Below are positions 1 through 64,000 of a DNA stretch of 64,000 bases, in pieces (positions within the stretch are counted from its first letter, which is position 1; each line of letters starts with the position of its first letter). The position numbers were made by a program, and so were the translations under genes. The notes beneath the pieces are model-generated. The model was not told where the DNA came from. It ran no database searches and saw nothing but the letters and a program-made list of their open reading frames with translations. Source of the DNA: Catenuloplanes niger (GTDB lineage: Bacteria; Actinomycetota; Actinomycetes; Mycobacteriales; Micromonosporaceae); the NCBI RefSeq assembly GCF_031458255.1, contig NZ_JAVDYC010000001.1:2737001-2801000 (forward strand). Reading direction: 5' to 3'.

Positions 1-349
1 AGACGGTACGGGCGCGGCTGGCCAGCAGGTCGCCGTCGAACAGCTCGTAGGCCACGGTGAACTGGGCGCCGCGGACCTTCTCGGTCCACAGCTCGATGCG
101 CACGTGCGGCGGCGGTGGCGGCGCCTCGCTCGCGTGCGTGCGGTAGACCACCGGCCGCAGGTAGTCGATCTCGTGGCGGGCGATCACCGTGCCGTCGTCG
201 ACGAGCGACGGGCCGCCCCGCTCCTTCGCCAGGACGTAGATGAACGCGACGCGCGCCTCCTCGTACAGCGTCAGGAAGCGCGTGTTGTTGACGTGGCCGT
301 AGGCGTCCATGTCCGACCAGCGGAGCGCGCAGTGGTGGACGAAGCGCAC
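1..349 (-). CDS. Acyl-CoA thioesterase, 4HBT/YbgC-FadM type (partial, 3' end outside window)
   Basis: Reading leftwards from a GTG at 349, the frame stays open to the window edge (116 codons). The protein contains WSDMDAYGHVNNTRFL followed by YEEAR. This is the hot-dog-fold thioesterase signature: the Asp of WSDMDAYGHVNN is the family catalytic position and YEEAR lies on the long helix. Such enzymes hydrolyse acyl-CoA thioesters in the cytoplasm; the chain length used cannot be read from sequence. A G-rich ribosome site (GGGGGTT) sits just before the GTG; an in-frame TTG two codons upstream is an alternative start. It lies downstream of ettA on the same strand with a 66-bp gap, so the two may be co-transcribed. 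Confidence 0.85.
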   Translation of the reverse strand, partial: MRFVHHCALRWSDMDAYGHVNNTRFLTLYEEARVAFIYVLAKERGGPSLVDDGTVIARHEIDYLRPVVYRTHASEAPPPPPHVRIELWTEKVRGAQFTVAYELFDGDLLASRARTV

Positions 350-415
350 GCCCAACCCCCGTTCTGATGGCAAGGGCGCCCGGCGACCGCCGGACGCCCT
401 CGAGACGGCCGGATC

Positions 416-2092
<1,677 letters not shown>

Positions 2093-2405
2093 GGTGTGCC
2101 CTACCTCCGAGTCAGTGGTGAATCGTTCCGGCGGTCTGGCCGCGGCTCCGCCGAGGGCAGCAGACAACACCGTCAATCCTGACAGGTCCGGTACGCAGCG
2201 CGCACACCACCCTGTCGAGGCATTACGGCCAATCATCGAGCTCCGACGCCGTACGCGTGAAAAGATCTTGATGTTGGTCGTGTCACCTCCGCGTTTGGGT
2301 TGCCACGCTGTGTGGCATTCCACGGTTTGACCGGCGACGCCGATTGTCAGCACCCGGACAGTAGGCTCAGCCGGAACCCCGCATTACACCGGAGGTGTAC
2401 GGAAC
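2093..2405. promoter_or_regulatory. Divergent ettA/otsA intergenic region
   Basis: These 313 bp hold no convincing gene and must contain the promoters of both divergent genes. Visible signals are a GGAGG ribosome site for otsA at 2391-2395, the GGAGG for ettA on the other strand near 2104-2108, and a short inverted repeat TGCCAC-5-GTGGCA at 2301-2317. I could not place a convincing -35/-10 pair with normal spacing on either strand. Confidence 0.4.
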
Positions 2406-3796
<1,391 letters not shown>

Positions 3797-3800
<4 letters not shown>

Positions 3801-6403
3801 CGTCTCCGCTCGACCTCGACCTCCGAGGTCCTCAGCTCGACCCGGACCTGCGCGCCGCCATCGGGCGGATCGCCCGCGTCCCGCAACTCCTGGTCGCCTG
3901 CGACTACGACGGCACGCTCGCCCCGATCGTGGAGGATCACGCCCGGGCCGTCCCGCTGCCCGAGTCGGTCGCCGCGATCCGGGCGCTCGCCGCGCTGCCG
4001 CAGACCACCGTGGCGGTGGTGTCCGGCCGCGCGCTGCGCGACCTGGCCACGCTCTCCCGGCTGCCCAGCGAGGTGCACCTCGTCGGCAGCCACGGCTCCG
4101 AGTTCGACATCGGCTTCATCGAGCGGCTCGACCCCGAGCTGATCGAGGTGCGGACCCGGCTGCAGATGGAGATCCGCGCGATCACCGGCGGCCGGGCCGG
4201 CGTCCGGCTGGAGGCCAAGCCGGCCAGCATCGCGGTGCACTACCGCGGCGCCGAGCCGATCGTGGCCCGCCAGGTCGTCGACGCGATCGAGGCCGGGCCC
4301 GCCACCTGGCCCGGCGTCTACGTCAAGCGCGGCAAGGAGGTGCTGGAGCTCTCCGTGGTCACCACCCACAAGGGCACCGCCATCGACCAGCTGCGCAGCC
4401 AGCTCTCCGCCAGCGCGGTGCTCTACATCGGCGACGACGTCACCGACGAGGACGCGTTCGGCACGCTGCACGGCCCGGACGTCGGCATCAAGATCGGCAG
4501 TGGCGACACCGGGGCCGGCTTCCGGGTCGGCGAGCCGATCGAGGCGGCCCGGCTGCTCGCGCTCGTGCTGCAGACCCGGCGCAACTGGCTGTTCGGCGAG
4601 CACGCGGTGCCGATCGAGCGCCACTCGATGCTCTCCAACCGGCGCACGGTCGCACTGATCACGCCGGAGGCCAAGCTCACCTGGCTGTGCCACCCGCGCC
4701 CGGACGCGTCGGCGATCTTCGCGGACCTGCTCGGCGGCAACCCGGCCGGCTACTTCTCGGTCGCGCCGGAACGCGGTGGCATCCCGCTCGGCCAGCGCTA
4801 CCGGCCGGGCACGATGACCGTCGAGACCCGCTGGTCCGGCCTCACGGTCACGGACTGGCTGGACACCAGCGTGCACGAGGACGAGACCGGCGAGCTGACC
4901 GTCGCCACCGCGGACTCCACGCTGATCCGGCGCGTCACCGGGCACGGCCGGGTGCGGCTCGAGTTCGCGCCGCGCCCCGAGTTCGGCCAGGTCGCGGTGC
5001 AGCTCCAGCCGTCCGGCGACGGTCTGCTGGTGCTCGGCTCGAACGAGCCGGTCGCGCTCTACTCCCCCGGCGTCAACTGGACGGTCGACTCCGACGGCGG
5101 CGACCGGGACACCGCCCGCGCCGTCGTCGACCTCACCCAGGCCGGCGGCGAGGTCACGCTGGAGCTGCGGTTCGGGTCGCACGACCTCGGCCACACCGGC
5201 ATCCCGGCGCTCACCCGCCAGGAGAACGCGGAACGCCCGTGGCGCGACTGGGCGAACACGCTGACCCTGCCCTCGGTCGCCCGCGACCTGGTGCTGCGCA
5301 GCGCGCTCACCATGCGCGGCCTGACCCACGAGGCGACCGGCTCGATCCTGGCCGCGGCCACCACGTCGCTGCCCGAGGAGGTCGGCGGCGTCCGCAACTG
5401 GGACTACCGGTACTGCTGGCTCCGGGACGCCGCGATGACCGCCCGCGCGCTGGTCGACCTGGGCTCGCTCGGCGAGGCCGAGGCGTTCCTGCGCTGGGTG
5501 GACGGCTGCGTCGAGCGCAGCGGCGGCCACCCGGAGCGGCTCCACCCGCTCTACACGGTCGAGGGTTACGAGCTCGGCGCCGAGGCGGTCATCGACACGC
5601 TCCCGGGCTACGCCGGCTCCCGCCCGGTGCGCGTCGGCAACCTGGCCAACCACCAGCTCCAGCTGGACATCTTCGGCCCGGTGGCGGACCTGATCGCGGC
5701 CGTCGCCGACGCCCGCGGCTCGGTCCGCGACGAGGAGTGGGGCCTGCTGGAATCGATGGTCCAGGCCGTCGAACGCCGCTGGCACGAGCCCGACCACGGC
5801 ATCTGGGAGGCCCGCCTGGCCCCCCGCCACCACGTGTTCTCCAAGGTCATGTGCTGGATGACCGTGGACCGCGCGGTCCGCATGGTCGACAACCACGGCG
5901 GCGCACCCCGGCCCGAGTGGGTCGAGCTGCGCGACCGGATCGGCGCGGACGTGCTCGAGCACGGTTGGCACGAGGGTGTCGGCGCCTACTCGGTGGCGTA
6001 CGGCGACGAGGACATGGACGCGTCGTCGCTGTGGATCGGCCTCTCCGGCCTGCTCCCCGACGACGACCCGCGGTTCCTGGCCACGGTCCTCAAGATCGAG
6101 GCCGACCTGCGCTCCGGTCCGGTGGTCTACCGCTACCGCTGGGACGACGGCCTGCCCGGCCGCGAGGGTGGCTTCCACATCTGCACGGCCTGGCTGATCG
6201 AGGCCTACCTGCGCACCGGCCGCCGGGCCGACGCGGAGGAGCTGTTCACGCAGATGCTGGACACGGCCGGCCCGACCGGCCTGCTGCCCGAGCAGTACGA
6301 CCCGATGGCCGAGCGCGGCCTGGGCAACCACCCGCAGGCCTACAGCCACCTCGGCCTGGTCCGCTGCGCACTGCTGCTCAACAACGTGCTCACCCCGGCG
6401 TGA
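3797..6403 (+). CDS. otsB: Trehalose-6-phosphate phosphatase fused to GH15 glucoamylase/trehalase-like domain
   Basis: An 868-residue two-domain protein. Residues about 30-260 are an OtsB-type HAD phosphatase with DYDGTLAP at 36 (nucleophile Asp plus acid Asp) and [10 protein letters not shown] near 212, which dephosphorylates trehalose-6-phosphate. From about residue 275 the chain is a GH15 protein, with [12 protein letters not shown] near 534, MTVDRAVRM near 690, and LLPEQYDP near 829, whose Glu is the usual GH15 catalytic base. GH15 enzymes release glucose from alpha-glucans, and some hydrolyse trehalose. The start is the GTG overlapping the otsA stop; the frame is open upstream inside otsA but that part has no homologous character. 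Synthesis and possibly breakdown of trehalose are therefore encoded in one polypeptide. Confidence 0.93.
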
Positions 6404-6421
6404 GCCCGAGGTAACCGATCG

Positions 6422-6453
6422 ACCGGCCGCCGCGATCCGTCGCGGCGGCCGGT
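6422..6453. terminator. Bidirectional terminator hairpin between otsB and cobA/cysG
   Basis: A perfect 14-bp stem (6422-6435 with 6440-6453) closes a 4-nt loop. It lies between the stops of two convergent genes, 18 nt after one and 8 nt before the other, so it can serve both strands. There is no clear T tract, as is common in high-GC actinobacteria. Confidence 0.75.
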
Positions 6454-6461
6454 TCGTCCGG

Positions 6462-7721
6462 TCAGGGGACCGGGACCGACGCGAGCGCGTTCACCACGTC
6501 GCCGACGATCACGATCGCCGGGGGGCGGATGCCGGCCGCGGCCGTCTTGTCGACGACGTCGCCGAGCGTGGCCTTCACGACCCGCTGCTCCCCCGTCGTG
6601 CCCTCCTGCACCACCGCCGCCGGCGTCTCCGCCGACCGGCCGTGCGTCATCAGCGTGGCCGCGATCTTGGGCAGGTTCTTCAGCCCCATCAGGATCACCA
6701 CGGTGCCGCGCATGCCGCCCAGCGACGGCCAGTCGACCAGCGACGACGGGTCGTCCGGCGCCACGTGGCCGGAGACCACGGTGAACTCGTGCGCCACGCC
6801 CCGGTGCGTCACCGGGATCCCGGCCACCGCCGGCGCCGCGATCGAGCTGGTGACGCCCGGCACCACGGTGACCGGCACGCCGGCCTCCGCGCACGCGATG
6901 GCCTCCTCGCCGCCGCGCCCGAAGACGTACGGGTCGCCGCCCTTGAGCCGCACCACGAACGCGCCGGCCCGCGCGCGATCCACGATGATCCGGTTGATCT
7001 CCTCCTGCGCCTTCGCCGGCCCGTAGGGGATCTTGGAGGCGTCGACCAGTTCCACCTCGGGGCGCAGCTCGTCCAGCAGCAGCCCGGGCACCAGCCGGTC
7101 GGCGACCACCACGTCCGCCACCGCCAGCAGCCGCCGGCCCTTGACCGTGATCAGCTCCGGGTCGCCGGGCCCGGCACCGACCAGTACCACCCGGCCGGGC
7201 GCGACCGGCACGTCCGGCGACGCGGCGTTGAATCCGGCCGGCGTGTCCGGCACGTGGCAGCCCGGCAGCGTGCCGTCGGCCAGACCGTCCCGGATGCCGT
7301 CCCGGACCACCTGGGCCCGGTGCGGGTCGCCGCCGGCCGTGACCGCGACCGTGACCGCGCCGTGCCGGGCCACCGCCGGCGTCCACGCGGTCGCTGCCTC
7401 CCGGTCGTCGGCGCGGACGCAGAACACCCGGCGCTCCAGCGCGGCGGCGCTGACCGCCGCGGCCGCGAGGTTGTCGTCCACCGCGACCTGGACCAGCCAG
7501 GACCCGTCCACGTCCGCGGGCTCGAACCGGCGGGCGAGCCAGGTGATCCGGCCCGCGTCGACCAGCGACTGCAGCGCGGGCGTCAGGTGCGGCGAGACGA
7601 GCAGCACGCGGGCGCCGGCGGACAGCAGCGCGGGGACCCGGCGGGTGGCGACCGCGCCGCCGCCGACGACGAGGACCTTGCGGCCGGTCAGGCGCAGCGC
7701 GAGAGGATAGAGTTCGGTCAC
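6462..7721 (-). CDS. cobA: Siroheme synthase-type fusion: precorrin-2 dehydrogenase + uroporphyrinogen-III C-methyltransferase
   Basis: A 419-residue fusion. The N-terminal ~150 residues have an NAD-binding VVGGGAVATRR motif and match the precorrin-2 oxidase/ferrochelatase half of CysG. Residues about 165-410 are a SAM-dependent tetrapyrrole methylase with VLVGAGPGDPELITVKG, DRLV, RLKGGDPYVFGRGGEE and GIPVTHRG. The enzyme makes precorrin-2 from uroporphyrinogen III, the branch point to cobalamin and siroheme, and may oxidise it to sirohydrochlorin. The protein is cytoplasmic. The start is a GTG that overlaps the stop of cobT by 4 nt (GTGA), so it is translationally coupled as the last gene of the cobC-cobT-cobA operon. 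Many annotators call it cysG or cobA; the domain order is CysG-like. Confidence 0.93.
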   Translation of the reverse strand: MTELYPLALRLTGRKVLVVGGGAVATRRVPALLSAGARVLLVSPHLTPALQSLVDAGRITWLARRFEPADVDGSWLVQVAVDDNLAAAAVSAAALERRVFCVRADDREAATAWTPAVARHGAVTVAVTAGGDPHRAQVVRDGIRDGLADGTLPGCHVPDTPAGFNAASPDVPVAPGRVVLVGAGPGDPELITVKGRRLLAVADVVVADRLVPGLLLDELRPEVELVDASKIPYGPAKAQEEINRIIVDRARAGAFVVRLKGGDPYVFGRGGEEAIACAEAGVPVTVVPGVTSSIAAPAVAGIPVTHRGVAHEFTVVSGHVAPDDPSSLVDWPSLGGMRGTVVILMGLKNLPKIAATLMTHGRSAETPAAVVQEGTTGEQRVVKATLGDVVDKTAAAGIRPPAIVIVGDVVNALASVPVP

Positions 7722-8764
7722 TTCTCGGTCACTCCGGCGGAGTCGAAGGTGGCGACGTCGTGCAGCACGCGCACGGCGGCGGAGACGATCGGCAGCGCGA
7801 GCACCGCGCCGGTGCCCTCACCGAGCCGCATGTGCAGGTCGATGAGGGGTTCGAGGCCCAGGTGGGCGAGGCCGGCGGTGGCGCCCGGCTCGGCGGACCG
7901 GTGTCCGGCGACGAGCGCGGCGGTCACGCCGGGGTGCAGGGCCGCGGCGGCCAGCGCGCCCGCCACCGCGTTCACGCCGTCCAGGATCAGCGGCACGCGG
8001 TGTGCCGCCGCCCCGAGCGCGAAGCCGGCGATCGCCGCGTGTTCCAGCCCGCCGACCTCGGCGAGCACGCGCAGCGGGTCCGCGTCGGGCGGCAACCGGC
8101 GCAGCGCCGTCCGTACCACCGAGATCTTGCGGTGGTGGGTGTCGTCGTCGATGCCGGTGCCCCGCCCGGTCACCTCGCCCGCGTCCCGGCCGGTGAACGC
8201 CGCGATCAGCGCGGCCGCGGGCGTGGTGTTCGCGATGCCCATGTCGCCGGCGACCAGCATCTTCGCGCCGCCGTCGACGAGCTGCCCGGCGACCCGGATG
8301 CCGGTCTCGATCGCGGTCCGCGCCTCGTCGGTGGTCATGGCGGGCCCGGTCGCCAGGTCGGCGGTGCCGGGCCGGACCTTCGCCGCGATCAGGCCGGGTG
8401 CGGCGTCGATCTCCGTGGCCACGCCCACGTCGACCACGTGCACGTCCGCGCCGACCTCCCGGGCGAACGCGTTGATCACCGCGCCACCGGCCAGATAGTT
8501 CGCCACCATCTGCACGGTGACCTCCTGCGGCCACGGCGAGACGCGCTGGGCGTGCACGCCGTGGTCGCCGGCGAAGACCGCGACCGCGGCCGGGGCGGGC
8601 AGCGGCGGCGGACAGACCCCGGCCAGCCCGGCGAGGCGGATCGAGAGCTCCTCCAGCGTGCCGAGCGAGCCGGCCGGCTTGGTCAGGCGGCCGTGCCGTG
8701 CCCGTGCGGCCGACATCGCCTCCGCGTCCAGCGGACGGATCGCGTCCAGCGTCTCCCGCATCAT
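7718..8764 (-). CDS. cobT: Nicotinate-nucleotide--dimethylbenzimidazole phosphoribosyltransferase
   Basis: A 348-residue CobT, which transfers phosphoribose from nicotinate mononucleotide to 5,6-dimethylbenzimidazole to build the lower ligand of cobalamin. Visible family features are GRLTKPAGSLGTLEEL near the N-terminus, AVFAGDHGVHAQRVSPWP, GDMGIANTT, GRGTGIDD and, near the C-terminus, HMRLGEGTGA, whose Glu is the family's catalytic base. The length is typical. The ATG at 8764 overlaps the stop of cobC (ATGA), and its own stop overlaps the GTG of cobA, so all three proteins are translationally coupled. Confidence 0.96.
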   Translation of the reverse strand: MMRETLDAIRPLDAEAMSAARARHGRLTKPAGSLGTLEELSIRLAGLAGVCPPPLPAPAAVAVFAGDHGVHAQRVSPWPQEVTVQMVANYLAGGAVINAFAREVGADVHVVDVGVATEIDAAPGLIAAKVRPGTADLATGPAMTTDEARTAIETGIRVAGQLVDGGAKMLVAGDMGIANTTPAAALIAAFTGRDAGEVTGRGTGIDDDTHHRKISVVRTALRRLPPDADPLRVLAEVGGLEHAAIAGFALGAAAHRVPLILDGVNAVAGALAAAALHPGVTAALVAGHRSAEPGATAGLAHLGLEPLIDLHMRLGEGTGAVLALPIVSAAVRVLHDVATFDSAGVTEK

Positions 8765-9822
8765 CAGGCCTTTCCCTCAGAATCCACGAGGATGTCGTGG
8801 AACACCGCTACGAAACGGTCCGTGGTGGCAGTGTCCCGCACCGCAACGCGCACGTAATCCGGCCCCAGTCCGGGGAACGTGTCGCCACGCCGCACCGCGA
8901 AGCCGCGCTCCCGCAGCGCCAGCCGGAGCTTGTCCGCGCCGGCCGCCCGCACGAGCACGAACGCGCTGGCCGGCTCGCCGACCACGCGCACGCCCGGCAG
9001 TTCGCCGAGCCGGCGCACAAGGTATCGCCGATCGTCGGCCAGCCGCGCGGCGATCTCACGTTCGGTGGCGACCGCCACCGGGGACGCGCACGCCGCCGCG
9101 GCCGCGAGCGCGGGCGTGGAGACCGGCCAGAGCGGCTGTACGGCCCGGCACCGCTCGATCAGGTCGGCCGGGCCGAGCAGATATCCGACGCGCAGCCCGG
9201 CGAGGCCCCACGTCTTGGTCAGGCTGCGGACCACCACGAGCCCGGGGACGTCGCGCCGCTCGGCCAGCGACTCCGGTTCGCGGTCGAGTCCGGGCCGGTA
9301 CGCGCTGTCCGCGAACGCCTCGTCCACCACCAGCACCCGGCCGGGCGCGGCCAGCGCGGCGATCCGCTCGGCCGGGTGCAGCACCGAGGTCGGGTTCGTC
9401 GGGTTGCCGATGAAGACCAGGTCCGCATCGGGTGGCAGGGCGAACTCCGCGGAGAGGCGGAAGTCGCCGGTGAGCACGACCCGCCGCACGTCGTGCCCGG
9501 CACCGCGCAGCGCCGCTTCCGGCTCGGTGAACTGCGGATGCACCACGACCGGGCACCGGGCCCCGCGCAGCGCCTGGGCCAGCAGCACGAAGCCCTGGGC
9601 GGCGCCCGCGGTGAGCAGCACCTCGTCCGCCGGGCGGCCGTGCCGGGCGGCGATCGCGGCGGTGGCCGGCCCGGGGTCGGGGTACGCCGCGAGCGTGGAC
9701 ATCGACGCCAGGACCGGCGCGGACAGCCAGTCGGGCATCGGGTCGCGGCGGACGTTCACCGCCAGGTCGACCAGCCCGGGCGCCACTTCGGCGTCACCGT
9801 GATGGCCCAGCTCCTCACCCAA
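8764..9822 (-). CDS. cobC: PLP-dependent aminotransferase, CobC/L-threonine-phosphate decarboxylase type
   Basis: A fold-type I PLP enzyme whose product supplies the aminopropanol-type linker of cobalamin (L-threonine-O-3-phosphate decarboxylase in the CobC/CobD family). It starts HHGDAEVAPGLVDLAVN, has the substrate-site FIGNPTNPTSV, VVDEAFADSAY, the PLP lysine in RSLTKTWGLAGLRVGYL, and a late VRVAVRD near the C-terminus. The TTG at 9822 is chosen because GAGAGGGG lies about six nucleotides before it and homology begins there. An ATG at 9861 would add 13 residues. The gene is first in the operon and divergent from the penicillin-binding protein gene. Confidence 0.88.
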   Translation of the reverse strand: MGEELGHHGDAEVAPGLVDLAVNVRRDPMPDWLSAPVLASMSTLAAYPDPGPATAAIAARHGRPADEVLLTAGAAQGFVLLAQALRGARCPVVVHPQFTEPEAALRGAGHDVRRVVLTGDFRLSAEFALPPDADLVFIGNPTNPTSVLHPAERIAALAAPGRVLVVDEAFADSAYRPGLDREPESLAERRDVPGLVVVRSLTKTWGLAGLRVGYLLGPADLIERCRAVQPLWPVSTPALAAAAACASPVAVATEREIAARLADDRRYLVRRLGELPGVRVVGEPASAFVLVRAAGADKLRLALRERGFAVRRGDTFPGLGPDYVRVAVRDTATTDRFVAVFHDILVDSEGKA

Positions 9823-9950
9823 CCCGTGCCCCTCTCGACATTGCAAAGTCCACAACAGCATGCGGGACCGGTCCGGCGCCCTCACAGACCGCCAGGCGAG
9901 ATGTGAGGAGCGGTTCACTCCTTTCCACCCTCGCATAAGCGAATATGTCC

Positions 9951-9962
9951 TACTTTTGGCGT
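9951..9962 (+). promoter_or_regulatory. Possible leaderless -10 element for the PBP gene
   Basis: TACTTT at 9951-9956 is followed by exactly six nucleotides and then the ATG at 9963, the spacing expected of an actinobacterial leaderless transcript. No ribosome site is visible before either candidate ATG. No good -35 is seen. Confidence 0.4.
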
Positions 9963-12179
9963 ATGGAGCGCACAACCTCCGCGGTCGGCCGTCTCGCCGC
10001 CATGCTTCGTACCGGGATCATCGTCGGGGTGATTCTGGCGGGCATGGCGTATCCACTGGCCGCGCTCGCGGGCCTCGGGGCCAAGGCCGGCATCGAGAAG
10101 GTGCGCGAGCTGCCGCACGAGCTCACCGTGCCGCCGTCCGCCCAGACCAGCTACGTCTACGCCGCGGACGGCAAGACGCTGATCACGATGTTCTACGAGG
10201 AGCATCGCAAGCCGGTCGCGATCGCCGACGTCTCCGAGCACGTCCGGCACGCGATCATCGCGGCCGAGGACGTGCGCTTCTACGAGCACAACGGCGTCGA
10301 CATGAAGGGCGCGGCCCGCGCGTTCGTCGCGAACCAGCGCGCCGGCGGTGTCTCCCAGGGCGCCTCCACGCTGACCATGCAGTACGTCCGGATGGCGCTG
10401 CGCGACGGCGCCGAGTCCCCGGTCGAGGCGCTCGCCGCCACCGAGCAGACGACCGGGCGCAAGCTGCGCGAGATGCGGCTCGCCATGGAGATCGAGAAGC
10501 GGCTGTCCAAGGAGCAGATCCTGGAGGGGTACCTCAACTCGGCCTATTTCGGGCACCGCGCGTACGGCATCGCGGCCGCGGCCGAGGTCTTCTTCTCCAA
10601 GGACGCGACGTCGCTGACCGTCGCCGAGGCCGCGCTGCTGGCCGGCCTGGTCAAGGCGCCCTCCGCGTACGACCCGGCCGGCCGGGACGCCGAGGCCGCG
10701 ATCGCCCGCCGCGACTACGTCATCGACCGGATGGCGGAGGCCGGGTTCGTCACGGCCCGGGAGGCGGAGAAGGAGAAGAAGACGCCGATCGCGCTGAAGC
10801 TGACCGACCCGCCGAACGACTGCGTCTCCGTCGCCGAGGACACCAACGACTGGGGCTTCTTCTGCGACTACTTCAAGAACTGGTGGATGCAGCAGGACGC
10901 GTTCGGCGCGGACCCGGCCGCGCGGCTGGACCGGCTCCGGCGCGGCGGCTTCCACATCGTGACCACGCTCGACCCGGCGATCCAGGCCGGCGCGCTGAAG
11001 AACGTGCTGGACAAGGAGCGCACGCGCAGCCGCTTCGCGCACGGCTCGGTCGCGATCGAGCCGGGCAGCGGGCACGTGCGCGCGATGGCGGTCAACCGGG
11101 TCTTCTCGCTCGACCAGAAGGACAACGGCCGGCACAGCGACCCGCGGCAGCGCCGGGCCGGGGTGCTCGGCAACTACCCGAACACGGTCAACCCGCTGCT
11201 CGGCGGCGGCGACATGCCCGGCTATCAGGCGGGCTCCACGTTCAAGCTGTTCACCATGCTGGCGGCGCTGGACGAGGGCATGCCGCTGAGCACCAGTTTC
11301 TACTCCCCGTCCCGGCTGAAGACGAAGTATCCGGCGGACTGGAGCGACCCGACGAAGTGCGGCGACCGGTGGTGCGTGCGCAACGCCAGCAACTCGATGA
11401 CCGGGCGGAAGAACATGTGGTCCGGCTTCGGCCAGTCGGTGAACACGTACTTCGTACAGCTGGAGCAGAAGGTCGGCGCGCACCGGGCGGTGCGGATGGC
11501 GGAACGGCTCGGGCTGCGCTGGCGCACCGAGATCGACCGGCTCCAGGCCTCACCGGAGCGGGCGCGCGGCTGGGGCGCGTTCACGCTCGGCGTCGCGGAC
11601 ACCACGCCGCTGGAGATGGCGAACGCGTTCGCGACCGTGGCCGCGGACGGCCGGTACTGCGAGCCGCTGCCGGTGCTCACCGTGACGAACCCGGACGGCA
11701 CGCCCGCCAAGCGCGCCGTGGACGGCGCCGCGGTCGACGTGGCCGCGCCGCGCTGCCACCAGGCGATCCCGGCCGACGTGGCGCGCGCGGCGACGGACGC
11801 GGCCCGGTGCACCACCGGGTCGTCGGAGAGCGGCCGGTGCGGCGGCTGGTCGACCGCGCCGGACGTGCGCTACACCGTCGACCGCCAGGTGGCCGGCAAG
11901 TCCGGCACCACGGACAACTACCAGGCGTCCTGGTTCGTCGGCTACGTCCCGCAGCTGGCCGTGGCCGCGTTCCTGGCCGACCCGGACAATCCACAGCACC
12001 GGGTCGGCACCGGCAACGGCTACAAGTCGCGGGTCACGGTCGCGGAGACGCTGCGCGACGCGCTGCGGGACCAGCCGATCGAGAAGTTCACCCCGCCGTC
12101 GAAGGAGCTGACCCGCGGCGAGGACTGGGAGCGTGACGGCGACCGCGACCGGTACCGCTACCGGGACCGGTACCGCTAG
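9963..12179 (+). CDS. Bifunctional class A penicillin-binding protein (GT51 transglycosylase + transpeptidase)
   Basis: A 738-residue membrane-anchored cell-wall polymerase. A short cytoplasmic tail is followed by one membrane segment (about residues 18-40). The GT51 domain has EDVRFYEHNGVD and QGASTLTMQYVRM, with the catalytic Glu in the first motif. The penicillin-binding domain has the active-site serine in GSTFKLFTML (SxxK), an SVN motif in SVNTYFVQL and KSGTTDNYQASW (KTG-type box). It polymerises glycan strands and crosslinks peptides outside the membrane. The ATG at 9963 is preferred; an in-frame ATG at 9945 would add six residues. The stop overlaps the stop of the convergent acetyltransferase gene by three nucleotides. 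The C-terminal tail is Arg/Asp/Tyr-rich. Confidence 0.93.
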   Translation: MERTTSAVGRLAAMLRTGIIVGVILAGMAYPLAALAGLGAKAGIEKVRELPHELTVPPSAQTSYVYAADGKTLITMFYEEHRKPVAIADVSEHVRHAIIAAEDVRFYEHNGVDMKGAARAFVANQRAGGVSQGASTLTMQYVRMALRDGAESPVEALAATEQTTGRKLREMRLAMEIEKRLSKEQILEGYLNSAYFGHRAYGIAAAAEVFFSKDATSLTVAEAALLAGLVKAPSAYDPAGRDAEAAIARRDYVIDRMAEAGFVTAREAEKEKKTPIALKLTDPPNDCVSVAEDTNDWGFFCDYFKNWWMQQDAFGADPAARLDRLRRGGFHIVTTLDPAIQAGALKNVLDKERTRSRFAHGSVAIEPGSGHVRAMAVNRVFSLDQKDNGRHSDPRQRRAGVLGNYPNTVNPLLGGGDMPGYQAGSTFKLFTMLAALDEGMPLSTSFYSPSRLKTKYPADWSDPTKCGDRWCVRNASNSMTGRKNMWSGFGQSVNTYFVQLEQKVGAHRAVRMAERLGLRWRTEIDRLQASPERARGWGAFTLGVADTTPLEMANAFATVAADGRYCEPLPVLTVTNPDGTPAKRAVDGAAVDVAAPRCHQAIPADVARAATDAARCTTGSSESGRCGGWSTAPDVRYTVDRQVAGKSGTTDNYQASWFVGYVPQLAVAAFLADPDNPQHRVGTGNGYKSRVTVAETLRDALRDQPIEKFTPPSKELTRGEDWERDGDRDRYRYRDRYR

Positions 12180-12787
12180 CGCAGGTCGGCCGCGACCAGC
12201 GACCACACCTCGAGGTCGGCGCGGCTGCCGAGCACGTGGCCGGCGCTGCGCAGCACGCCCTCGTAGCTGAAGCCGGCCTTCTCCGCGACGCGGCGGGCGG
12301 CCACGTTGCCGGGCGGCACCCGGATCTCCAGCCGCGCGAACCCGTGCTCCACGATCAGGGCGAACGACGCCGCGATGACCGCCTCCGCGGCCAGCCCGAA
12401 GCCGCGCGCGCCCGGCTCCAGCGCCACGCTGATCTCGGTGACCCGGCCGGCCCAGTCCGTACGCTTCGTCCACAGGCTGCCGATCAGCCGGTCGTCCTCG
12501 CGGCGGACGATGCCGAGGTGGTCGCCGGCCCCGCTGTCCCGCCGCTCCTGCGCCTCGTCCGTGCACCACTCGAGGCCGTCGATCGAGTCCTCGTCGAACG
12601 GCAGCCAGCGCCGGGTCAGGCGGTCACTGAAGACGGCCCCTATCTGCTTCGCGTCGGCGCCGGTCAGGGCGCGGACGGTCAGACGCGGGGTGGAGACGGT
12701 CAACGCCGGGAACGGGCGCACCGCCACAAGGCCAGTCACTCGGAGGACCCTACCGGTCGGGTACGACACTTCTCCCCGATTATTCAT
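12176..12787 (-). CDS. GNAT-family N-acetyltransferase (RimJ/RimL-like)
   Basis: A 203-residue protein with the GNAT fold: a TPRLTVRALTGAD opening, an acetyl-CoA-binding segment LEPGARGFGLAAEAV, and NVAARRVAEKAGFSYEGVLR near the C-terminus. That last motif is typical of RimJ/RimL-type enzymes that acetylate protein N-termini, amino acids or small amines. The substrate cannot be inferred. The ATG at 12787 has a weak GGTGAAAAG before it; an internal GTG at 12739 would give a shorter protein beginning closer to the conserved fold. It converges on the PBP gene with overlapping stop codons. Confidence 0.85.
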   Translation of the reverse strand: MNNRGEVSYPTGRVLRVTGLVAVRPFPALTVSTPRLTVRALTGADAKQIGAVFSDRLTRRWLPFDEDSIDGLEWCTDEAQERRDSGAGDHLGIVRREDDRLIGSLWTKRTDWAGRVTEISVALEPGARGFGLAAEAVIAASFALIVEHGFARLEIRVPPGNVAARRVAEKAGFSYEGVLRSAGHVLGSRADLEVWSLVAADLR

Positions 12788-12892
12788 GTCTTTTCACCGG
12801 ATATAGTCGGCTTTGATCGTGCGAAGAGGCCGAAAACCGACAGATCACCACCGCCAGGAACGGCCTTATCATCCGCGAGTAGCCTGCGAGGT

Positions 12893-13714
12893 GTGTACCG
12901 CTTCCTGTTCACCCCCCGCTGGCTGGGCTACCTCGCGCTGGCCCTCGCCGCGGCCGCGGTCATGGTGCTGCTCGGCAACTGGCAGCTGAGCCGCTATCAG
13001 GAACGCACCGCGATCAACGACCGGATCGACCGCGCGGACAGCGTCGCGCCGGTCCCGCTGGGCGAGATCGCGGCCGCACCCACCGCGACCGGCACGCCCG
13101 GCCCGGCGCCCGGCCAGGACGCCGAGTGGACCCGCGTCACGGTCACCGGCGTCTACGACCCGGCGCACGAGATCCTGGCGCGCAGCCGTACCGTCGCCGG
13201 CCAGGTCGGTTTCGAGGTCGTCACACCGCTGCGACTGCCGGACGGCACCGCGGTGCTGGTCGACCGCGGCTGGATCCCGCCGGCCGACGGCGGCGCGCTC
13301 GCCCGGCCCGCGATCCCGCCGGCGCCGGCCGGCACGGTCACCGTGATCGGCAAGATCCGGCTCACCGAGAGCAAGGCCGGCGCAATCGAGCGGCGCGACG
13401 GCCGGGTGGAGACCCGGCGCATCGGCCTGCCCCTGCTCGCGCCGGAGCTGCCGTACCCGATCTACGGCACGTTCCTGCAGCTCACCGAGCAGCAGCCGGC
13501 CGCCGACCCGATCTTCACACAGATCGAGGCGCGCCACGAGAACGCGTGGCAGAACGGCGGTTACGCCGTCCAGTGGTGGCTCTTCGCCGTCCTCACGCTG
13601 GCCGGTTTCGGCTGGGCCGCCCGCCGTGAGGCCCGCGGCCCGGTCACCCCGGCCGGCAGCCGTCTCGCCGAGGACGCGGAGCACTACGCGAACGCCGCCG
13701 CCGAAAAACCCTGA
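12893..13714 (+). CDS. SURF1-family cytochrome oxidase assembly protein
   Basis: A 273-residue protein with the SURF1 layout. An N-terminal membrane helix follows RFLFTPRWLGY, then GNWQLSRYQERTAIND, a periplasm-facing domain containing VDRGWIPP, and a C-terminal helix (WWLFAVLTLAGFGW) followed by a charged tail. SURF1 proteins help insert heme into the aa3 oxidase. The frame is open far upstream, but the family N-terminus begins at the GTG 12893, which is preceded by GCGAGG. It is divergent from the acetyltransferase gene, 105 bp away, and convergent with the chemotaxis receptor. Confidence 0.9.
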   Translation: MYRFLFTPRWLGYLALALAAAAVMVLLGNWQLSRYQERTAINDRIDRADSVAPVPLGEIAAAPTATGTPGPAPGQDAEWTRVTVTGVYDPAHEILARSRTVAGQVGFEVVTPLRLPDGTAVLVDRGWIPPADGGALARPAIPPAPAGTVTVIGKIRLTESKAGAIERRDGRVETRRIGLPLLAPELPYPIYGTFLQLTEQQPAADPIFTQIEARHENAWQNGGYAVQWWLFAVLTLAGFGWAARREARGPVTPAGSRLAEDAEHYANAAAEKP

Positions 13715-13835
13715 CCGAACCCGTCGTCCCGCTTCCGGCGCGGGCACCTTCCCAGTGCTCCCGCGGGCACCGGTCGGCCGCGGGCGGCCTCCCTGCCGGT
13801 CACGCGGCGGTCGCGGACAACCGCACGCGCCGTGA

Positions 13836-15434
13836 TCAGTAGCGGAAGAGCGCGAGGTTCTGCCGCAACGCGGTCGCCACCCGGGCCAGATCGGTCGAGG
13901 TCCGGGCCGTGTCACCGGCCGCGCCGGTCGTCTCGGCCGCCGCGTCCGCGACCCCGGTGACGTTCGCGCTGATCTCCGACGAGCCGGTGGCCACCTCGTT
14001 CACGTTACGGCTCATCTCGGCCGTGGTCGCGGTCTGCTCCTCGACCGCGGCCGCGATCGCGGTCTGGGTCGCGTTGATCTGCTCGATCACGCCGCTGATG
14101 TCCGCGATCGCGGCGACCGCGGCCTCGGCGTCGCCCTGGATCGCGGCCACCCGGCTGCCGATGTCACCGGTCGCCCGCGCGGTCTCCTGCGCCAGGTCCT
14201 TGACCTCGCTCGCCACCACCGCGAAGCCCTTGCCCGCGTCGCCGGCCCGGGCCGCCTCGATCGTGGCGTTCAGCGCGAGCAGGTTGGTCTGCTCGGCGAT
14301 CGCGGTGATCAGCTTGACCACGTTGCCGATCTCGGCGGACGACGCACCCAGCTGGTCGAGGATCTCGCCGGCCCGCGCGGACGCGGTCACCGCGCCGGCC
14401 GCGACGTCGGCGGCGCTGGACGTGGAGCGGGCGATCTCCGAGATGGAGGCGCCGATCTCGTCGCTCCCGGCGGCGATGGTGGAGATGTTCACGCTGATCT
14501 GCTCCGCGGCGGACGACGCGGCCTGCGCCTGCGCGGACGAGCGCGCGGCCGAGTCGCTGACGCGCCCGGCGACCGCGGAGAGCTCCTCGCTGGACGAGAC
14601 GAGCGTGTCGACGTTCGTGCCGATCTCCCGCATCGCGCCGGCGATCCGGTCCAGCGCCGTGTTGAAGGACGTGGCCATCCGTCCGACCTCGTCCCGGCCG
14701 GTCACGTCGAGCCGCTGGTCGAGCCGGCCCTCGGCCAGTCCGTTCAGGACCGCCACGGTTCGCGCCAGCGGCCCGGCGATCATGCGGCTGATCACGATCA
14801 CCACCGCCACGCTGAGCGCGATCGCACCGGCGATCAAGAGCCAGATCAGCGTCGCGGCCGCGGTGGAGGCGGCGGTCGCGTCGTCCAGCGCCTGCTGCGC
14901 GGCGGTGTCCTCGATCTCCTGCAGGTCGTCCAGCGCCTCGCTCATCGCGCTCTCCAGCGCCCGGCCGCGCGCGTCGTACGCGGTCAGGAACGCGTCGAAG
15001 TCGCTGGACTCGGCGGCCGGGATCAGCGAGGCGGTGCGGACCTGCCGGAACTCGGTGAGTGCGGCGTCGAACCGGTCGCGTGCCTCCTCCCGGCCGGTCA
15101 TGTCGGTGGCCGTGTAGAGCCCCCAGTTGCTGTCCAGCTCCTCGTCGGTCACCGCCATCTCGTCCGCGATCTCGGCCATCGCGGTCCCGGTCGGCGCGAT
15201 CGCGTAGTTGAACAGCTCCCGGCCGGTCTCCTGGTTGGCCGTGTCGACCAGGCCGAGCCAGTAGATCGCCTGCAGGCTGTCCCGGTACATGCCCTGCAGC
15301 CGGTCCTGCGCCTGGCGCAGCTGCACCATGCCGACCAGGCCGATCACCAGCGACAGCAGCAGGACCACCGTGAAGCTGAGCGCGAGTTTTCCCGCGACCC
15401 GCAGGTCACGGAACGCGGCCACCGGTCCCCTCAT
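13836..15434 (-). CDS. Methyl-accepting chemotaxis protein
   Basis: A 532-residue receptor with two membrane helices (about 17-37 and 192-214) enclosing an extracytoplasmic four-helix-bundle-like sensor domain, then HAMP and a signalling coiled coil. The highly conserved hairpin tip is present as EQTNLLALNATIEAARAG followed by GKGFAVVASEV. It would signal through CheA/CheW, none of which is in the window, so its pathway is elsewhere or the protein serves another process. The ATG is preceded by GAGGGGCG. It lies alone, convergent with SURF1. Confidence 0.93.
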   Translation of the reverse strand: MRGPVAAFRDLRVAGKLALSFTVVLLLSLVIGLVGMVQLRQAQDRLQGMYRDSLQAIYWLGLVDTANQETGRELFNYAIAPTGTAMAEIADEMAVTDEELDSNWGLYTATDMTGREEARDRFDAALTEFRQVRTASLIPAAESSDFDAFLTAYDARGRALESAMSEALDDLQEIEDTAAQQALDDATAASTAAATLIWLLIAGAIALSVAVVIVISRMIAGPLARTVAVLNGLAEGRLDQRLDVTGRDEVGRMATSFNTALDRIAGAMREIGTNVDTLVSSSEELSAVAGRVSDSAARSSAQAQAASSAAEQISVNISTIAAGSDEIGASISEIARSTSSAADVAAGAVTASARAGEILDQLGASSAEIGNVVKLITAIAEQTNLLALNATIEAARAGDAGKGFAVVASEVKDLAQETARATGDIGSRVAAIQGDAEAAVAAIADISGVIEQINATQTAIAAAVEEQTATTAEMSRNVNEVATGSSEISANVTGVADAAAETTGAAGDTARTSTDLARVATALRQNLALFRY

Positions 15435-15789
15435 CGCCCCTCCTCACCACGAGCCGTCGGAATGAATATGGCATTCGCCGGGATCGTGCTCCGGACTTCC
15501 GGGCAACTCGTGCCGAGGTGCGGGCTGATCGATATCATGGGCGGGGTCACGGGCACATTCGCCGCGTTTAGCGACGCCCACCTATTCGCCCCACCGCCAC
15601 CCGTGACGACTGTCGGAATTCTCTCAGTGAATCTTCGGCCACATTTCTTTCCCCCGGAATTAACCCATGCCGTCCGGACATCCGCGGTTAACGGCCCGAA
15701 ACATCCACGAAATAGGACAATATGGGCGACGGAATTGCTGTGATCTAATCGGACGAAGGGTCAATGCGATTTCGGGGGTACGTGTAACC
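15435..15789. other. Intergenic region between the MCP gene and yceI
   Basis: These 355 bp are noticeably less GC-rich than their surroundings and hold no gene I can support. They should contain divergent promoters. A G-rich ribosome site (GGGGG) lies about 12 nt before the YceI ATG. I could not fix a -35/-10 pair with confidence. Confidence 0.4.
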
Positions 15790-16458
15790 ATGGCCGACAG
15801 CCCGACGCGGGAGTGGAATGGCATGGTCATTCCGTCGCCCGGGACATACGAGCTGGACGAGGCGCACAAGCGGGTGGGCTTCACGGCGCAGCACATGATG
15901 GTCAGCCCGGTGCGCGGAGAGTTCACCCGGGCTCGGGCCACGATTACGGTGGCCGACGACCCACTGCAATCCGGTGTGACGGCCGTCATTCAGGCAAACA
16001 GTATCGACACCACGAATCCGGAACGTGACGCGCATCTCTCCGGCGCCGATTTCCTCGACGTCGAGACGTTCCCGACGCTGGAATTCCGGAGCACCGGGGT
16101 GAAATACGAGGAGCCCGACGACGCCATCTTCTCGTGGGCGAAGATGCGGGCCGGCAACAAACTCACCCGGCGTTCCGTGGCGACGGTGCCGGAGCCGGCG
16201 GCCAAGCGGTCCGGCAGGTTCGTGCTCTCCGGCGACCTGCGGATCAAGGACGTGACCCACCCGGTGGAGCTGAAGGTCGAGTTCGGCGGTGCGCGACGCG
16301 ATCCGTACGGCCGGGACATCGTGGGCTTCAGCGCGCACACCGAGATCAACCGCGAGGACTACGGCCTGCTCTGGAACGTGGCGCTGGAGAGCGGCGGCGT
16401 ACTGGTCGGCAAGAAGGTCCGGATCGAGATCGCCGGCGAGGCCATCCGCGGCGCATGA
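15790..16458 (+). CDS. YceI-family lipocalin-like protein
   Basis: A 222-residue protein of the YceI family. It opens with PGTYELDEAHKRVGFTAQHM, then has SIDTTNPERDAHL, FLDVETFPTLEFRSTGV and RIKDVTHPVELKVEF, and ends in the GREDYGLLWN-like segment NREDYGLLWNVALESGG. YceI proteins form a beta-barrel that holds a polyprenoid in its core; most are periplasmic, but no signal peptide is seen here, suggesting a cytoplasmic form. The ATG at 15790 fits the family start; an upstream ATG at 15667 would add 41 residues without family character. The ribosome site is the G run before it. Confidence 0.9.
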   Translation: MADSPTREWNGMVIPSPGTYELDEAHKRVGFTAQHMMVSPVRGEFTRARATITVADDPLQSGVTAVIQANSIDTTNPERDAHLSGADFLDVETFPTLEFRSTGVKYEEPDDAIFSWAKMRAGNKLTRRSVATVPEPAAKRSGRFVLSGDLRIKDVTHPVELKVEFGGARRDPYGRDIVGFSAHTEINREDYGLLWNVALESGGVLVGKKVRIEIAGEAIRGA

Positions 16459-16484
16459 GCCCCCGGGCGTGGCCGTAGACCCCC

Positions 16485-16508
16485 GGGCGTGGCCGGCGGG
16501 CCACGCCC
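16485..16508 (+). terminator. Terminator hairpin after yceI
   Basis: A 10-bp perfect stem (16485-16494 with 16499-16508) around a 4-nt loop lies 26 nt after the YceI stop. The left arm and the five bases before it are a second tandem copy of CCCCCGGGCGTGGCCG, first seen at 16460-16475. There is no T tract. Confidence 0.6.
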
Positions 16509-16586
16509 TAGGGGGAAGCTCAGGGTCGCGGGGGTTGCCGGGCTGGGGCACGATCGCAGGGAGTTCGGCTATCTCGGGAGCGTGAC

Positions 16587-17693
16587 ATGACGACCGACCC
16601 CACAGGCAACACCCCGGCCCGACGGCGGGTGACGCTGACCGGCGTCAGCTCCCGGGCCTGGGAGCACCCGGCCGACCGGGGCGCGCTCACCGCGCTCCGC
16701 GAGCTGCGCGGCTTCGACGACGTGGTGAAGGCGTTCTTCGGCATGTGGAACGAGCGCGGTTTCCGCCTCTCCTACCTGGCCGGCGGCATCCGGGTCGACC
16801 ACCGGCAGTACCCGTCGGTCTACGCGCGCTACGCGGAGGCCGGCGCCGCGCTCGACATCGAGGAGCTGCCCGAGCTGTTCGTCGAGCAGAATCCCATGAT
16901 CGGCGGCAAGGCGATCGGCCTGGACCGCCCGTTCATCGTGATCACCACCGGCGCGGTGCAGCAGCTCGACGACGAGGAGCTGCGCACGCTGCTCGGGCAC
17001 GAGCTGGGCCACGTGCGCAGCGGCCACGCGGTCTACAAGACGATCCTGATGGTGCTGACCCGCTGGGCGACCAACATCGCCTGGCTGCCGGTCGGCGCGA
17101 TCGCGATCCGGGCGATCATCGCGGCGATGTACGAGTGGTGGCGCAAGGCCGAGCTCTCCGCGGACCGCGCCGGCCTGCTCGCCGGTCAGGACCCGGCCGC
17201 GGCGCTGCGCCTGCTGATGAAGCTCGCGGGCGGCGGCGACCTCAGCCAGATCGACACCACCGCGTTCCTGGAGCAGGCCGCGGAGTACACCGGCGGCGGC
17301 GACGTCCGGGACAGCCTGCACAAGCTGCGGATGACCGCGTGGAGCAGCCACCCGGTGCCGGTCGCGCGCGCGGCCGACCTGCGCCAGTGGATCGACTCGG
17401 GGGCGTACGCGCGGATTCTCGGCGGCGACTATCCGCACCGCGACACGGACGGCGACGCCACGGTCAGCGACGCGGCGAAGGAGGCCGCGGAGTCCTACCG
17501 CGAGTCCTTCGCGAACTCGACCGACCCGCTGGTCGGGCTGGTCCGCCGGGTCGGCGGCGGCGCGGCCGACATCGGCGAGTGGGCCGGCAGCCAGGCCGGC
17601 AAGGCGCGCGACTGGGCGGCCACCGCGGCCGACTCCGCGTCCCGCGCGGCCCGGCGCCGCCCGCCGGGTGCGAACGGCGGCGCCGACCGATAG
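16587..17693 (+). CDS. M48-family zinc metalloprotease
   Basis: A 368-residue peptidase with the zinc motif LLGHELGHVRSGH (HExxH) near residue 137 and a third zinc ligand in WRKAELSADRAGLL. Between them is one hydrophobic segment (about 152-178), giving an HtpX-like membrane-associated M48 layout with the catalytic domain at the membrane. Family members degrade damaged or misfolded membrane proteins; the substrate here is unknown. The ATG has GGGAGCG upstream. The C-terminal 50 residues are Ala/Arg-rich and probably disordered. Confidence 0.9.
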   Translation: MTTDPTGNTPARRRVTLTGVSSRAWEHPADRGALTALRELRGFDDVVKAFFGMWNERGFRLSYLAGGIRVDHRQYPSVYARYAEAGAALDIEELPELFVEQNPMIGGKAIGLDRPFIVITTGAVQQLDDEELRTLLGHELGHVRSGHAVYKTILMVLTRWATNIAWLPVGAIAIRAIIAAMYEWWRKAELSADRAGLLAGQDPAAALRLLMKLAGGGDLSQIDTTAFLEQAAEYTGGGDVRDSLHKLRMTAWSSHPVPVARAADLRQWIDSGAYARILGGDYPHRDTDGDATVSDAAKEAAESYRESFANSTDPLVGLVRRVGGGAADIGEWAGSQAGKARDWAATAADSASRAARRRPPGANGGADR

Positions 17694-17730
17694 TGCACTC
17701 CCGCCTCCCGGGACCGCGGCGGTGGGATCG

Positions 17731-17759
17731 TTGCCGGTCGCCCACGTGGCGACCGGCAA
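17731..17759. terminator. Strong hairpin between the M48 and M20 genes
   Basis: A perfect 12-bp stem (17731-17742 with 17748-17759) with a 5-nt loop lies 37 nt after the M48 stop. It ends just before the AGGA ribosome site of the dipeptidase gene, so it is either the M48 terminator or a structure in the 5' leader of the next gene. Confidence 0.6.
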
Positions 17760-17771
17760 TAGGATTGCGGT

Positions 17772-19136
17772 ATGACGGATTTGATCATGGATGAGGCGGC
17801 GATCCGCGCGGCGATCCTGCGGGAGATGCCGGGCGTGCGCGCCGACCTGGAACGGCTCGTGCGGATTCCCGGGATCGCCTTCGAGGGGTTCGACTTCTCG
17901 CACGTGGAGCGCTCCGCCGAGGCGGTCGCCGAACTGCTGCGCGCGGAGGGTCTGGAGACCCGGATCGTGCGGGCCGGCGGCCAGCCCGCCGTGATCGGGA
18001 CCAAGCCGGCCCCGCCCGGCGCGCCGACCGTGCTGCTCTACGCGCACCACGACGTGCAGCCGATCGGCGACCGGAGCATGTGGCAGAGCGACCCGTTCGA
18101 GCCGGTCGAGCGGGACGGCCGGCTCTACGGCCGCGGCGCCGCCGACGACAAGGCGGGCGTGATGGCGCACATCGCGGCGCTCCGGGCGTACGGTGACGCG
18201 CTGCCGGTCGGCGTGGTGCTCTTCATCGAGGGCGAGGAGGAGTACGGCTCCGAGTCGCTGGACGCGCTGCTGGAGGCGCACGGCGCCGGGCTCGCCGCGG
18301 ACGTCATCGTGATCGCCGACTCGGCCAACTGGGACGTCGGCGTGCCCGCGCTGACCACCTCGCTGCGCGGCATCGTCAACGCGTTCGTCGAGGTCCGCAC
18401 GCTGGACAGCGCGGTGCACAGCGGCATGTTCGGCGGCGTCGCGCCGGACGCGCTGACCACGCTGGTCAAGCTGCTCGGCACGCTGCACACCGACGCCGGC
18501 GACGTGGCCGTGGCGGGCCTGTTCGGCCGGGCCGTGTCCGCGCTCGACTACCCGGAGGACCGGCTCCGCGCCGAGGCCGGGATGCTCGACGGCGTCGAGT
18601 TCATCGGCACCGACCGGCTCACCGACCGGATGTGGACCAAGCCGTCGCTGGCGATCCTCGGCATCGACGCGCCGCCGACCGCGGAGGCCCCGAACGCGCT
18701 GGTCCCGTCCGCCCGGGCGAAGCTCAACCTGCGCCTGGCGCCCGGCGACGACCCGAAGACGGCGTACGCCGCGCTCAAGACCCACCTGGAGAAGCACGCG
18801 CCGTGGGGCGCGCGGGTCACGGTCACGCTGGAGCAGGACGGCTCGCCCTCGGTGATCGACGCGACCGGCCCGGCGTTCGACGCGGCGCGGGACGCGTTCC
18901 GCACCGCGTGGGACGGCGCCGAGCCGGTCGACGTGGGCATCGGCGGATCGATCCCGTTCATCGCCACGTTCCAGAAGATGTTCCCCGGCGCGGCCATCCT
19001 GGTCACCGGCGTGGAGGACCCGCACTCCAAGGCGCACGGCCCGAACGAGAGCCTGCACCTGGGCGAGTTCCAGCGCGCGTGCCTGGCGGAGGCGCTGCTG
19101 CTGTCGACCGTGGCGAAAGCACTCCACAAGGGGTAG
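17772..19136 (+). CDS. M20-family dipeptidase/metallopeptidase
   Basis: A 454-residue cytoplasmic M20 peptidase (CNDP/PepV-like dipeptidase). Metal-ligand motifs are visible in order: LLYAHHDVQP (His-x-Asp), GRGAADDKAGV (bridging Asp), the catalytic and ligand pair in FIEGEEEYGS, IADSANWDVG, and the final His ligand in GVEDPHSKAHGPNESL. The length and motif spacing are normal. It probably cleaves dipeptides or N-acyl amino acids; the exact substrate is not predictable. The ATG is preceded by AGGA. Confidence 0.92.
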   Translation: MTDLIMDEAAIRAAILREMPGVRADLERLVRIPGIAFEGFDFSHVERSAEAVAELLRAEGLETRIVRAGGQPAVIGTKPAPPGAPTVLLYAHHDVQPIGDRSMWQSDPFEPVERDGRLYGRGAADDKAGVMAHIAALRAYGDALPVGVVLFIEGEEEYGSESLDALLEAHGAGLAADVIVIADSANWDVGVPALTTSLRGIVNAFVEVRTLDSAVHSGMFGGVAPDALTTLVKLLGTLHTDAGDVAVAGLFGRAVSALDYPEDRLRAEAGMLDGVEFIGTDRLTDRMWTKPSLAILGIDAPPTAEAPNALVPSARAKLNLRLAPGDDPKTAYAALKTHLEKHAPWGARVTVTLEQDGSPSVIDATGPAFDAARDAFRTAWDGAEPVDVGIGGSIPFIATFQKMFPGAAILVTGVEDPHSKAHGPNESLHLGEFQRACLAEALLLSTVAKALHKG

Positions 19137-19142
19137 ATGCGC

Positions 19143-19167
19143 TAGCATTCGTACATGAGTACGAATG
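19143..19167 (+). promoter_or_regulatory. Leaderless promoter and start-codon palindrome
   Basis: TAGCAT at 19143-19148 is a good -10 (TANNNT). It lies six nucleotides before the ATG at 19155, so transcription should begin at the start codon. A perfect 9-bp inverted repeat, CATTCGTAC (19146-19154) and GTACGAATG (19159-19167), has exactly ATGA as its spacer, so the start codon sits at the centre of symmetry. It may be an operator covering the transcription start. Confidence 0.5.
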
Positions 19168-19364
19168 ATGTGATCGCGCGGCTGGACGCCGCCGTGAGCG
19201 CGCTGGGAGACGTGGACGTCTCCGGGTGGGACGACACCGTCCTCGCCGAGCACCTCGACGACCTCTCCGCCGCCCTGGTCGCGGTGGACGGTCAGCTCGC
19301 CCGCCTCGCCGACGCGGTCCGGGCCCGCGGCCTCCGGGTCGTGGAGCCCTCTATTGCCGCGTAA
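19155..19364 (+). CDS. Small conserved-looking hypothetical protein (69 aa)
   Basis: A 69-residue acidic, probably all-helical protein (DVIARLDAAVSALGDVD, then LAEHLDDLSAALVAVDGQLA). It vaguely resembles the N-terminal helical part of actinobacterial DUF222/HNH proteins, but I do not recognise the family. It begins directly at a probable transcription start, with no ribosome site, and ends 29 nt before the DNA ligase GTG, so the two could share a transcript. The in-frame start inside a perfect palindrome argues for a real, regulated gene. Confidence 0.6.
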   Translation: MSTNDVIARLDAAVSALGDVDVSGWDDTVLAEHLDDLSAALVAVDGQLARLADAVRARGLRVVEPSIAA

Positions 19365-19393
19365 TTGTCGGAGGTGGCTGCCAGGATGGATCC

Positions 19394-20932
19394 GTGAGGT
19401 TCATCGACCTGGCAGCCACCTCTTCCGCCGTCGCGGCCACGCCGGCGCGTAAGGCGAAGATCGAGCTGCTCGCGGACGCGTTGCGCCGGCTCGACCCCGG
19501 CGAGGTGACCGCCGGTGCCGCCTATCTCGCCGGTGAGCTGCGCCAGCGCCAGACCGGCGTGGGTTATGCGAGCCTGCGCGACCTCCCGTCGCCCGCGGCC
19601 GAGCCGACGCTGACCGTCGCCGGCGTGGACGCCGCCATCGCGGAGCTGGCCGCGGTCGCCGGCACCGGCTCCCAGACCAAACGCCGCGCACTGGTCGGCG
19701 CGCTCTTCACCGCCGCCACCGCCGAGGAGCAGCGGCTGCTGACCGGCCTGTTCAGCGGCGAGCTGCGCCAGGGCGCCCAGGCCGGCATACTCGCCGACGC
19801 GATCGCGAAGGCCGCGGACGTCCCGGCCCCCGCCGTGCGCCGCGCGCTGCTGCTCAGCGGTGACCTCAAAACCGTGGCCGCGGCCGCGCTGCACGGCGGC
19901 GCACCCGCGCTCGCCGAGTTCAGCCTCCGGGTCGGCCGCCCGCTCGCCCCGATGCTCGCGCAGAGCGCGCCCACGGTCGAGGCCGCGCTGGAGAGCACCG
20001 GCGCGCCCGCGATGGTCGACGTGAAACTCGACGGCATCCGCATCCAGGTGCACCGCACCGGCGACGACGTCTCCGTCTTCACCCGCAGCCTCGACGACGT
20101 CACCGGCCGCATGCCCGAGGTGGTCGCGGCCGTCCGCACGCTGCCGCCCGGCGACCTGGTGCTGGACGGCGAGGCGATCGCGCTGGACGCCACCGGCCGG
20201 CCGCGCCCGTTCCAGGAGACGTCCGCCCGCGCCGCGACCCGCACCGGCGGCACCGTCTCCGCGACCGGCACGCTGCTCACGCCGTACTTCTTCGATCTGC
20301 TGCACCTCGACGGCACCGACCTGCTGGACGCGCCCGGCGCCGAGCGCTGGGCCGCGCTCGCGGACACGCTGCCGGCGGAGCTGATCGTCGGCCGTGAGCG
20401 GGCCGGCGACGCCGAGCGCGGCGCCGAGCTGTTCGCCACCGCGATCCGCGCCGGGCAGGAGGGCGTGGTGGTCAAGTCGCTGGACGCGCCGTACGATTCC
20501 GGCCGCCGCGGCGGCGCCTGGGTCAAGGTCAAGCCCCGGCACACGCTCGACCTGGTCGTGCTCGCGGTCGAGTGGGGCAGCGGCCGCCGCAAGGGCTGGC
20601 TGTCCAACCTGCACCTCGGCGCGCGCGACGAGCAGACCGGCGGGTTCGTCATGCTCGGCAAGACCTTCAAGGGCCTCACCGACGAACTGCTGCGCTGGCA
20701 GACCGAGCGCTTCCTGTCCCTCGCCGTCGACCGCGGCGACTGGGTGGTCACGGTCCGGCCCGAGCAGGTGGTCGAGATCGCCTTCGACGGCGTCCAGACC
20801 AGCCCGCGCTACCCCGGCGGCGTGGCGCTGCGCTTCGCCCGCGTGCTGCGCTACCGCGATGACAAGACCGCGGCCGAGGCCGACACCATCGCCACGGTCC
20901 GCGCCATCCACGCGGGCCTGCCACCGGCCTGA
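19394..20932 (+). CDS. ligB: ATP-dependent DNA ligase (LigB type)
   Basis: A 512-residue ATP-dependent ligase with an N-terminal DNA-binding domain (about 1-200), the adenylation domain carrying the nucleotide lysine in VDVKLDGIRIQVH (motif I, KxDG), then LDGEAIALD (motif III-like), EGVVVKSLDAPYDSG (motif IV), WVKVKP (motif V), and a C-terminal OB fold. The size and order match the mycobacterial LigB class, which seals nicks in double-stranded DNA in repair rather than replication. The GTG at 19394 has AGGA upstream; the longer open frame before it is the 69-residue gene read in another frame. Confidence 0.93.
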   Translation: MRFIDLAATSSAVAATPARKAKIELLADALRRLDPGEVTAGAAYLAGELRQRQTGVGYASLRDLPSPAAEPTLTVAGVDAAIAELAAVAGTGSQTKRRALVGALFTAATAEEQRLLTGLFSGELRQGAQAGILADAIAKAADVPAPAVRRALLLSGDLKTVAAAALHGGAPALAEFSLRVGRPLAPMLAQSAPTVEAALESTGAPAMVDVKLDGIRIQVHRTGDDVSVFTRSLDDVTGRMPEVVAAVRTLPPGDLVLDGEAIALDATGRPRPFQETSARAATRTGGTVSATGTLLTPYFFDLLHLDGTDLLDAPGAERWAALADTLPAELIVGRERAGDAERGAELFATAIRAGQEGVVVKSLDAPYDSGRRGGAWVKVKPRHTLDLVVLAVEWGSGRRKGWLSNLHLGARDEQTGGFVMLGKTFKGLTDELLRWQTERFLSLAVDRGDWVVTVRPEQVVEIAFDGVQTSPRYPGGVALRFARVLRYRDDKTAAEADTIATVRAIHAGLPPA

Positions 20933-20943
20933 CCGGCCCCGCG

Positions 20944-20993
20944 ACGCGTCCGGTCCGTGGGAGAGACGTCACCCTCCCACGGACCGGACGCGT
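20944..20993. terminator. Bidirectional terminator, 20-bp perfect stem
   Basis: A perfect 20-bp stem (20944-20963 with 20974-20993) with a 10-nt loop fills the 64 bp between the convergent ligB and LamG genes. It should stop transcription from both sides. This is the strongest hairpin in the window and marks the left edge of the secreted-toxin locus. Confidence 0.85.
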
Positions 20994-20996
20994 TCG

Positions 20997-23900
20997 TCAG
21001 AGCTGCGTCTGCTCCTGCCGCGAGGCCAGCAGCTGCACCATCGGCGTCGTCGCCACGCCGGTGTAGACCCGCACGTCGTCGACGACACCGGCGAAGTACT
21101 GGCCGTACACGCCGTCGGCCAGCGCCCGGCCGACCTGGAGCCCGCCGCCGGCGGCCCAGTCGGACGAGTGCGAGGCCGTCGCCGTGGCGCTCAGCGCGCC
21201 GTCCACGTAGAGCGACACCGTGTTCAGGAACGCGTCGTAGACCAGCGCGAGATGCTGCCCGCTGCCATCGGTGCTCACCGGGACCCCGGTGTCGATGACG
21301 GTGGCCGCCGCCCCGTTCGCGTCGTCCCGCGGCAGGACCGCCTCCCAGCGGCCGCTGGTGCCGCACCGGATCACGAAACCGCTCGACCGGGTGCCGGCCT
21401 GCGAGATCGCCGCCCGGCCGGTACCGCACTGCGCGGACGAGGGCAGCACCCGCATGGACACCGTGAAGCTGCCGTCGGTCGCGGCCACCGGCCCGCCCGT
21501 GTACGCATGGTCGTCGACGCCGTCGAGGACCAGATGACCGGCACCGACCAGTGCCGACGTGGCCGTCGGGTCGGCGTCGAGGTCCGGCGCGTACAGCACC
21601 GGTCCGCCGGCCAGCGTCAGGTCCTGGCCGGGAGTGACGTCGTCGTCGCTGTAGTACGGCGACGTGCCACCGGCGGCCGAGTTGAGCGTCCAGTAGCCGA
21701 CCCGGCGGGGCGGCAGTTCGGACGCCGCCCGGACCTGTTCCGGCATCAGCACCCGGTCGAAGAGCGCCACGTCCGCGACCTCACCCTGGAAGAAGTCGCG
21801 GTAGCCGGTCTTGTGGTACCGGCGGCCGATCTGCACCGGTCCGTCCGCGTACCAGCTGGCCGACACCAGATCCTGGCCCTGCGGGATGCCGTTGACGTAG
21901 AACGTCATCCTCCGCGCCGGTGCGTTCACGACGAGCGCCAGGTGTGTCCACTCGCCGAAGACGGCCGGCACCGTGCTCTTGGCCCAGTGCGAGTCGACGT
22001 TCATCACGTCGTTGTGCGGCACCCGAGCCGTCCACGTGCGGGTCGCCGCCTCGTAACCGATCGAGTACGCGTACTCACCGGTGCCGTCCTGGCTGAGCAC
22101 GACCTGGTCGCGGGTGCGCGCGGTGGCGTCGTCCGCCAGGCGCGCCCACACCCCGACCGCGAACGCCCGGCTGGTGTCGATCGGCACCGCACCCGCGCCG
22201 GTGGTCAGATACCCGGTCGCGGTGCCGTTCAGAGCCACCGCATTGTCCGTACACCCGGTCGCGGTGTCCTGGCAGGCCGGGCCCGGCACGTCGAACGTGA
22301 CACCGGCGGCGGCCGTGGCCGGCAGCGTCCCGCGGGCGTCAGCCGCGGTGGTCGCGCCGGCCGGCTCGTCCAGCGCCCACTCCGCCGTGGACGGCCGGAT
22401 GCCGACCCGGAACGTGCACACGGACGTCACCGTGTCGTTGTTCGCCTTGTCGAACGCCTGCACCGTGACGAAATTCGGGCCCTCCGCGGTCGGCATCCAC
22501 TCCACCGACACCGGCCCACCCGGCGTCGAGGGCGTCAGCACGTTGTTCGCCGACGGGTTGGTGTTGAAGCCGTACCGGTAGCTCGTGACGTCCGCCGACG
22601 GGCTGTCGAACGTGAACGTCCCGTACCCGCCGACCGAGCCGAGCCAGGCCTCGCTCTCCACACAGGCGGGCGTCGTGTCAGCGGCGTCCGAGGGCAGATA
22701 CTCCGCCGAGTCGATGTCCGGTCCCTCCGGCTGGCTCCGGTCGTAGACGAACTGGCAGACCGTCTGCCCGCCCTCGCCACTCCACTGGCTGCGGGCCCGC
22801 CCGTCCCACGCCCGCACCTGCCAGGACACCACCACGTTCTCCGGTATGTCGGCCGGCGCGGTGATGCTGAACTGCGAGCCGCTCGCCTTCGTGGGAGTGG
22901 CGATCAGCCGGGACACCTTCTCCCCGGCCGGCGTCGTCCAGGTCAGCTCGAAGTCGGCGAGCAGGTCCTCGGTGTGCCGGCCCGGGTTGTGGTCCGGGTC
23001 GGAGAGCGTGGCCTTCAGCTCCGGGATCGTGTCGGTGTACGGCACGTTCGCACCCTGCACGCAGGCACCGCCCGGCGTGGTGACCAGCTGGCTCTGCGCC
23101 GGCCGGTTCGGCGGGGTGTTGTAGTTGACCCGCAGCAACGCGTTGCCGCAGAAGCGCTTCCACGCCTGGCCGTCACCCTCGTTCGTCGCCTTCAGCACGA
23201 ACGTGGTCGTCGACACCTTGATCGCGGCGGCGTACGTGAGCGCGTCCTTGACGTTGAACTCGACGTTGCGCGCGTTGCAGGCGACCGTGTTCGTCGGTGA
23301 CTTCTGTTCCTGCAACGTCCCGATCCCCGGCTGGTTGCCCCAGGTCGTACCGGCGGAGATCTCGCCGTGCACCAGGTGCAGCGACACCGGCTTCGTGACG
23401 TTGCCCCACTTGTACGTCATGCCCACGTGGAACTGCGCGCTGATGATGTCCTTGCCCTGGTACGGCGACGGCAGCGCGTACAGGATGCGCTTGACGTCGT
23501 TGCCACCCGCGCAGTTGGCGTCCTCCGGCGGGCACAGGCCGACGCCCGCGTTACCGGAGAACTTCCAGTTCCGCTGGTTCGGGAACGCCTTCTGCACACC
23601 GGCCCAGCCGGAGTTCGACGTGTCGGCCCACACCGGGTCGACGTACACCGGCCAGCGGGTGTCCTTCGCCGTGAGCATCGCCCGGTCCGGCGTCAGCGTC
23701 AGCGTCGTCTGGTCCTTGCCCGGCGCGTCCCCGCCGGGCCCGTCCTCGTCCAGCCGCACGCCGAGCTTCGCGCGCTTGGCGTTGTTCGGCGCGGCGCGCG
23801 TCGGGTCGGCCTGCTCCGGCGCGGCGGTGCGGGCACCGGCCCGCGGCGCCGATCCGGAATCCCACATGACCGGGGGCGCCGCCTCGAAGACCGCGCCACC

Positions 23901-24593
23901 GGTCGCGGCATCCACCGCGACGAGGCCGCCGTCCTCCGCGCGCACGCTCAGCCCGCCGGTGCTGAGCCCGAGGTCGAGCTCGGCCAGCTCCGGATTCTCG
24001 GCCGCCTCGGCGTTCTTGATCACGAGCACGTGCGAGAACCCGGTCGACGTCACGTTGACCACCAGGTCGACACCGGGCAGCACCTCGCCGTACGTCGCCT
24101 GATCGGCGTTGAGCACCGGCTTCGGCAGCGCCCCCGGCCAGGTCAGACCGAGCGTGCGGCCGGCCCGCTCCACCTCGATGAACGGATCCTCGGCACCGCC
24201 TCCGGACAGTGCCGCACCGAACGGTACGGCCTTCGGCGCGACCGACCCGTCCGAGCGTGCGACGAGCGTGGTGTCCACCGGCACCCAGGAGTCACCCTTC
24301 GCCACGTGCTCCGGCTGGACGTACGTGTTCTCGGTCGTGGTGCCGTCCGGGTTGGCGAACACCTCGCGGCGCTCACCGCGGAACGCCAGGATCTCCACCG
24401 GCTTACCGGTCTTCGCCGCCGCCTCGATCGCGGCCTCCTGCGTCTGCCGCCCGTCCTCCGCCGGGGCGGACACCGCCGGAGCGGCCACCGCCACCTCCGG
24501 CACGTATTCCACATAGGCGAGTGCGCCGAGCAGGCCGGCAAGTCCGGCGGTGAGCCCGGCCGCGCGTATCCATCGCTTGCCGTGTGTCGTCAT
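20997..24593 (-). CDS. Large secreted LamG-like jellyroll protein with DNRLRE-type region
   Basis: A 1198-residue exported protein. The N-terminus has basic residues then AAGLTAGLAGLLGALAYVEY, a signal peptide or membrane anchor. Residues about 60-330 resemble the beta-sandwich regions that precede RHS proteins in actinobacteria. About 340-520 (VDPVWADTSNSGW..., TTWGNQPG) is DNRLRE-like. Fibronectin-like beta regions follow (PNRPAQSQL). Two LamG/concanavalin-type jellyrolls are at the end (about 775-985 and 990-1190, with FYVNGIPQGQ and LYVDGALSATATA). Such proteins bind sugars or cell-surface ligands. The ATG overlaps the stop of the FG-GAP gene (ATGA), so the two are translationally coupled. 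It is the last gene of the RHS locus. Confidence 0.85.
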   Translation of the reverse strand: MTTHGKRWIRAAGLTAGLAGLLGALAYVEYVPEVAVAAPAVSAPAEDGRQTQEAAIEAAAKTGKPVEILAFRGERREVFANPDGTTTENTYVQPEHVAKGDSWVPVDTTLVARSDGSVAPKAVPFGAALSGGGAEDPFIEVERAGRTLGLTWPGALPKPVLNADQATYGEVLPGVDLVVNVTSTGFSHVLVIKNAEAAENPELAELDLGLSTGGLSVRAEDGGLVAVDAATGGAVFEAAPPVMWDSGSAPRAGARTAAPEQADPTRAAPNNAKRAKLGVRLDEDGPGGDAPGKDQTTLTLTPDRAMLTAKDTRWPVYVDPVWADTSNSGWAGVQKAFPNQRNWKFSGNAGVGLCPPEDANCAGGNDVKRILYALPSPYQGKDIISAQFHVGMTYKWGNVTKPVSLHLVHGEISAGTTWGNQPGIGTLQEQKSPTNTVACNARNVEFNVKDALTYAAAIKVSTTTFVLKATNEGDGQAWKRFCGNALLRVNYNTPPNRPAQSQLVTTPGGACVQGANVPYTDTIPELKATLSDPDHNPGRHTEDLLADFELTWTTPAGEKVSRLIATPTKASGSQFSITAPADIPENVVVSWQVRAWDGRARSQWSGEGGQTVCQFVYDRSQPEGPDIDSAEYLPSDAADTTPACVESEAWLGSVGGYGTFTFDSPSADVTSYRYGFNTNPSANNVLTPSTPGGPVSVEWMPTAEGPNFVTVQAFDKANNDTVTSVCTFRVGIRPSTAEWALDEPAGATTAADARGTLPATAAAGVTFDVPGPACQDTATGCTDNAVALNGTATGYLTTGAGAVPIDTSRAFAVGVWARLADDATARTRDQVVLSQDGTGEYAYSIGYEAATRTWTARVPHNDVMNVDSHWAKSTVPAVFGEWTHLALVVNAPARRMTFYVNGIPQGQDLVSASWYADGPVQIGRRYHKTGYRDFFQGEVADVALFDRVLMPEQVRAASELPPRRVGYWTLNSAAGGTSPYYSDDDVTPGQDLTLAGGPVLYAPDLDADPTATSALVGAGHLVLDGVDDHAYTGGPVAATDGSFTVSMRVLPSSAQCGTGRAAISQAGTRSSGFVIRCGTSGRWEAVLPRDDANGAAATVIDTGVPVSTDGSGQHLALVYDAFLNTVSLYVDGALSATATASHSSDWAAGGGLQVGRALADGVYGQYFAGVVDDVRVYTGVATTPMVQLLASRQEQTQL

Positions 24594-26248
24594 GACGCGG
24601 TCCATCCGATGAGTGCGGAACCGGCGGGAGCGGTGGTGCCGGCGTTCGGGAACACGTAGTCGTAGTTCAGCGTCCCGGCCGCCAGCCAGAACCACGGAAT
24701 ACCGAAGAGCTTGTCGTCGCCGGTCGGCGTACCGATGTGCAGCCGGGCAGCGGACTCACTCATCGCCATGCCGATCATCTCGCCGGCCGTCGGATCACCC
24801 GGCAGGATCGTGTCCCGGTCCACGCCGATGTCACCCGGGATCGTGGTGGACGTGGCGCGGAAGACCCGGATCGTGCCCGCGTTCCGCACCCCCCGCACAT
24901 CCTTGCCCGGCACGCCGACCGCCAGCAGCAGCGTGTCGTCGGTGACCGGCCCGGGCGCGGCGTGGTGAGCCAGCCGCACACTGAAGCCGAAGTAGCCACC
25001 GCGCTGCGGGTCGCCACCGATTCCCGGCGTCGCCTCCGTCACCGCGCCGAGCACGCTGTACGCCGTGTCGGTCACGACGAACCGCTGCACCATGCCCGCA
25101 TCCGGGACGCCGCCGACCTCCTCGTTCGGCACACCGACCGCGAGCAGCGACGTGGCGGTCCCCTTGTACTGGATGATCGCCACCGACTTGCCCCACTGGT
25201 CGCCGCGCCGGGCCACGCCCGGGATCTCGGTGCCCGCGGTGTCCTTCGAGTCCTGGTTGATGTCGGCCACCCACTTCGGCAGGTCACCGTTCATCGCCAC
25301 GCTGCTGTACACCTGCGACGCCCCGGCGAATCCCTGGCCGGAGACGGTCTGCCCCGGCCGCCCCAGCACGAAATGATGGGTGGACGCGTCAAGGGCATAG
25401 CCGACCTGGTCGTCACGCTCCGGATCACCCGGTACGCCGTTGCCGCTCCACATCGCGTAGTTCGCCGTGCCCCGCACCACGTGCACGATCCCCGCGTCCC
25501 AGATGTCGCCCAGATCCTCCCCGGGCGCACCGATCAGCAGGTACGGCTCGAACGCGGCCGTCCGCGCCGCCGCGACGGCGAACCCGAAGTTGTCCCGCCC
25601 CTCCGCGACATTGCCGAAGCCGCCGGAGCCCTGCGTCCAGTTCTCACTGGCCTTCCCCTTGCCGAGACCGTCCGGCGACCCGTAGATCAGGTGCACCATC
25701 CCGTGGTCCCGCCCACCGGCCGTCGAATCCTCGTACGGCACCCCGACCAGCAGATCCGTGCAGCTGTCCGAGTTCCAGTCCACGGCCTCCATCGCGAAGC
25801 CGAACTGGTCCTCAGCCCCGGCCGCGAAGGCACCGCCACTGGCGAACGTCTGATCGATGACCTGAGTACCGGCCACCCCCTCGTACTGCACCACGATCTG
25901 CCCGGCGCCGTTGTTCGCCCCCGGGTCGGCGATGGCGATGTCGCGCTTCAGATCCCCATTGAAATCGTGCGCACCACCGATGGTCCCACCACAGCCGGCC
26001 GCGACCGCACCAGCGTTGGCGGCCGCCACAGTGCTGGCGGAAGCCAGAGCGTCGGCAGGCGCCAGAGTGTTGGCAGCCGCCACAGCGTCCGCCACGGCAG
26101 CCGGTTCCGCCGCCGTAGGCTGCCGAGGCCCGGCGGATGCCGAACCGGTGAGGAACCCCGCACCGATGAGTACACAACCAAAGACCGCGAACACGTGACG
26201 CGATCGACCATCCGGTCTTATTTTCAGAATCCCGCGCATGACATCCAC
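24590..26248 (-). CDS. Secreted FG-GAP/integrin-alpha-like beta-propeller protein
   Basis: A 552-residue secreted protein. The signal peptide is VFAVFGCVLIGAGFLTGSASA (cleavage after ASA), followed by an Ala-rich linker and then FG-GAP/VCBS blades with calcium-binding loops: FNGDLKRDIAIADPG, DWNSDSCTDLLVGVP, GMVHLIYGSPDGLG, LLIGAPGEDLGD, DINQDSKDTAG. The loops follow the D-x-N/D-x-D pattern of FG-GAP repeats. The GTG at 26248 is chosen because GGGAGGAACT precedes it and the decayed paralogue next door starts at the aligned GTG; an ATG three codons later is the alternative. It lies between a pseudogene copy of itself and the LamG gene it is coupled to. Confidence 0.85.
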   Translation of the reverse strand: MDVMRGILKIRPDGRSRHVFAVFGCVLIGAGFLTGSASAGPRQPTAAEPAAVADAVAAANTLAPADALASASTVAAANAGAVAAGCGGTIGGAHDFNGDLKRDIAIADPGANNGAGQIVVQYEGVAGTQVIDQTFASGGAFAAGAEDQFGFAMEAVDWNSDSCTDLLVGVPYEDSTAGGRDHGMVHLIYGSPDGLGKGKASENWTQGSGGFGNVAEGRDNFGFAVAAARTAAFEPYLLIGAPGEDLGDIWDAGIVHVVRGTANYAMWSGNGVPGDPERDDQVGYALDASTHHFVLGRPGQTVSGQGFAGASQVYSSVAMNGDLPKWVADINQDSKDTAGTEIPGVARRGDQWGKSVAIIQYKGTATSLLAVGVPNEEVGGVPDAGMVQRFVVTDTAYSVLGAVTEATPGIGGDPQRGGYFGFSVRLAHHAAPGPVTDDTLLLAVGVPGKDVRGVRNAGTIRVFRATSTTIPGDIGVDRDTILPGDPTAGEMIGMAMSESAARLHIGTPTGDDKLFGIPWFWLAAGTLNYDYVFPNAGTTAPAGSALIGWTAS

Positions 26249-26373
26249 AGTTCCTCCCTCCAAAAATGCGACTACGACAAAGAACGACATGGCACCAATG
26301 CCAGTCGGCGTACGCCGCAGATTCTTGGAAAGTAACCACCGCACTGCGGACGCCCGCTGATTCCCGCTTCATC

Positions 26374-27412
26374 CCGGTGCCCGTACCGAGCGCGGCATAC
26401 GCCGGGTCCGTTACAACGAACCGCTGATCACCCGCCCAGCCATCTCGGTCCTGGAACCGTCCTTCGAGTCCTGATCGATGTCAGCCACCAGCTTCGACAG
26501 CCCCCGGTTCATCGCCGTACTGCTGAACACCTCCGTCGAGCCGACGAACGCAACGTTGCCGATGACGCCATCCGACCGCTCAGCACGAAATCATGCGCAC
26601 TTGCGTTCAGCGGGTAGCCGACCCGACCGTCAGCCACCGCCGCGCCCGGAATCCCGTCGCCGACCCAGAGCGTGTAGTTCATGGTCCCGCGCAGCATGTG
26701 CACGAGCCCCGTGTCCCAGTGGCCGAAGGTGTCCTCGCCCGGCACCCCGATCAGGAGGTACGGCTGATTCGCCGCCGTCCGCGACGCGGCAACGGAGAAC
26801 CCGAAGTTGTCCCGGCTCTCCGCGACATCCCCGAACCCGGCGGCGTCACTGTCCTGCGTCCAGTTCTCACTGACCTTGCCCTTGCCCAGCCCGTCCGGCG
26901 ACCCGTAGATCAGGTGCACCATGCCGTGATCGCGCCCACCGCTCGCCAGATCCTCGAAGGGCACCCCGACCAGCAGATCCGTGCACCCATCCGAATCCCA
27001 GTCCACGATATCCATTGAATACCCGAACTGATCCCCGGCCTGAGCACCGAACTTATTGTTACCGGCGACGGCCGGATCAAGGACCTGAGTGGTGTTGATT
27101 CCCTCGTACTGCACTATTATTCGTCCAGCGCCATCATTAGCACCAGGGTCGGCTATAGCAACATCTCGGCGCCGATCCCCGTTGAAAGTCATACGCACCA
27201 CCGGTCCCATTACACACGCCCGCCGCCACGCTGCCAGCAAATGCAGAATCAGTCGATATTCCAACAGGGACAGCTCTTGCTAGATAAATGGGCGCCGCAG
27301 ATGCCGAGCCATTGAGCGACACAGCAGCAATCAGCACGCAGCCGAAGATTGCGAGCGCATGACGAGATCGACCCCTATATCCAACTAATGGAAAGCCGCG
27401 CAAACTTGACAC
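26374..27412 (-). pseudogene. Decayed tandem paralogue of the secreted FG-GAP gene
   Basis: Read on the minus strand from a GTG at 27412, the protein aligns with its intact neighbour (signal peptide ALAIFGCVLIAAVSLNGSASA, then VCNGTGGAYDF). An extra base in the run 27185-27187 then shifts the frame; the next frame continues FNGDRRRDVAIADPGANDG down to HDFVLSG. A second shift near 26570 leads into VIGNVAFVGSTEVFSS, and DIDQDSKDGSRTEMAG then jumps to QRFVVTDPAYAALG, implying an internal deletion. At least three lesions make a sequencing error an unlikely explanation. It lies 126 bp upstream of the functional copy. Confidence 0.85.
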
Positions 27413-27582
27413 AACATTCCCCTCAGAGAAACGACAAAAATCAAGGCGTAACCCAAACATTCGCTGCAGCTATTAGCCGGTCGACGAACAGCAAATGACC
27501 GCCACTGCACGTGCCGCATCAAAGACATCGGCCTTATCACCCAATTACCACGCGGGGACGACAGCCATCCACCCGCCGCCAC

Positions 27583-28728
27583 TTAAGCCTCAGAGTTACC
27601 CAAGGCGAGACGCCGCGCCAACGAAACGCGAACGTCCTGCGGATCGATGGCCTGCTCGCGCAACAGGCGCCGACCAATATCGTCGGAGTCGACGAGAATG
27701 GAATACAAGAGATGCGCACTTCCCACCGGCGCGCTACCAACACCTCGCGCAGAGTCCGCGACTCGCACCGCAGTTATCGTCCACGGCGGATTCTTCGGAT
27801 TACTCCTCCAGGCCCGCCGCCTCTGCGGTGAAGCGGACTGCTCTTCCCGCATGACCGATTCGAGGTATCGGTACGCCTTTCCTCGATCAAATCCGATGGA
27901 TTTCAGTACGATGCCACAAGCTGAAAGATAATTATCCGACGGGTAAAAATCACCCGCCATCATCTCTTCTTCCAGCACCACAACCGCCAGCAGCAAATGC
28001 GCCGACGTCGTCTGAGGCCACCCCGAGCGGACCGTTTCAGCAATGGCTTCGTCTTCCAAAAACGCTAGAGCCGGGCTCGCGTTAGTCAACAGATGAACGA
28101 CTCCAGACGTCAGATGACGTGTCAACGCCCCCATTGCACGGTTCTCCTGGCCTGGCGAGACGAGAACCCCAGCCCGGTGCATCAGCTCGGCGAGCGCCCG
28201 ACGCGGAGGCTCACCTCCGGGTGTCGGCCACACCTGTCGCGCAACCGTCGTCAAGTGATCCAGATTCACTCCTCGCTGCCGAATCAATCGAGCCGGCACT
28301 CCCTCTTGGTCCGCCATCAGCGCCTCTAGCAGGTGATCTGCACCCACCCATGAATCCCGGCGCGAAGCAGCGATCGCCATCGCGAGACGAAGCACCGATC
28401 GCGCCCCATTTGTCCAAGAGGGAACATTCGATGGCGTGCCGTCACGCACCCAGCCAAACACACGCCAATGCACTTCCTTCAGAGCGCGTCCCAACTCAAT
28501 TTCGACCTCAGGTACAAGATCGACTGCGGCAGCTTCCACGCCCTGATGCAAATCGTATCCAGTCACCCTGACCGGCCGAGGGCCTACCAACGAAGCAATA
28601 TTAGGGAATGCATTAAGCAATGCGACAAAAACCGTGTCCGTACCGATTGCCAGCTGATTCAGGTCAGCGGCAACTCGACATGCGCCTTGAAGCACTCGGT
28701 ACAGGCCGCCACCAACAACAACAGACAT
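27583..28728 (-). CDS. Clp-N repeat protein in the immunity position of the RHS toxin
   Basis: A 381-residue soluble protein with no signal peptide. It contains several degenerate Clp-N (ClpA/ClpC N-terminal) repeats: VGADHLLEALMADQEGVPA with LIRQRGVNL, TTSAHLLLAVVVLEEE, and VGSAHLLYSILVDSDDIG with LLREQAIDP, plus a weaker one near the N-terminus (TVFVALLNAFPNI). No ATPase domain is present. Clp-N modules bind adaptor or substrate proteins. The gene begins 30 bp after the RHS stop with GAGG before its ATG. Its base composition is much less GC-rich than the chromosome, like that of the toxin tip. Position and matching composition suggest an immunity protein or tip-specific chaperone; this is inference. 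Confidence 0.75.
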   Translation of the reverse strand: MSVVVGGGLYRVLQGACRVAADLNQLAIGTDTVFVALLNAFPNIASLVGPRPVRVTGYDLHQGVEAAAVDLVPEVEIELGRALKEVHWRVFGWVRDGTPSNVPSWTNGARSVLRLAMAIAASRRDSWVGADHLLEALMADQEGVPARLIRQRGVNLDHLTTVARQVWPTPGGEPPRRALAELMHRAGVLVSPGQENRAMGALTRHLTSGVVHLLTNASPALAFLEDEAIAETVRSGWPQTTSAHLLLAVVVLEEEMMAGDFYPSDNYLSACGIVLKSIGFDRGKAYRYLESVMREEQSASPQRRRAWRSNPKNPPWTITAVRVADSARGVGSAPVGSAHLLYSILVDSDDIGRRLLREQAIDPQDVRVSLARRLALGNSEA

Positions 28729-28758
28729 CGATACCTCAACTCCGTCATCAGCCTATTG

Positions 28759-31700
28759 CTATGAGCGATGCCGACCGCGATACCGCTCAGGCGCTCGATG
28801 CATTGCCGGATACCCACCGCCGTTTTCATAGTATGCACGCCTAGAATAGTAGGCACCATACGCGACCCGCCCAGCGACATCCAATCCGGTTTTCAAGTTG
28901 CCCTCCGGCAAGTAACCGAGGATTTTCGACGGAAGGCTGGCCGACCATTTATCCGTCGCACCTTCAACGGCCCCAACCACTGCAAATTTCAGCGGTACTT
29001 CAGCAGTCGCCTCCGGCCGAAGGTGCTGCGGTTCGTAATCTTCGAGTTGACTGGACTCACCTTCCGCACGGTGCAACCCGTCGTACTCGTCCCCACAATT
29101 GTGTACGAGTACAGAAGTACTGCCGACGACAACATAGTATGTGTGAATCTCGCCGACGGTAAGGTTGCGCACCTGCTGATAAGACTGAGTCCACCGAGAG
29201 ACCGCAGTAATCTGGACCCAGGTGCCGGCAGATGTCTGAAGCCACTGACCTGGTTGCAGGTCGATAGCCTGCAACCATTCACCTGCCTCGGGGATCCAGA
29301 ACGGGTGATTGTCGGTGGCCGTGATCTCGTCAACCGAGTCACCCTCGTCACCGTCGGTGTCGACAGTGAGCCGAACAAGGCTCTTCTCGCCGCTGCCGAC
29401 GATCGTGGCGACTACCGTCTTTGCTGCGGTCTCGCCCGTCTCAGGCTGTGTGGCCAGGACTTGATCTCCGACCTCGACGTCCTCGATCGGCTTGGTAGTG
29501 CCGTTGGCCATCAGCACCAGGGTCCCTGGCGTAAAGCTGTTAGGCCTGCCGCTTGTAAGACAACTCCCGAGAGCGTCAACGCGCTTGCGGCTCGCGATCC
29601 ACTTCTGGGCGCCCTCGATGAGCTTGCCGCCGAGGTTGTACAGGCGTTTGCCCAGGGCTGCGGCCTTGCCCCAGCGGAGGCCGTACTTCGCGGCGAGTTT
29701 GGCCGGGAGGCCGCCGATGAAGCTGGTGAGGACGGTGACTGCGGTGGCGGCGCAGCCGCCCAGGTCGCCCTTGGTGAAGCAGTCCAAGGCGTCGGTGATG
29801 CCCAATTCTTCCATCAGGATCACGCCGAGTTCCTTGGCGACCGAGATGACCATCTGCCTGGCCGCCTCGGCCTCGGCCTGGGCGCGCGCGACCGCGGGGT
29901 CGACCGTGGGCGTGGGGGCGACGCTGTAGCCGCCGATGTTGGCGGTGGTGGCCTTTTTGCCGCTGGGGCGGTCGTACAGGTAGAACTTGCCGTTCGAGGC
30001 CTTCTTGAACTGGGTGTTGTTGGTCTTGTGGAACATCTCCTCGGCGTGGCCGCCCTCGGTGACCAGCGGGCGGAGTCCGTCCGGGTCGGAGTACGAGGTC
30101 GGGTTGTTGTTGCCGTAGGCGTACCCGTGCATCTGTTGCGGGTCGGCGCTGTCGATGATCGGATCGACCGAGATGAACCGGCCGATCGCCGGGTCGTATT
30201 CGCGCGCCCCGAGGTGCGTCAGCCCGGTCGACGAGTCCTGTGTCCCGCCGACGAAGCCCTTCTCACTCGACCACGACGCCGGCTGGGTGCCGCGCGGCGT
30301 ACCGAACGGCGTGCTGCGCCGCATCGTGATCGCGCCGGTCGTGGCGTCGATGCTGGCCTGGCCGGTGCCGTGGTGGTCGGCGACCTCGAAGAACGTGCCC
30401 GCCACGGTCCGGACCACGACCGCGCCGCTGCCGACCGGGTAGTAGCGGGTGCCGTCGACGACGCCGGTGGCCGTCTTCAGCTTCAGCTCCATGCCGCCGA
30501 CGTACAGCGTGGTCGCGCCCGGCTCCTTGCGGACGATCCGGTTGCCGGAGGCGTCGTAGATGTAGCTGGTCTTCTGGCCCGCCTTGGTGACCGAGTCGAG
30601 TTTGCCCTCGGCGTTCCAGTCGAACGTCTGCTCCTCGCCCACCTGTACGCGCTTGGTCATGTTGCCCGCGGCGTCGTACTCGTAGGTGTGCAGCCGGTCG
30701 CCGGAGATGGTCTTCTCGGTCACCTGGGTGAGCGCGTGCGGCCGGGCCGCGCCGGGCTCCGGCGTGACGTAGTCGCGGGTCACGCTGGCGGCGCCGCCGA
30801 TGCCGTGCTGGGTTTCGGAGACCCGGTTGCCGGCCTTGTCGTAGGTGTACGTCGACCGGTACGCCGCCGGTCCGCCGACCGTGCCGGACTCACACGTGTC
30901 CGCGGTCGACCGGGCCTCGGTCATCCGGCGCAGGTAGTCGTAGGTGAAGCACTGGATGTCGGTCTGGCCGCCGGCCGGCTTGTCCTCGATCCTCTCGACG
31001 TTGCCGGACGCGTCGTACGTGTAACGCTGGTCGAAGTCGATGACCGGGGCGCCCTCGCGGTCGAGCCGGGACTTCACCAGGCGGCTGGTGCCCTCCTCGT
31101 ACTCGAAGGTCTGCCACGCCTTCTTGCCACCGGTGTTCAGCTCGGCCTGCAGCAGCTCACCGGTCTGCCCGTACGACGTCTTGGTCAGGATCGTCGACGT
31201 AGCGTCTCGGATGCCGGTCAGCCGCTGCAGATCGTCGTACGAGTAGATGACACCTTCCCCGGGCAGGCCACCGGACGCTGGGAACGTCGTCGACTTCACC
31301 GACCCGTCGGCGTTGTATGCCGTGTGGAAGATGTAGGTGCCGCCCAGGGCGTCGCCGACCTCGGCCTTCGGGAAGCTGAACCGCACCTCGGTCGGCCGAT
31401 AGTTGACATCGAAAGCCGAGTTGATCTGCATGAACTTGCTGCCGTTGACGATCCGGCTCGCGGTGTACATCTCGCCCTTGGCGACCGTGTCGTACGTGTA
31501 CTCGGTCAGCTTCGTGCCGGTCTTGTCCGTGCCCGCGTAGGTGGCCAGCGGCCGCCCGACCACGTCGTACTCGGTGTGGATGCTCTCGCCGTTGCCGTTC
31601 GTCGTGGTGACCGGCCGGTCGAGGTCGTTGTACGCGATCGTCGACGTGCCCGCGTCCGGGTCCTCCGACTTGATCTTCCGGCCGCGCTGGTCGTAGAAGT

Positions 31701-34700
31701 ACCGCCAGACGTTGCCCTCCGGGTCGGTGACCGTCGCCTGCTGCCCACGCACGTTGTACGTGTACGTCGTGGCGTCGAAGGCACCGTTCGCGGTCGAACC
31801 GTGGTACTGCCGCAGCTCGATCAGCGCGCCCCGCGCGTCGGTGATCCGCGTCGTCGGAGTCTCGCCCGCGACCGGGTCGACGTGCACCCGATCCCCGCCG
31901 TAACGCGTGGTCGAGTGCCACTTCTCCTGCCCCGAGACCAGCGTCGTGGTCACCTTGACCCGGTCGGCCCCGTCGTAGGTGTACGCGGTCTGCAGGTCGA
32001 CCAGCCCGTTGTCGATCGCCTTCGTACCGTCGCTGGTCAGCAGCGCGCCCGACGGCGCACCCGCCGCGAAGTACGTGTCGTTGACCTTCGCCAGCTGGCC
32101 GGTGTGCGTGTAGAACGTGTCCGCGACCAGCCTGCCCCCCTCGGGGCCCTCGGACTGGGTCTGCCGCGGCCGGAGGAAACCGTCGTAGAGCGTGTACTCG
32201 GCGCCGTAGCCGACGCCGTCCGCCTCGATCTTCTCGGTCTTGGTCGACACGATCGTGCCGGCCTGGATCGTGTAGCTGTACTTGATCGACGGTGTCGTGC
32301 CCGCGCCTCGCGACCGGTCCGGGTTCCACACGCTGACGAGCCGGCCGATCGCGTCGTACGCCATCTCGGTCTTGCGCCCGTTCGGGTCCGACTGCGACTT
32401 GGGCAGGCCCCAGGCCGGCTCGTACTCCGTGGTGGTGACGAAGTTGAACGGTGCCGGGCTGGTCTCCACCTTGAGCGCGGTCAGCCCGTTGATCTCGGTG
32501 TACGCGGTCTTGGTGAGCGTCCCGACGCCGTCGCGCGACTCGACCGGACGCCCGTAGCCGTCGTAGACCGTGCTCGCCACCGGCACGAACGTCGCCGTGG
32601 TCCCGTCGTGCGTGGCCAGCTTCTCGGTCCGCGTCACGTCGCCCCTGGACGGCGCGGCGCCGAGCACGGTCGAGCCGTCGTGGTAGTTCCGGTCGTGGGT
32701 GAGCAGCTGCGTGGCCCGGTTCGGCGTCGCCGAGCACAGCACGGAGAAGCCCTCGACCTGCGACACCACCTGGTACAGGTGGATGTTCGGGTTGTCCGCG
32801 TAGGTGGTGCGGGTGCACTTCTCGTCACCGGTCACGGCCACGTCGCCGTGCTCGTCGACGCTCGTCACCCGGCCGAGCGCGGTCTCGTAGGTGGTGATGG
32901 TCTTCGTCTCCCGCCACCCGCCGGACTCCAGCGCGGTGAATCCGCGCTCGGAGGCCGGCGACACGAAGAACGAGCGGTCCCAGCCCCAGCTGTGCTGCAC
33001 GGCGGCGGTCTCGTGCCGCCACGGTGACGTGACCGTCTTCGAGATCATCGTCGCGCCGTCGAAGGCCTGCGTCTCGTACCCGAAGCCGACCAGTTCGTCG
33101 TGGTCGGTGTGCACGGTGCCGACCGAGTCGGTGACCGTGCCGCCCAGACCGCGCAGGTAGAAGTGGTCGCCGCGGGTCGTGGTGATCTGCCCGTTGCCCT
33201 GCCGCACCTGCACGTGTGCGTAGCCGCGCCAGTCCGACCAGGTCAGGTACTTGGCGTCGGAGAGGCCGTTCGGCTCCTCCTTCTTCCACCCGGCGTTGCC
33301 GAGGTATTCGTAGGAGGTGACCATGTCCGGCGCGCCACCGGTGTTGTCCGTCTCGATCACGGAGTCCACCACGTACTTGTGGAACCAGTCCGTGATCGGT
33401 TCCTTCTCGCCGGTCGGGTTCCACTTGACCGGGTAGCAGCGCTTCGTGCTCGACGACTCCGACGTCGGCAGGCTGCCGATGGCGCAGTCCGCGTCCTTGT
33501 AGTTGACGTCGACCTGACCGCCGGTGTCGTTCAGCACCAGGGTGAGGCGGGGGCGGATCAGCGGCGCGATGTTGTCCGCGGTGCCGTTGTCGATCCGGTT
33601 CGGCAGCTGCTTCGGGCCGAGCTCGACCGAGGGCATCGTGACGGTGCCACCGGCCAGGCCACGGTGCTGGATCTTGTGGAGCCACAGCGAGCGGGAGCCG
33701 TCCGCGTTGTTGGTGAACGTGTGCGTCAGGTCCCACGCGTCCACCGGCGTCCACGTCGAGGCGCCGCGGATCTCGGTGGTGACGGAGGTCAGGCGCTTGC
33801 GGGTCCAGAACGACGGCGACGCCTGCGACGGCGTGCACTTCGTGTTCTCCGCGCAGTTGCGGTCCCACGGCACGTCCGGCCACGACGTCGCGGTGCCGGC
33901 GTTCAGCGAGCCCGGCGCACAGTTGACGGTGCTGGTGGGCAGGCACCGCTCATCCGTCTTGAAGTGCACCCGGGCCGGCGCGTTCGTGGAGTAGACCGCG
34001 CCGTCCTTCTGCCCGTAGTCGACCCGGGTCAGGTAGCCGCCGCGGTCGTACCTCGTACCGTTGACGTCGAACTTCGCGTTCTTCGCGTAGTAGTTGAATT
34101 CCTTCTGGTAGAAGTACGAGACGACGTTGCCGTGCAGGTCCTTGACGTAGTCGAGGTTCCAGCGCCACCCCTCGGTGCACGCCGCGTTCGCGAAGGTGGC
34201 GTTGTAGCAGGGCTCGCCCGCGTCGTCGCTGTAGACGGGCACGGTCCAGGCCGAGTTCGTCTCCTGCTTGTCCGACGACCATCCCGGCAGGCGATTCAGG
34301 CCGAAGAAGTACTGCGTGCCGTCGACCGTGGTGACCTTCCAGTGCTCGCCGTTGGAGTCACCGTTCGTCGCACCGGTCAGGCGCTCGATCTTCGTGCCGT
34401 CGTCCGAGCTCAGCTTGTACGCGTTACCGGACTTGATCAGCTTCCCGGACCGGCCGGCCAGGGAGATCGTCGCGTTGTCGTACGCCCAGCAGAGGTCACC
34501 GACCGCGTCGTGGCCGTCGTCCACACATGCCTTGTAGGACCGCTCGATGAACCCCGGCTCGAACGCGAAGCCCTCACCGATCCACGAGCCCTGGTTGTTC
34601 GTGGCCGAGGTGCGCCCGTCCACGGTCTGCGAGCTGTAGGACAGCGTCACGCCCGGCGCCTCACCACCCGGCACCGGCGGCACGCGCATCGGGTAGGACC

Positions 34701-35490
34701 AGCTGAACGCGCCGGACGAGTTCGCCACGTTCCACTTCGACGACGGCGACAGCGACGTGGCCGCGTAGCTGCCCTGCGCCGACGCCTCCGCCGCGGCCGC
34801 CGCGATCAGCGACGACGAGGGTACGTCCGCGGACAGCGTCCGTGCCTGCGCGTCGTTCTCCGTCTGCAACGGCACCGGGAGGCACGTGGCGACGTTCGGC
34901 GTGGTCAGCGCGCACTCCGGCAGCCGCACCAGGCGCAGTCGTGCGCCGTAGTCGCCGCCGAACGCGTCGGCGAAGCCCGCGTAACTCAGCGACAACCGCA
35001 CCGATCCGGTGGACTTGCCGGCGACCGCGCCGACCCGCACCACGGGGCCGTCCACACCGGCGCGTGCGGAGGTCGCGCGGTCCAGCGTCTGCACCCGCAC
35101 CCGATCCGGCGCCGATCGAGCCGCGGCGGCGGCCGAACGTCCCGCGGGTGCCTTGACCGACACGGACATACCGCCGACAGCGACCGGTTTCGCACCGGCG
35201 GTGACCGCAACCTCCGCGGTCCCGGCCGCGGGCCAGGCAACCGTGGCCGGGGTGGCGGTCATGGCGTGCACCGGGTTCACCGGGCGCGGCTTCGCGGTGC
35301 CGTCCACACCGCGTACCGGCTCGCCCTGCTCCTGTGTGGCCGGACGGCTCAGTCCCGGTGCGGCCGTGGCCGGCTGGGCCACGACCTGCAGCAGCGTCGA
35401 GGAGACGATGATGGCGCTGAACGCGGCCAGACCGCGCACACGCGTCGATCGGCTACGGCGTTTCCAGGACTTGATGAGTCGACCGACCAT
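28759..35490 (-). CDS. RHS-family polymorphic toxin with Hint domain and novel C-terminal tip
   Basis: A 2243-residue exported protein. The signal peptide (about residues 17-44) ends VVAQPATAAPG. Residues about 250-450 resemble the SpvB/TcaC beta-sandwich (VTLSYSSQTVDGR, SWIGEGFAFEPGFIERSY). Many YD/RHS repeats follow (YDGFLRPRQTQSEG, YTYDGADRVKVT, YDASGNRIVRKEPG), closing with the RHS core REYDPAIGRFISVDPI and YAYGNNNPTSYSDPDGL near residue 1770. Residues 1984-2132 are a Hint domain (NSFTPGTLVLM, DNHPFW, ending VLVHNC), which should release the last 111 residues (28762-29094). That tip matches no toxin family I recognise. The ATG at 35490 is preceded by GGGAGG; an ATG at 35511 is weaker. Confidence 0.92.
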   Translation of the reverse strand: MVGRLIKSWKRRSRSTRVRGLAAFSAIIVSSTLLQVVAQPATAAPGLSRPATQEQGEPVRGVDGTAKPRPVNPVHAMTATPATVAWPAAGTAEVAVTAGAKPVAVGGMSVSVKAPAGRSAAAAARSAPDRVRVQTLDRATSARAGVDGPVVRVGAVAGKSTGSVRLSLSYAGFADAFGGDYGARLRLVRLPECALTTPNVATCLPVPLQTENDAQARTLSADVPSSSLIAAAAAEASAQGSYAATSLSPSSKWNVANSSGAFSWSYPMRVPPVPGGEAPGVTLSYSSQTVDGRTSATNNQGSWIGEGFAFEPGFIERSYKACVDDGHDAVGDLCWAYDNATISLAGRSGKLIKSGNAYKLSSDDGTKIERLTGATNGDSNGEHWKVTTVDGTQYFFGLNRLPGWSSDKQETNSAWTVPVYSDDAGEPCYNATFANAACTEGWRWNLDYVKDLHGNVVSYFYQKEFNYYAKNAKFDVNGTRYDRGGYLTRVDYGQKDGAVYSTNAPARVHFKTDERCLPTSTVNCAPGSLNAGTATSWPDVPWDRNCAENTKCTPSQASPSFWTRKRLTSVTTEIRGASTWTPVDAWDLTHTFTNNADGSRSLWLHKIQHRGLAGGTVTMPSVELGPKQLPNRIDNGTADNIAPLIRPRLTLVLNDTGGQVDVNYKDADCAIGSLPTSESSSTKRCYPVKWNPTGEKEPITDWFHKYVVDSVIETDNTGGAPDMVTSYEYLGNAGWKKEEPNGLSDAKYLTWSDWRGYAHVQVRQGNGQITTTRGDHFYLRGLGGTVTDSVGTVHTDHDELVGFGYETQAFDGATMISKTVTSPWRHETAAVQHSWGWDRSFFVSPASERGFTALESGGWRETKTITTYETALGRVTSVDEHGDVAVTGDEKCTRTTYADNPNIHLYQVVSQVEGFSVLCSATPNRATQLLTHDRNYHDGSTVLGAAPSRGDVTRTEKLATHDGTTATFVPVASTVYDGYGRPVESRDGVGTLTKTAYTEINGLTALKVETSPAPFNFVTTTEYEPAWGLPKSQSDPNGRKTEMAYDAIGRLVSVWNPDRSRGAGTTPSIKYSYTIQAGTIVSTKTEKIEADGVGYGAEYTLYDGFLRPRQTQSEGPEGGRLVADTFYTHTGQLAKVNDTYFAAGAPSGALLTSDGTKAIDNGLVDLQTAYTYDGADRVKVTTTLVSGQEKWHSTTRYGGDRVHVDPVAGETPTTRITDARGALIELRQYHGSTANGAFDATTYTYNVRGQQATVTDPEGNVWRYFYDQRGRKIKSEDPDAGTSTIAYNDLDRPVTTTNGNGESIHTEYDVVGRPLATYAGTDKTGTKLTEYTYDTVAKGEMYTASRIVNGSKFMQINSAFDVNYRPTEVRFSFPKAEVGDALGGTYIFHTAYNADGSVKSTTFPASGGLPGEGVIYSYDDLQRLTGIRDATSTILTKTSYGQTGELLQAELNTGGKKAWQTFEYEEGTSRLVKSRLDREGAPVIDFDQRYTYDASGNVERIEDKPAGGQTDIQCFTYDYLRRMTEARSTADTCESGTVGGPAAYRSTYTYDKAGNRVSETQHGIGGAASVTRDYVTPEPGAARPHALTQVTEKTISGDRLHTYEYDAAGNMTKRVQVGEEQTFDWNAEGKLDSVTKAGQKTSYIYDASGNRIVRKEPGATTLYVGGMELKLKTATGVVDGTRYYPVGSGAVVVRTVAGTFFEVADHHGTGQASIDATTGAITMRRSTPFGTPRGTQPASWSSEKGFVGGTQDSSTGLTHLGAREYDPAIGRFISVDPIIDSADPQQMHGYAYGNNNPTSYSDPDGLRPLVTEGGHAEEMFHKTNNTQFKKASNGKFYLYDRPSGKKATTANIGGYSVAPTPTVDPAVARAQAEAEAARQMVISVAKELGVILMEELGITDALDCFTKGDLGGCAATAVTVLTSFIGGLPAKLAAKYGLRWGKAAALGKRLYNLGGKLIEGAQKWIASRKRVDALGSCLTSGRPNSFTPGTLVLMANGTTKPIEDVEVGDQVLATQPETGETAAKTVVATIVGSGEKSLVRLTVDTDGDEGDSVDEITATDNHPFWIPEAGEWLQAIDLQPGQWLQTSAGTWVQITAVSRWTQSYQQVRNLTVGEIHTYYVVVGSTSVLVHNCGDEYDGLHRAEGESSQLEDYEPQHLRPEATAEVPLKFAVVGAVEGATDKWSASLPSKILGYLPEGNLKTGLDVAGRVAYGAYYSRRAYYENGGGYPAMHRAPERYRGRHRS

Positions 35491-35530
35491 CACGCCTCCC
35501 CCGTCAGACATGGATCAAGGTCGAGGCGAG

Positions 35531-35559
35531 ACGTTAGGCTTAACTGAATGTCGTGTCAA
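35531..35559 (-). promoter_or_regulatory. Sigma-70-type promoter of the RHS locus
   Basis: On the minus strand, TTGACA (35559-35554) and TAACGT (35536-35531) are separated by exactly 17 nt, about 40 nt upstream of the RHS start. This is the best consensus promoter seen in the window and suggests housekeeping-sigma transcription of the whole RHS-ClpN-FG-GAP-LamG run. Confidence 0.7.
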
Positions 35560-35765
35560 TATCACATTCGGTGCCCACTAACCACATGAGACAGCCGCAC
35601 TACGGGCGGTCACCGAGTAGAGCGGGATCGATACGCATCCCACCTGCAAGATCAACTTTGAGGGCGGCATCCGGCGGCTACGGTTCGTGAGCGCCGGTGT
35701 CCGGAATTCACCTGCGTGACATCGAGTGCACGACGCCGTCGATGCATGCCGACGGCGGAGGTGAG

Positions 35766-35812
35766 GGTGCGCCCAGCAGGACTCGAACCTGCGACCGGTG
35801 GATTAGAAGTCC
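35766..35812. repeat. Attachment site (left): 3' part of tRNA-Arg
   Basis: A 47-bp sequence identical to 51203-51249, the 3' half of the tRNA-Arg gene from the discriminator base to the anticodon loop. It lacks the 5' half and is not a functional tRNA. It is the left boundary of the integrated element, 144 bp before the integrase start. Confidence 0.9.
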
Positions 35813-35912
35813 TCGTTCAGTCAGGACCTCCACCAGGGGGAATTGCGTTTGCCCAGCTCAGATAGCACCAACTAGGACCACCCCCGACCATGCACGACCT
35901 CTTCGGACCATT

Positions 35913-35936
35913 TCGGTTAGCCCATGGGCTAACCGA
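35913..35936. promoter_or_regulatory. 24-bp perfect palindrome upstream of the integrase (putative operator)
   Basis: The two halves TCGGTTAGCCCA and TGGGCTAACCGA are exact reverse complements with no spacer. The palindrome ends 19 nt before the integrase GTG and 6 nt before a TACGCT that could be its -10 (35943-35948). It is well placed to bind a dimeric repressor controlling integrase, or an accessory recombination protein. Confidence 0.65.
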
Positions 35937-35955
35937 TTTGGGTACGCTGACGCAC

Positions 35956-37593
35956 GTGGCCAAGCTTGAGACGCGACGCAGCAAGGACGGCAAGTCGGGT
36001 TCATACCGCGTCAGTTGGCTGTTCGGCGGCTCTCGGGGCGGCAAGACGCAAACCTGCACCTTCACCGGGCTCGACAAGGGCGCGCTCTCGCTGGCAAACA
36101 CCGCGAAGGAGCTGGCAGAGGCTCGCCGGCACCGCATCACCAGCGACGAGGTTTACGCATCCGTCCTTGGAGAGCGCAAGAAGGTGAGCAGTACGCCCCT
36201 GGTCCGCGACTGGTTCGAGGAGTGGATCGGGTCACGTGTACGGCTCAGTCCACGGGAGCGCAGGAACTATCGCTCGAAGTTCGAGCGACGCATCGCCCCA
36301 CTGATCGGACATCTCCCCGTGGACCAGGTGACCTTCGTTGAGATCGGAAAGATCATCAACGACCTGAGGGTGCCACCCGTCAGCAGCGGGCACAAGCCCC
36401 TCGCGAACACCTCCGTAACCCGGTACTACTCAGTGGTCTTCTCTCTTTTCAAGGCTGCCGTGGCCAGGGGGCACATAACCGTCAACCCCTGTCTGGAGTC
36501 CGGGTTCGTCCGTAACGAGACGGACCATGACGACGAGGGGACCGAGCACCGCTTCTACCTCACCGAGGACCAATACCAGGTACTGCTGTCCGCGTTCAAA
36601 CCCGAGGACCGCATCGTGATCGAGCTGCTTGTTGGTACCGGTGGGCGGTACTCCGAGGTCACGGCACTGGCGGTGGAGGACATCCTGGCTCCGACAGCTA
36701 CGGAGGGCCCGCGGATCCGGTTTCGTCGTGCATGGAAGGAGAGCCGCGAGAAGAAGGGCTCCTGGTACCTCGGCCCGCCGAAGAGCCGGCAGCGACGCAC
36801 TGTCGGAATCTCCATGAACCTGTATGAGCAGCTGGTCGATTACGTGCAGGGCCTGCCACCGGAGGCGTTCGTCGTCCGGGCGCGCCGGGGAGGGCCGATG
36901 CGCTATCAGAACTGGCACACGCACATCTGGAAACCGGCGGTGCTGAACGCCCGGCGCTGTGGCCTGCATCCTCCCCCCAACCAGGAAACCCGCATGGAGG
37001 GCTCTTCCGGCCGCTGCGGCGATTACGGGGGCATCGGCGCCTACAGCGGGAAACCGTGCAACCTCTCCGTGGTGCCGGGATACAACCGGTGCGGTCGCCA
37101 TTTCGGGCCACGCGCAGACGCCGTCTCCACCTGTGGGTGTCCCGGGGTGCTTCCGAGAAACCTTAACGAACACGACCTGCGTCACAGCCATGCGGGATTC
37201 TTGTTCGCCAATCCAACCGTTACCGTCAACGCCATCAGCCGGCGCTTGGGTCACGGCAGCATACGTACCACCGTCGACATCTACGGCGGGCTACTTCCGA
37301 AGGCCGAGCAAGCGGCCATAGACGCGATTACCGCTGCCACGCGCAGCAAGCCCGGCCGACCAACGGCGGTGAAGCCTTTGAGCCTGCCGAAAACGACGTC
37401 ACGTGAGGTGGTACTAGCCGCTGCCCGTTCAGTCGCCGATAAGGACGGCCGCGTCGCCCGGAAGGATCTCACGGCCAAGATTGGTGATAGGCTAACGAAG
37501 ACAACTCTGGCGTACACTCTCACAGCACTGGTGAAGTCCGAGGCCTTGCTGCGCGAGCAGCGGAACAGGTACCGACTTCCCACTGCGGCCTAG
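35956..37593 (+). CDS. int: Tyrosine recombinase/integrase
   Basis: A 545-residue phage-type integrase. The N-terminal half has a SAM-like DNA-binding domain (about 90-190). The catalytic domain shows the first Arg in GTGGRYSEVTAL, HDLRHSHAG (His-x-x-Arg), LGHGSIRTT and the nucleophile Tyr in TVDIYGG. An unusual Cys/His-containing insertion (CGDYGG, CNLSVVPGYNRCGRHF, STCGCPG) lies between the first Arg and the HxxR and may bind zinc. The C-terminal ~90 residues form an extra basic, winged-helix-like tail. It would recombine attP with the tRNA-Arg site. The GTG at 35956 is preferred because the conserved KLETRRSKDG opening begins there; an ATG at 35890 would put the palindrome inside the gene. 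Confidence 0.9.
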   Translation: MAKLETRRSKDGKSGSYRVSWLFGGSRGGKTQTCTFTGLDKGALSLANTAKELAEARRHRITSDEVYASVLGERKKVSSTPLVRDWFEEWIGSRVRLSPRERRNYRSKFERRIAPLIGHLPVDQVTFVEIGKIINDLRVPPVSSGHKPLANTSVTRYYSVVFSLFKAAVARGHITVNPCLESGFVRNETDHDDEGTEHRFYLTEDQYQVLLSAFKPEDRIVIELLVGTGGRYSEVTALAVEDILAPTATEGPRIRFRRAWKESREKKGSWYLGPPKSRQRRTVGISMNLYEQLVDYVQGLPPEAFVVRARRGGPMRYQNWHTHIWKPAVLNARRCGLHPPPNQETRMEGSSGRCGDYGGIGAYSGKPCNLSVVPGYNRCGRHFGPRADAVSTCGCPGVLPRNLNEHDLRHSHAGFLFANPTVTVNAISRRLGHGSIRTTVDIYGGLLPKAEQAAIDAITAATRSKPGRPTAVKPLSLPKTTSREVVLAAARSVADKDGRVARKDLTAKIGDRLTKTTLAYTLTALVKSEALLREQRNRYRLPTAA

Positions 37594-37741
37594 AGCTGAC
37601 TCGTCGCGGACTCCCGTTCCTCGAACATTTAGAAGTATTTCGTGGCGCGGCAACCACGCACCAACTAGACGTGCACAATCAAACGGATGCGTCACACCCC
37701 GCGCTCGCACATCGTGCGCCATAGCAGCTCCCCCAATTGCA

Positions 37742-37770
37742 TTGACACGGTTGAAAGAGACCGGTCTACT
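37742..37770 (+). promoter_or_regulatory. Promoter of the IS-truncated gene at 37860
   Basis: TTGACA (37742-37747), a 17-nt spacer and TCTACT (37765-37770) make a plausible housekeeping promoter, 90 nt before the ATG. The 266 bp between the integrase and that ATG otherwise hold nothing I recognise. Confidence 0.5.
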
Positions 37771-37859
37771 TAAGATGGACGAAGAAGCAGGTAGCCGCTG
37801 AGTCACTATCGCCCGAACGGGATCCGCCGTAGAGGCGCATTCAGCCGAAAGGACTCGTC

Positions 37860-38001
37860 ATGACGACACCGAGCGGAACGCCCGCCTACCGGCGCGCCGA
37901 CTTTGACGGTCGGCAAGTAGCGGCCACCTGCACTCATCACGGCTCCTTAACGAGCGTGCCGGTGATGTACCGCGGTAGTCGCGTGACGGTGGCTATGGAT
38001 G
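37860..38001 (+). pseudogene. 5' fragment of an unknown gene cut by IS256-type insertion
   Basis: An ATG with AAAGGA upstream opens a frame (TTPSGTPAYRRADFDGRQVA) for 47 codons, until it meets the left inverted repeat of the IS256-family element at 38002. Beyond that the reading runs into the IS and overlaps the transposase start. With its own promoter and ribosome site this looks like the front end of a real gene whose remainder was lost. The family is not recognised. Confidence 0.5.
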
Positions 38002-39373
38002 GGACTGTACAAATAACGGCTGATCGACCGATCAAGGGAGAGACGCCAGATGACGACCGAGATCACCTCGGGGCAGGAGCCGGCCGCCAGGCCGGCGGAT
38101 GCGGTCACGGATGAGCAGTTGATCGCGATGCTGGTCGATCGGGCTCGTGGTGACGGGCTGAAGCTGACCGGTGAGGGTGGGCTGCTGCAGCAGCTGACCA
38201 AGCGGGTGCTGGAGTCAGCGCTGGACGGTGAGATCACCGACCACGTCGGCTACGACAAGCACGACCCGGCAGGTCGTGGCAGCGGGAACACCCGTAACGG
38301 CAGCCGAACCAAGACCGTGCTCACCGACGTCGGGCCGGTCGAGGTGCGAGTCCCACGCGATGCCGCGGGCACGTTCGAGCCGCAGATCGTGCGTAAGCGG
38401 CAGCGGCGGCTGACCGGCGTCGACGACATGGTGTTGTCGTTGTCGGCCAAGGGGTTGACCCACGGCGAGATCGCCGCGCACCTGGCCGAGGTCTACGGCG
38501 CTGAGGTGTCCAAGCAGACCATCTCCACCATCACCGACAAGGTCATGGACGGCATGGCGGAGTGGCAGAACCGGCCTCTGGACCGGGTCTACCCGGTCGT
38601 GTTCATCGATGCCATCAACGTCAAGATCCGCGATGGGCAGGTCGCGAACCGGCCGATCTACCTCGCCATGGCGGTCACCGTCGACGGGCACCGCGACATC
38701 CTTGGCATCTGGGCCGGTGACGGCGGTGAGGGCGCCAAGCACTGGCTGCACGTGCTGACCGAGCTGAAGAACCGCGGCGTCGCCGACGTGCTGATGCTCG
38801 TCTGCGACGGGCTCAAGGGCCTGCCGGAGGCGGTCGAGACCGTCTGGCCTCGCACGATCGTGCAGACGTGTGTGGTGCACCTGCTGCGCAACTCGTTCCG
38901 CTACGCCGCGCGCCAGGACTGGGACAAGATCGCCAAGGCGCTGCGGCCGGTCTACACCGCACCGACCGAGGACGCCGCGGCCGAGCGGTTCCTCGAGTTC
39001 GCCGAGGCGTGGGGCCGTAAGTATCCGGCGATCGTGAAGCTGTGGGAAAACGCCTGGGCCGAGTTCGTGCCGTTCCTCGCCTTCGACGCCGAGATCCGCA
39101 AGGTCATCTGCTCCACGAACGCGATCGAGTCGGTCAACGCCCGTATCCGCAAGGCCGTGCGAGCTCGCGGCCACTTCCCGAATGAGCAGGCCGCGCTCAA
39201 GTGCGTCTACATGGCCTTGATGAGCCTCGACCCCACCGGCGCGGGCCGAAGGCGCTGGACCATGCGCTGGAAGGCACCCCTGAACGCCTTCCAGATCGCC
39301 TTCGAAGGCCGGCTCACCCCGGCCGACAACTGACCACCTCAACAACCAAGATCAGCCGTTAACTTGACACTCC
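38002..39373 (+). mobile_element. IS256-family insertion sequence (copy A)
   Basis: A 1.37-kb element flanked by imperfect 24-bp inverted repeats (38002-38025 and 39350-39373, 19 of 24 matching, with TAACGGCTGATC identical). It contains one transposase gene. No 8-bp target duplication is found, and the flanks belong to two unrelated broken genes, suggesting a deletion or rearrangement adjacent to the element. Confidence 0.8.
38050..39333 (+). CDS. IS256-family transposase
   Basis: A 427-residue transposase with an N-terminal DNA-binding region and the family DDE residues in VFIDAINVKIRDGQ, VCDGLKGLPEAV and CSTNAIESVNARIRKAVR. The family C-motif HLLRNS and the C-terminal KAVRARGHFPNEQAALK are intact. 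It cuts and pastes the surrounding element in the cytoplasm. GGGAG lies about ten nucleotides before the ATG. It is full length, so it may be active; it resembles copy B on the other strand but is clearly divergent from it. Confidence 0.95.
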   Translation: MTTEITSGQEPAARPADAVTDEQLIAMLVDRARGDGLKLTGEGGLLQQLTKRVLESALDGEITDHVGYDKHDPAGRGSGNTRNGSRTKTVLTDVGPVEVRVPRDAAGTFEPQIVRKRQRRLTGVDDMVLSLSAKGLTHGEIAAHLAEVYGAEVSKQTISTITDKVMDGMAEWQNRPLDRVYPVVFIDAINVKIRDGQVANRPIYLAMAVTVDGHRDILGIWAGDGGEGAKHWLHVLTELKNRGVADVLMLVCDGLKGLPEAVETVWPRTIVQTCVVHLLRNSFRYAARQDWDKIAKALRPVYTAPTEDAAAERFLEFAEAWGRKYPAIVKLWENAWAEFVPFLAFDAEIRKVICSTNAIESVNARIRKAVRARGHFPNEQAALKCVYMALMSLDPTGAGRRRWTMRWKAPLNAFQIAFEGRLTPADN

Positions 39374-39970
39374 CCCATCTCGGTGTAGCCGGTCAGGGTG
39401 CGTAACCGCCCTGTGTGAAGGTCCTGTACCTGCAGCGTCCCGTCGCCGACGATGTTCGCTGTGTGCTGCCCGTCCGGGCTGGAGACCACCGCCCCCGCCG
39501 GCTCGATGTAGCCGGTCAGGGTGCGTGACTGCCCGGTGACAAGGTCCCAGACCCGCAGCATCCCACCGGCGCTGGCGCCGGCCAGGTGCTGCCCGTCTGA
39601 GCGGTACGCCACTGCCTCCACTGTCTCGGTGTTGCCGGTCAAGGTGCGTGACTCCTCGGTGGCAAGGTCCCAGACCCGCACTGTCCCGTCCTGGCCGGCG
39701 CTGGCCAGGTGCTGCCCATCCGGGCTGTACGCCACCGAGATCACTGGCCCGGTGTGGCCGGTCAGGGTGCGTGACCGAAGGTCCCAGACCCGCAGCGTCC
39801 CGCCGTCGCCGGCGCTGGCCAGGTGCTGCCCGTCCGGGCTGTACGCCACGGCCCTCACCGCCTCGGTGTAGTCGGTCAGGTTGCGTGACTGCCCGGTGGC
39901 AACGTCCCAGACCCGCAGCGTCCTGTCAAAGCTGGCGCTGGCCAGGTGCTTCCCATCCGGGCTGTACGCC
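39374..39970 (-). pseudogene. WD40-repeat protein fragment truncated at both ends by insertion sequences
   Basis: Minus-strand reading gives five WD40 blades of about 40 residues each: AYSPDGKHLASASFDRTL, SVAYSPDGQHLASAGQDG, then increasingly degenerate copies ending with VQDLHTGRLRTLTG instead of VWDL. The upstream end stops exactly at the IS21 terminus (39971) and the downstream end at the IS256 repeat (39373), so neither the start nor the stop of the original gene survives. Such blades usually belong to large NACHT or Ser/Thr kinase-WD40 proteins in actinobacteria. The parent cannot be identified. Confidence 0.8.
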
Positions 39971-39976
39971 TGTCAG

Positions 39977-40025
39977 CGCTCACGTAATTCCCCCAAGGGC
40001 CCGTGATCCGCTCACGTAATTCCCC
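39977..40025. repeat. IS21 terminal direct repeats
   Basis: CGCTCACGTAATTCCCC occurs at 39977-39993 and again, identically, at 40009-40025. Multiple copies near the ends are transposase-binding sites in IS21-type elements. Confidence 0.75.
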
Positions 40026-40161
40026 TGGTGCGCGCTCGTCATGGACTACCGGGCCGCTCGTGATGTTCGTGAAGGGGACGGCGAGCGTTCCGCCGTAGTT
40101 GCCAAGATCATCGCTCTGTCGCGTAGATCATCTTCACGTCGGCATGCCCTTTGGGGAGCGG

Positions 40162-41820
40162 ATGGCGAGGAGGACGTTCCACGTGATCGATATAACCGAG
40201 ATCCTGGCGCACTGGTACGCGGGCCGGTCTCAGTACGACGTCGCGGGCTCGTTGGGGGTGGACCGCAAGACGATCCGGCGGTATGTCGAGGCGGCGGTCG
40301 CGGCGGGGTTCGTGCCGGGTGGGACGCCGCCGATGAGTCAGGAGGACTGGGCGCCGCTGGTCAGGCAGTGGTTTCCGCATCTGACCGATACCCGGCTTCG
40401 GCAGGTGACCTGGCCGGAGTTCGCGAAGCATCACGACTACATCGTCGAGATGCTGCGGGCCGGGGTGACCAAGGCGACGATCCATCAGCGGTTGCGTGAC
40501 GAGCACGGGGTTGCCGGGTCGCTGGCCTCGTTCAAGCGGTATGTCACGGCGAACCTGGCTGAGGACGCGGCGCGGGACAAGGTGACGGTGCTGCGTGCCG
40601 ACCCGGAGCCGGGGCTGGAAGGGCAGATCGACTACGGCCTGCTGGGCTCGTGGATGGATCCGCGGACCGGCCGTTCGCAGCGGGTCTGGGCGTTCGTGAT
40701 GGTGTTGTCGCACTCGCGGCACATGTTCGTGCGGCCGGTGATCAGTATGGATCAGGCGTCGTGGACGGCCAGTCATGTCGAGGCGTTCGCGTTCTTCGGC
40801 GGTAGTCCGGCTCGGCTGATCCCGGACAACCTGAAGACCGGGGTGGACAAGCCCGACCTCTACGACCCGAAACTCAACCGGGCCTATGCCGAGCTCGCCG
40901 CGCACTACGGCGTGCTGGTCGACCCGGCGCGGGCCCGAAAGCCCAAGGACAAGCCGCGCGTCGAGCGGCAGATGCCTTATATCCGGGACTCGTGGTGGAA
41001 GGGCCGGGAGTTCACCTCGCTGGTCGAGATGCAGGCTTCCGCGTTGCACTGGTGCCGGGAGGTCGCCGGGCAACGCAAGCACCGCGGCCTGGACGGACGC
41101 ACCCCGATCCAGGTGTTCGACCAGGCCGAGGCGGGCACGCTGACCCCGCTGCCGGTCGCGGCGTTCACCTTGGCGGAGTGGTCGCGGGCCAAGGTCGGCT
41201 CGGACGTTCACGTCAAGTGCGGCAAGGCGCTCTACTCGGTGCCCTGGCGGTTGATCGGGCAGCTGGTCGACATCCGCGCCACCGCGACAATGGTGCAGGT
41301 CTTCCACCACGGTGAGCTGGTCAAGACGCACGTCCGCACGGACAGGGGCCGGGCCACGGACGTCGCGGACTATCCGCCGGAGAAGATCGCGTTCCACACG
41401 CGCACGCCGCAGTGGTGCCGGGACCGGGCCGAGCAGACCGGGCCCGCGACCGCCGCCGTTGTCGCCGAGCTGCTGGACGGGCCGGCGCTGCATCGGCTGC
41501 GCTCGGCGCAGGCGATCCTCAACCTGGCCGGCAAGTACTCCGACGACCGCCTGGAAGCAGCCTGCCGCAAGGCCGCCACGGCCGACGATCCGTCCTACCG
41601 CACCATCCGCAACATCCTGGCTGCCGGGCTCGAGGACATCGAAGCCGACCGCCCCACCGGCGACGGCGGCGCGCCCGCGTTCCTGCACGGCCCCGCCGGC
41701 CTGTTCGCCGACATCATCCCGTTCCCCGTCCCGACCCCGGCCGCCGCGACGAGCGCGGACACGACGAGCGAGCCGAAGCCCGCTCGTCAGGCCGACGCGC
41801 CACACGACGCCGCGTCATGA
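40162..41820 (+). CDS. istA: IS21-family transposase IstA
   Basis: A 552-residue transposase. An N-terminal helix-turn-helix (YDVAGSLGVDRKTIRRYV) is followed by an rve/DDE core with EGQIDYGLLG, IPDNLKTGVDKPD and KPRVERQMPYIRDSWW supplying the catalytic acids. The C-terminal part has the family DNA-binding region (KCGKALYSVPWRLIGQ). The ATG at 40162 has GGGGAGCGG before it. It works with IstB, whose gene starts 49 nt after the istA stop. Confidence 0.94.
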   Translation: MARRTFHVIDITEILAHWYAGRSQYDVAGSLGVDRKTIRRYVEAAVAAGFVPGGTPPMSQEDWAPLVRQWFPHLTDTRLRQVTWPEFAKHHDYIVEMLRAGVTKATIHQRLRDEHGVAGSLASFKRYVTANLAEDAARDKVTVLRADPEPGLEGQIDYGLLGSWMDPRTGRSQRVWAFVMVLSHSRHMFVRPVISMDQASWTASHVEAFAFFGGSPARLIPDNLKTGVDKPDLYDPKLNRAYAELAAHYGVLVDPARARKPKDKPRVERQMPYIRDSWWKGREFTSLVEMQASALHWCREVAGQRKHRGLDGRTPIQVFDQAEAGTLTPLPVAAFTLAEWSRAKVGSDVHVKCGKALYSVPWRLIGQLVDIRATATMVQVFHHGELVKTHVRTDRGRATDVADYPPEKIAFHTRTPQWCRDRAEQTGPATAAVVAELLDGPALHRLRSAQAILNLAGKYSDDRLEAACRKAATADDPSYRTIRNILAAGLEDIEADRPTGDGGAPAFLHGPAGLFADIIPFPVPTPAAATSADTTSEPKPARQADAPHDAAS

Positions 41821-41869
41821 CCCCCACCCTGCTCACCCCAGCCGAAGCGACGAAGGCCGAGACGACACG

Positions 41870-42637
41870 ATGACGATCCTGCGCCCCGCCCTGGCCGACA
41901 GCCTCCGGGCCCTGAAACTGTCCGGGATGCTCGAGACCCTCGACGCCCGCCTCGCCCAAGCCCAAGGCGGCGACCTCGGCTATCTGGAGTTCTTGCAGAT
42001 CCTCTGCGACGACGAGATCACCCGCCGCGAACAAGTCGCCATGAGCCGCCGGCTGCGCCGCGCCCGCTTCGACACCGAAACCACCCTCGAAGGCTTCGAT
42101 TTCTCCGCGAACTCGAAACTGCCCGCCGCGCAGATCCGTGACCTCGCTGCGCTGCGCTGGCTGCAAGCGGGAGAATCGATCATCCTCTACGGCGCCGTCG
42201 GCGTCGGGAAAACTCACGTCGCGCAGGCCATGGGACACCTGGCCATCCGCGCCGGCGCCGAGGTTCGTTTCCACAAGACCAGCCGCATCCTGGCCGATCT
42301 GGCCGGCGGCCACGCCGACCGCACCTTCGACAAACGCCTGGCCGCCCACGTCAAAGCCGACCTGCTCATCCTCGACGACTTCGCGATGCGCGAGTTCACC
42401 CCCGGCCAAGCCGACGACCTCTACGAACTGATCTCCCAGCGCATCGCCGAAGGCCGCTCCAACGCGATCACCGCGAACCGGGCGCCCCAGGACTGGTATC
42501 CGCTGTTCCCGAACCCCGTCGTCGGCGAGTCACTGCTGGACCGGTTGATCAACAACAGCCACCAGGTCTTCATGAACGGCCCGTCCTACCGGCCGAACAA
42601 ACGACCTAATGCCCCAGCCCCAGCCCCAGGCAAATGA
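41870..42637 (+). CDS. istB: IS21-family helper ATPase IstB
   Basis: A 255-residue AAA+ ATPase with Walker A YGAVGVGKTHVAQA, Walker B DLLILDDFAMRE and the DnaC-like sensor region SNAITANRAPQDWYPLF. IstB binds target DNA and delivers it to IstA. The frame is open about 185 codons upstream inside istA, but homology starts at the ATG 41870. It is the normal length and appears intact. Confidence 0.94.
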   Translation: MTILRPALADSLRALKLSGMLETLDARLAQAQGGDLGYLEFLQILCDDEITRREQVAMSRRLRRARFDTETTLEGFDFSANSKLPAAQIRDLAALRWLQAGESIILYGAVGVGKTHVAQAMGHLAIRAGAEVRFHKTSRILADLAGGHADRTFDKRLAAHVKADLLILDDFAMREFTPGQADDLYELISQRIAEGRSNAITANRAPQDWYPLFPNPVVGESLLDRLINNSHQVFMNGPSYRPNKRPNAPAPAPGK

Positions 42638-42680
42638 TCCCCCACGGCCTTGTTGCCGCGCCGAGCGCCCTGCCCGCACC

Positions 42681-42875
42681 ATGACCGGTCCGGCACCACG
42701 AAACCTCCCGTCCTGGCCCGAACGCGAGGCACTCAACGCCGGGTTGTTCGCCGACAACACCGAGACCGGCTTCTTCGACGACCTCGGCCGCCCCGTGCCC
42801 TGGCCGGACGACATCGAGAACTGGACGCTCGACGCCTGCCAGCACGACCACGACTCCGCTCAGCCGCCCTTCTAA
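42681..42875 (+). CDS. Small IS21-associated protein of unknown function
   Basis: A 64-residue acidic frame (PSWPEREALNAGLFADNTE, GFFDDLGRPVPWPDDIENW). A second, broken occurrence of TETGFFNGLGRPHPG is found at 44919-44963 after the kinase gene, so this sequence recurs as part of a mobile unit. I do not recognise the family. An upstream ATG at 42609, overlapping istB, would add 24 residues; no clear ribosome site decides between them. Confidence 0.45.
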   Translation: MTGPAPRNLPSWPEREALNAGLFADNTETGFFDDLGRPVPWPDDIENWTLDACQHDHDSAQPPF

Positions 42876-43200
42876 CGCAGGGCTCAGACCGGACGACGAG
42901 ACGCGGAACCCTGACTCAAGGACCGTCGCATGGACGCAGCCCGCGCGCTCTCGCACATCTGCCGAGCTTCCGCCACCGCCCGGGCCGCACGCTCACACAG
43001 CAACAGTTCGGGCCCCCGGCCGTGGGTAGATGTTCAGATGTTTGGCGTAGGGGTCAGCACATCGGTGATTGCCGGGTCGGTGCAACCGGCAGGGTATAGC
43101 GTCCACAACGCCGCGGTGATCCTCTGCCGTTCGCCGTTTGCCGGCCGGGGACTGATCGCGTTCACCCGGAGTGCCAGAGTTAACACGAAGGTAGGCTGCC
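42876..43200. other. Gap between IS21 cargo and the histidine kinase
   Basis: These 325 bp hold no supported gene. The IS21 right end would be expected here but its inverted repeat is not visible. GAAGGTAGG just before 43201 is the ribosome site of the kinase. Confidence 0.4.
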
Positions 43201-44877
43201 ATGCCCTCCGACCTGCATTCCGACGCTTTGGAGCCACCCGCGACGCACCGGTCGGCGCCGACGGCAGTGTTCTGCGACCGGGCGAAAGTGGGTGACCCGC
43301 AACACCTGCTGGCCGCCGCGGTCGAGGCCTATGTGGCGATCGATGCGGCAGGTCGGGTGGTCGGCTGGAACCCGGCGGCCGAGTCGACCTTCGGTTACTC
43401 GCGGGCCCAGGCGTGCGGGCGCACGCTGGACGAGCTGATCGTGTCGCAGCGGTACGCGACGGCCTTCCAGCAGACCCTGGCCAGGTTGGCCGCCGGCGGC
43501 CAACCTGTTGCCGGACGCCGGCTGCAACGAGTGGTCCGGCATGCCGACGGTCACGAGTTCCCCATCGAGGTGAGCCTGGCCGTCACCACCGGGCCCGCAG
43601 GGCCAATTCTTCACATCTTCGCCCGGGACATAACGATCGTTCAGCGAGCAGCCCGGTTCGGTGCGGTTGAGCAGGCAGTGGCCCGTGGTCTCGCCGAGGC
43701 CGGCTCCTCGAAAGCCGCCGCCGCCCGGGTCGTCGAAGCGCTCGGAGTGACGATGGGATGGCCGGTCGCGGAGCTGTGGCTCGCCGACGAGGCCCGACAG
43801 TTGCTGTACTGCGCGGCCCGGCACAGCGGCCCGAGACAAGTGCTCGGCCGTTTCGCCCTTGATGAGTTGGAACTCGGTGTCGCACTCCCCGGCCGCGTGC
43901 ATCAGACCAACCGGCCATGGTGGATCCCCGACTTGGCCGCCGACACAGTCTCCCCACGGTCACGAGCTGCGGCACAGGCCGGCCTGCACGTAGCTGTCGG
44001 CGTGCCGATCGCCAGTGGGAGCCATCGGCTGGGCGCGTTGTGCGTCTACGGAGACCGGGCCGAAGACCCCGAGGACACACTGGTCAGCCTCCTCACCGGC
44101 CTGGCCGCGCAAATCGGCCAGTACTGGGAACGGCGCCGCGCCGAGGAACTCACCGTCGAACTCGCCCGCACTAAGGACGAATTCATCGCACTGGTAACGC
44201 ATGAACTACGCAACCCGCTGTCGGTCATCACCGCTGCTCTGGGCGAGTTCGATGACCTGGACACCCTCAGCCCCGACGAACTCAAGACGACCCTCAACGT
44301 CATCGCCCGCAGCGCCGGACGACTCACCGTCATGTCGCAGGACCTACTCGACCTGGCCCGCCTCGAAGCAGGCCACATCAGCATCACCCCCACCGCCACC
44401 GACCTTCGCGAGGTCATCACCGCCTGCCACGAGGCCCTCGCCCGGCAAGCCGAACACAAAGGCCTCGCTATCACCGTCGATGTCCCTACCGCGCTGCCAA
44501 TGCACGCCGACGCCGACCGGCTCCGACAAGTCGCCGATAACCTGCTCACCAACGCCATCAAGTACACCCCAAACGGCGGCACCATCACCATCACCGCCAC
44601 CGCCGACGCGGTCCCCGACGTGAGCGGTCAGCAATGGATCACCTGGTCAGTAGCCGACACCGGCATCGGGATCCCACCCGACGAACGCCCCCGGCTGTTC
44701 CGCCGCTTCTACCGCGCATCCACCGCCCTCGAGCGGCGAATACCCGGCACCGGCCTCGGACTGATCATCACCCGCACCATCATCGACCGCCACCACGGCA
44801 CCATCACCCTAGGCCAACACACAGGCCCGGGCACCACCTTCACCATTCACCTACCCACCAAATCACCAACCGAATGA
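43201..44877 (+). CDS. Orphan PAS-GAF sensor histidine kinase
   Basis: A 558-residue soluble sensor kinase. A PAS domain (about 30-150, with VGWNPAAESTFGYSRAQACG and HIFARDITI) precedes a GAF domain (about 160-315, with VGVPIASGSHRLGALCVYG). Then comes HisKA, with the phosphorylated His in EFIALVTHELRNPLSV, and HATPase with DNLLTNAIKYTPNGG (N box), VADTGIGIPPDE (G1) and GTGLGLIITRTI (G2). There are no membrane segments, so it senses a cytoplasmic signal. No response regulator is nearby. GAAGGTAGG precedes the ATG. It sits between IS21 and IS256-type elements as apparent cargo. Confidence 0.93.
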   Translation: MPSDLHSDALEPPATHRSAPTAVFCDRAKVGDPQHLLAAAVEAYVAIDAAGRVVGWNPAAESTFGYSRAQACGRTLDELIVSQRYATAFQQTLARLAAGGQPVAGRRLQRVVRHADGHEFPIEVSLAVTTGPAGPILHIFARDITIVQRAARFGAVEQAVARGLAEAGSSKAAAARVVEALGVTMGWPVAELWLADEARQLLYCAARHSGPRQVLGRFALDELELGVALPGRVHQTNRPWWIPDLAADTVSPRSRAAAQAGLHVAVGVPIASGSHRLGALCVYGDRAEDPEDTLVSLLTGLAAQIGQYWERRRAEELTVELARTKDEFIALVTHELRNPLSVITAALGEFDDLDTLSPDELKTTLNVIARSAGRLTVMSQDLLDLARLEAGHISITPTATDLREVITACHEALARQAEHKGLAITVDVPTALPMHADADRLRQVADNLLTNAIKYTPNGGTITITATADAVPDVSGQQWITWSVADTGIGIPPDERPRLFRRFYRASTALERRIPGTGLGLIITRTIIDRHHGTITLGQHTGPGTTFTIHLPTKSPTE

Positions 44878-45068
44878 GGCTGAACGACGCGCCCAAAGCC
44901 AGTCTGCCGAACGACGCACGGAGACGGGCTTCTTCAACGGCCTTGGCCGCCCTCACCCTGGCCGCCGCATCCTGGGTGGGCCGAAACCGAGACTCCCCTG
45001 ACCACGCGCACGCCCCCAGCATGCTGCCACCGACAAGTGACATGACCAGTCGGGTCCGTACCAAGATC

Positions 45069-46440
45069 GGTGTTTCCGGCTCTTCGGTCAGTAGGTTTCG
45101 GCGGCCGGCCAGCGGTCACCGAAGGTGATGGCGAAGGCGTTCAGCACGGGCTTCCAGCGGATCGTCCATCGTGCGCGGCCGGCCCCGGTCGGGTCCAGGC
45201 TGCGGGTCACAAGATACAGGCATTTCAACGCGGCCTGCTCGCTGGGGAAATGCCCGCGTGCGCGAACAGCACGACGGTAGCGGGCGTTCAATGATTCGAT
45301 CGCGTTCGTCGAACAGATCACCTTCCTGATCTCGACGTCGTAATCGAGGAACGGGATGAACTCATCCCACGCGTTACGCCACAACCGGATCATCGCCCGG
45401 TATTTACTCCCCCATTTCTCCTCGAGGTCGTCCAGAGCGGCGAGCGCGGCGTCGGCGTTGACCGCCGTGTAAATCGGTTTGATGTCGCGTTTGATCGCGT
45501 CGGCATCCGCCCGGGAGGTCAGACGAAAAGTGTTCCGGATCAGATGAATGATGCAGGTCTGGACGATCGCTTGCGGCCACACCGCCTCGACGGTGTCCGG
45601 CAGCCCTTTCAGCCCGTCGCAGACGACGAAGAACACATCCCGCACGCCACGGTTCTTCAGATCCACCAGGACACTCATCCAGAACTTGGCGCCCTCGCCA
45701 CCGGAGCCGGACCACAACCCCAGGACGTCTTTGTGGCCGTCCACGGTGACCCCGATGGCCGCGTAGACCGGCCGGTTGGCGACCTGGCCGTCACGGACCT
45801 TGACGACGATGGCGTCGATGAACACGGCCACGTAAACGGCATCGAGTGGCCGGGTCGACCATTCCGTCATCTCCGCCACGACTTTATCGGTGATCCGCGA
45901 GATCGTCTCTTTCGACACCGACGCACCGTAGATCTCCGCAAAATGCGCGGAGATCTCCCCGGTCGTCATTCCCTTCGCATACAACGACAACACGATCTCG
46001 TCGACCTCGGTCAGGCGCCGTTGCCGTTTCTTCACGATCTGCGGCTCGAACGTCCCTTCCCGATCTCGCGGCACGTCGATACGCACCTCACCGGCCGCAT
46101 CCGAGATCACCGTCTTGCCGCGGCTGCCGTTGCGCACATTTGTCGACTCACGCTCCGGCGATGCCTGGTTCTTCGCATGACCGAGGTGTTCAGTCATCTC
46201 CTCGTTCAACGCGGTCTCGAGGACATTCTTGGTGAACAGCTTCAACAGGCCGTTCGGACCGGTCAGTTCCAGCCCGCGCGCCTTCGCCTCGGCCACCATC
46301 GCCGCCGCAGCGGCCTGCTCCGGCGACAGCTGCCGCCCGTCACCCTCGATCTTCTTCCGTGGACTCACAACGTTCGATGTCATCACTCACGGTGCCCATC
46401 CCGCCAGGACTTCAGCCCGGCGTGTCGGGCCGGAAACACC
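45069..46440 (-). mobile_element. IS256-family insertion sequence (copy B)
   Basis: A 1.37-kb element whose ends match as GGTGTTTCCGGC (45069-45080) and its reverse complement at 46429-46440. It carries one transposase on the minus strand. The flanking 8-bp sequences differ, so no target duplication remains. Its right end cuts straight into the frame of the beta-propeller toxin gene. Confidence 0.8.
45088..46386 (-). CDS. IS256-family transposase
   Basis: A 432-residue transposase with DDE residues in VFIDAIVVKVRDGQ, VCDGLKGLPDTV and CSTNAIESLNARYRRAVR, full length and without visible lesions. The N-terminal region (LFTKNVLETALNEEMTEHLG) is typical of the family's DNA-binding part. It differs enough from copy A (different terminal repeats and many substitutions) to be a separate element rather than a recent duplicate. 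Confidence 0.95.
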   Translation of the reverse strand: MMTSNVVSPRKKIEGDGRQLSPEQAAAAAMVAEAKARGLELTGPNGLLKLFTKNVLETALNEEMTEHLGHAKNQASPERESTNVRNGSRGKTVISDAAGEVRIDVPRDREGTFEPQIVKKRQRRLTEVDEIVLSLYAKGMTTGEISAHFAEIYGASVSKETISRITDKVVAEMTEWSTRPLDAVYVAVFIDAIVVKVRDGQVANRPVYAAIGVTVDGHKDVLGLWSGSGGEGAKFWMSVLVDLKNRGVRDVFFVVCDGLKGLPDTVEAVWPQAIVQTCIIHLIRNTFRLTSRADADAIKRDIKPIYTAVNADAALAALDDLEEKWGSKYRAMIRLWRNAWDEFIPFLDYDVEIRKVICSTNAIESLNARYRRAVRARGHFPSEQAALKCLYLVTRSLDPTGAGRARWTIRWKPVLNAFAITFGDRWPAAETY

Positions 46441-48522
46441 CCTCGTGGCACAGTCCCCACCTTCACTCCCCCCGCGGCGGGACCCGAGCTCGACACGGCG
46501 GTCGTCTCGACGCTCAGCCGTGTCGCCATGCAGCCGACTCCCCTACTCGATCTACAGTCCGGCGGCATCGCCACACTCGGGAAGGACGTCGTAGCCGTCG
46601 ACGGCCGCCGACTGGTGCGAGTCGATACCGCATCGGGCGCGATCACCCCGATCGCCGGCGATCAGTCGGCGAGCGGATGCCAGAACAGCCCTACCGGTTC
46701 CGCGGTCAGATTCGGCCGCGACTTGACGAGGATGATGGGCACCGACGGTGCCTACATCTACGTCGCCGACTTCGAATGCGGCCCACGCCGCATCGACGCG
46801 ACCACCGGCGCCACCACGAACATAGCCACCGAACGGTACGACTACGGAACCGTGGCCGGGCAATTCCTGTACGGCATCACTCGCGACGGCGAAATCTACC
46901 GTCACAACCTGGGCAGCCCGACTCAGCGCACACAGATCGGCTGGACGCCCGCGCCGGGTCCCATCGCCGCCGATGCCGAATCGGTCTGGCACGTTGACGG
47001 GTGGGGCGGCGTCCTACACCGCATTCCCCTTGACACACTGGAGACGGAAGCGATCGGCGGCAGCCTACCCGTATGCAGGGGCGCGGCCTGCGACACCGTC
47101 GGCAGGAGCCGCGTCGCGTCCGCCCTCGTCTCGGCAGGGGGAATGCTGTACGCGGCAATCAGAAGCACCCAGGAGCCCTACGGCTTCACCACACTGGTCG
47201 CGATCAACAAATACAGCTACGCGTCGGAAGAACTGGCCGGCACCGAGGCTTCGGCACACCGCGACGGCGGATGGATCTATGCGGCCTTCTCCAGCATCAC
47301 CGGGCTTGCGGCCGACGGCAAAAATCTACTGGTACTCGACCAGGGCACGGCTACGACGCATCTGAGGAAAGTAAGTGACCCCCTCGCGGCCATTGACGCG
47401 ATCGTGGCAGGCAGCAACGAACCACCGGTAGCCAGCGCGCGCCACGACGGCCGAGCCGGCACGCGTGCGATCGATATCGGACCCGAGCAGCCGGTGCGCC
47501 CACGCCCGACCGCGTCCAGCCTCTGGCAGAACTACTTTGCACATCCCGAGAACCTTCCTCCCATAAATCCTTACGAGTACGCCACTGCGGCCGACCCGAT
47601 TATCCTCGACCTTCCGTCCCACCACCGAAACAAAACGCCACTCGTCTGGTCACCCGGGCCCATCACCGGCTATTTTGGCATAATCGACGGCTTCAAGGTG
47701 CGCAGGGCCGAGAGTGCTACCTGCATAGAAAACTGCGATCTTCTCTATTGGCTCGCAGAGGAACTATACAAAGCCGAGGGTGGCGGCTACACGTGGTGGG
47801 ATCAGTTAAGTGCAGAGTTAACCAAACGCACCGTCGTCGATTTCGCACAGGACATTCTCTATCTGATGATCGACACACAATTGGTGTACAGCCGCGACGG
47901 GAGCCTCAATCCCGTTTACGCTGCCGAAATTGCGGCCGATCACTGCGAGTACGAGGCGATCGACCCACCCATCGACTGCTCGCCCGAGTATATAATGAAG
48001 GTGATCGATGAATCAATGACGTGGGCCGACCTGGCGGCACAAATCACCACCGTGTACTACACGCTCAAACAGTCAAACCGCCGCAAGGCGATGATGAAGA
48101 CAGAACACTACGAAGCGTGGCAAAAGTTTCAGCAGATGGCGGACCTTGCCTGCGCTGCGGTCCCTAAGCCCACACCCCTCGGGACCGCAACAACACTGAC
48201 CAAGCAACAGAAGGCAGACTACGGGAACGCCGTTCACGCACACTTTGCACAATTGATACAGAACCATCGGAACGCCACGCCGGGAACCAAGATCTGGGGC
48301 GAAACGGGCTACAATGGCGGCGTCTCCATACCCGGACCAAGCAAGCAGAACGGATTTAGATATCCGGATGCGGTATGGGGCGTAGCCGCCGACAAGCCGG
48401 AGCTGCTTTTCGACCTCAAGACTGGCCTCAGCCTGATACCGCGCGGCTGGCTGACCGATCTGAATAGAAAACTTCCTGCCGGCTATGAAGATGCCCGCGT
48501 CATTCGTCTCAACTGCCCCTAA
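46441..48522 (+). CDS. 5'-truncated beta-propeller toxin with restriction-endonuclease-like C-terminus
   Basis: An open frame begins exactly at the IS256 terminus (46441) and runs 693 codons. The first ~330 residues form beta-propeller-like repeats (DVVAVDGRRLVRVDTASG, IYVADFECGPRRIDATTG, SVWHVDGWGGVLHRIPLDT). A central, less GC-rich helical region follows. The last ~75 residues read GFRYPDAVWG then PELLFDLKTGLS, a PD-(D/E)xK-like pattern (Asp...Asp-x-Lys) of Tox-REase nuclease tips. The native start and any secretion signal are missing; an internal ATG at 46528 is the first available. A companion gene starts 8 bp after the stop, as toxin-immunity pairs do. The nuclease call is inferred from motif spacing. 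Confidence 0.7.
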   Translation, partial: PRGTVPTFTPPAAGPELDTAVVSTLSRVAMQPTPLLDLQSGGIATLGKDVVAVDGRRLVRVDTASGAITPIAGDQSASGCQNSPTGSAVRFGRDLTRMMGTDGAYIYVADFECGPRRIDATTGATTNIATERYDYGTVAGQFLYGITRDGEIYRHNLGSPTQRTQIGWTPAPGPIAADAESVWHVDGWGGVLHRIPLDTLETEAIGGSLPVCRGAACDTVGRSRVASALVSAGGMLYAAIRSTQEPYGFTTLVAINKYSYASEELAGTEASAHRDGGWIYAAFSSITGLAADGKNLLVLDQGTATTHLRKVSDPLAAIDAIVAGSNEPPVASARHDGRAGTRAIDIGPEQPVRPRPTASSLWQNYFAHPENLPPINPYEYATAADPIILDLPSHHRNKTPLVWSPGPITGYFGIIDGFKVRRAESATCIENCDLLYWLAEELYKAEGGGYTWWDQLSAELTKRTVVDFAQDILYLMIDTQLVYSRDGSLNPVYAAEIAADHCEYEAIDPPIDCSPEYIMKVIDESMTWADLAAQITTVYYTLKQSNRRKAMMKTEHYEAWQKFQQMADLACAAVPKPTPLGTATTLTKQQKADYGNAVHAHFAQLIQNHRNATPGTKIWGETGYNGGVSIPGPSKQNGFRYPDAVWGVAADKPELLFDLKTGLSLIPRGWLTDLNRKLPAGYEDARVIRLNCP

Positions 48523-48530
48523 GGAATGTC

Positions 48531-49181
48531 ATGGATAGCAGAATGTGGCGCGCCTGCGCGGAGCAATACCTAATCCCCCATCTTCCCGGAGAGTGGAAGG
48601 TAACCGGCGACTTACTGCACACGCAGTCAAGCGAATGGATTGTCTGCGGCTTGCATCCCAATCGCTACCCCGCAGCTTCCTGGTTTAAGGTCGAACGCCT
48701 CGTCCAACTTCTCGCTCGTCCACACAAATATCGCGTTGGCCCGTTTTATGAAACTCTGCCGGAAAGAAACGCAACGGGCACCCTGCCACTTCCAGAAAAC
48801 GCGGAAGGCGCAAGGGCCGTAATGAGCGATATCTTGACTGCGATCCACCAGGACGCATTGCCGTACTTTGCCCATGCGGGAACACTAACCGGATACAAGG
48901 AACTGATACAGGATCGAAGCAACTCAGGGCCGTACGACTGCAACCACTATGAAGCACTGTGTTACATCCACGTGATTCAAGGTGACGTCGACGCGGCAAG
49001 GAAAGCCGCATCTACAATCCTTCTAGGACCTGAACAATACGAGAAAAAATACTTCGCAGCGCTCACCAACCGGGTCAGACGGATCGACAAGCTAGCGGCA
49101 TCAGACATCACCGCCGCACAAGACCTCCTCCGCAACTGGTCAGCCGATACCTGGAAAGAGATCAGCAAGGTCGGACACTAG
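48531..49181 (+). CDS. Putative immunity protein for the upstream nuclease toxin
   Basis: A 216-residue soluble protein with no signal peptide or membrane helix. It opens with a helix (MWRACAEQYLIPHLPGEWKV) and a short beta region, and its last 80 residues are helical. I do not recognise the family with certainty; the opening is reminiscent of DUF4304-like immunity proteins. It begins 8 bp after the toxin stop with AAGGAATG upstream, and shares its AT-rich composition. Position and companionship make immunity the leading guess. Confidence 0.6.
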   Translation: MDSRMWRACAEQYLIPHLPGEWKVTGDLLHTQSSEWIVCGLHPNRYPAASWFKVERLVQLLARPHKYRVGPFYETLPERNATGTLPLPENAEGARAVMSDILTAIHQDALPYFAHAGTLTGYKELIQDRSNSGPYDCNHYEALCYIHVIQGDVDAARKAASTILLGPEQYEKKYFAALTNRVRRIDKLAASDITAAQDLLRNWSADTWKEISKVGH

Positions 49182-49231
49182 AAGGACAGCCGTACGCTAA
49201 ACCGGTCGGCTCACATATGGCGGCCACCCAC

Positions 49232-50371
49232 TAGTGCCCTGCGCCGTAAATTCGCCTGATAAGTGGTGTAGCGTGGTGGGATGCCCAGAACTGGTCGTCC
49301 CACTGCGCCGCTGGTGCTGACGGATGCCGAGCGTGAGGCGCTGACGCGATGGTCGCGGCGGGCGAAGACCGCTCAGGTCCTTGCGATGCGGGCCCGGATC
49401 ATCCTGGCGTGTGCGTCGGGCGCGTCGAACGTCGATGTGGCAACGGATCTGAAGGTGCACCTGTCCACTGTGGGTAAGTGGCGGCGGCGGTTCCTGGCCG
49501 AGCGCCTTGACGGGCTGATCGACGAGCAGCGGCCGGGCCGGCCGCCGTCGATCAGCCTCGACCGGATCGAGAGGGTCGTGGTCGACACCCTGGAGCAGAC
49601 GCCCCGCAACGCCACGCACTGGTCCCGCAAGTCGATGGCGGAGAAATCGGGGTTGTCGAAGTCCACGATCGGCCGGATCTGGCGGGACTTCGGCCTGCAG
49701 CCTCACCGGGCGGAGACGTTCAAACTCTCCACGGACCCGCAGTTCATCGAGAAGGTCGTCGACGTCGTCGGCCTCTACCACCATCCGCCCGAACGGGCCG
49801 TCGTGCTGTGCGTCGATGAGAAGTCCCAGATCCAAGCCCTGGACCGCTCCCAGCCGGTCCTGCCGATGATGCCCGGCATGCCCGAGCAGCGCACACATGA
49901 CTACGCCCGCAACGGGATCACCAGCCTGTTCGCCGCGTTCAACATCGCCGACGGCACCGTCATCGGCGAACTGCACCGCCAGCACCGCGCCACCGAATTC
50001 AAGAAGTTCCTGGTCACGATCGACAAGACCGTCCCCGCCGGGCTGGACATCCATCTCGTCTGCGACAACTACGGCACCCACAAAACCCCGGCCGTCCGGG
50101 CCTGGCTCGCCCGCCACCCACGGTTCCACATGCACTTCACCCCCACCAGCTCCTCCTGGATCAACCACGTCGAACGCTGGTTCGGGTTCCTATCCGAGCA
50201 GAAGATCCGCCGCGGCGCCCACAAAAGCGTCCAAGCCCTCGAAGCCGACATACGCGCGTGGATCACCGACTGGAACACCCACCCACGCCCGTTCATCTGG
50301 ACTAAAACCGCCGAAGAAATCCTCGAATCACTCGCCCGATTTTGTAGCCGAATTTCCGGCGCAGGACACTA
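49232..50371 (+). mobile_element. IS630-family insertion sequence with TA target duplication
   Basis: Near-perfect 23-bp inverted repeats lie at 49234-49256 and 50347-50369, starting GTGCCCTGCGCCG and ending CGGCGCAGGACAC. Each is bordered by a TA (49232-49233 and 50370-50371), the target duplication expected of IS630/Tc1-like elements. It looks complete and recent. Confidence 0.88.
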
Positions 50372-50372
50372 G
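49281..50372 (+). CDS. IS630-family transposase
   Basis: A 363-residue DDE transposase with an N-terminal helix-turn-helix (NVDVATDLKVHLSTVGKWRR), a second HTH (SGLSKSTIGRIWRDFG), and catalytic acids in VVLCVDEKSQIQALDR, LVCDNYGTHKTP and SSWINHVERWFGFL. The chain ends at the terminal His encoded by the inverted repeat, and the stop codon TAG is formed from the duplicated target TA plus the next chromosomal G. It is full length. Confidence 0.95.
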   Translation: MPRTGRPTAPLVLTDAEREALTRWSRRAKTAQVLAMRARIILACASGASNVDVATDLKVHLSTVGKWRRRFLAERLDGLIDEQRPGRPPSISLDRIERVVVDTLEQTPRNATHWSRKSMAEKSGLSKSTIGRIWRDFGLQPHRAETFKLSTDPQFIEKVVDVVGLYHHPPERAVVLCVDEKSQIQALDRSQPVLPMMPGMPEQRTHDYARNGITSLFAAFNIADGTVIGELHRQHRATEFKKFLVTIDKTVPAGLDIHLVCDNYGTHKTPAVRAWLARHPRFHMHFTPTSSSWINHVERWFGFLSEQKIRRGAHKSVQALEADIRAWITDWNTHPRPFIWTKTAEEILESLARFCSRISGAGH

Positions 50373-51202
50373 CGAGTCCGACCGCCGATCCGGAAGGACA
50401 GAGTCCTGTGCCGACGTCCGCGGCCCCGGCCGCACCGCGGCCGGGGGATCAGCCGGAGCAGGCGCCACAGGATGAAACTGAGGCGTGCCAGGCGGCGTCG
50501 AACGCCGGCACTCTGGACATCGGTCCGGCGCTGAACAGCTCCGGCGGCCCGAACACCGTGCCGCCTCGGTGCACGTCGATCTGGTTGACGTTGACCGAGG
50601 TCCGCTACATTAGTACGCCCGAGCGTGCCTGGAGGATGCTGAAGGCGTAGACATCCGGTGCGGTGACCGGGTTTACCTGCGTGATGGTGGCGCATGGAAT
50701 CTGCTGCTGGATGGTGTCTTCTCCAGGGGACCGCTGGCAGCTGTACCTGGAGGCGCAGGGTGAGGGACGCGTCGGGTTCAACTTCAGCGGCTAGATGCCG
50801 CGCAGGCTGGTCGCCCGCGCCGGATGGCTGCAGACGGTGAGTTTCTGGGGGCAGCGTCCCGCCGTCCGGGCCAGTTGATGGCGTAGGGACCGTGCGCGCT
50901 GACAGTCCGCGTGCATGACCGCAGCTTCCCAGGCCGCGCCCGCCGACACGCTGACGCCGGAGCCGTAGGAGAGGGCTGGCCTGCTGGTCAAGCTGAGCTT
51001 CTCCCAGACAGCCGCAACCCCTGCGGCGTCTACCAGCTACACCGCACTACGGCAACGCGCCTTACGCACCGCCGTGCCAAACTCCGGCCCGAGGCGAGTG
51101 GTAGAGGCCTCAAAAACCAACTCGTTAGCCCACGGTTGGCCCACGGCGAGATCGAGTGTTCTTTCAAGATCTTTATGTTGAACGTTTTGGCTGTTCAGGA
51201 TA
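50373..51202. other. Gene-poor stretch at the right end of the element
   Basis: These 830 bp separate the IS630 element from the tRNA-Arg gene. Only short, mutually overlapping open frames exist (for example 50408-50650), without ribosome sites or recognisable motifs. Scattered protein-like pieces such as GDRWQLYLEAQGEGRVGF near 50737-50790 suggest decayed genes, but I cannot assign them. Confidence 0.45.
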
Positions 51203-51249
51203 GGTGCGCCCAGCAGGACTCGAACCTGCGACCGGTGGATTAGAAGTCC
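51203..51249. repeat. Attachment site (right), inside the intact tRNA-Arg
   Basis: The 47-bp identity with 35766-35812 starts two bases beyond the tRNA 3' end and stops in the anticodon arm. It defines the recombination core region between element and chromosome. Confidence 0.9.
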
Positions 51250-51278
51250 ACTGCTCTATCCAACTGAGCTATGAGCGC
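51205..51278 (-). tRNA. tRNA-Arg, anticodon TCT
   Basis: On the minus strand the gene starts GCGCTCATAGCTCAGTTGG and ends GTTCGAGTCCTGC then TGGGCGCA. The acceptor stem GCGCTCA pairs with TGGGCGC (one G-T), the anticodon stem GTGGA/TCCAC encloses CTTCTAA with anticodon TCT, and the T loop is TTCGAGT. No CCA is encoded. It is 74 nt long. Its 3' half is the integration site of the adjacent element. Confidence 0.95.
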
Positions 51279-51369
51279 GCGTGCCGACGTGTGCAGATTA
51301 CCGCCGGTGGCCACACCCTCGCTGGAGGGGGCATGGATCACCGTGCAGGGACATACTAGGTTTTCGAGC

Positions 51370-51987
51370 GTGCAGGTGACGAGTACGACCTATTTCCCGA
51401 TCCTGATCTCCGCCCGGGAAGCGGAGTTTCACCCGGATTGGGTGCTGGACCGCTTCATTCCCGGCCTGGCCGTCGGGTACAGCTTCGGCCCGCCGTTCGG
51501 CGAGACGATGGTGACCTGGCCGGACCTGGAGAAGATGCGGGTCAGCCGGCGTACGGTCAAGCGGCAGGCCGAGGAGACGCTCTACGCGGCCATGTCCCAG
51601 CTGCGGATCCACGGTCAGCCGCCATCGCTGATGCTCTCCTTCGAAGGGCTCGAGTCCACGGTCCTGCTCGTCGAGGAGTTCTGGAACGACCTGGCCGAGC
51701 AGGTGCCGGGCGAGCTCGTGATCGGCGTACCGGCGCGGGATGTGGTGATCGTCACCGGCTCCGGGTCGGCGGCCGGCCTGGAGAAGACCCGCCGCGCGGT
51801 GGAGCGGATGTTCTTCGCCGGCGGCAGCCAGTTGCTCATGCACGATCTGCTGGTGTGGCGAGCGGGCGGCTGGGTGCCGCTTCCGCGGCCGGAGGAGGAG
51901 TCGTCCCCCGAGATCCTGCTTCCCGATCTTGATCTCCCGGAGACGGAGCCGGCACGTACACCTGAGCCCATCGATCAACCTCGGTGA
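51370..51987 (+). CDS. DUF1444 (YtpQ-like) hypothetical protein
   Basis: A 205-residue protein with a pattern I associate with DUF1444/YtpQ: FHPDWVLDRFIPGLAVGYSF, VTWPDLEKMRVSRRTVKRQA, then LLVEEFWNDLAEQVPGELVIGVPARDVV split by short gaps. The function is unknown in the family. It has no signal peptide. The GTG at 51370 is favoured because the homologous region starts shortly after; a GTG at 51376 is possible and an ATG at 51271 would start inside the tRNA gene. The Pro/Glu-rich tail overlaps the last 152 bp of the convergent hydrolase gene. Confidence 0.7.
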   Translation: MQVTSTTYFPILISAREAEFHPDWVLDRFIPGLAVGYSFGPPFGETMVTWPDLEKMRVSRRTVKRQAEETLYAAMSQLRIHGQPPSLMLSFEGLESTVLLVEEFWNDLAEQVPGELVIGVPARDVVIVTGSGSAAGLEKTRRAVERMFFAGGSQLLMHDLLVWRAGGWVPLPRPEEESSPEILLPDLDLPETEPARTPEPIDQPR

Positions 51988-52891
51988 AGACGCGTTCCCG
52001 CACCTCCGGGCCGGACAGCGTCAGGTCGTGCAGGCCACCGTCGAAGCGCACCAGCGTCAGGTGGCCGCCGAGGTGCGTCGCCCACTGAGCGATGTGCTCG
52101 ACGTTGAGCACCGCGTCGGCCAGCCGGGCCGCCTCGTCCCAGCGCACGCCGCGGAAACTCCGGGCCGAGCAGGCGAGCAGGATCGGCGCGTCGACGTCCA
52201 GGCCGCGGCGCAGGCGGGCCTGGGCCTCCCGGATCGCGTTCAGCCAGCCGTACCGCACCGGGAAGCCGGCCAGCGGCTTCCACTCCAGGTTGTAGTTCCA
52301 CTCGCCCCGGTGGTCGGCGTGGATGCTCTCGCCGTAGATCTGGTTGAGGCCCTGCGGCAGCGTGCCGTAGGGGTTGCGCCGCGTCGCCCGGCACACCGCG
52401 GACAGCAACGGCCGGCGCACCACCCAGGGCAGGTTCAGGTCGAAGAACGGGCTGTTCAGAAACAACCCGTCGACCCATCCGCGGGTACGCCGCGCGTCCG
52501 CCCAGAGCGAGGCGATGAGCCCGCCGGTGGAGTGCGCGGCGACCAGCATCCGGTCGTGACCGTCCTCCTCGCGGATGATCCGGGCCGCCTCGTCCAGTTC
52601 GGGAAAGTACTCGTCCAGGCTGCGGCAGAAGTTCGGCGTCTGGTGCGGCAGCAGGCTCCGCCCGTATTTGCGCAGGTCCAGCGCGTAGAAGTCCCAGCCG
52701 CGGTCGGTGAAGAACTCGGCCAGGTGGGTCTGGAAGAAGTAGTCCACGAAGCCGTGCACGTAGAGCACCGCGCGGCCGTCCGGATGTTCGCTGCGTCGGC
52801 GCACCAGCGTGGCGACGACGGGTCCCTCGTCGTCGTTCCCGAGGTCGATCACGCGGCGCTCGTACGGCTCGCCGAGAACATCAATCTCCAC
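51836..52891 (-). CDS. Alpha/beta hydrolase (lysophospholipase/serine aminopeptidase S33-like)
   Basis: A 351-residue hydrolase. The oxyanion-hole region is VLYVHGFVDYFFQTHL, the nucleophile elbow is LVAAHSTGGLIASLWAD (Ser in A-H-S-T-G), and the late GGLHDLTLSGPEVRE supplies the catalytic His. The acid residue would lie in the preceding loop. The fold resembles lysophospholipase/monoglyceride lipase, with no signal peptide. The substrate is unknown. The start is an ATG about 150 bp from ssb, divergent from it. The last 45 residues are low complexity (PPPAAEAAPSRP) and overlap the DUF1444 gene antisense. Confidence 0.85.
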   Translation of the reverse strand: MEIDVLGEPYERRVIDLGNDDEGPVVATLVRRRSEHPDGRAVLYVHGFVDYFFQTHLAEFFTDRGWDFYALDLRKYGRSLLPHQTPNFCRSLDEYFPELDEAARIIREEDGHDRMLVAAHSTGGLIASLWADARRTRGWVDGLFLNSPFFDLNLPWVVRRPLLSAVCRATRRNPYGTLPQGLNQIYGESIHADHRGEWNYNLEWKPLAGFPVRYGWLNAIREAQARLRRGLDVDAPILLACSARSFRGVRWDEAARLADAVLNVEHIAQWATHLGGHLTLVRFDGGLHDLTLSGPEVRERVFTEVDRWAQVYVPAPSPGDQDREAGSRGTTPPPAAEAAPSRPLATPADRA

Positions 52892-52948
52892 GTCAGCGAC
52901 CCTACTCGCAGTCCCTCGTCATAGCAGATCATCCGGTCGTCCGGTCGG

Positions 52949-52976
52949 TTGTCCACAGGCGGTTCCGTCGTCCACA
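52949..52976 (+). promoter_or_regulatory. Two DnaA-box-like nonamers upstream of ssb
   Basis: TTGTCCACA (52949-52957) and TCGTCCACA (52968-52976) lie 19 bp apart in the same orientation, each followed by GGC, in the divergent region between the hydrolase and ssb. They match the actinobacterial DnaA box. They could make this promoter DnaA-responsive. Confidence 0.55.
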
Positions 52977-53040
52977 GGCAGAGAATCCCGCGACGGTACG
53001 GCGGAAGTCTGGACCCCTCAGATCCGAGCAAGGGGGTCCC

Positions 53041-53661
53041 ATGTTCGACACCTACGTCACCGTGGTCGGCAACGTGCTGACCGCACCCGAGTGGCGCCGC
53101 ACCGAGAAGACCAAAGCGCTGGTCTGCCACTTCAAGGTGGCCTCGACCGCCCGCAAGATGGACCGCGAGACCGGCCAGTGGGTCGACGGCAACGCGCTGC
53201 GCGTGCGCGTCACCTGCTGGCGCCGCCTCGCCGAGGGCGTGTCCGCGTCCGTGATGACCGGCGACCCGGTCATCGTCACCGGCCGCCTCTACACGCGGGA
53301 CTGGACCGACCTGGAGGGCAATCCCCGCGTGCAGTACGAGTTGGAGGCGGTCGCGGTCGGTCACGACCTGGCCCGCGGCAAGAGCAGGTTCGAGCGGGTC
53401 AAGCCCGGCGGGCCGGCCACCGGCGGCGTCGAGGACGCGGCGGCCGACGCCCAGGCCGGTGGTGAGGCCACCGAGCCGCTCCCGCCCGACGAGGTCCCGG
53501 CCCGCTTCGGCGACTTCCCGGAGGTCTCCGCCGGCGACGACGACGGCTACGAGCCGCCGGCCGTGCCGCTCGGCCGCCCGGAGGACCCGCTGGCCGACGA
53601 GGACCTGGAGACCGCGCTGGGGGAGCTGGACGGCGGCCAGGCGCTCGCGTCCAGTCGCTGA
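53041..53661 (+). CDS. ssb: Single-stranded DNA-binding protein (paralogue type)
   Basis: A 206-residue protein with an N-terminal OB fold: FDTYVTVVGNVLTAPEWRR, CHFKVASTARKMDRETGQW, VRVTCWRRLAEGVSASV, DPVIVTGRLYTRDW, then an acidic disordered tail. The tail does not end in the DDEPPF-like tip that recruits replication partners, so this is more likely the SsbB-type paralogue than the essential SSB. It binds single-stranded DNA as a tetramer. The ATG has AAGGGGG upstream. DnaA-box-like sites lie in its promoter region. Confidence 0.85.
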   Translation: MFDTYVTVVGNVLTAPEWRRTEKTKALVCHFKVASTARKMDRETGQWVDGNALRVRVTCWRRLAEGVSASVMTGDPVIVTGRLYTRDWTDLEGNPRVQYELEAVAVGHDLARGKSRFERVKPGGPATGGVEDAAADAQAGGEATEPLPPDEVPARFGDFPEVSAGDDDGYEPPAVPLGRPEDPLADEDLETALGELDGGQALASSR

Positions 53662-54295
53662 CCGGCTCCGGCTCCACCGCCGTCGTTCCCCGTTACGCGG
53701 CGGTGGCCCCCGCCACCCACCGGCCCGCGACCGGACCGGGGCCGTCCCCGCCGGCCCGCCGCCGGGAATCGCGACGCCCGGCAGGCACCCGGCCGGGCCG
53801 GTGGGTGGCTTCTCGCGCACACGAAGATCAGCCTCCGCCGGTGGCCCCGCACCCGGTCGATAGGCTGCCCGCCGGAGGTGACCAGTGCTCACGACAGCAG
53901 GATCCGCTCGCCGGCGGAGCCGGGCCACGACCGACGGACCGGCTCTCACCGCGCGTTCCGGCCGGCCGGCTATCCCGGCGGACGTCCGGACCGCTCCGGC
54001 ACCGGACCACGGCGGTCGCGCGACGCCGGCCCCACGCCGGCGCCCGGCAGCCGACCGCGCCGGTCGCCCCGCACCGGACCGCGCCGCTCGCTCCGCACCG
54101 GACCAGGGTGATCGTCCCGCGCGCGGTCACGGGGGTCGCTTCGCGCCGGGCCGGGGTGGTCGCCCCGCGCCTGACGAGGGCAATCTCCCGGCGACCGGCC
54201 GAGGTAGGCGCTCGGCGACCGGCCGGAGCGGAAGTCCGGCGACCGGCCGGAGCGGGAGCCCGGCACCGCGCCGAGGCGGGCGGGAGCGGCGGCCG
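53662..54295. other. ssb-cobD intergenic region
   Basis: These 634 bp are extremely GC-rich and low in complexity. Frames are open on both strands but encode only Arg/Pro/Ala/Gly-rich repeats. No cobalamin riboswitch-like motif is visible. The stretch from 53885 is in frame with cobD, so a disordered N-terminal extension of CobD cannot be fully excluded. Confidence 0.45.
54190..54285. repeat. 24-bp tandem repeat before cobD
   Basis: Three tandem 24-bp units (54190-54213, 54214-54237, 54238-54261) start GGCGACCGGCCG, followed by a degenerate fourth (54262-54285). The second and third differ at two positions. In the cobD frame they would encode repeats of the type SGSPATGR. The array ends 11 bp before the cobD GTG. 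Confidence 0.75.
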
Positions 54296-55375
54296 GTGAG
54301 CGCCGGGCAGCTGCGGGTCGCGGAGGCTGTCGGGATGCTCGCCGGCTACGGCCTGGACGCGGTCTTCGGTGACCCGCGGCGCTGGCATCCGGTGGCCGGG
54401 TTCGGCACGGCCGCGGCCGCGCTGGAGCGGCGGGTCTACGCGCCCGGCCGAGCCGCCGGAGCCGGCTTCGCGGCCGTGGCCGTGGGCGCGCCGGTACTGG
54501 CCGGTGCCGCGCTCGCCGGCCTGACCCGGCGGCGCCCGGTGCTGCGCGCCGTGGCCGTCGCGGCCGCCACCTGGACCGTGCTCGGCGCCCGCACGCTGCG
54601 CGCCGAGGCGCACACCATGGCGGGCGCGCTGGAGCGCGGCGACATTCCGGCCGCGCGCGGCCGGCTCGGTCACCTGTGCGGCCGGGACCCGTCCACGCTG
54701 GACGAGCCCGAGCTGGCCCGCGCCACCGTCGAGTCCGTCGCGGAGAACACGTCCGACGCCGTCGTCGCGCCGCTCTTCTGGGGCGCGGTCGCCGGACTGC
54801 CGGGCCTGCTCGGCTACCGCGCGGCGAACACGCTGGACGCGATGGTCGGCCACCGGTCCCCGCGCTACGCCCGGTTCGGCACGGCGGCCGCCCGCCTCGA
54901 CGACGTCCTCAACCTCGTCCCGTCCCGGCTGACCGCCGCGCTCACCGTCGCGCTCGCACCGCTGGCCGGCGGCGACCCGGGCCGGGCGCTGCGCGTCTGG
55001 CTGCGCGACGGTCACCGCCACCCCAGCCCGAACGCGGGCCAGTGCGAGTCCTCCATGGCCGGCGCACTCGGCATCCGCCTCGGCGGCCGCAACGTCTACT
55101 TCGGCCGCTCCGAGACCCGCCCGCACCTCGGCGACGGCGCACCCCCACTGGCTCCCGACATCGCCCGCGCCGCCCGTCTCTCCGGCGCCGTCGGCCTGGC
55201 CGCCGCCACCCTGGCCGCCACCTACCGTCTCACCACCGCACTCCGCGCCCACCGCCGTCGCACCACCCCACACCCGGCCACCACGCAGCCCGGGACCACG
55301 CACACCGGAACCACGCGCTTTGCCACCGTCGCCCGGCCGGCTCGGGCCGCGGGCCGAGCGCGGGGCACCCGATGA
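54296..55375 (+). CDS. cobD: Adenosylcobinamide-phosphate synthase CobD/CbiB
   Basis: A 359-residue polytopic membrane enzyme that attaches aminopropanol (or its phosphate) to adenosylcobyric acid. Family features are GYGLDAVFGDPRRWHPVAGFG at the start, HTMAGALERGDIPAAR, ATVESVAENTSDAVVAPLFW and the conserved YRAANTLDAMVGHRSPRY, followed by DDVLNLVPSRLTA and HPSPNAGQCESSMAGALG. Three to five hydrophobic segments are visible. The GTG at 54296 follows GGGAGCGG. The last ~50 residues are a His/Thr/Arg-rich tail longer than usual. It makes the substrate-side partner for CobC and CobT products encoded at 6-10 kb. Confidence 0.93.
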   Translation: MSAGQLRVAEAVGMLAGYGLDAVFGDPRRWHPVAGFGTAAAALERRVYAPGRAAGAGFAAVAVGAPVLAGAALAGLTRRRPVLRAVAVAAATWTVLGARTLRAEAHTMAGALERGDIPAARGRLGHLCGRDPSTLDEPELARATVESVAENTSDAVVAPLFWGAVAGLPGLLGYRAANTLDAMVGHRSPRYARFGTAAARLDDVLNLVPSRLTAALTVALAPLAGGDPGRALRVWLRDGHRHPSPNAGQCESSMAGALGIRLGGRNVYFGRSETRPHLGDGAPPLAPDIARAARLSGAVGLAAATLAATYRLTTALRAHRRRTTPHPATTQPGTTHTGTTRFATVARPARAAGRARGTR

Positions 55376-55501
55376 ACGCCACACGATGCGACCCCGGCCC
55401 TCCCTGCCGGATTCGCCGTGGAACAGAGCAGAACCGGCGTTGCCTCCCTCAGCCGCGACGACCGGGAACCGCCCGCTCCGCGCGCAATGGCGGATCCGGC
55501 C

Positions 55502-55995
55502 GGCCACCGGCCGCGTGCCGCCGGCGAAAGGCTTGCGACGAATGCTCGGCAGCAGCCCACGGCCGGGAGGCAACAACAGCACACCCGGCCCGAACCCTCA
55601 GCCCAGCCGATGACCGGCCGCACACCAGCGACAGACAAGAGGCACCGGCCGCGCGGTGGACAAACACCACGACGCAGCCGCGAACACACCACACCCGGCC
55701 CGAACGTTCAGCCCAGTCGGCCACCAGCCGCACGCTGGCGACGAAAGGCACGCGATGAGCACGCGGCACACCAACATCCCGACACGGCTGCAAGAACCGC
55801 GGCGCCCACGCCACACCCCGCCTGACCCATCAGCCCCAGCCGGCCAACGGCCGCGTGCCAACGACGGGAGGCACGCGGCGGGCGCGCGGCAGACAAACAC
55901 CACGACGCGGCCGCGCGGGCTGCGCGCCGCACCCGTTCTCCCCGGCCTGGCAGCTCGGCCACAACCGGCCGCCGACCGCATGCCGGCGGCGGGGG
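55502..55995. repeat. Degenerate tandem repeat array between cobD and cobQ
   Basis: The anchor GGCCACCGGCCGCGTGCC recurs in recognisable form at about 55502, 55609, 55719, 55842 and 55967, giving five units of roughly 107-126 bp. Other shared blocks are CACACCCGGCCCGAAC and GACAAACACCACGACG. Frames are open on both strands but the translations carry no known domain, so I treat the 627-bp gap as non-coding repeat. Confidence 0.65.
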
Positions 55996-56002
55996 GCGGG
56001 CG

Positions 56003-57553
56003 ATGAGCGCGCGGCGGGCCGGTGGGCTGCTGGTGGCCGGGACCACGTCGGACGCCGGGAAGAGCGTGTTGACCGCCGGGATCTGCCGGTGGCTGTGGCG
56101 GCGGGGCGTGCGGGTGGCGCCGTTCAAGGCGCAGAACATGTCGAACAACTCGGCCGTGGTGGTCGGGCCGGACGGGCGCGGCGGCGAGATCGGCCGGGCG
56201 CAGGCGATGCAGGCCGCGGCGGCCGGACTGGCGCCGGACATCCGGTTCAACCCGGTGCTGCTGAAGCCCGGCAGCGACCTGCACAGCCAGGTGGTGCTGC
56301 TCGGCGAGGCGGTCGACACGGTGAGCGCGGGCAGCTATCGCGCGCTGCGGCCGAAACTGGCGGAAACCGTGTTCGCGACGCTGGACGAGTTGCGCGCCGA
56401 GTTCGACGCGGTCATCTGCGAGGGCGCGGGCAGCCCGGCCGAGATCAACCTGCGGGCCGGTGACTTCGTCAACATGGGTCTCGCGCGTGGCGCGCGGCTG
56501 CCCGCGATCGTGGTCGGCGACATCGACCGGGGCGGCGTGTTCGCGGCGCTGTTCGGCACGCTCGCGCTGCTCTCCCCGGAGGACCAGGCACTGCTCAGCG
56601 GCTTCGTGATCAACAAATTCCGCGGCGATCTGGGGCTGCTCCGGCCGGGCCTTGACATGATCACCGGCGCGACCGGGCGACCGGTGCACGGCGTGCTCCC
56701 CTACGACCACGACCTGTGGCTCGACGGCGAGGACTCGCTGGCCTACGGCAGCACGCTCGGCCGGCCCACGCCGCCGGTCGGCCGCGACTGGCTGCGGGTC
56801 GCCGTGGTCCGGCTGCCGCGCATCTCCAACGCCACCGACGCGGAGGCGCTGGCCACCGAGCCGGGCGTGCGGGTGCGGCTGACCGGCACGCCCGCCGACC
56901 TGCTGGACGCGGATCTGGTGGTGCTGCCCGGCTCCAAGTCCACGGTCGCCGACCTGCGCTGGCTCCGGGACACCGGGCTCGCCGACGCGGTCACGGCGCA
57001 CGCGGCCGCGGGCAAGCCGGTGCTCGGCATCTGCGGCGGCTTCCAGATGCTGTCCCGTGTCATCCACGACGACGTGGAGAGCCACGACGGTACGGTGCCC
57101 GGCCTCGGCCTGCTGCCAACCGAGATCACGTTCGCGCCGCGCAAGACGCTCGGGCTGCCGTCCGGCAGCGCGTTCGGCACCGAGAGCGTCTCCGGCTACG
57201 AGATCCACCACGGTCTGGTCTCCGCCGCGGACGACGGCACGCGCCCGTTCCTGCACTACGCGGACGGCCGGACCGAGGGTGCGATCGCCGGCTCGGTCTT
57301 CGGCACCCACTGGCACGGCGCCTTCGAGTCCGACGGCTTCCGCCGCCGCTTCCTGACCGAGGCGGCCCACCTGTCCGGCCGGCACGGCTTCACGGTCGCC
57401 CCGGACACGTCGTTCGCCGCCGCGCGCGCCCGCACGCTCGACCGCCTCGCCGACCTGGTCGAGGAGCACCTCGACACCACCGCGCTCTGGCAGCTCATCG
57501 AGTCCGGCCCGCCACCCGGCCTCCCGTTCGTGCCCCCCGGCGCCCCGGCCTGA
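56003..57553 (+). CDS. cobQ: Cobyric acid synthase
   Basis: A 516-residue glutamine-dependent amidase that amidates four side chains of adenosylcobyrinic a,c-diamide. The N-terminal dethiobiotin synthetase-like domain has [18 protein letters not shown] (P-loop), [13 protein letters not shown] and [16 protein letters not shown]. The C-terminal glutaminase has its nucleophile Cys in [13 protein letters not shown] and the late GYEIHHG and GTHWHG segments with the His and Glu. The length is typical. The ATG overlaps a GGGCGGGCG-rich ribosome site. It follows cobD in the same orientation beyond the repeat array. Confidence 0.96.
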
Positions 57554-57791
57554 CCACCACGCCGCGCCACGCCCTCGCACCCGGCCACACGGGCACGCCC
57601 GGGCCGCGCGGGCACGCGCCGTGCGCGCCCTGATCGAGCCACGCGGCACTCCGGCGACGCAATGCACGGGCCCGTGCCACGCGGCGCCAGCGGCCCGGCA
57701 TTCGCGCCACGCGACCGCAGAAGCCACGCGACCGCACGGGCCACGCGACCACACGGATGACGCCGGATCGGTGTCGTCAAGCGGTGCTGAC

Positions 57792-57859
57792 GACGCCGGG
57801 TCCGGTGCCGTCAGGTGGCACGGGCGACGCCGGGCCCGGTGCCGTCAGGTGGTGCGGGT
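57792..57859. repeat. 34-bp tandem duplication spanning the stop codon of the membrane-protein gene
   Basis: Two 34-bp units, 57792-57825 and 57826-57859, both starting GACGCCGGG and differing at few positions, lie in tandem; a more divergent third copy precedes them at about 57759. The right unit contains the stop codon of the adjacent minus-strand gene. The rest of the 57554-57791 gap shows short ACGCGACC repeats and no gene. Confidence 0.65.
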
Positions 57860-59578
57860 GGCGAGGCGGGTGCGGGACCAGGTGACGACCGCGTCGATGA
57901 GCAGGGCGAGAGCGATGATCAGGGCGATCCGGAAGCCGGCGGCCTCCTGGATGCCGAACCGGGCGTACTCGCCTACCGACAGGGACAGGCCGGCCAGGAT
58001 CGTCGCGGCGGAGATGACGCATACGGTGAACGCGCTGCCCCACAGCAGCCAGCGGCGGGTGAAGACGGACAGCAGCATCAGCAGGACCAGCGGGACGCCG
58101 ATCTGCATGACGAACTCCTGCCGGGGCGGGAAGATCAGGCGTTCGACCGAGGCGGGCAGCACCTGGCCGACCTCGGTGTGCACGATGCCGGACAGCGAGC
58201 GCGGCAGCACGTCGCGCAGGAAGCCGATGTACTGGCCCGGTGCGGCCAGCGCGTACTCGTAGCCGGAGCTGGTCGCGTGTTCCTCGCCCCAGGCCTTCAG
58301 CTCCGGGCAGCTGCGGTAGGCCGCGGCGAACTCCGCGATCGCCCAATCCTTGCCGGCCGCCACCCGGTTCGCGGCGGGGCAGTCCGGCATGCCGAGATCC
58401 TCGCGGAACACGCGGGAGATCTCCGGGTTCGGCAGCACCTGCAGCCGCAGCCGGTAGTTGAGCGTCTCCTCCTCCAGGCTCAGGCCGGTGGCGCTCCAGC
58501 CCGGGAACGTGTGCGTGACTGTCGGCGTGATCGCGGTGACCCAGCCGATCGCCAGCAGCAGCGCCCCGGTCGCCACGAGCGGCGCCCGCGCCCCCGGCAC
58601 CCACCACCGCGCCGGCCGCCACCACGGCACCCCACCGGTCCGCGCACCCGCCGCGGCCCCGGCCGCCTCCGGCACAAGCACCTCAGAGCCCGACGCCTCA
58701 GAGCCCGACGCCTCAGAGCCCGAAGCCTCGGAGCCCCGCGACCCGGAGCCCTGCAATCCGGAGTCCCGCGATCCGGAGTCCCGCGATCCGGAGTCCCGCG
58801 ATCCGGAGTCCCGCGATCCGGAGTCCCGCGATCCGGAGTCCCGCGACTCGGAGTCCCGCGACCCGGACTCCCGCGACTCGGAACCAGAAGCCGGCGAGAC
58901 GGAAGACCCGTCGCCAACGGAACCCGCCGAAGCACCGACCGACGACGACCCGGCCATCGGCGAGGTGCCGGACGCGGACGTGGCCGGCGTGCGGGAAGCG
59001 CGCCACGCCACCCAGAACACCGCCAGTGCCAGCACCCCCACCGGCAGCCGCGTCTCCGGGCGCACGAACGCCCACCACGCGCCGGCCGCGGCCGTACCCG
59101 TGAGGAAGACGATCGACCCGGTGCGCCGCCACAGCAGGAAGCACGCCAGCGTCAGCACGCCCAGGCTGATCGACAGGGCCTCGGACAGGATCGCGAAGTC
59201 CCAGTTCGTCATGGCCGGCACCAGGCCCAGCGACATCACGCCGAGCGCCGCCACCACGCGGGCGGCCAGCGACGACAGCGTCGCCCACAGCGCCACCGCG
59301 AGCAGCGCCCAGGCCACCGTCCCGATCGTCCACTGCGCCCACACGCGCCACACGTCGTCCGGGAGGAGCGCGTAGAAGACCGGCAGCCCCGGCAGCCGCG
59401 GCGAGTGCCCGAGGATCGACACCACCGGTCCCCGGTCGACGGCCGGGTCGTTGCGGAGCGCGTAGGTGTACGTGTCGTACGAGGTGAACACGCGCCCACC
59501 GGCCCCCACCGCGATCCGCGCGGCGACGAACGCCGCGACCAGCAGCGTGATCACCCACCGCGTTCCACGAATCAGCAC
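57845..59578 (-). CDS. Polytopic membrane protein with repetitive Ser-Arg-Asp linker
   Basis: A 577-residue integral membrane protein, probably with nine to eleven helices: the first at about 8-26, several between 80 and 200, then a long hydrophilic insert (about 205-310), one helix near 330, an extracytoplasmic domain with two Cys (MPDCPAANR, YRSCPELK), and three to four C-terminal helices. The overall layout resembles GT-C-type glycosyltransferase or PMT-like proteins, but no catalytic motif is certain. The insert contains eight SRDSG-type pentapeptides encoded by a minisatellite, and SEASG repeats. The start is a GTG preceded by GGGGGC. Its function is unknown. Confidence 0.75.
   Translation of the reverse strand: MLIRGTRWVITLLVAAFVAARIAVGAGGRVFTSYDTYTYALRNDPAVDRGPVVSILGHSPRLPGLPVFYALLPDDVWRVWAQWTIGTVAWALLAVALWATLSSLAARVVAALGVMSLGLVPAMTNWDFAILSEALSISLGVLTLACFLLWRRTGSIVFLTGTAAAGAWWAFVRPETRLPVGVLALAVFWVAWRASRTPATSASGTSPMAGSSSVGASAGSVGDGSSVSPASGSESRESGSRDSESRDSGSRDSGSRDSGSRDSGSRDSGSRDSGLQGSGSRGSEASGSEASGSEASGSEVLVPEAAGAAAGARTGGVPWWRPARWWVPGARAPLVATGALLLAIGWVTAITPTVTHTFPGWSATGLSLEEETLNYRLRLQVLPNPEISRVFREDLGMPDCPAANRVAAGKDWAIAEFAAAYRSCPELKAWGEEHATSSGYEYALAAPGQYIGFLRDVLPRSLSGIVHTEVGQVLPASVERLIFPPRQEFVMQIGVPLVLLMLLSVFTRRWLLWGSAFTVCVISAATILAGLSLSVGEYARFGIQEAAGFRIALIIALALLIDAVVTWSRTRLATRTT
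58755..58874 (-). repeat. 15-bp minisatellite inside the membrane-protein gene
   Basis: Eight tandem 15-bp units of GATCCGGAGTCCCGC or close variants; units 2 to 6 (58770-58844) are identical. In the gene they encode SRDSG-type repeats. A second, shorter 15-bp series, GCCTCAGAGCCCGAC repeated three times, lies at 58680-58724. Both preserve the reading frame. Confidence 0.9.
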
Positions 59579-59763
59579 CGTGCCCCCAGCCCTCGGCCGA
59601 CATCCATCGAACGAGTGATGATCTCAGGGTGGCCACCCGGCACCTCAGGGAACCCCCGGACCCGAAATGCCAGGGCCGTCGCCAGGGAAAACCTCCGATC
59701 CGCTTCGACCGCTGTCTTTCTAGGCTCGAACCCGTCAGACACCGACGAACGGAGCACCTCACC

Positions 59764-60915
59764 ATGCACCGACGCATCGGGCGCGCCGCCGCCCTGGTCG
59801 CGACGGCGACGGCAGCCGCGACCCTGAGCACCGCGGTTCCCGCGGTCGCGAGCCCCGCCGGCTCCGCACACTCCGACCGCCGTCTGCTCCAGCAGGCCGT
59901 GGACGACCTCGCCGGGTACGGCATCACCGGCGTCCAGGCCCTGATCCGCGACGGCCGCCGCACCACCGAGGCGCGGGCCGGCGTCGCGGACATCACCACG
60001 AACCGTCCGGTGCCGAAGAACGGCTACTTCCGGATGGGCAGCAACACGAAGACGTTCACCTCCGTCATCCTGCTGCAACTGGTCGGCGAGGGCCGGCTCC
60101 GGCTGGACGACACGGTCGAGCGGTGGCTGCCCGGCGTGGTCACCGGCAACGGCAACGACGGCTCCGCGATCACCGTCCGCCAGCTGCTGCGTCACGAGTC
60201 CGGTCTGGCCAACTACACCGACTACCTCGCGCTGCAGACGCCGGCGGACTTCGAGGCGCACCGGTACGACCACTGGGAGGACGAGGACCTGGTCCGGCTC
60301 GCGGTGGCCCACCCGCCGCTGTTCGCGCCGGGCACGAGCTGGAGTTACTCGAACACGAACTACACGGTGGCCGGCATGGTCATCGAGCGGGTCACCGGCA
60401 AGCCGTGGCACGCCCACCTGCGTCAGCGCATCCTGAAGCCGGCCGGCATGACGCAGACGTTCTTCCCGGGCGACGACCCGGACCTGCCGCACCCGCACGC
60501 GCAGGCGTACGAGAGCTTCCCGGACGTGCCGCGCTACGACACGACCCGGTGGAACGTCACGGCGGCGGGCGCGGCCGGCGGTCTGGTCAGCACGCCGACC
60601 GACCTGAGCCTGTTCTGGCAGGCCCTGCGGCAGGGCCGGCTGCTGCGCCCGGCCGAGTTCCGCGAGATGCACCGGACCGTGCCGCTCGGCGAGGACGGCT
60701 CCGGGTACGGCCTGGGCGTCTTCCGTACCCCGTCGGAGTGCGGTGACCTCTGGGGTCACGACGGTGGCGTGCCCGGCATGTACACCATGGACGCCGTCAC
60801 ACCGGACGGCGACCGATCGGTGGTCATCTCGATCAGCTCGGCCCCGACCGACCCGGACAACGCGTCCGCTCGCGCCGCCCGCCTGATCACCGACGCGCTC
60901 TGCCAGGACCGGTAG
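59764..60915 (+). CDS. Secreted serine hydrolase (beta-lactamase/D-Ala-D-Ala carboxypeptidase class C-like)
   Basis: A 383-residue exported enzyme. The signal peptide runs over about residues 1-30 (AAALVATATAAATLSTAVPA) with cleavage after AVAS or nearby. The active-site serine lies in FRMGSNTKTFTSV (SxxK), the second motif is SYSNTNYTV (YxN), and the third is LWGHDGGVPG (HxG in place of KTG), as in the Streptomyces R61 DD-peptidase family. It probably trims peptidoglycan stem peptides or hydrolyses related esters outside the cell. The ATG at 59764 starts the signal peptide. It ends 20 bp before the mod gene. Confidence 0.9.
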   Translation: MHRRIGRAAALVATATAAATLSTAVPAVASPAGSAHSDRRLLQQAVDDLAGYGITGVQALIRDGRRTTEARAGVADITTNRPVPKNGYFRMGSNTKTFTSVILLQLVGEGRLRLDDTVERWLPGVVTGNGNDGSAITVRQLLRHESGLANYTDYLALQTPADFEAHRYDHWEDEDLVRLAVAHPPLFAPGTSWSYSNTNYTVAGMVIERVTGKPWHAHLRQRILKPAGMTQTFFPGDDPDLPHPHAQAYESFPDVPRYDTTRWNVTAAGAAGGLVSTPTDLSLFWQALRQGRLLRPAEFREMHRTVPLGEDGSGYGLGVFRTPSECGDLWGHDGGVPGMYTMDAVTPDGDRSVVISISSAPTDPDNASARAARLITDALCQDR

Positions 60916-60935
60916 ACGCACTACGCTCGACGGAC

Positions 60936-62906
60936 GTGACGAGTCCCCCGGATCGCACCGCCCCCGAGGCCCACGGCACCCGAGACGGCCACAGCACCCG
61001 AGACGGCCACAGCACCCGGGATGGCCACGGCGTCCCGGAGGGCCGCGCCGCCCGCAACGCGGCGCTGCTCGCGGGCCTCTTCCCGGGGTGTGTGACGGAG
61101 GCCAGGGACCCGGACGGCTCGGTGCGCATCGCGATCGATCTCGATCTGTTGCGCACCGAGCTGGGCGAGCACCTGGTGGAGGGCCCACGCGAGCGCTTCC
61201 ACCTGGACTGGCCGGGCAAACGGGACGCCCTGCTCGCCGCGAACCGCCCCGCCGGGCGCACACTGCGCCCGGAGCGGGACCGCAGCGAGGACTTCGACGG
61301 CACCCGCAACCTGTTCATCGAGGGCGACAACCTGGACGCGCTGCGCCTGTTGCAGGAGACCTACCTCGGCAAGGTCAAGGTCATCTACATCGACCCGCCG
61401 TACAACACGGGCAGCGACCGGTTCGTCTACCCGGACCGGTTCCGCGAGCGGGCGGACGACTACCGCGCGCGGGCCGGGTTGCGCGGCAACTCGGCCACCG
61501 ACGGCCGGTTCCACTCGACCTGGCTGTCCATGATGTACCAGCGGCTCACGCTGGCCCGCACGCTGCTGCGCGAGGACGGCGTGCTGCTCGTCTCGATCAA
61601 CGACGTGGAGCAGGCGCACCTGCGCCGGATCTGCGACGAGATCTTCGGCGAGGCCAACTTCCTGACCCAGTTCGTCTGGCTCAACGAGGGCAACGTCGAC
61701 CAGCAGAGCGCGGTCAAGGGCGTGCACGAGTACGTGCTCGCGTACGCCCGGGATCTGCCCCGGCTCGGCCGCCCGGCGATCATCGACCCGAACGTGGCGG
61801 ACGAGTCCAAGCTGTTCAACGAGCGCATCGAGAACTCGGTCACCAAGAACGGGCCGGCCAACCCGGAGTCGGTGATAACCCTGCCGGCCGGTTTCCCGGC
61901 GTCGTTCGAGACCGGCGAGATAGCCACCCGGGACGACCGTTATCCCAGAATCCTGGACCCGATCACGGTACGGAACGGACGGCTCACGAGGAGCGCCCGG
62001 CTGCGCAGCGGCTGGAGCAGCCGGAACCTGCTGGAGTTGTTCATAGCCAACGGCTGCACGCCGATCCGGGACGCCAAGGGCCGCGCCACCACGTTCGCGC
62101 TGACCGACCGCGGCGCCGTCTACTACGTCAAGCACCGGGAGCCGGACGCCGGCCACGTCGTCTCCGTGCTGCGCAACATGGGCACCACGAAGCAGAACAG
62201 CGCGATGCTCGCCGGGTGGGGCATCGAGTTCTCCTACCCGAAGCCGGTCTTCCTGATCGAGTTCCTGATCCGCACGTTCAGCACGCCGGACGACGACGCG
62301 CTGGTGCTGGACTTCTTCGCCGGTTCCGCCACCACCGCGCACGCGGTCTTCCGGGCGAACGCGGCCGACGGCGGCAACCGCCGGTTCGTCCTGGTGCAGT
62401 TCCCCGAGCCGTTCCCCGGCACCGCGTTCGGCACCATCGCGGACCTGGCCCGGGAGCGCATCCGCCGCTCCGGCGCGGAGGTCGCGGCCGCGCGGCACCA
62501 CGGGCGCTGGCTGCGGGACGTCGGCTTCCGCAGCCTGCGCGTCGACGCGCCGAGTCTGCGTGACACGCCCCCGGGGGTGCGGCAGGAGGACCTGGCGGCG
62601 TACGCCGACCGCGCGGTCCCCGGCCGTACCGACGAGGATCTGCTCTTCGACGTGCTGCTCCGCTTCGGCGTGGACCCGGCCGCGCGCATCGTCCGGGGCC
62701 GGATCGCCGGGCACGACGTGTTCGCGGCCGGTGATCTGCTGGCCTGTCTCTCCACCGTGCCGCCGTACACGCCGGAGTTGTTCGTCGAGGCGGCTCGCCG
62801 GCGGCCGGCCCGGATGGTGTTGCGCGACGCCGGGTTCGCCGGTGACGAGCTGCGGATCAACGCGGAGCGGCTGCTCGGCCCCGGCATCGACCTGCGGGTG
62901 CTCTGA
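60936..62906 (+). CDS. mod: Type III restriction-modification DNA methyltransferase (Mod)
   Basis: A 656-residue beta-class N6-adenine methyltransferase. It shows LFIEGDNLDALRLLQETYLG, the catalytic DPPYNTGSDRFVYPDRF, an FHSTWLSMMYQRL segment, and the SAM-binding VLDFFAGSATTAHAV placed after the catalytic motif, the order typical of type III Mod. Target-recognition sequence lies between about 270 and 440. The first 40 residues contain tandem GHSTRD repeats. It would recognise a short asymmetric site for itself and the Res subunit encoded next. The GTG start overlaps no neighbour; Res starts at the TGATG overlap. Confidence 0.93.
   Translation: MTSPPDRTAPEAHGTRDGHSTRDGHSTRDGHGVPEGRAARNAALLAGLFPGCVTEARDPDGSVRIAIDLDLLRTELGEHLVEGPRERFHLDWPGKRDALLAANRPAGRTLRPERDRSEDFDGTRNLFIEGDNLDALRLLQETYLGKVKVIYIDPPYNTGSDRFVYPDRFRERADDYRARAGLRGNSATDGRFHSTWLSMMYQRLTLARTLLREDGVLLVSINDVEQAHLRRICDEIFGEANFLTQFVWLNEGNVDQQSAVKGVHEYVLAYARDLPRLGRPAIIDPNVADESKLFNERIENSVTKNGPANPESVITLPAGFPASFETGEIATRDDRYPRILDPITVRNGRLTRSARLRSGWSSRNLLELFIANGCTPIRDAKGRATTFALTDRGAVYYVKHREPDAGHVVSVLRNMGTTKQNSAMLAGWGIEFSYPKPVFLIEFLIRTFSTPDDDALVLDFFAGSATTAHAVFRANAADGGNRRFVLVQFPEPFPGTAFGTIADLARERIRRSGAEVAAARHHGRWLRDVGFRSLRVDAPSLRDTPPGVRQEDLAAYADRAVPGRTDEDLLFDVLLRFGVDPAARIVRGRIAGHDVFAAGDLLACLSTVPPYTPELFVEAARRRPARMVLRDAGFAGDELRINAERLLGPGIDLRVL
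60972..61043 (+). repeat. 18-bp tandem repeat in the 5' end of mod
   Basis: Units CACGGCACCCGAGACGGC (60972-60989), CACAGCACCCGAGACGGC (60990-61007) and a third with two changes (61008-61025), then a degenerate fourth. They encode a GHSTRD repeat. A multiple of three, so copy-number change alters length but not frame. Confidence 0.85.
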
Positions 62907-64000
62907 TGCGCCTGCGGTACGCGGTGCAGCCGCACCAGACCGAGCCGGTGGACGCGATCGTGGCCGCGTTCGCCGGTCAGCCGCACCTGTCCGGCCCGGC
63001 CAACGCGCCGCTGCGGATCGGCGCGGACCGGTTGCTGGCGAACGTGCGCGCGGTCCAGGCGGAACGCGGCCTGCCCGCCTCCGCGACGCTGGTCCCGAGC
63101 GCGGGCTGCCCGGTCAACCTCGACGTGGAGATGGAGACCGGGACCGGCAAGACCTACGCCTACATCAAGACCATCTTCGAGCTGCACCGGGCGTACGGCT
63201 GGGGCAGGTTCGTCGTGGTCGTCCCCGGCCTGGCGATCCGCGAGGGCGTCGACCGCGCGTTCGCGCAGACCGCCGAGCACTTCATGGCCGCGTACGGCAG
63301 GAAGGCCCGGTTCTTCGTCTACCGCTCCCGGCACCTGCACCGGCTGGAGAGCTTCGCGTCCGGCCCCGGCATCAACGTCATGATCATAAACATGCAGTCG
63401 TTCACCGGGGCCGAGCGACGCCGGATCCACACCGAGCGCGACGACTTCCAGTCCCGGCGCCCGATCGACGTGCTGGCCGGCACCCGCCCGATCCTGGTCC
63501 TGGACGAGCCGCAGCGGATGGAGGGCGGCCGCACGCTGGACGCGCTCGCCTCGTTCCGCCCGATCGCGATCCTGCGCTGGTCCGCCACCCACCGCGTCGT
63601 GCGCAACCTGGTGCACCGGCTCGACGCGCCCGACGCGCACCGGCGCGGGCTGGTCAAGCGCATCGCGGTGCACGGCGTGACCGCGCCCGGCCGGAGCGAG
63701 ACGCAGCTGCGGCGGATCCAGATCCGGGAGGCGGTCCGCGCGCACCTGGAACGGGAGGAGCGGCTCCGGCCGTACCGGGTGAAGGTGCTGTCGCTGTTCT
63801 TCATCGACGCGGTGGCGCGCTATCGCGACTACGCGCGCCCGGACGGCAAGGGCGACTACGCGCGCGTCTTCGAGGACGAGTACCGCCGGGCCGGCGGCGC
63901 CGGCGCGCCCGAGGCCGTGCACCGTGGCTACTTCTCCGTCGACCGCCGGACCGGGCGGCTCACCGACCCGGCCGCGCCGGACGACGAGGACGCGATCGAC
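62906..64000 (+). CDS. res: Type III restriction enzyme, Res (helicase/nuclease) subunit, partial at right edge
   Basis: The first 365 residues of a Res subunit. The ATG overlaps the mod stop (TGATG), so it is coupled to mod. An SF2 helicase core is visible: LDVEMETGTGKTYAYIKTI (Walker A), RFVVVVPGLAIREGV (motif Ia), ILVLDEPQRMEG (DExx box) and LRWSATHRVV (motif III, SAT). The PD-(D/E)xK nuclease at the C-terminus would lie beyond the window. The enzyme translocates from, or loops between, two head-to-head sites and cleaves unmethylated DNA. No frameshift is seen up to 64000. Confidence 0.93.
   Translation, partial: MRLRYAVQPHQTEPVDAIVAAFAGQPHLSGPANAPLRIGADRLLANVRAVQAERGLPASATLVPSAGCPVNLDVEMETGTGKTYAYIKTIFELHRAYGWGRFVVVVPGLAIREGVDRAFAQTAEHFMAAYGRKARFFVYRSRHLHRLESFASGPGINVMIINMQSFTGAERRRIHTERDDFQSRRPIDVLAGTRPILVLDEPQRMEGGRTLDALASFRPIAILRWSATHRVVRNLVHRLDAPDAHRRGLVKRIAVHGVTAPGRSETQLRRIQIREAVRAHLEREERLRPYRVKVLSLFFIDAVARYRDYARPDGKGDYARVFEDEYRRAGGAGAPEAVHRGYFSVDRRTGRLTDPAAPDDEDAID

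Follow-up and report, generated by a model that had tools for sequence, protein, structure and literature searches.

An RHS locus of Catenuloplanes niger with a C-terminal tip behind a Hint domain and a linked Clp_N-repeat gene

A large RHS protein of Catenuloplanes niger ends in a Hint domain followed by a short C-terminal tip, and another gene lies directly behind it. Two questions arise from this arrangement: what kind of protein is the tip, and what does the gene next to it do? The features that bear on these questions are listed in Table 1; the window referred to there and in the text is the whole stretch of 64,000 nucleotides that was analysed.

Table 1. Features of the RHS locus (positions in the window) and of a further RHS tip family (positions in the loci named)
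Feature	Position	Strand	Remarks
RHS/YD-repeat protein	28759..35511	minus	2250 aa from first ATG; 2243 from second Met (residue 8)
RHS-repeat-associated core	30073..30312	minus	Residues 1734-1813; NCBIfam TIGR03696 Rhs_assc_core, 3.5e-17
PT-HINT domain	29098..29538	minus	Residues 1992-2138; Pfam PF07591, 2.3e-16 (matched residues 1999-2138)
Tip	28759..29094	minus	Gly2140-Ser2250, 111 aa, plus stop; predicted released product from Cys2139
Motif copy 1, YDGLHR	29068..29085	minus	Missing from three relatives
Motif copy 2, YEPQH	29023..29037	minus	
Motif copy 3, YPAMHR	28795..28812	minus	
Motif copy 4, YRGRHR	28765..28782	minus	
Partner, proposed immunity protein	27583..28728	minus	381 aa, Clp_N repeats; begins 30 bases past the tip stop
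Third RHS tip family	L059:7509-7850	plus	Hydrophobic-looking; WRAYWWAVGKAKV and, near the end, WRC
Third RHS tip family	L058:6174-6527	minus	
Third RHS tip family	L127:8184-8426	minus	

The RHS carrier, its Hint domain and the tip

RHS toxins are generally secreted proteins with an RHS shell, in which cleavage by a Hint domain releases the tip. The protein at this locus contains RHS repeats (Pfam RHS_repeat, 2.3e-26), and its N-terminus resembles a Sec signal peptide by eye. A preliminary description of the locus gave a length of 2243 residues, which holds if counting starts at the Met at residue 8; the first ATG gives 2250 residues. The PT-HINT domain looks complete from its sequence and directly precedes the tip. 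In an alignment of this domain with 12 further Hint rows, of which 10 are distinct, position 1 is Ser1992 (NSFTPGT), where inteins carry Cys1; the ATDNHPFW block (TxxH) and the terminal His2137-Asn2138 are kept, and the next residue is Cys2139. The roles that we assign to Ser1992, TxxH and His-Asn are those that we take these residues to have in intein biochemistry. The Hint terminus VLVHNC, which had been recognized at the outset, is located at residues 2134-2139 with the cut point between VLVHN and C, and autocleavage after Asn2138 by the PT-HINT domain is plausible.

The tip consists of exactly 111 residues plus the stop, as originally given, and contains, in this order, GDEYDGLHRAEGESSQLEDYE, FAVVGAVEGATDKW and GYPAMHRAPERYRGRHRS. 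As a single sequence, it has no match at E<=10 in Pfam, NCBIfam or the PDB sequences. The tip profile has one match among the PDB sequences, which is at chance level (E 0.17), and five aligned tips have one weak match in Pfam, to MafB19-deam (E 0.27), found in one of the five. At the level of sequence, these single-sequence and profile searches uphold the initial statement that the tip matches no recognised toxin fold. An AlphaFold2 model of the tip, made from a three-sequence input, has a mean pLDDT of 36.3 and is unusable.

A repeated motif was found in the tip. Each of its four His residues sits four residues past a Tyr (YDGLH, YEPQH, YPAMH and YRGRH), and the Y...H pairs in five tips number 4, 4, 3, 3 and 3, a total of 17 that was reached by none of 20000 shuffles. 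Because four of these tips are related to one another, the motif count represents one or two independent cases. Within 20 loci, two copies of Y-x-[G/P/A]-x-H-R no more than 40 residues apart are confined to the tips of the own genome, G071, G059 and G328. The G328 tip is the sole further case of the motif, and with 31% identity over the first part its ancestry may be common with that of the others.

An exchangeable tip under purifying selection

The tip profile detected four full copies in 354 Micromonosporaceae genomes (the own genome, G071, G179 and G059), together with a C-terminal remnant of about the last 30 residues in G287. A match to the profile in G264 was judged to be chance, and weak matches at loci L012 and L013 from the first family search were unconfirmed by the profile. 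Among the five genomes of the genus, the tip is present in the own genome alone, and G004 has a weak match at 0.09. The order-wide sample of 397 genomes contained the own tip and four weak matches, which were judged from their alignments to be chance. A wider search of genome contigs had no match to the tip as a single sequence and two to the profile, which are the G179 and G059 loci, and the tip was not found in plasmids, phages or viral contigs. The genome searches scored a limited number of candidates per genome, and absences are provisional to that extent.

The tip is 64, 51 and 42% identical to its relatives in the three other genomes. Compared pairwise, the four tips have nonsynonymous distances of 0.33-0.67 in all six combinations, far lower than the synonymous distances, which range from 2.1 to saturated. 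These distances, together with the relatives in three genomes, imply that the tip is a coding sequence and not a chance reading frame. The tip evolves under purifying selection. Twenty-five columns are invariant across the four tips, including H24, R26, E44, K49, H99, R100, H109 and R110.

The preliminary description made its toxin reading depend on the tip not being conserved among strains, and indeed it is not. The congener G001 has the same RHS protein, with 84% identity over residues 1-2144, after which an unrelated tip follows, and the gene downstream is a different one as well. The G001 replacing tip (L086 / L115) reads as deaminase-like (ICHRCQENL). The RHS protein of G353 has 56.5% identity over residues 5-2140 and ends in a third tip. 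The RHS cores that carry the tip in G071 and G059 are about 38% identical to the own core over the aligned parts, and the tips themselves are 64% (G071) and 42% (G059) identical; for the Hint domain plus tip, the values are 49% and 39%, respectively. The G179 carrier is cut by a contig end and is absent from this comparison.

The base composition also changes at this boundary. The G+C content in the own locus falls from 0.68 in the core to 0.58 in the tip, with 0.59 in the downstream gene, and the corresponding values in G071 are 0.67, 0.55 and 0.61. The tip and downstream gene of G179 have 0.50 and 0.58. At G059 the values for core, tip and downstream gene are 0.68, 0.64 and 0.71, and the last of these is not low. 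The tip is an exchangeable cassette that is swapped at the Hint boundary.

Several features of the neighborhoods can be mentioned here. At G059 (L015:6682-9803, minus strand), the tip and its downstream gene are followed by a broken RHS fragment that has a second Hint domain and a further tip, an arrangement that resembles an orphan cassette that has been displaced. In the window, two consecutive ORFs that are FG-GAP-like by eye (24590-27264, minus strand), one long and one partial, lie immediately past the Clp_N gene of the own locus and look like a duplication. The RHS locus also borders a patchy and possibly mobile region of mostly lower G+C (35890-52000), within which a transposase-like ORF (49281-50372) and a short WD-repeat-like ORF (39352-39858) were noticed by eye.

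The Clp_N gene behind the tip

The preliminary description did not mention that the downstream gene encodes a Clp_N protein. The predicted protein, referred to here as the partner, matches Pfam Clp_N at 5.1e-14 with 52.6 bits, versus a curated cut-off of 20.7, and two stretches of its gene pass in a Clp_N search of the genome. By eye, it is composed of four Clp_N half-repeats, equal to two ClpA/B/C-type N-domains. A search of the PDB sequences with the partner profile yields 20 matches at E<=0.01, each of them Clp-named (best 7.6e-5), including ClpC, ClpA and ClpC2 N-domain entries, with the ClpC2 chain 8ad9 at 5.4e-4. The AlphaFold2 model of the partner, also from a three-sequence input, is unusable (mean pLDDT 41.6); a Foldseek search with this model placed ClpC N-domains first (E>=0.056) and was given no weight.

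The linked downstream gene expected from the initial description is present behind all four full-length tips (own, G071, G179 and G059), where the gap is 29-34 bases, and also next to the tip remnant in G287. The homologues at G071, G179 and G059 have 44-48% identity to the own partner. In 29 other RHS loci, the partner profile has no match at E<=1e-3. Fifteen of these 29 control loci have a Hint end and a tip, and none has the partner, within downstream DNA that covers about 1 kb in 14 loci and 273 bases in one. Locus L092, which was tip-bearing by an earlier count, failed the length rule and is outside the 15; it also has no match to the partner profile.

The partner family is larger than the set of genes behind this tip. 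Its profile identifies 22 places in 19 of the 354 family genomes, and at nine of these an RHS-type tip or its remains lie directly upstream: the own locus, G071, G179, G059, G287, G328, G220, G200 and a second locus in G179. The G328 tip is a different RHS-Hint tip with the motifs SYTGAHR, GYEGTHR and DYSPRH, and two Clp_N paralogues follow it; the second copy in this cluster is another of the 22 places. A third RHS tip family precedes Clp_N proteins in G220 and G200 and, in truncated form, at the second G179 locus. The third-family tips in G220 and G200 have no Hint match before them and follow the end of the RHS core (placed by eye in G200). The Clp_N family recurs, with divergent members, behind two other RHS tip families. 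At one more of the 22 places, in G042, a Clp_N-repeat gene is located 4 bases downstream of a gene for a 2434-aa hemopexin/neuraminidase-like/ABC_toxin_N protein (L051:924-9330, plus strand), in which Pfam detects no Hint domain.

At eleven of the 22 places, the DNA examined contains neither an RHS match nor a Hint match, and no toxin could be recognised by eye; three of the 11 (G012, G136 and G277) are partial matches. The idea that every member of the Clp_N family confers immunity to an RHS toxin was consequently rejected, and these 11 places imply that the family does not serve solely in this way. The partial Clp_N homologue in G012 has a GIY-YIG-domain gene (L055:8535-9131, minus strand) immediately upstream. 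Four more distant Clp_N members, detected when 374 genomes were searched across the class, adjoin unrelated genes, and no partner homologues were found in plasmids. In a tree of 15 partners, the tip-associated and other members are intermixed, with weak support within the main group; this intermixing may reflect repeated loss or gain of tips.

What the tip and its partner may do

For the tip and its partner we infer toxicity, cleavage, binding and immunity, and they would fit together as follows. The RHS protein, once secreted, would display the Hint domain, which would cut after Asn2138 to give a 112-residue tip, Cys2139-Ser2250. The freed tip would be an exchangeable effector cassette, and its cognate immunity protein would be the product of the gene 30 bases downstream, with what are apparently two ClpA/B/C-type N-domains. 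The Clp_N protein is a candidate antidote because of its position, its linkage to the tip, its persistence beside eroded tips and its recurrence behind unlike tips. We read the partner family as an immunity family, and it seems likely to us that the locus is a polymorphic-toxin module in which the Clp_N gene provides the immunity. Protection would most likely occur by direct capture, with the Clp_N repeats binding the four Y-x-[G/P/A]-x-H-R-type motifs of the tip; we propose Y-x-[G/P/A]-x-H-R as the recognition motif for the Clp_N protein, although it may instead have a metal-related or catalytic role. The lack of motif copy 1 in the three relatives speaks against this reading. Rather than belonging to one of the known nuclease or deaminase classes of enzymes, the tip itself is probably a peptide-like effector that is short and rich in motifs.

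As to what such an effector might attack, the first guess would be the victim's own Clp N-domains, i.e., ClpC, with the partner serving as a decoy. Clp N-domains are places where toxic peptides naturally bind. Mycobacterial ClpC2, which is partly homologous to ClpC1, keeps cyclomarin away from ClpC1 and is protective (PMC10030653), and Mycobacterium smegmatis is killed by a synthetic peptide that acts on ClpC (PMC10967448). Taken together, the two cases suggest that the tip may engage ClpC and that the partner may be a decoy. ClpC2 is homologous to Clp N-domains and captures a toxic compound, as the partner is proposed to do; the compound bound by ClpC2 is an antibiotic (PMC10030653). The partner has two N-domains by eye, and its similarity is weak. 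This weak similarity to ClpC N-domains argues against a decoy, as does the acidic position of GTEH, which by-eye alignment shows to be Asp in repeats 1 and 2 of the partner and Ala in repeats 3 and 4. We take the acidic residue of the ClpC GTEH to be the phospho-arginine site in each repeat. Clp as the target of the tip is speculative, and we consider it improbable. A broader version would have effectors that kill via the ClpC N-domain with YxGxHR repeats, N-domain decoys as the antidotes, and several unlike RHS tips convergent on ClpC. Such convergence would explain why the neighboring genes all encode Clp_N proteins, and this broader version strikes us as a long shot. The own genome has two ClpC-like proteins (G000:C1:7686993 and 4636525, by eye), and their N-domains are nearly identical.

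The strongest alternative accepts the same module and immunity gene and differs in the action of the tip, which would be a very divergent enzyme toxin, e.g., a metal-independent RNase that uses its conserved His, Arg and Glu; the Clp_N protein would then be an immunity scaffold and no more, comparable to SUKH proteins and with no connection to Clp proteases. The 25 invariant columns, with the His, Arg, Glu and Lys residues named above, would fit a catalytic set, and the pairing of at least three unlike RHS tips with Clp_N proteins is what one would expect of a general-purpose scaffold. However, neither the single sequence nor the profile matches a family or structure, and all four tip His residues are within the repeated motif, three of them invariant, which is more binding-like than catalytic. 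We give this enzyme alternative a real chance, somewhat short of even. One specific identity, a MafB19-like deaminase, was rejected, as Cys is lacking from the tip beyond Cys2139 and the sole Pfam match of this kind is the one noted above. The zinc ligands of MafB19-like deaminases are in a Cys-x-x-Cys motif.

A second alternative is that the partner acts as an adaptor or a chaperone, either maintaining the solubility of the tip or passing it to secretion or to a Clp machine. In ClpA/B/C, adaptors and substrates dock on the Clp_N domains, and a Clp_N gene also lies immediately downstream of the gene for the Hint-free 2434-aa protein of G042. However, the Clp_N gene tracks the tip and not the RHS core (G001 has the same core, another tip and another downstream gene), and partners remain by eroded tips in G287 and at the second G179 locus, as orphan immunity genes would. 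An adaptor or chaperone role is unlikely in our opinion.

The preliminary description also suggested that the tip might act on membranes. It has a moderately hydrophobic FAVVGAVEGA stretch, and the third RHS tip family appears by eye to be hydrophobic and cationic. The usual 19-residue Kyte-Doolittle value for a transmembrane segment is about 1.6; the maximum for the tip is 0.93, and it is at most 1.03 across five tips. The net charge of the tip is -2, with His uncounted. These values make transmembrane action unlikely, and a membrane-spanning (pore-forming) toxin was rejected for want of a segment of transmembrane grade; membrane action in general we regard as very improbable. Thus, the original interpretation stands as far as an unrecognised, exchangeable tip after PT-HINT and a linked downstream gene are concerned, and its membrane part does not. 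Finally, that the tip is a neutral, decaying C-terminal tail and no toxin would agree with the failure of AlphaFold to give a fold, but it is scarcely credible in view of a nonsynonymous distance well under the synonymous one in 6 of 6 pairs and the linkage to a conserved partner.

The candidate module can be compared with several known systems. Judged by its domains, the carrier belongs to the standard RHS polymorphic toxins, and the novel element is the Clp_N partner. The module shares with those RHS polymorphic toxins that carry a pretoxin Hint domain (PMC3482391) the RHS repeats, a core and a PT-HINT domain ending in HN, a variable C-terminal tip with its own downstream gene and exchange between relatives; it differs from them in that the tip is outside the Pfam and NCBIfam families and that the downstream gene is a Clp_N-repeat gene. 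Two passages of Zhang et al. 2012 mention Clp or AAA+ proteins or chaperones; both concern T6SS/PVC ATPases, and neither describes a Clp_N immunity protein (PMC3482391). Passages of a 2020 paper describe vWA-MoxR/FtsH ternary conflict systems that also employ Clp_N repeats; in those passages, Clp_N is fused to vWA and the systems are NTP-dependent and without an RHS tip (PMC7159879). In the open-licence papers covered, we found no report on a Clp_N antidote of an RHS toxin or on the tip family. Immunity scaffolds of the SUKH type place one fold behind several unrelated tips. The partner family would be like SUKH in providing one immunity fold for several tips, and unlike it in that the fold is a Clp N-domain.

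If the Clp_N protein is indeed the antidote, polymorphic toxins would gain an immunity fold that originates in protein quality control, and the neighboring genes would make several tips of unrecognised kind identifiable. If, in addition, ClpC is what the tip acts on, then a protein would be known as a natural ligand of the target of cyclomarin- and ecumicin-type antibiotics, and bacterial competition would be tied to regulated proteolysis.
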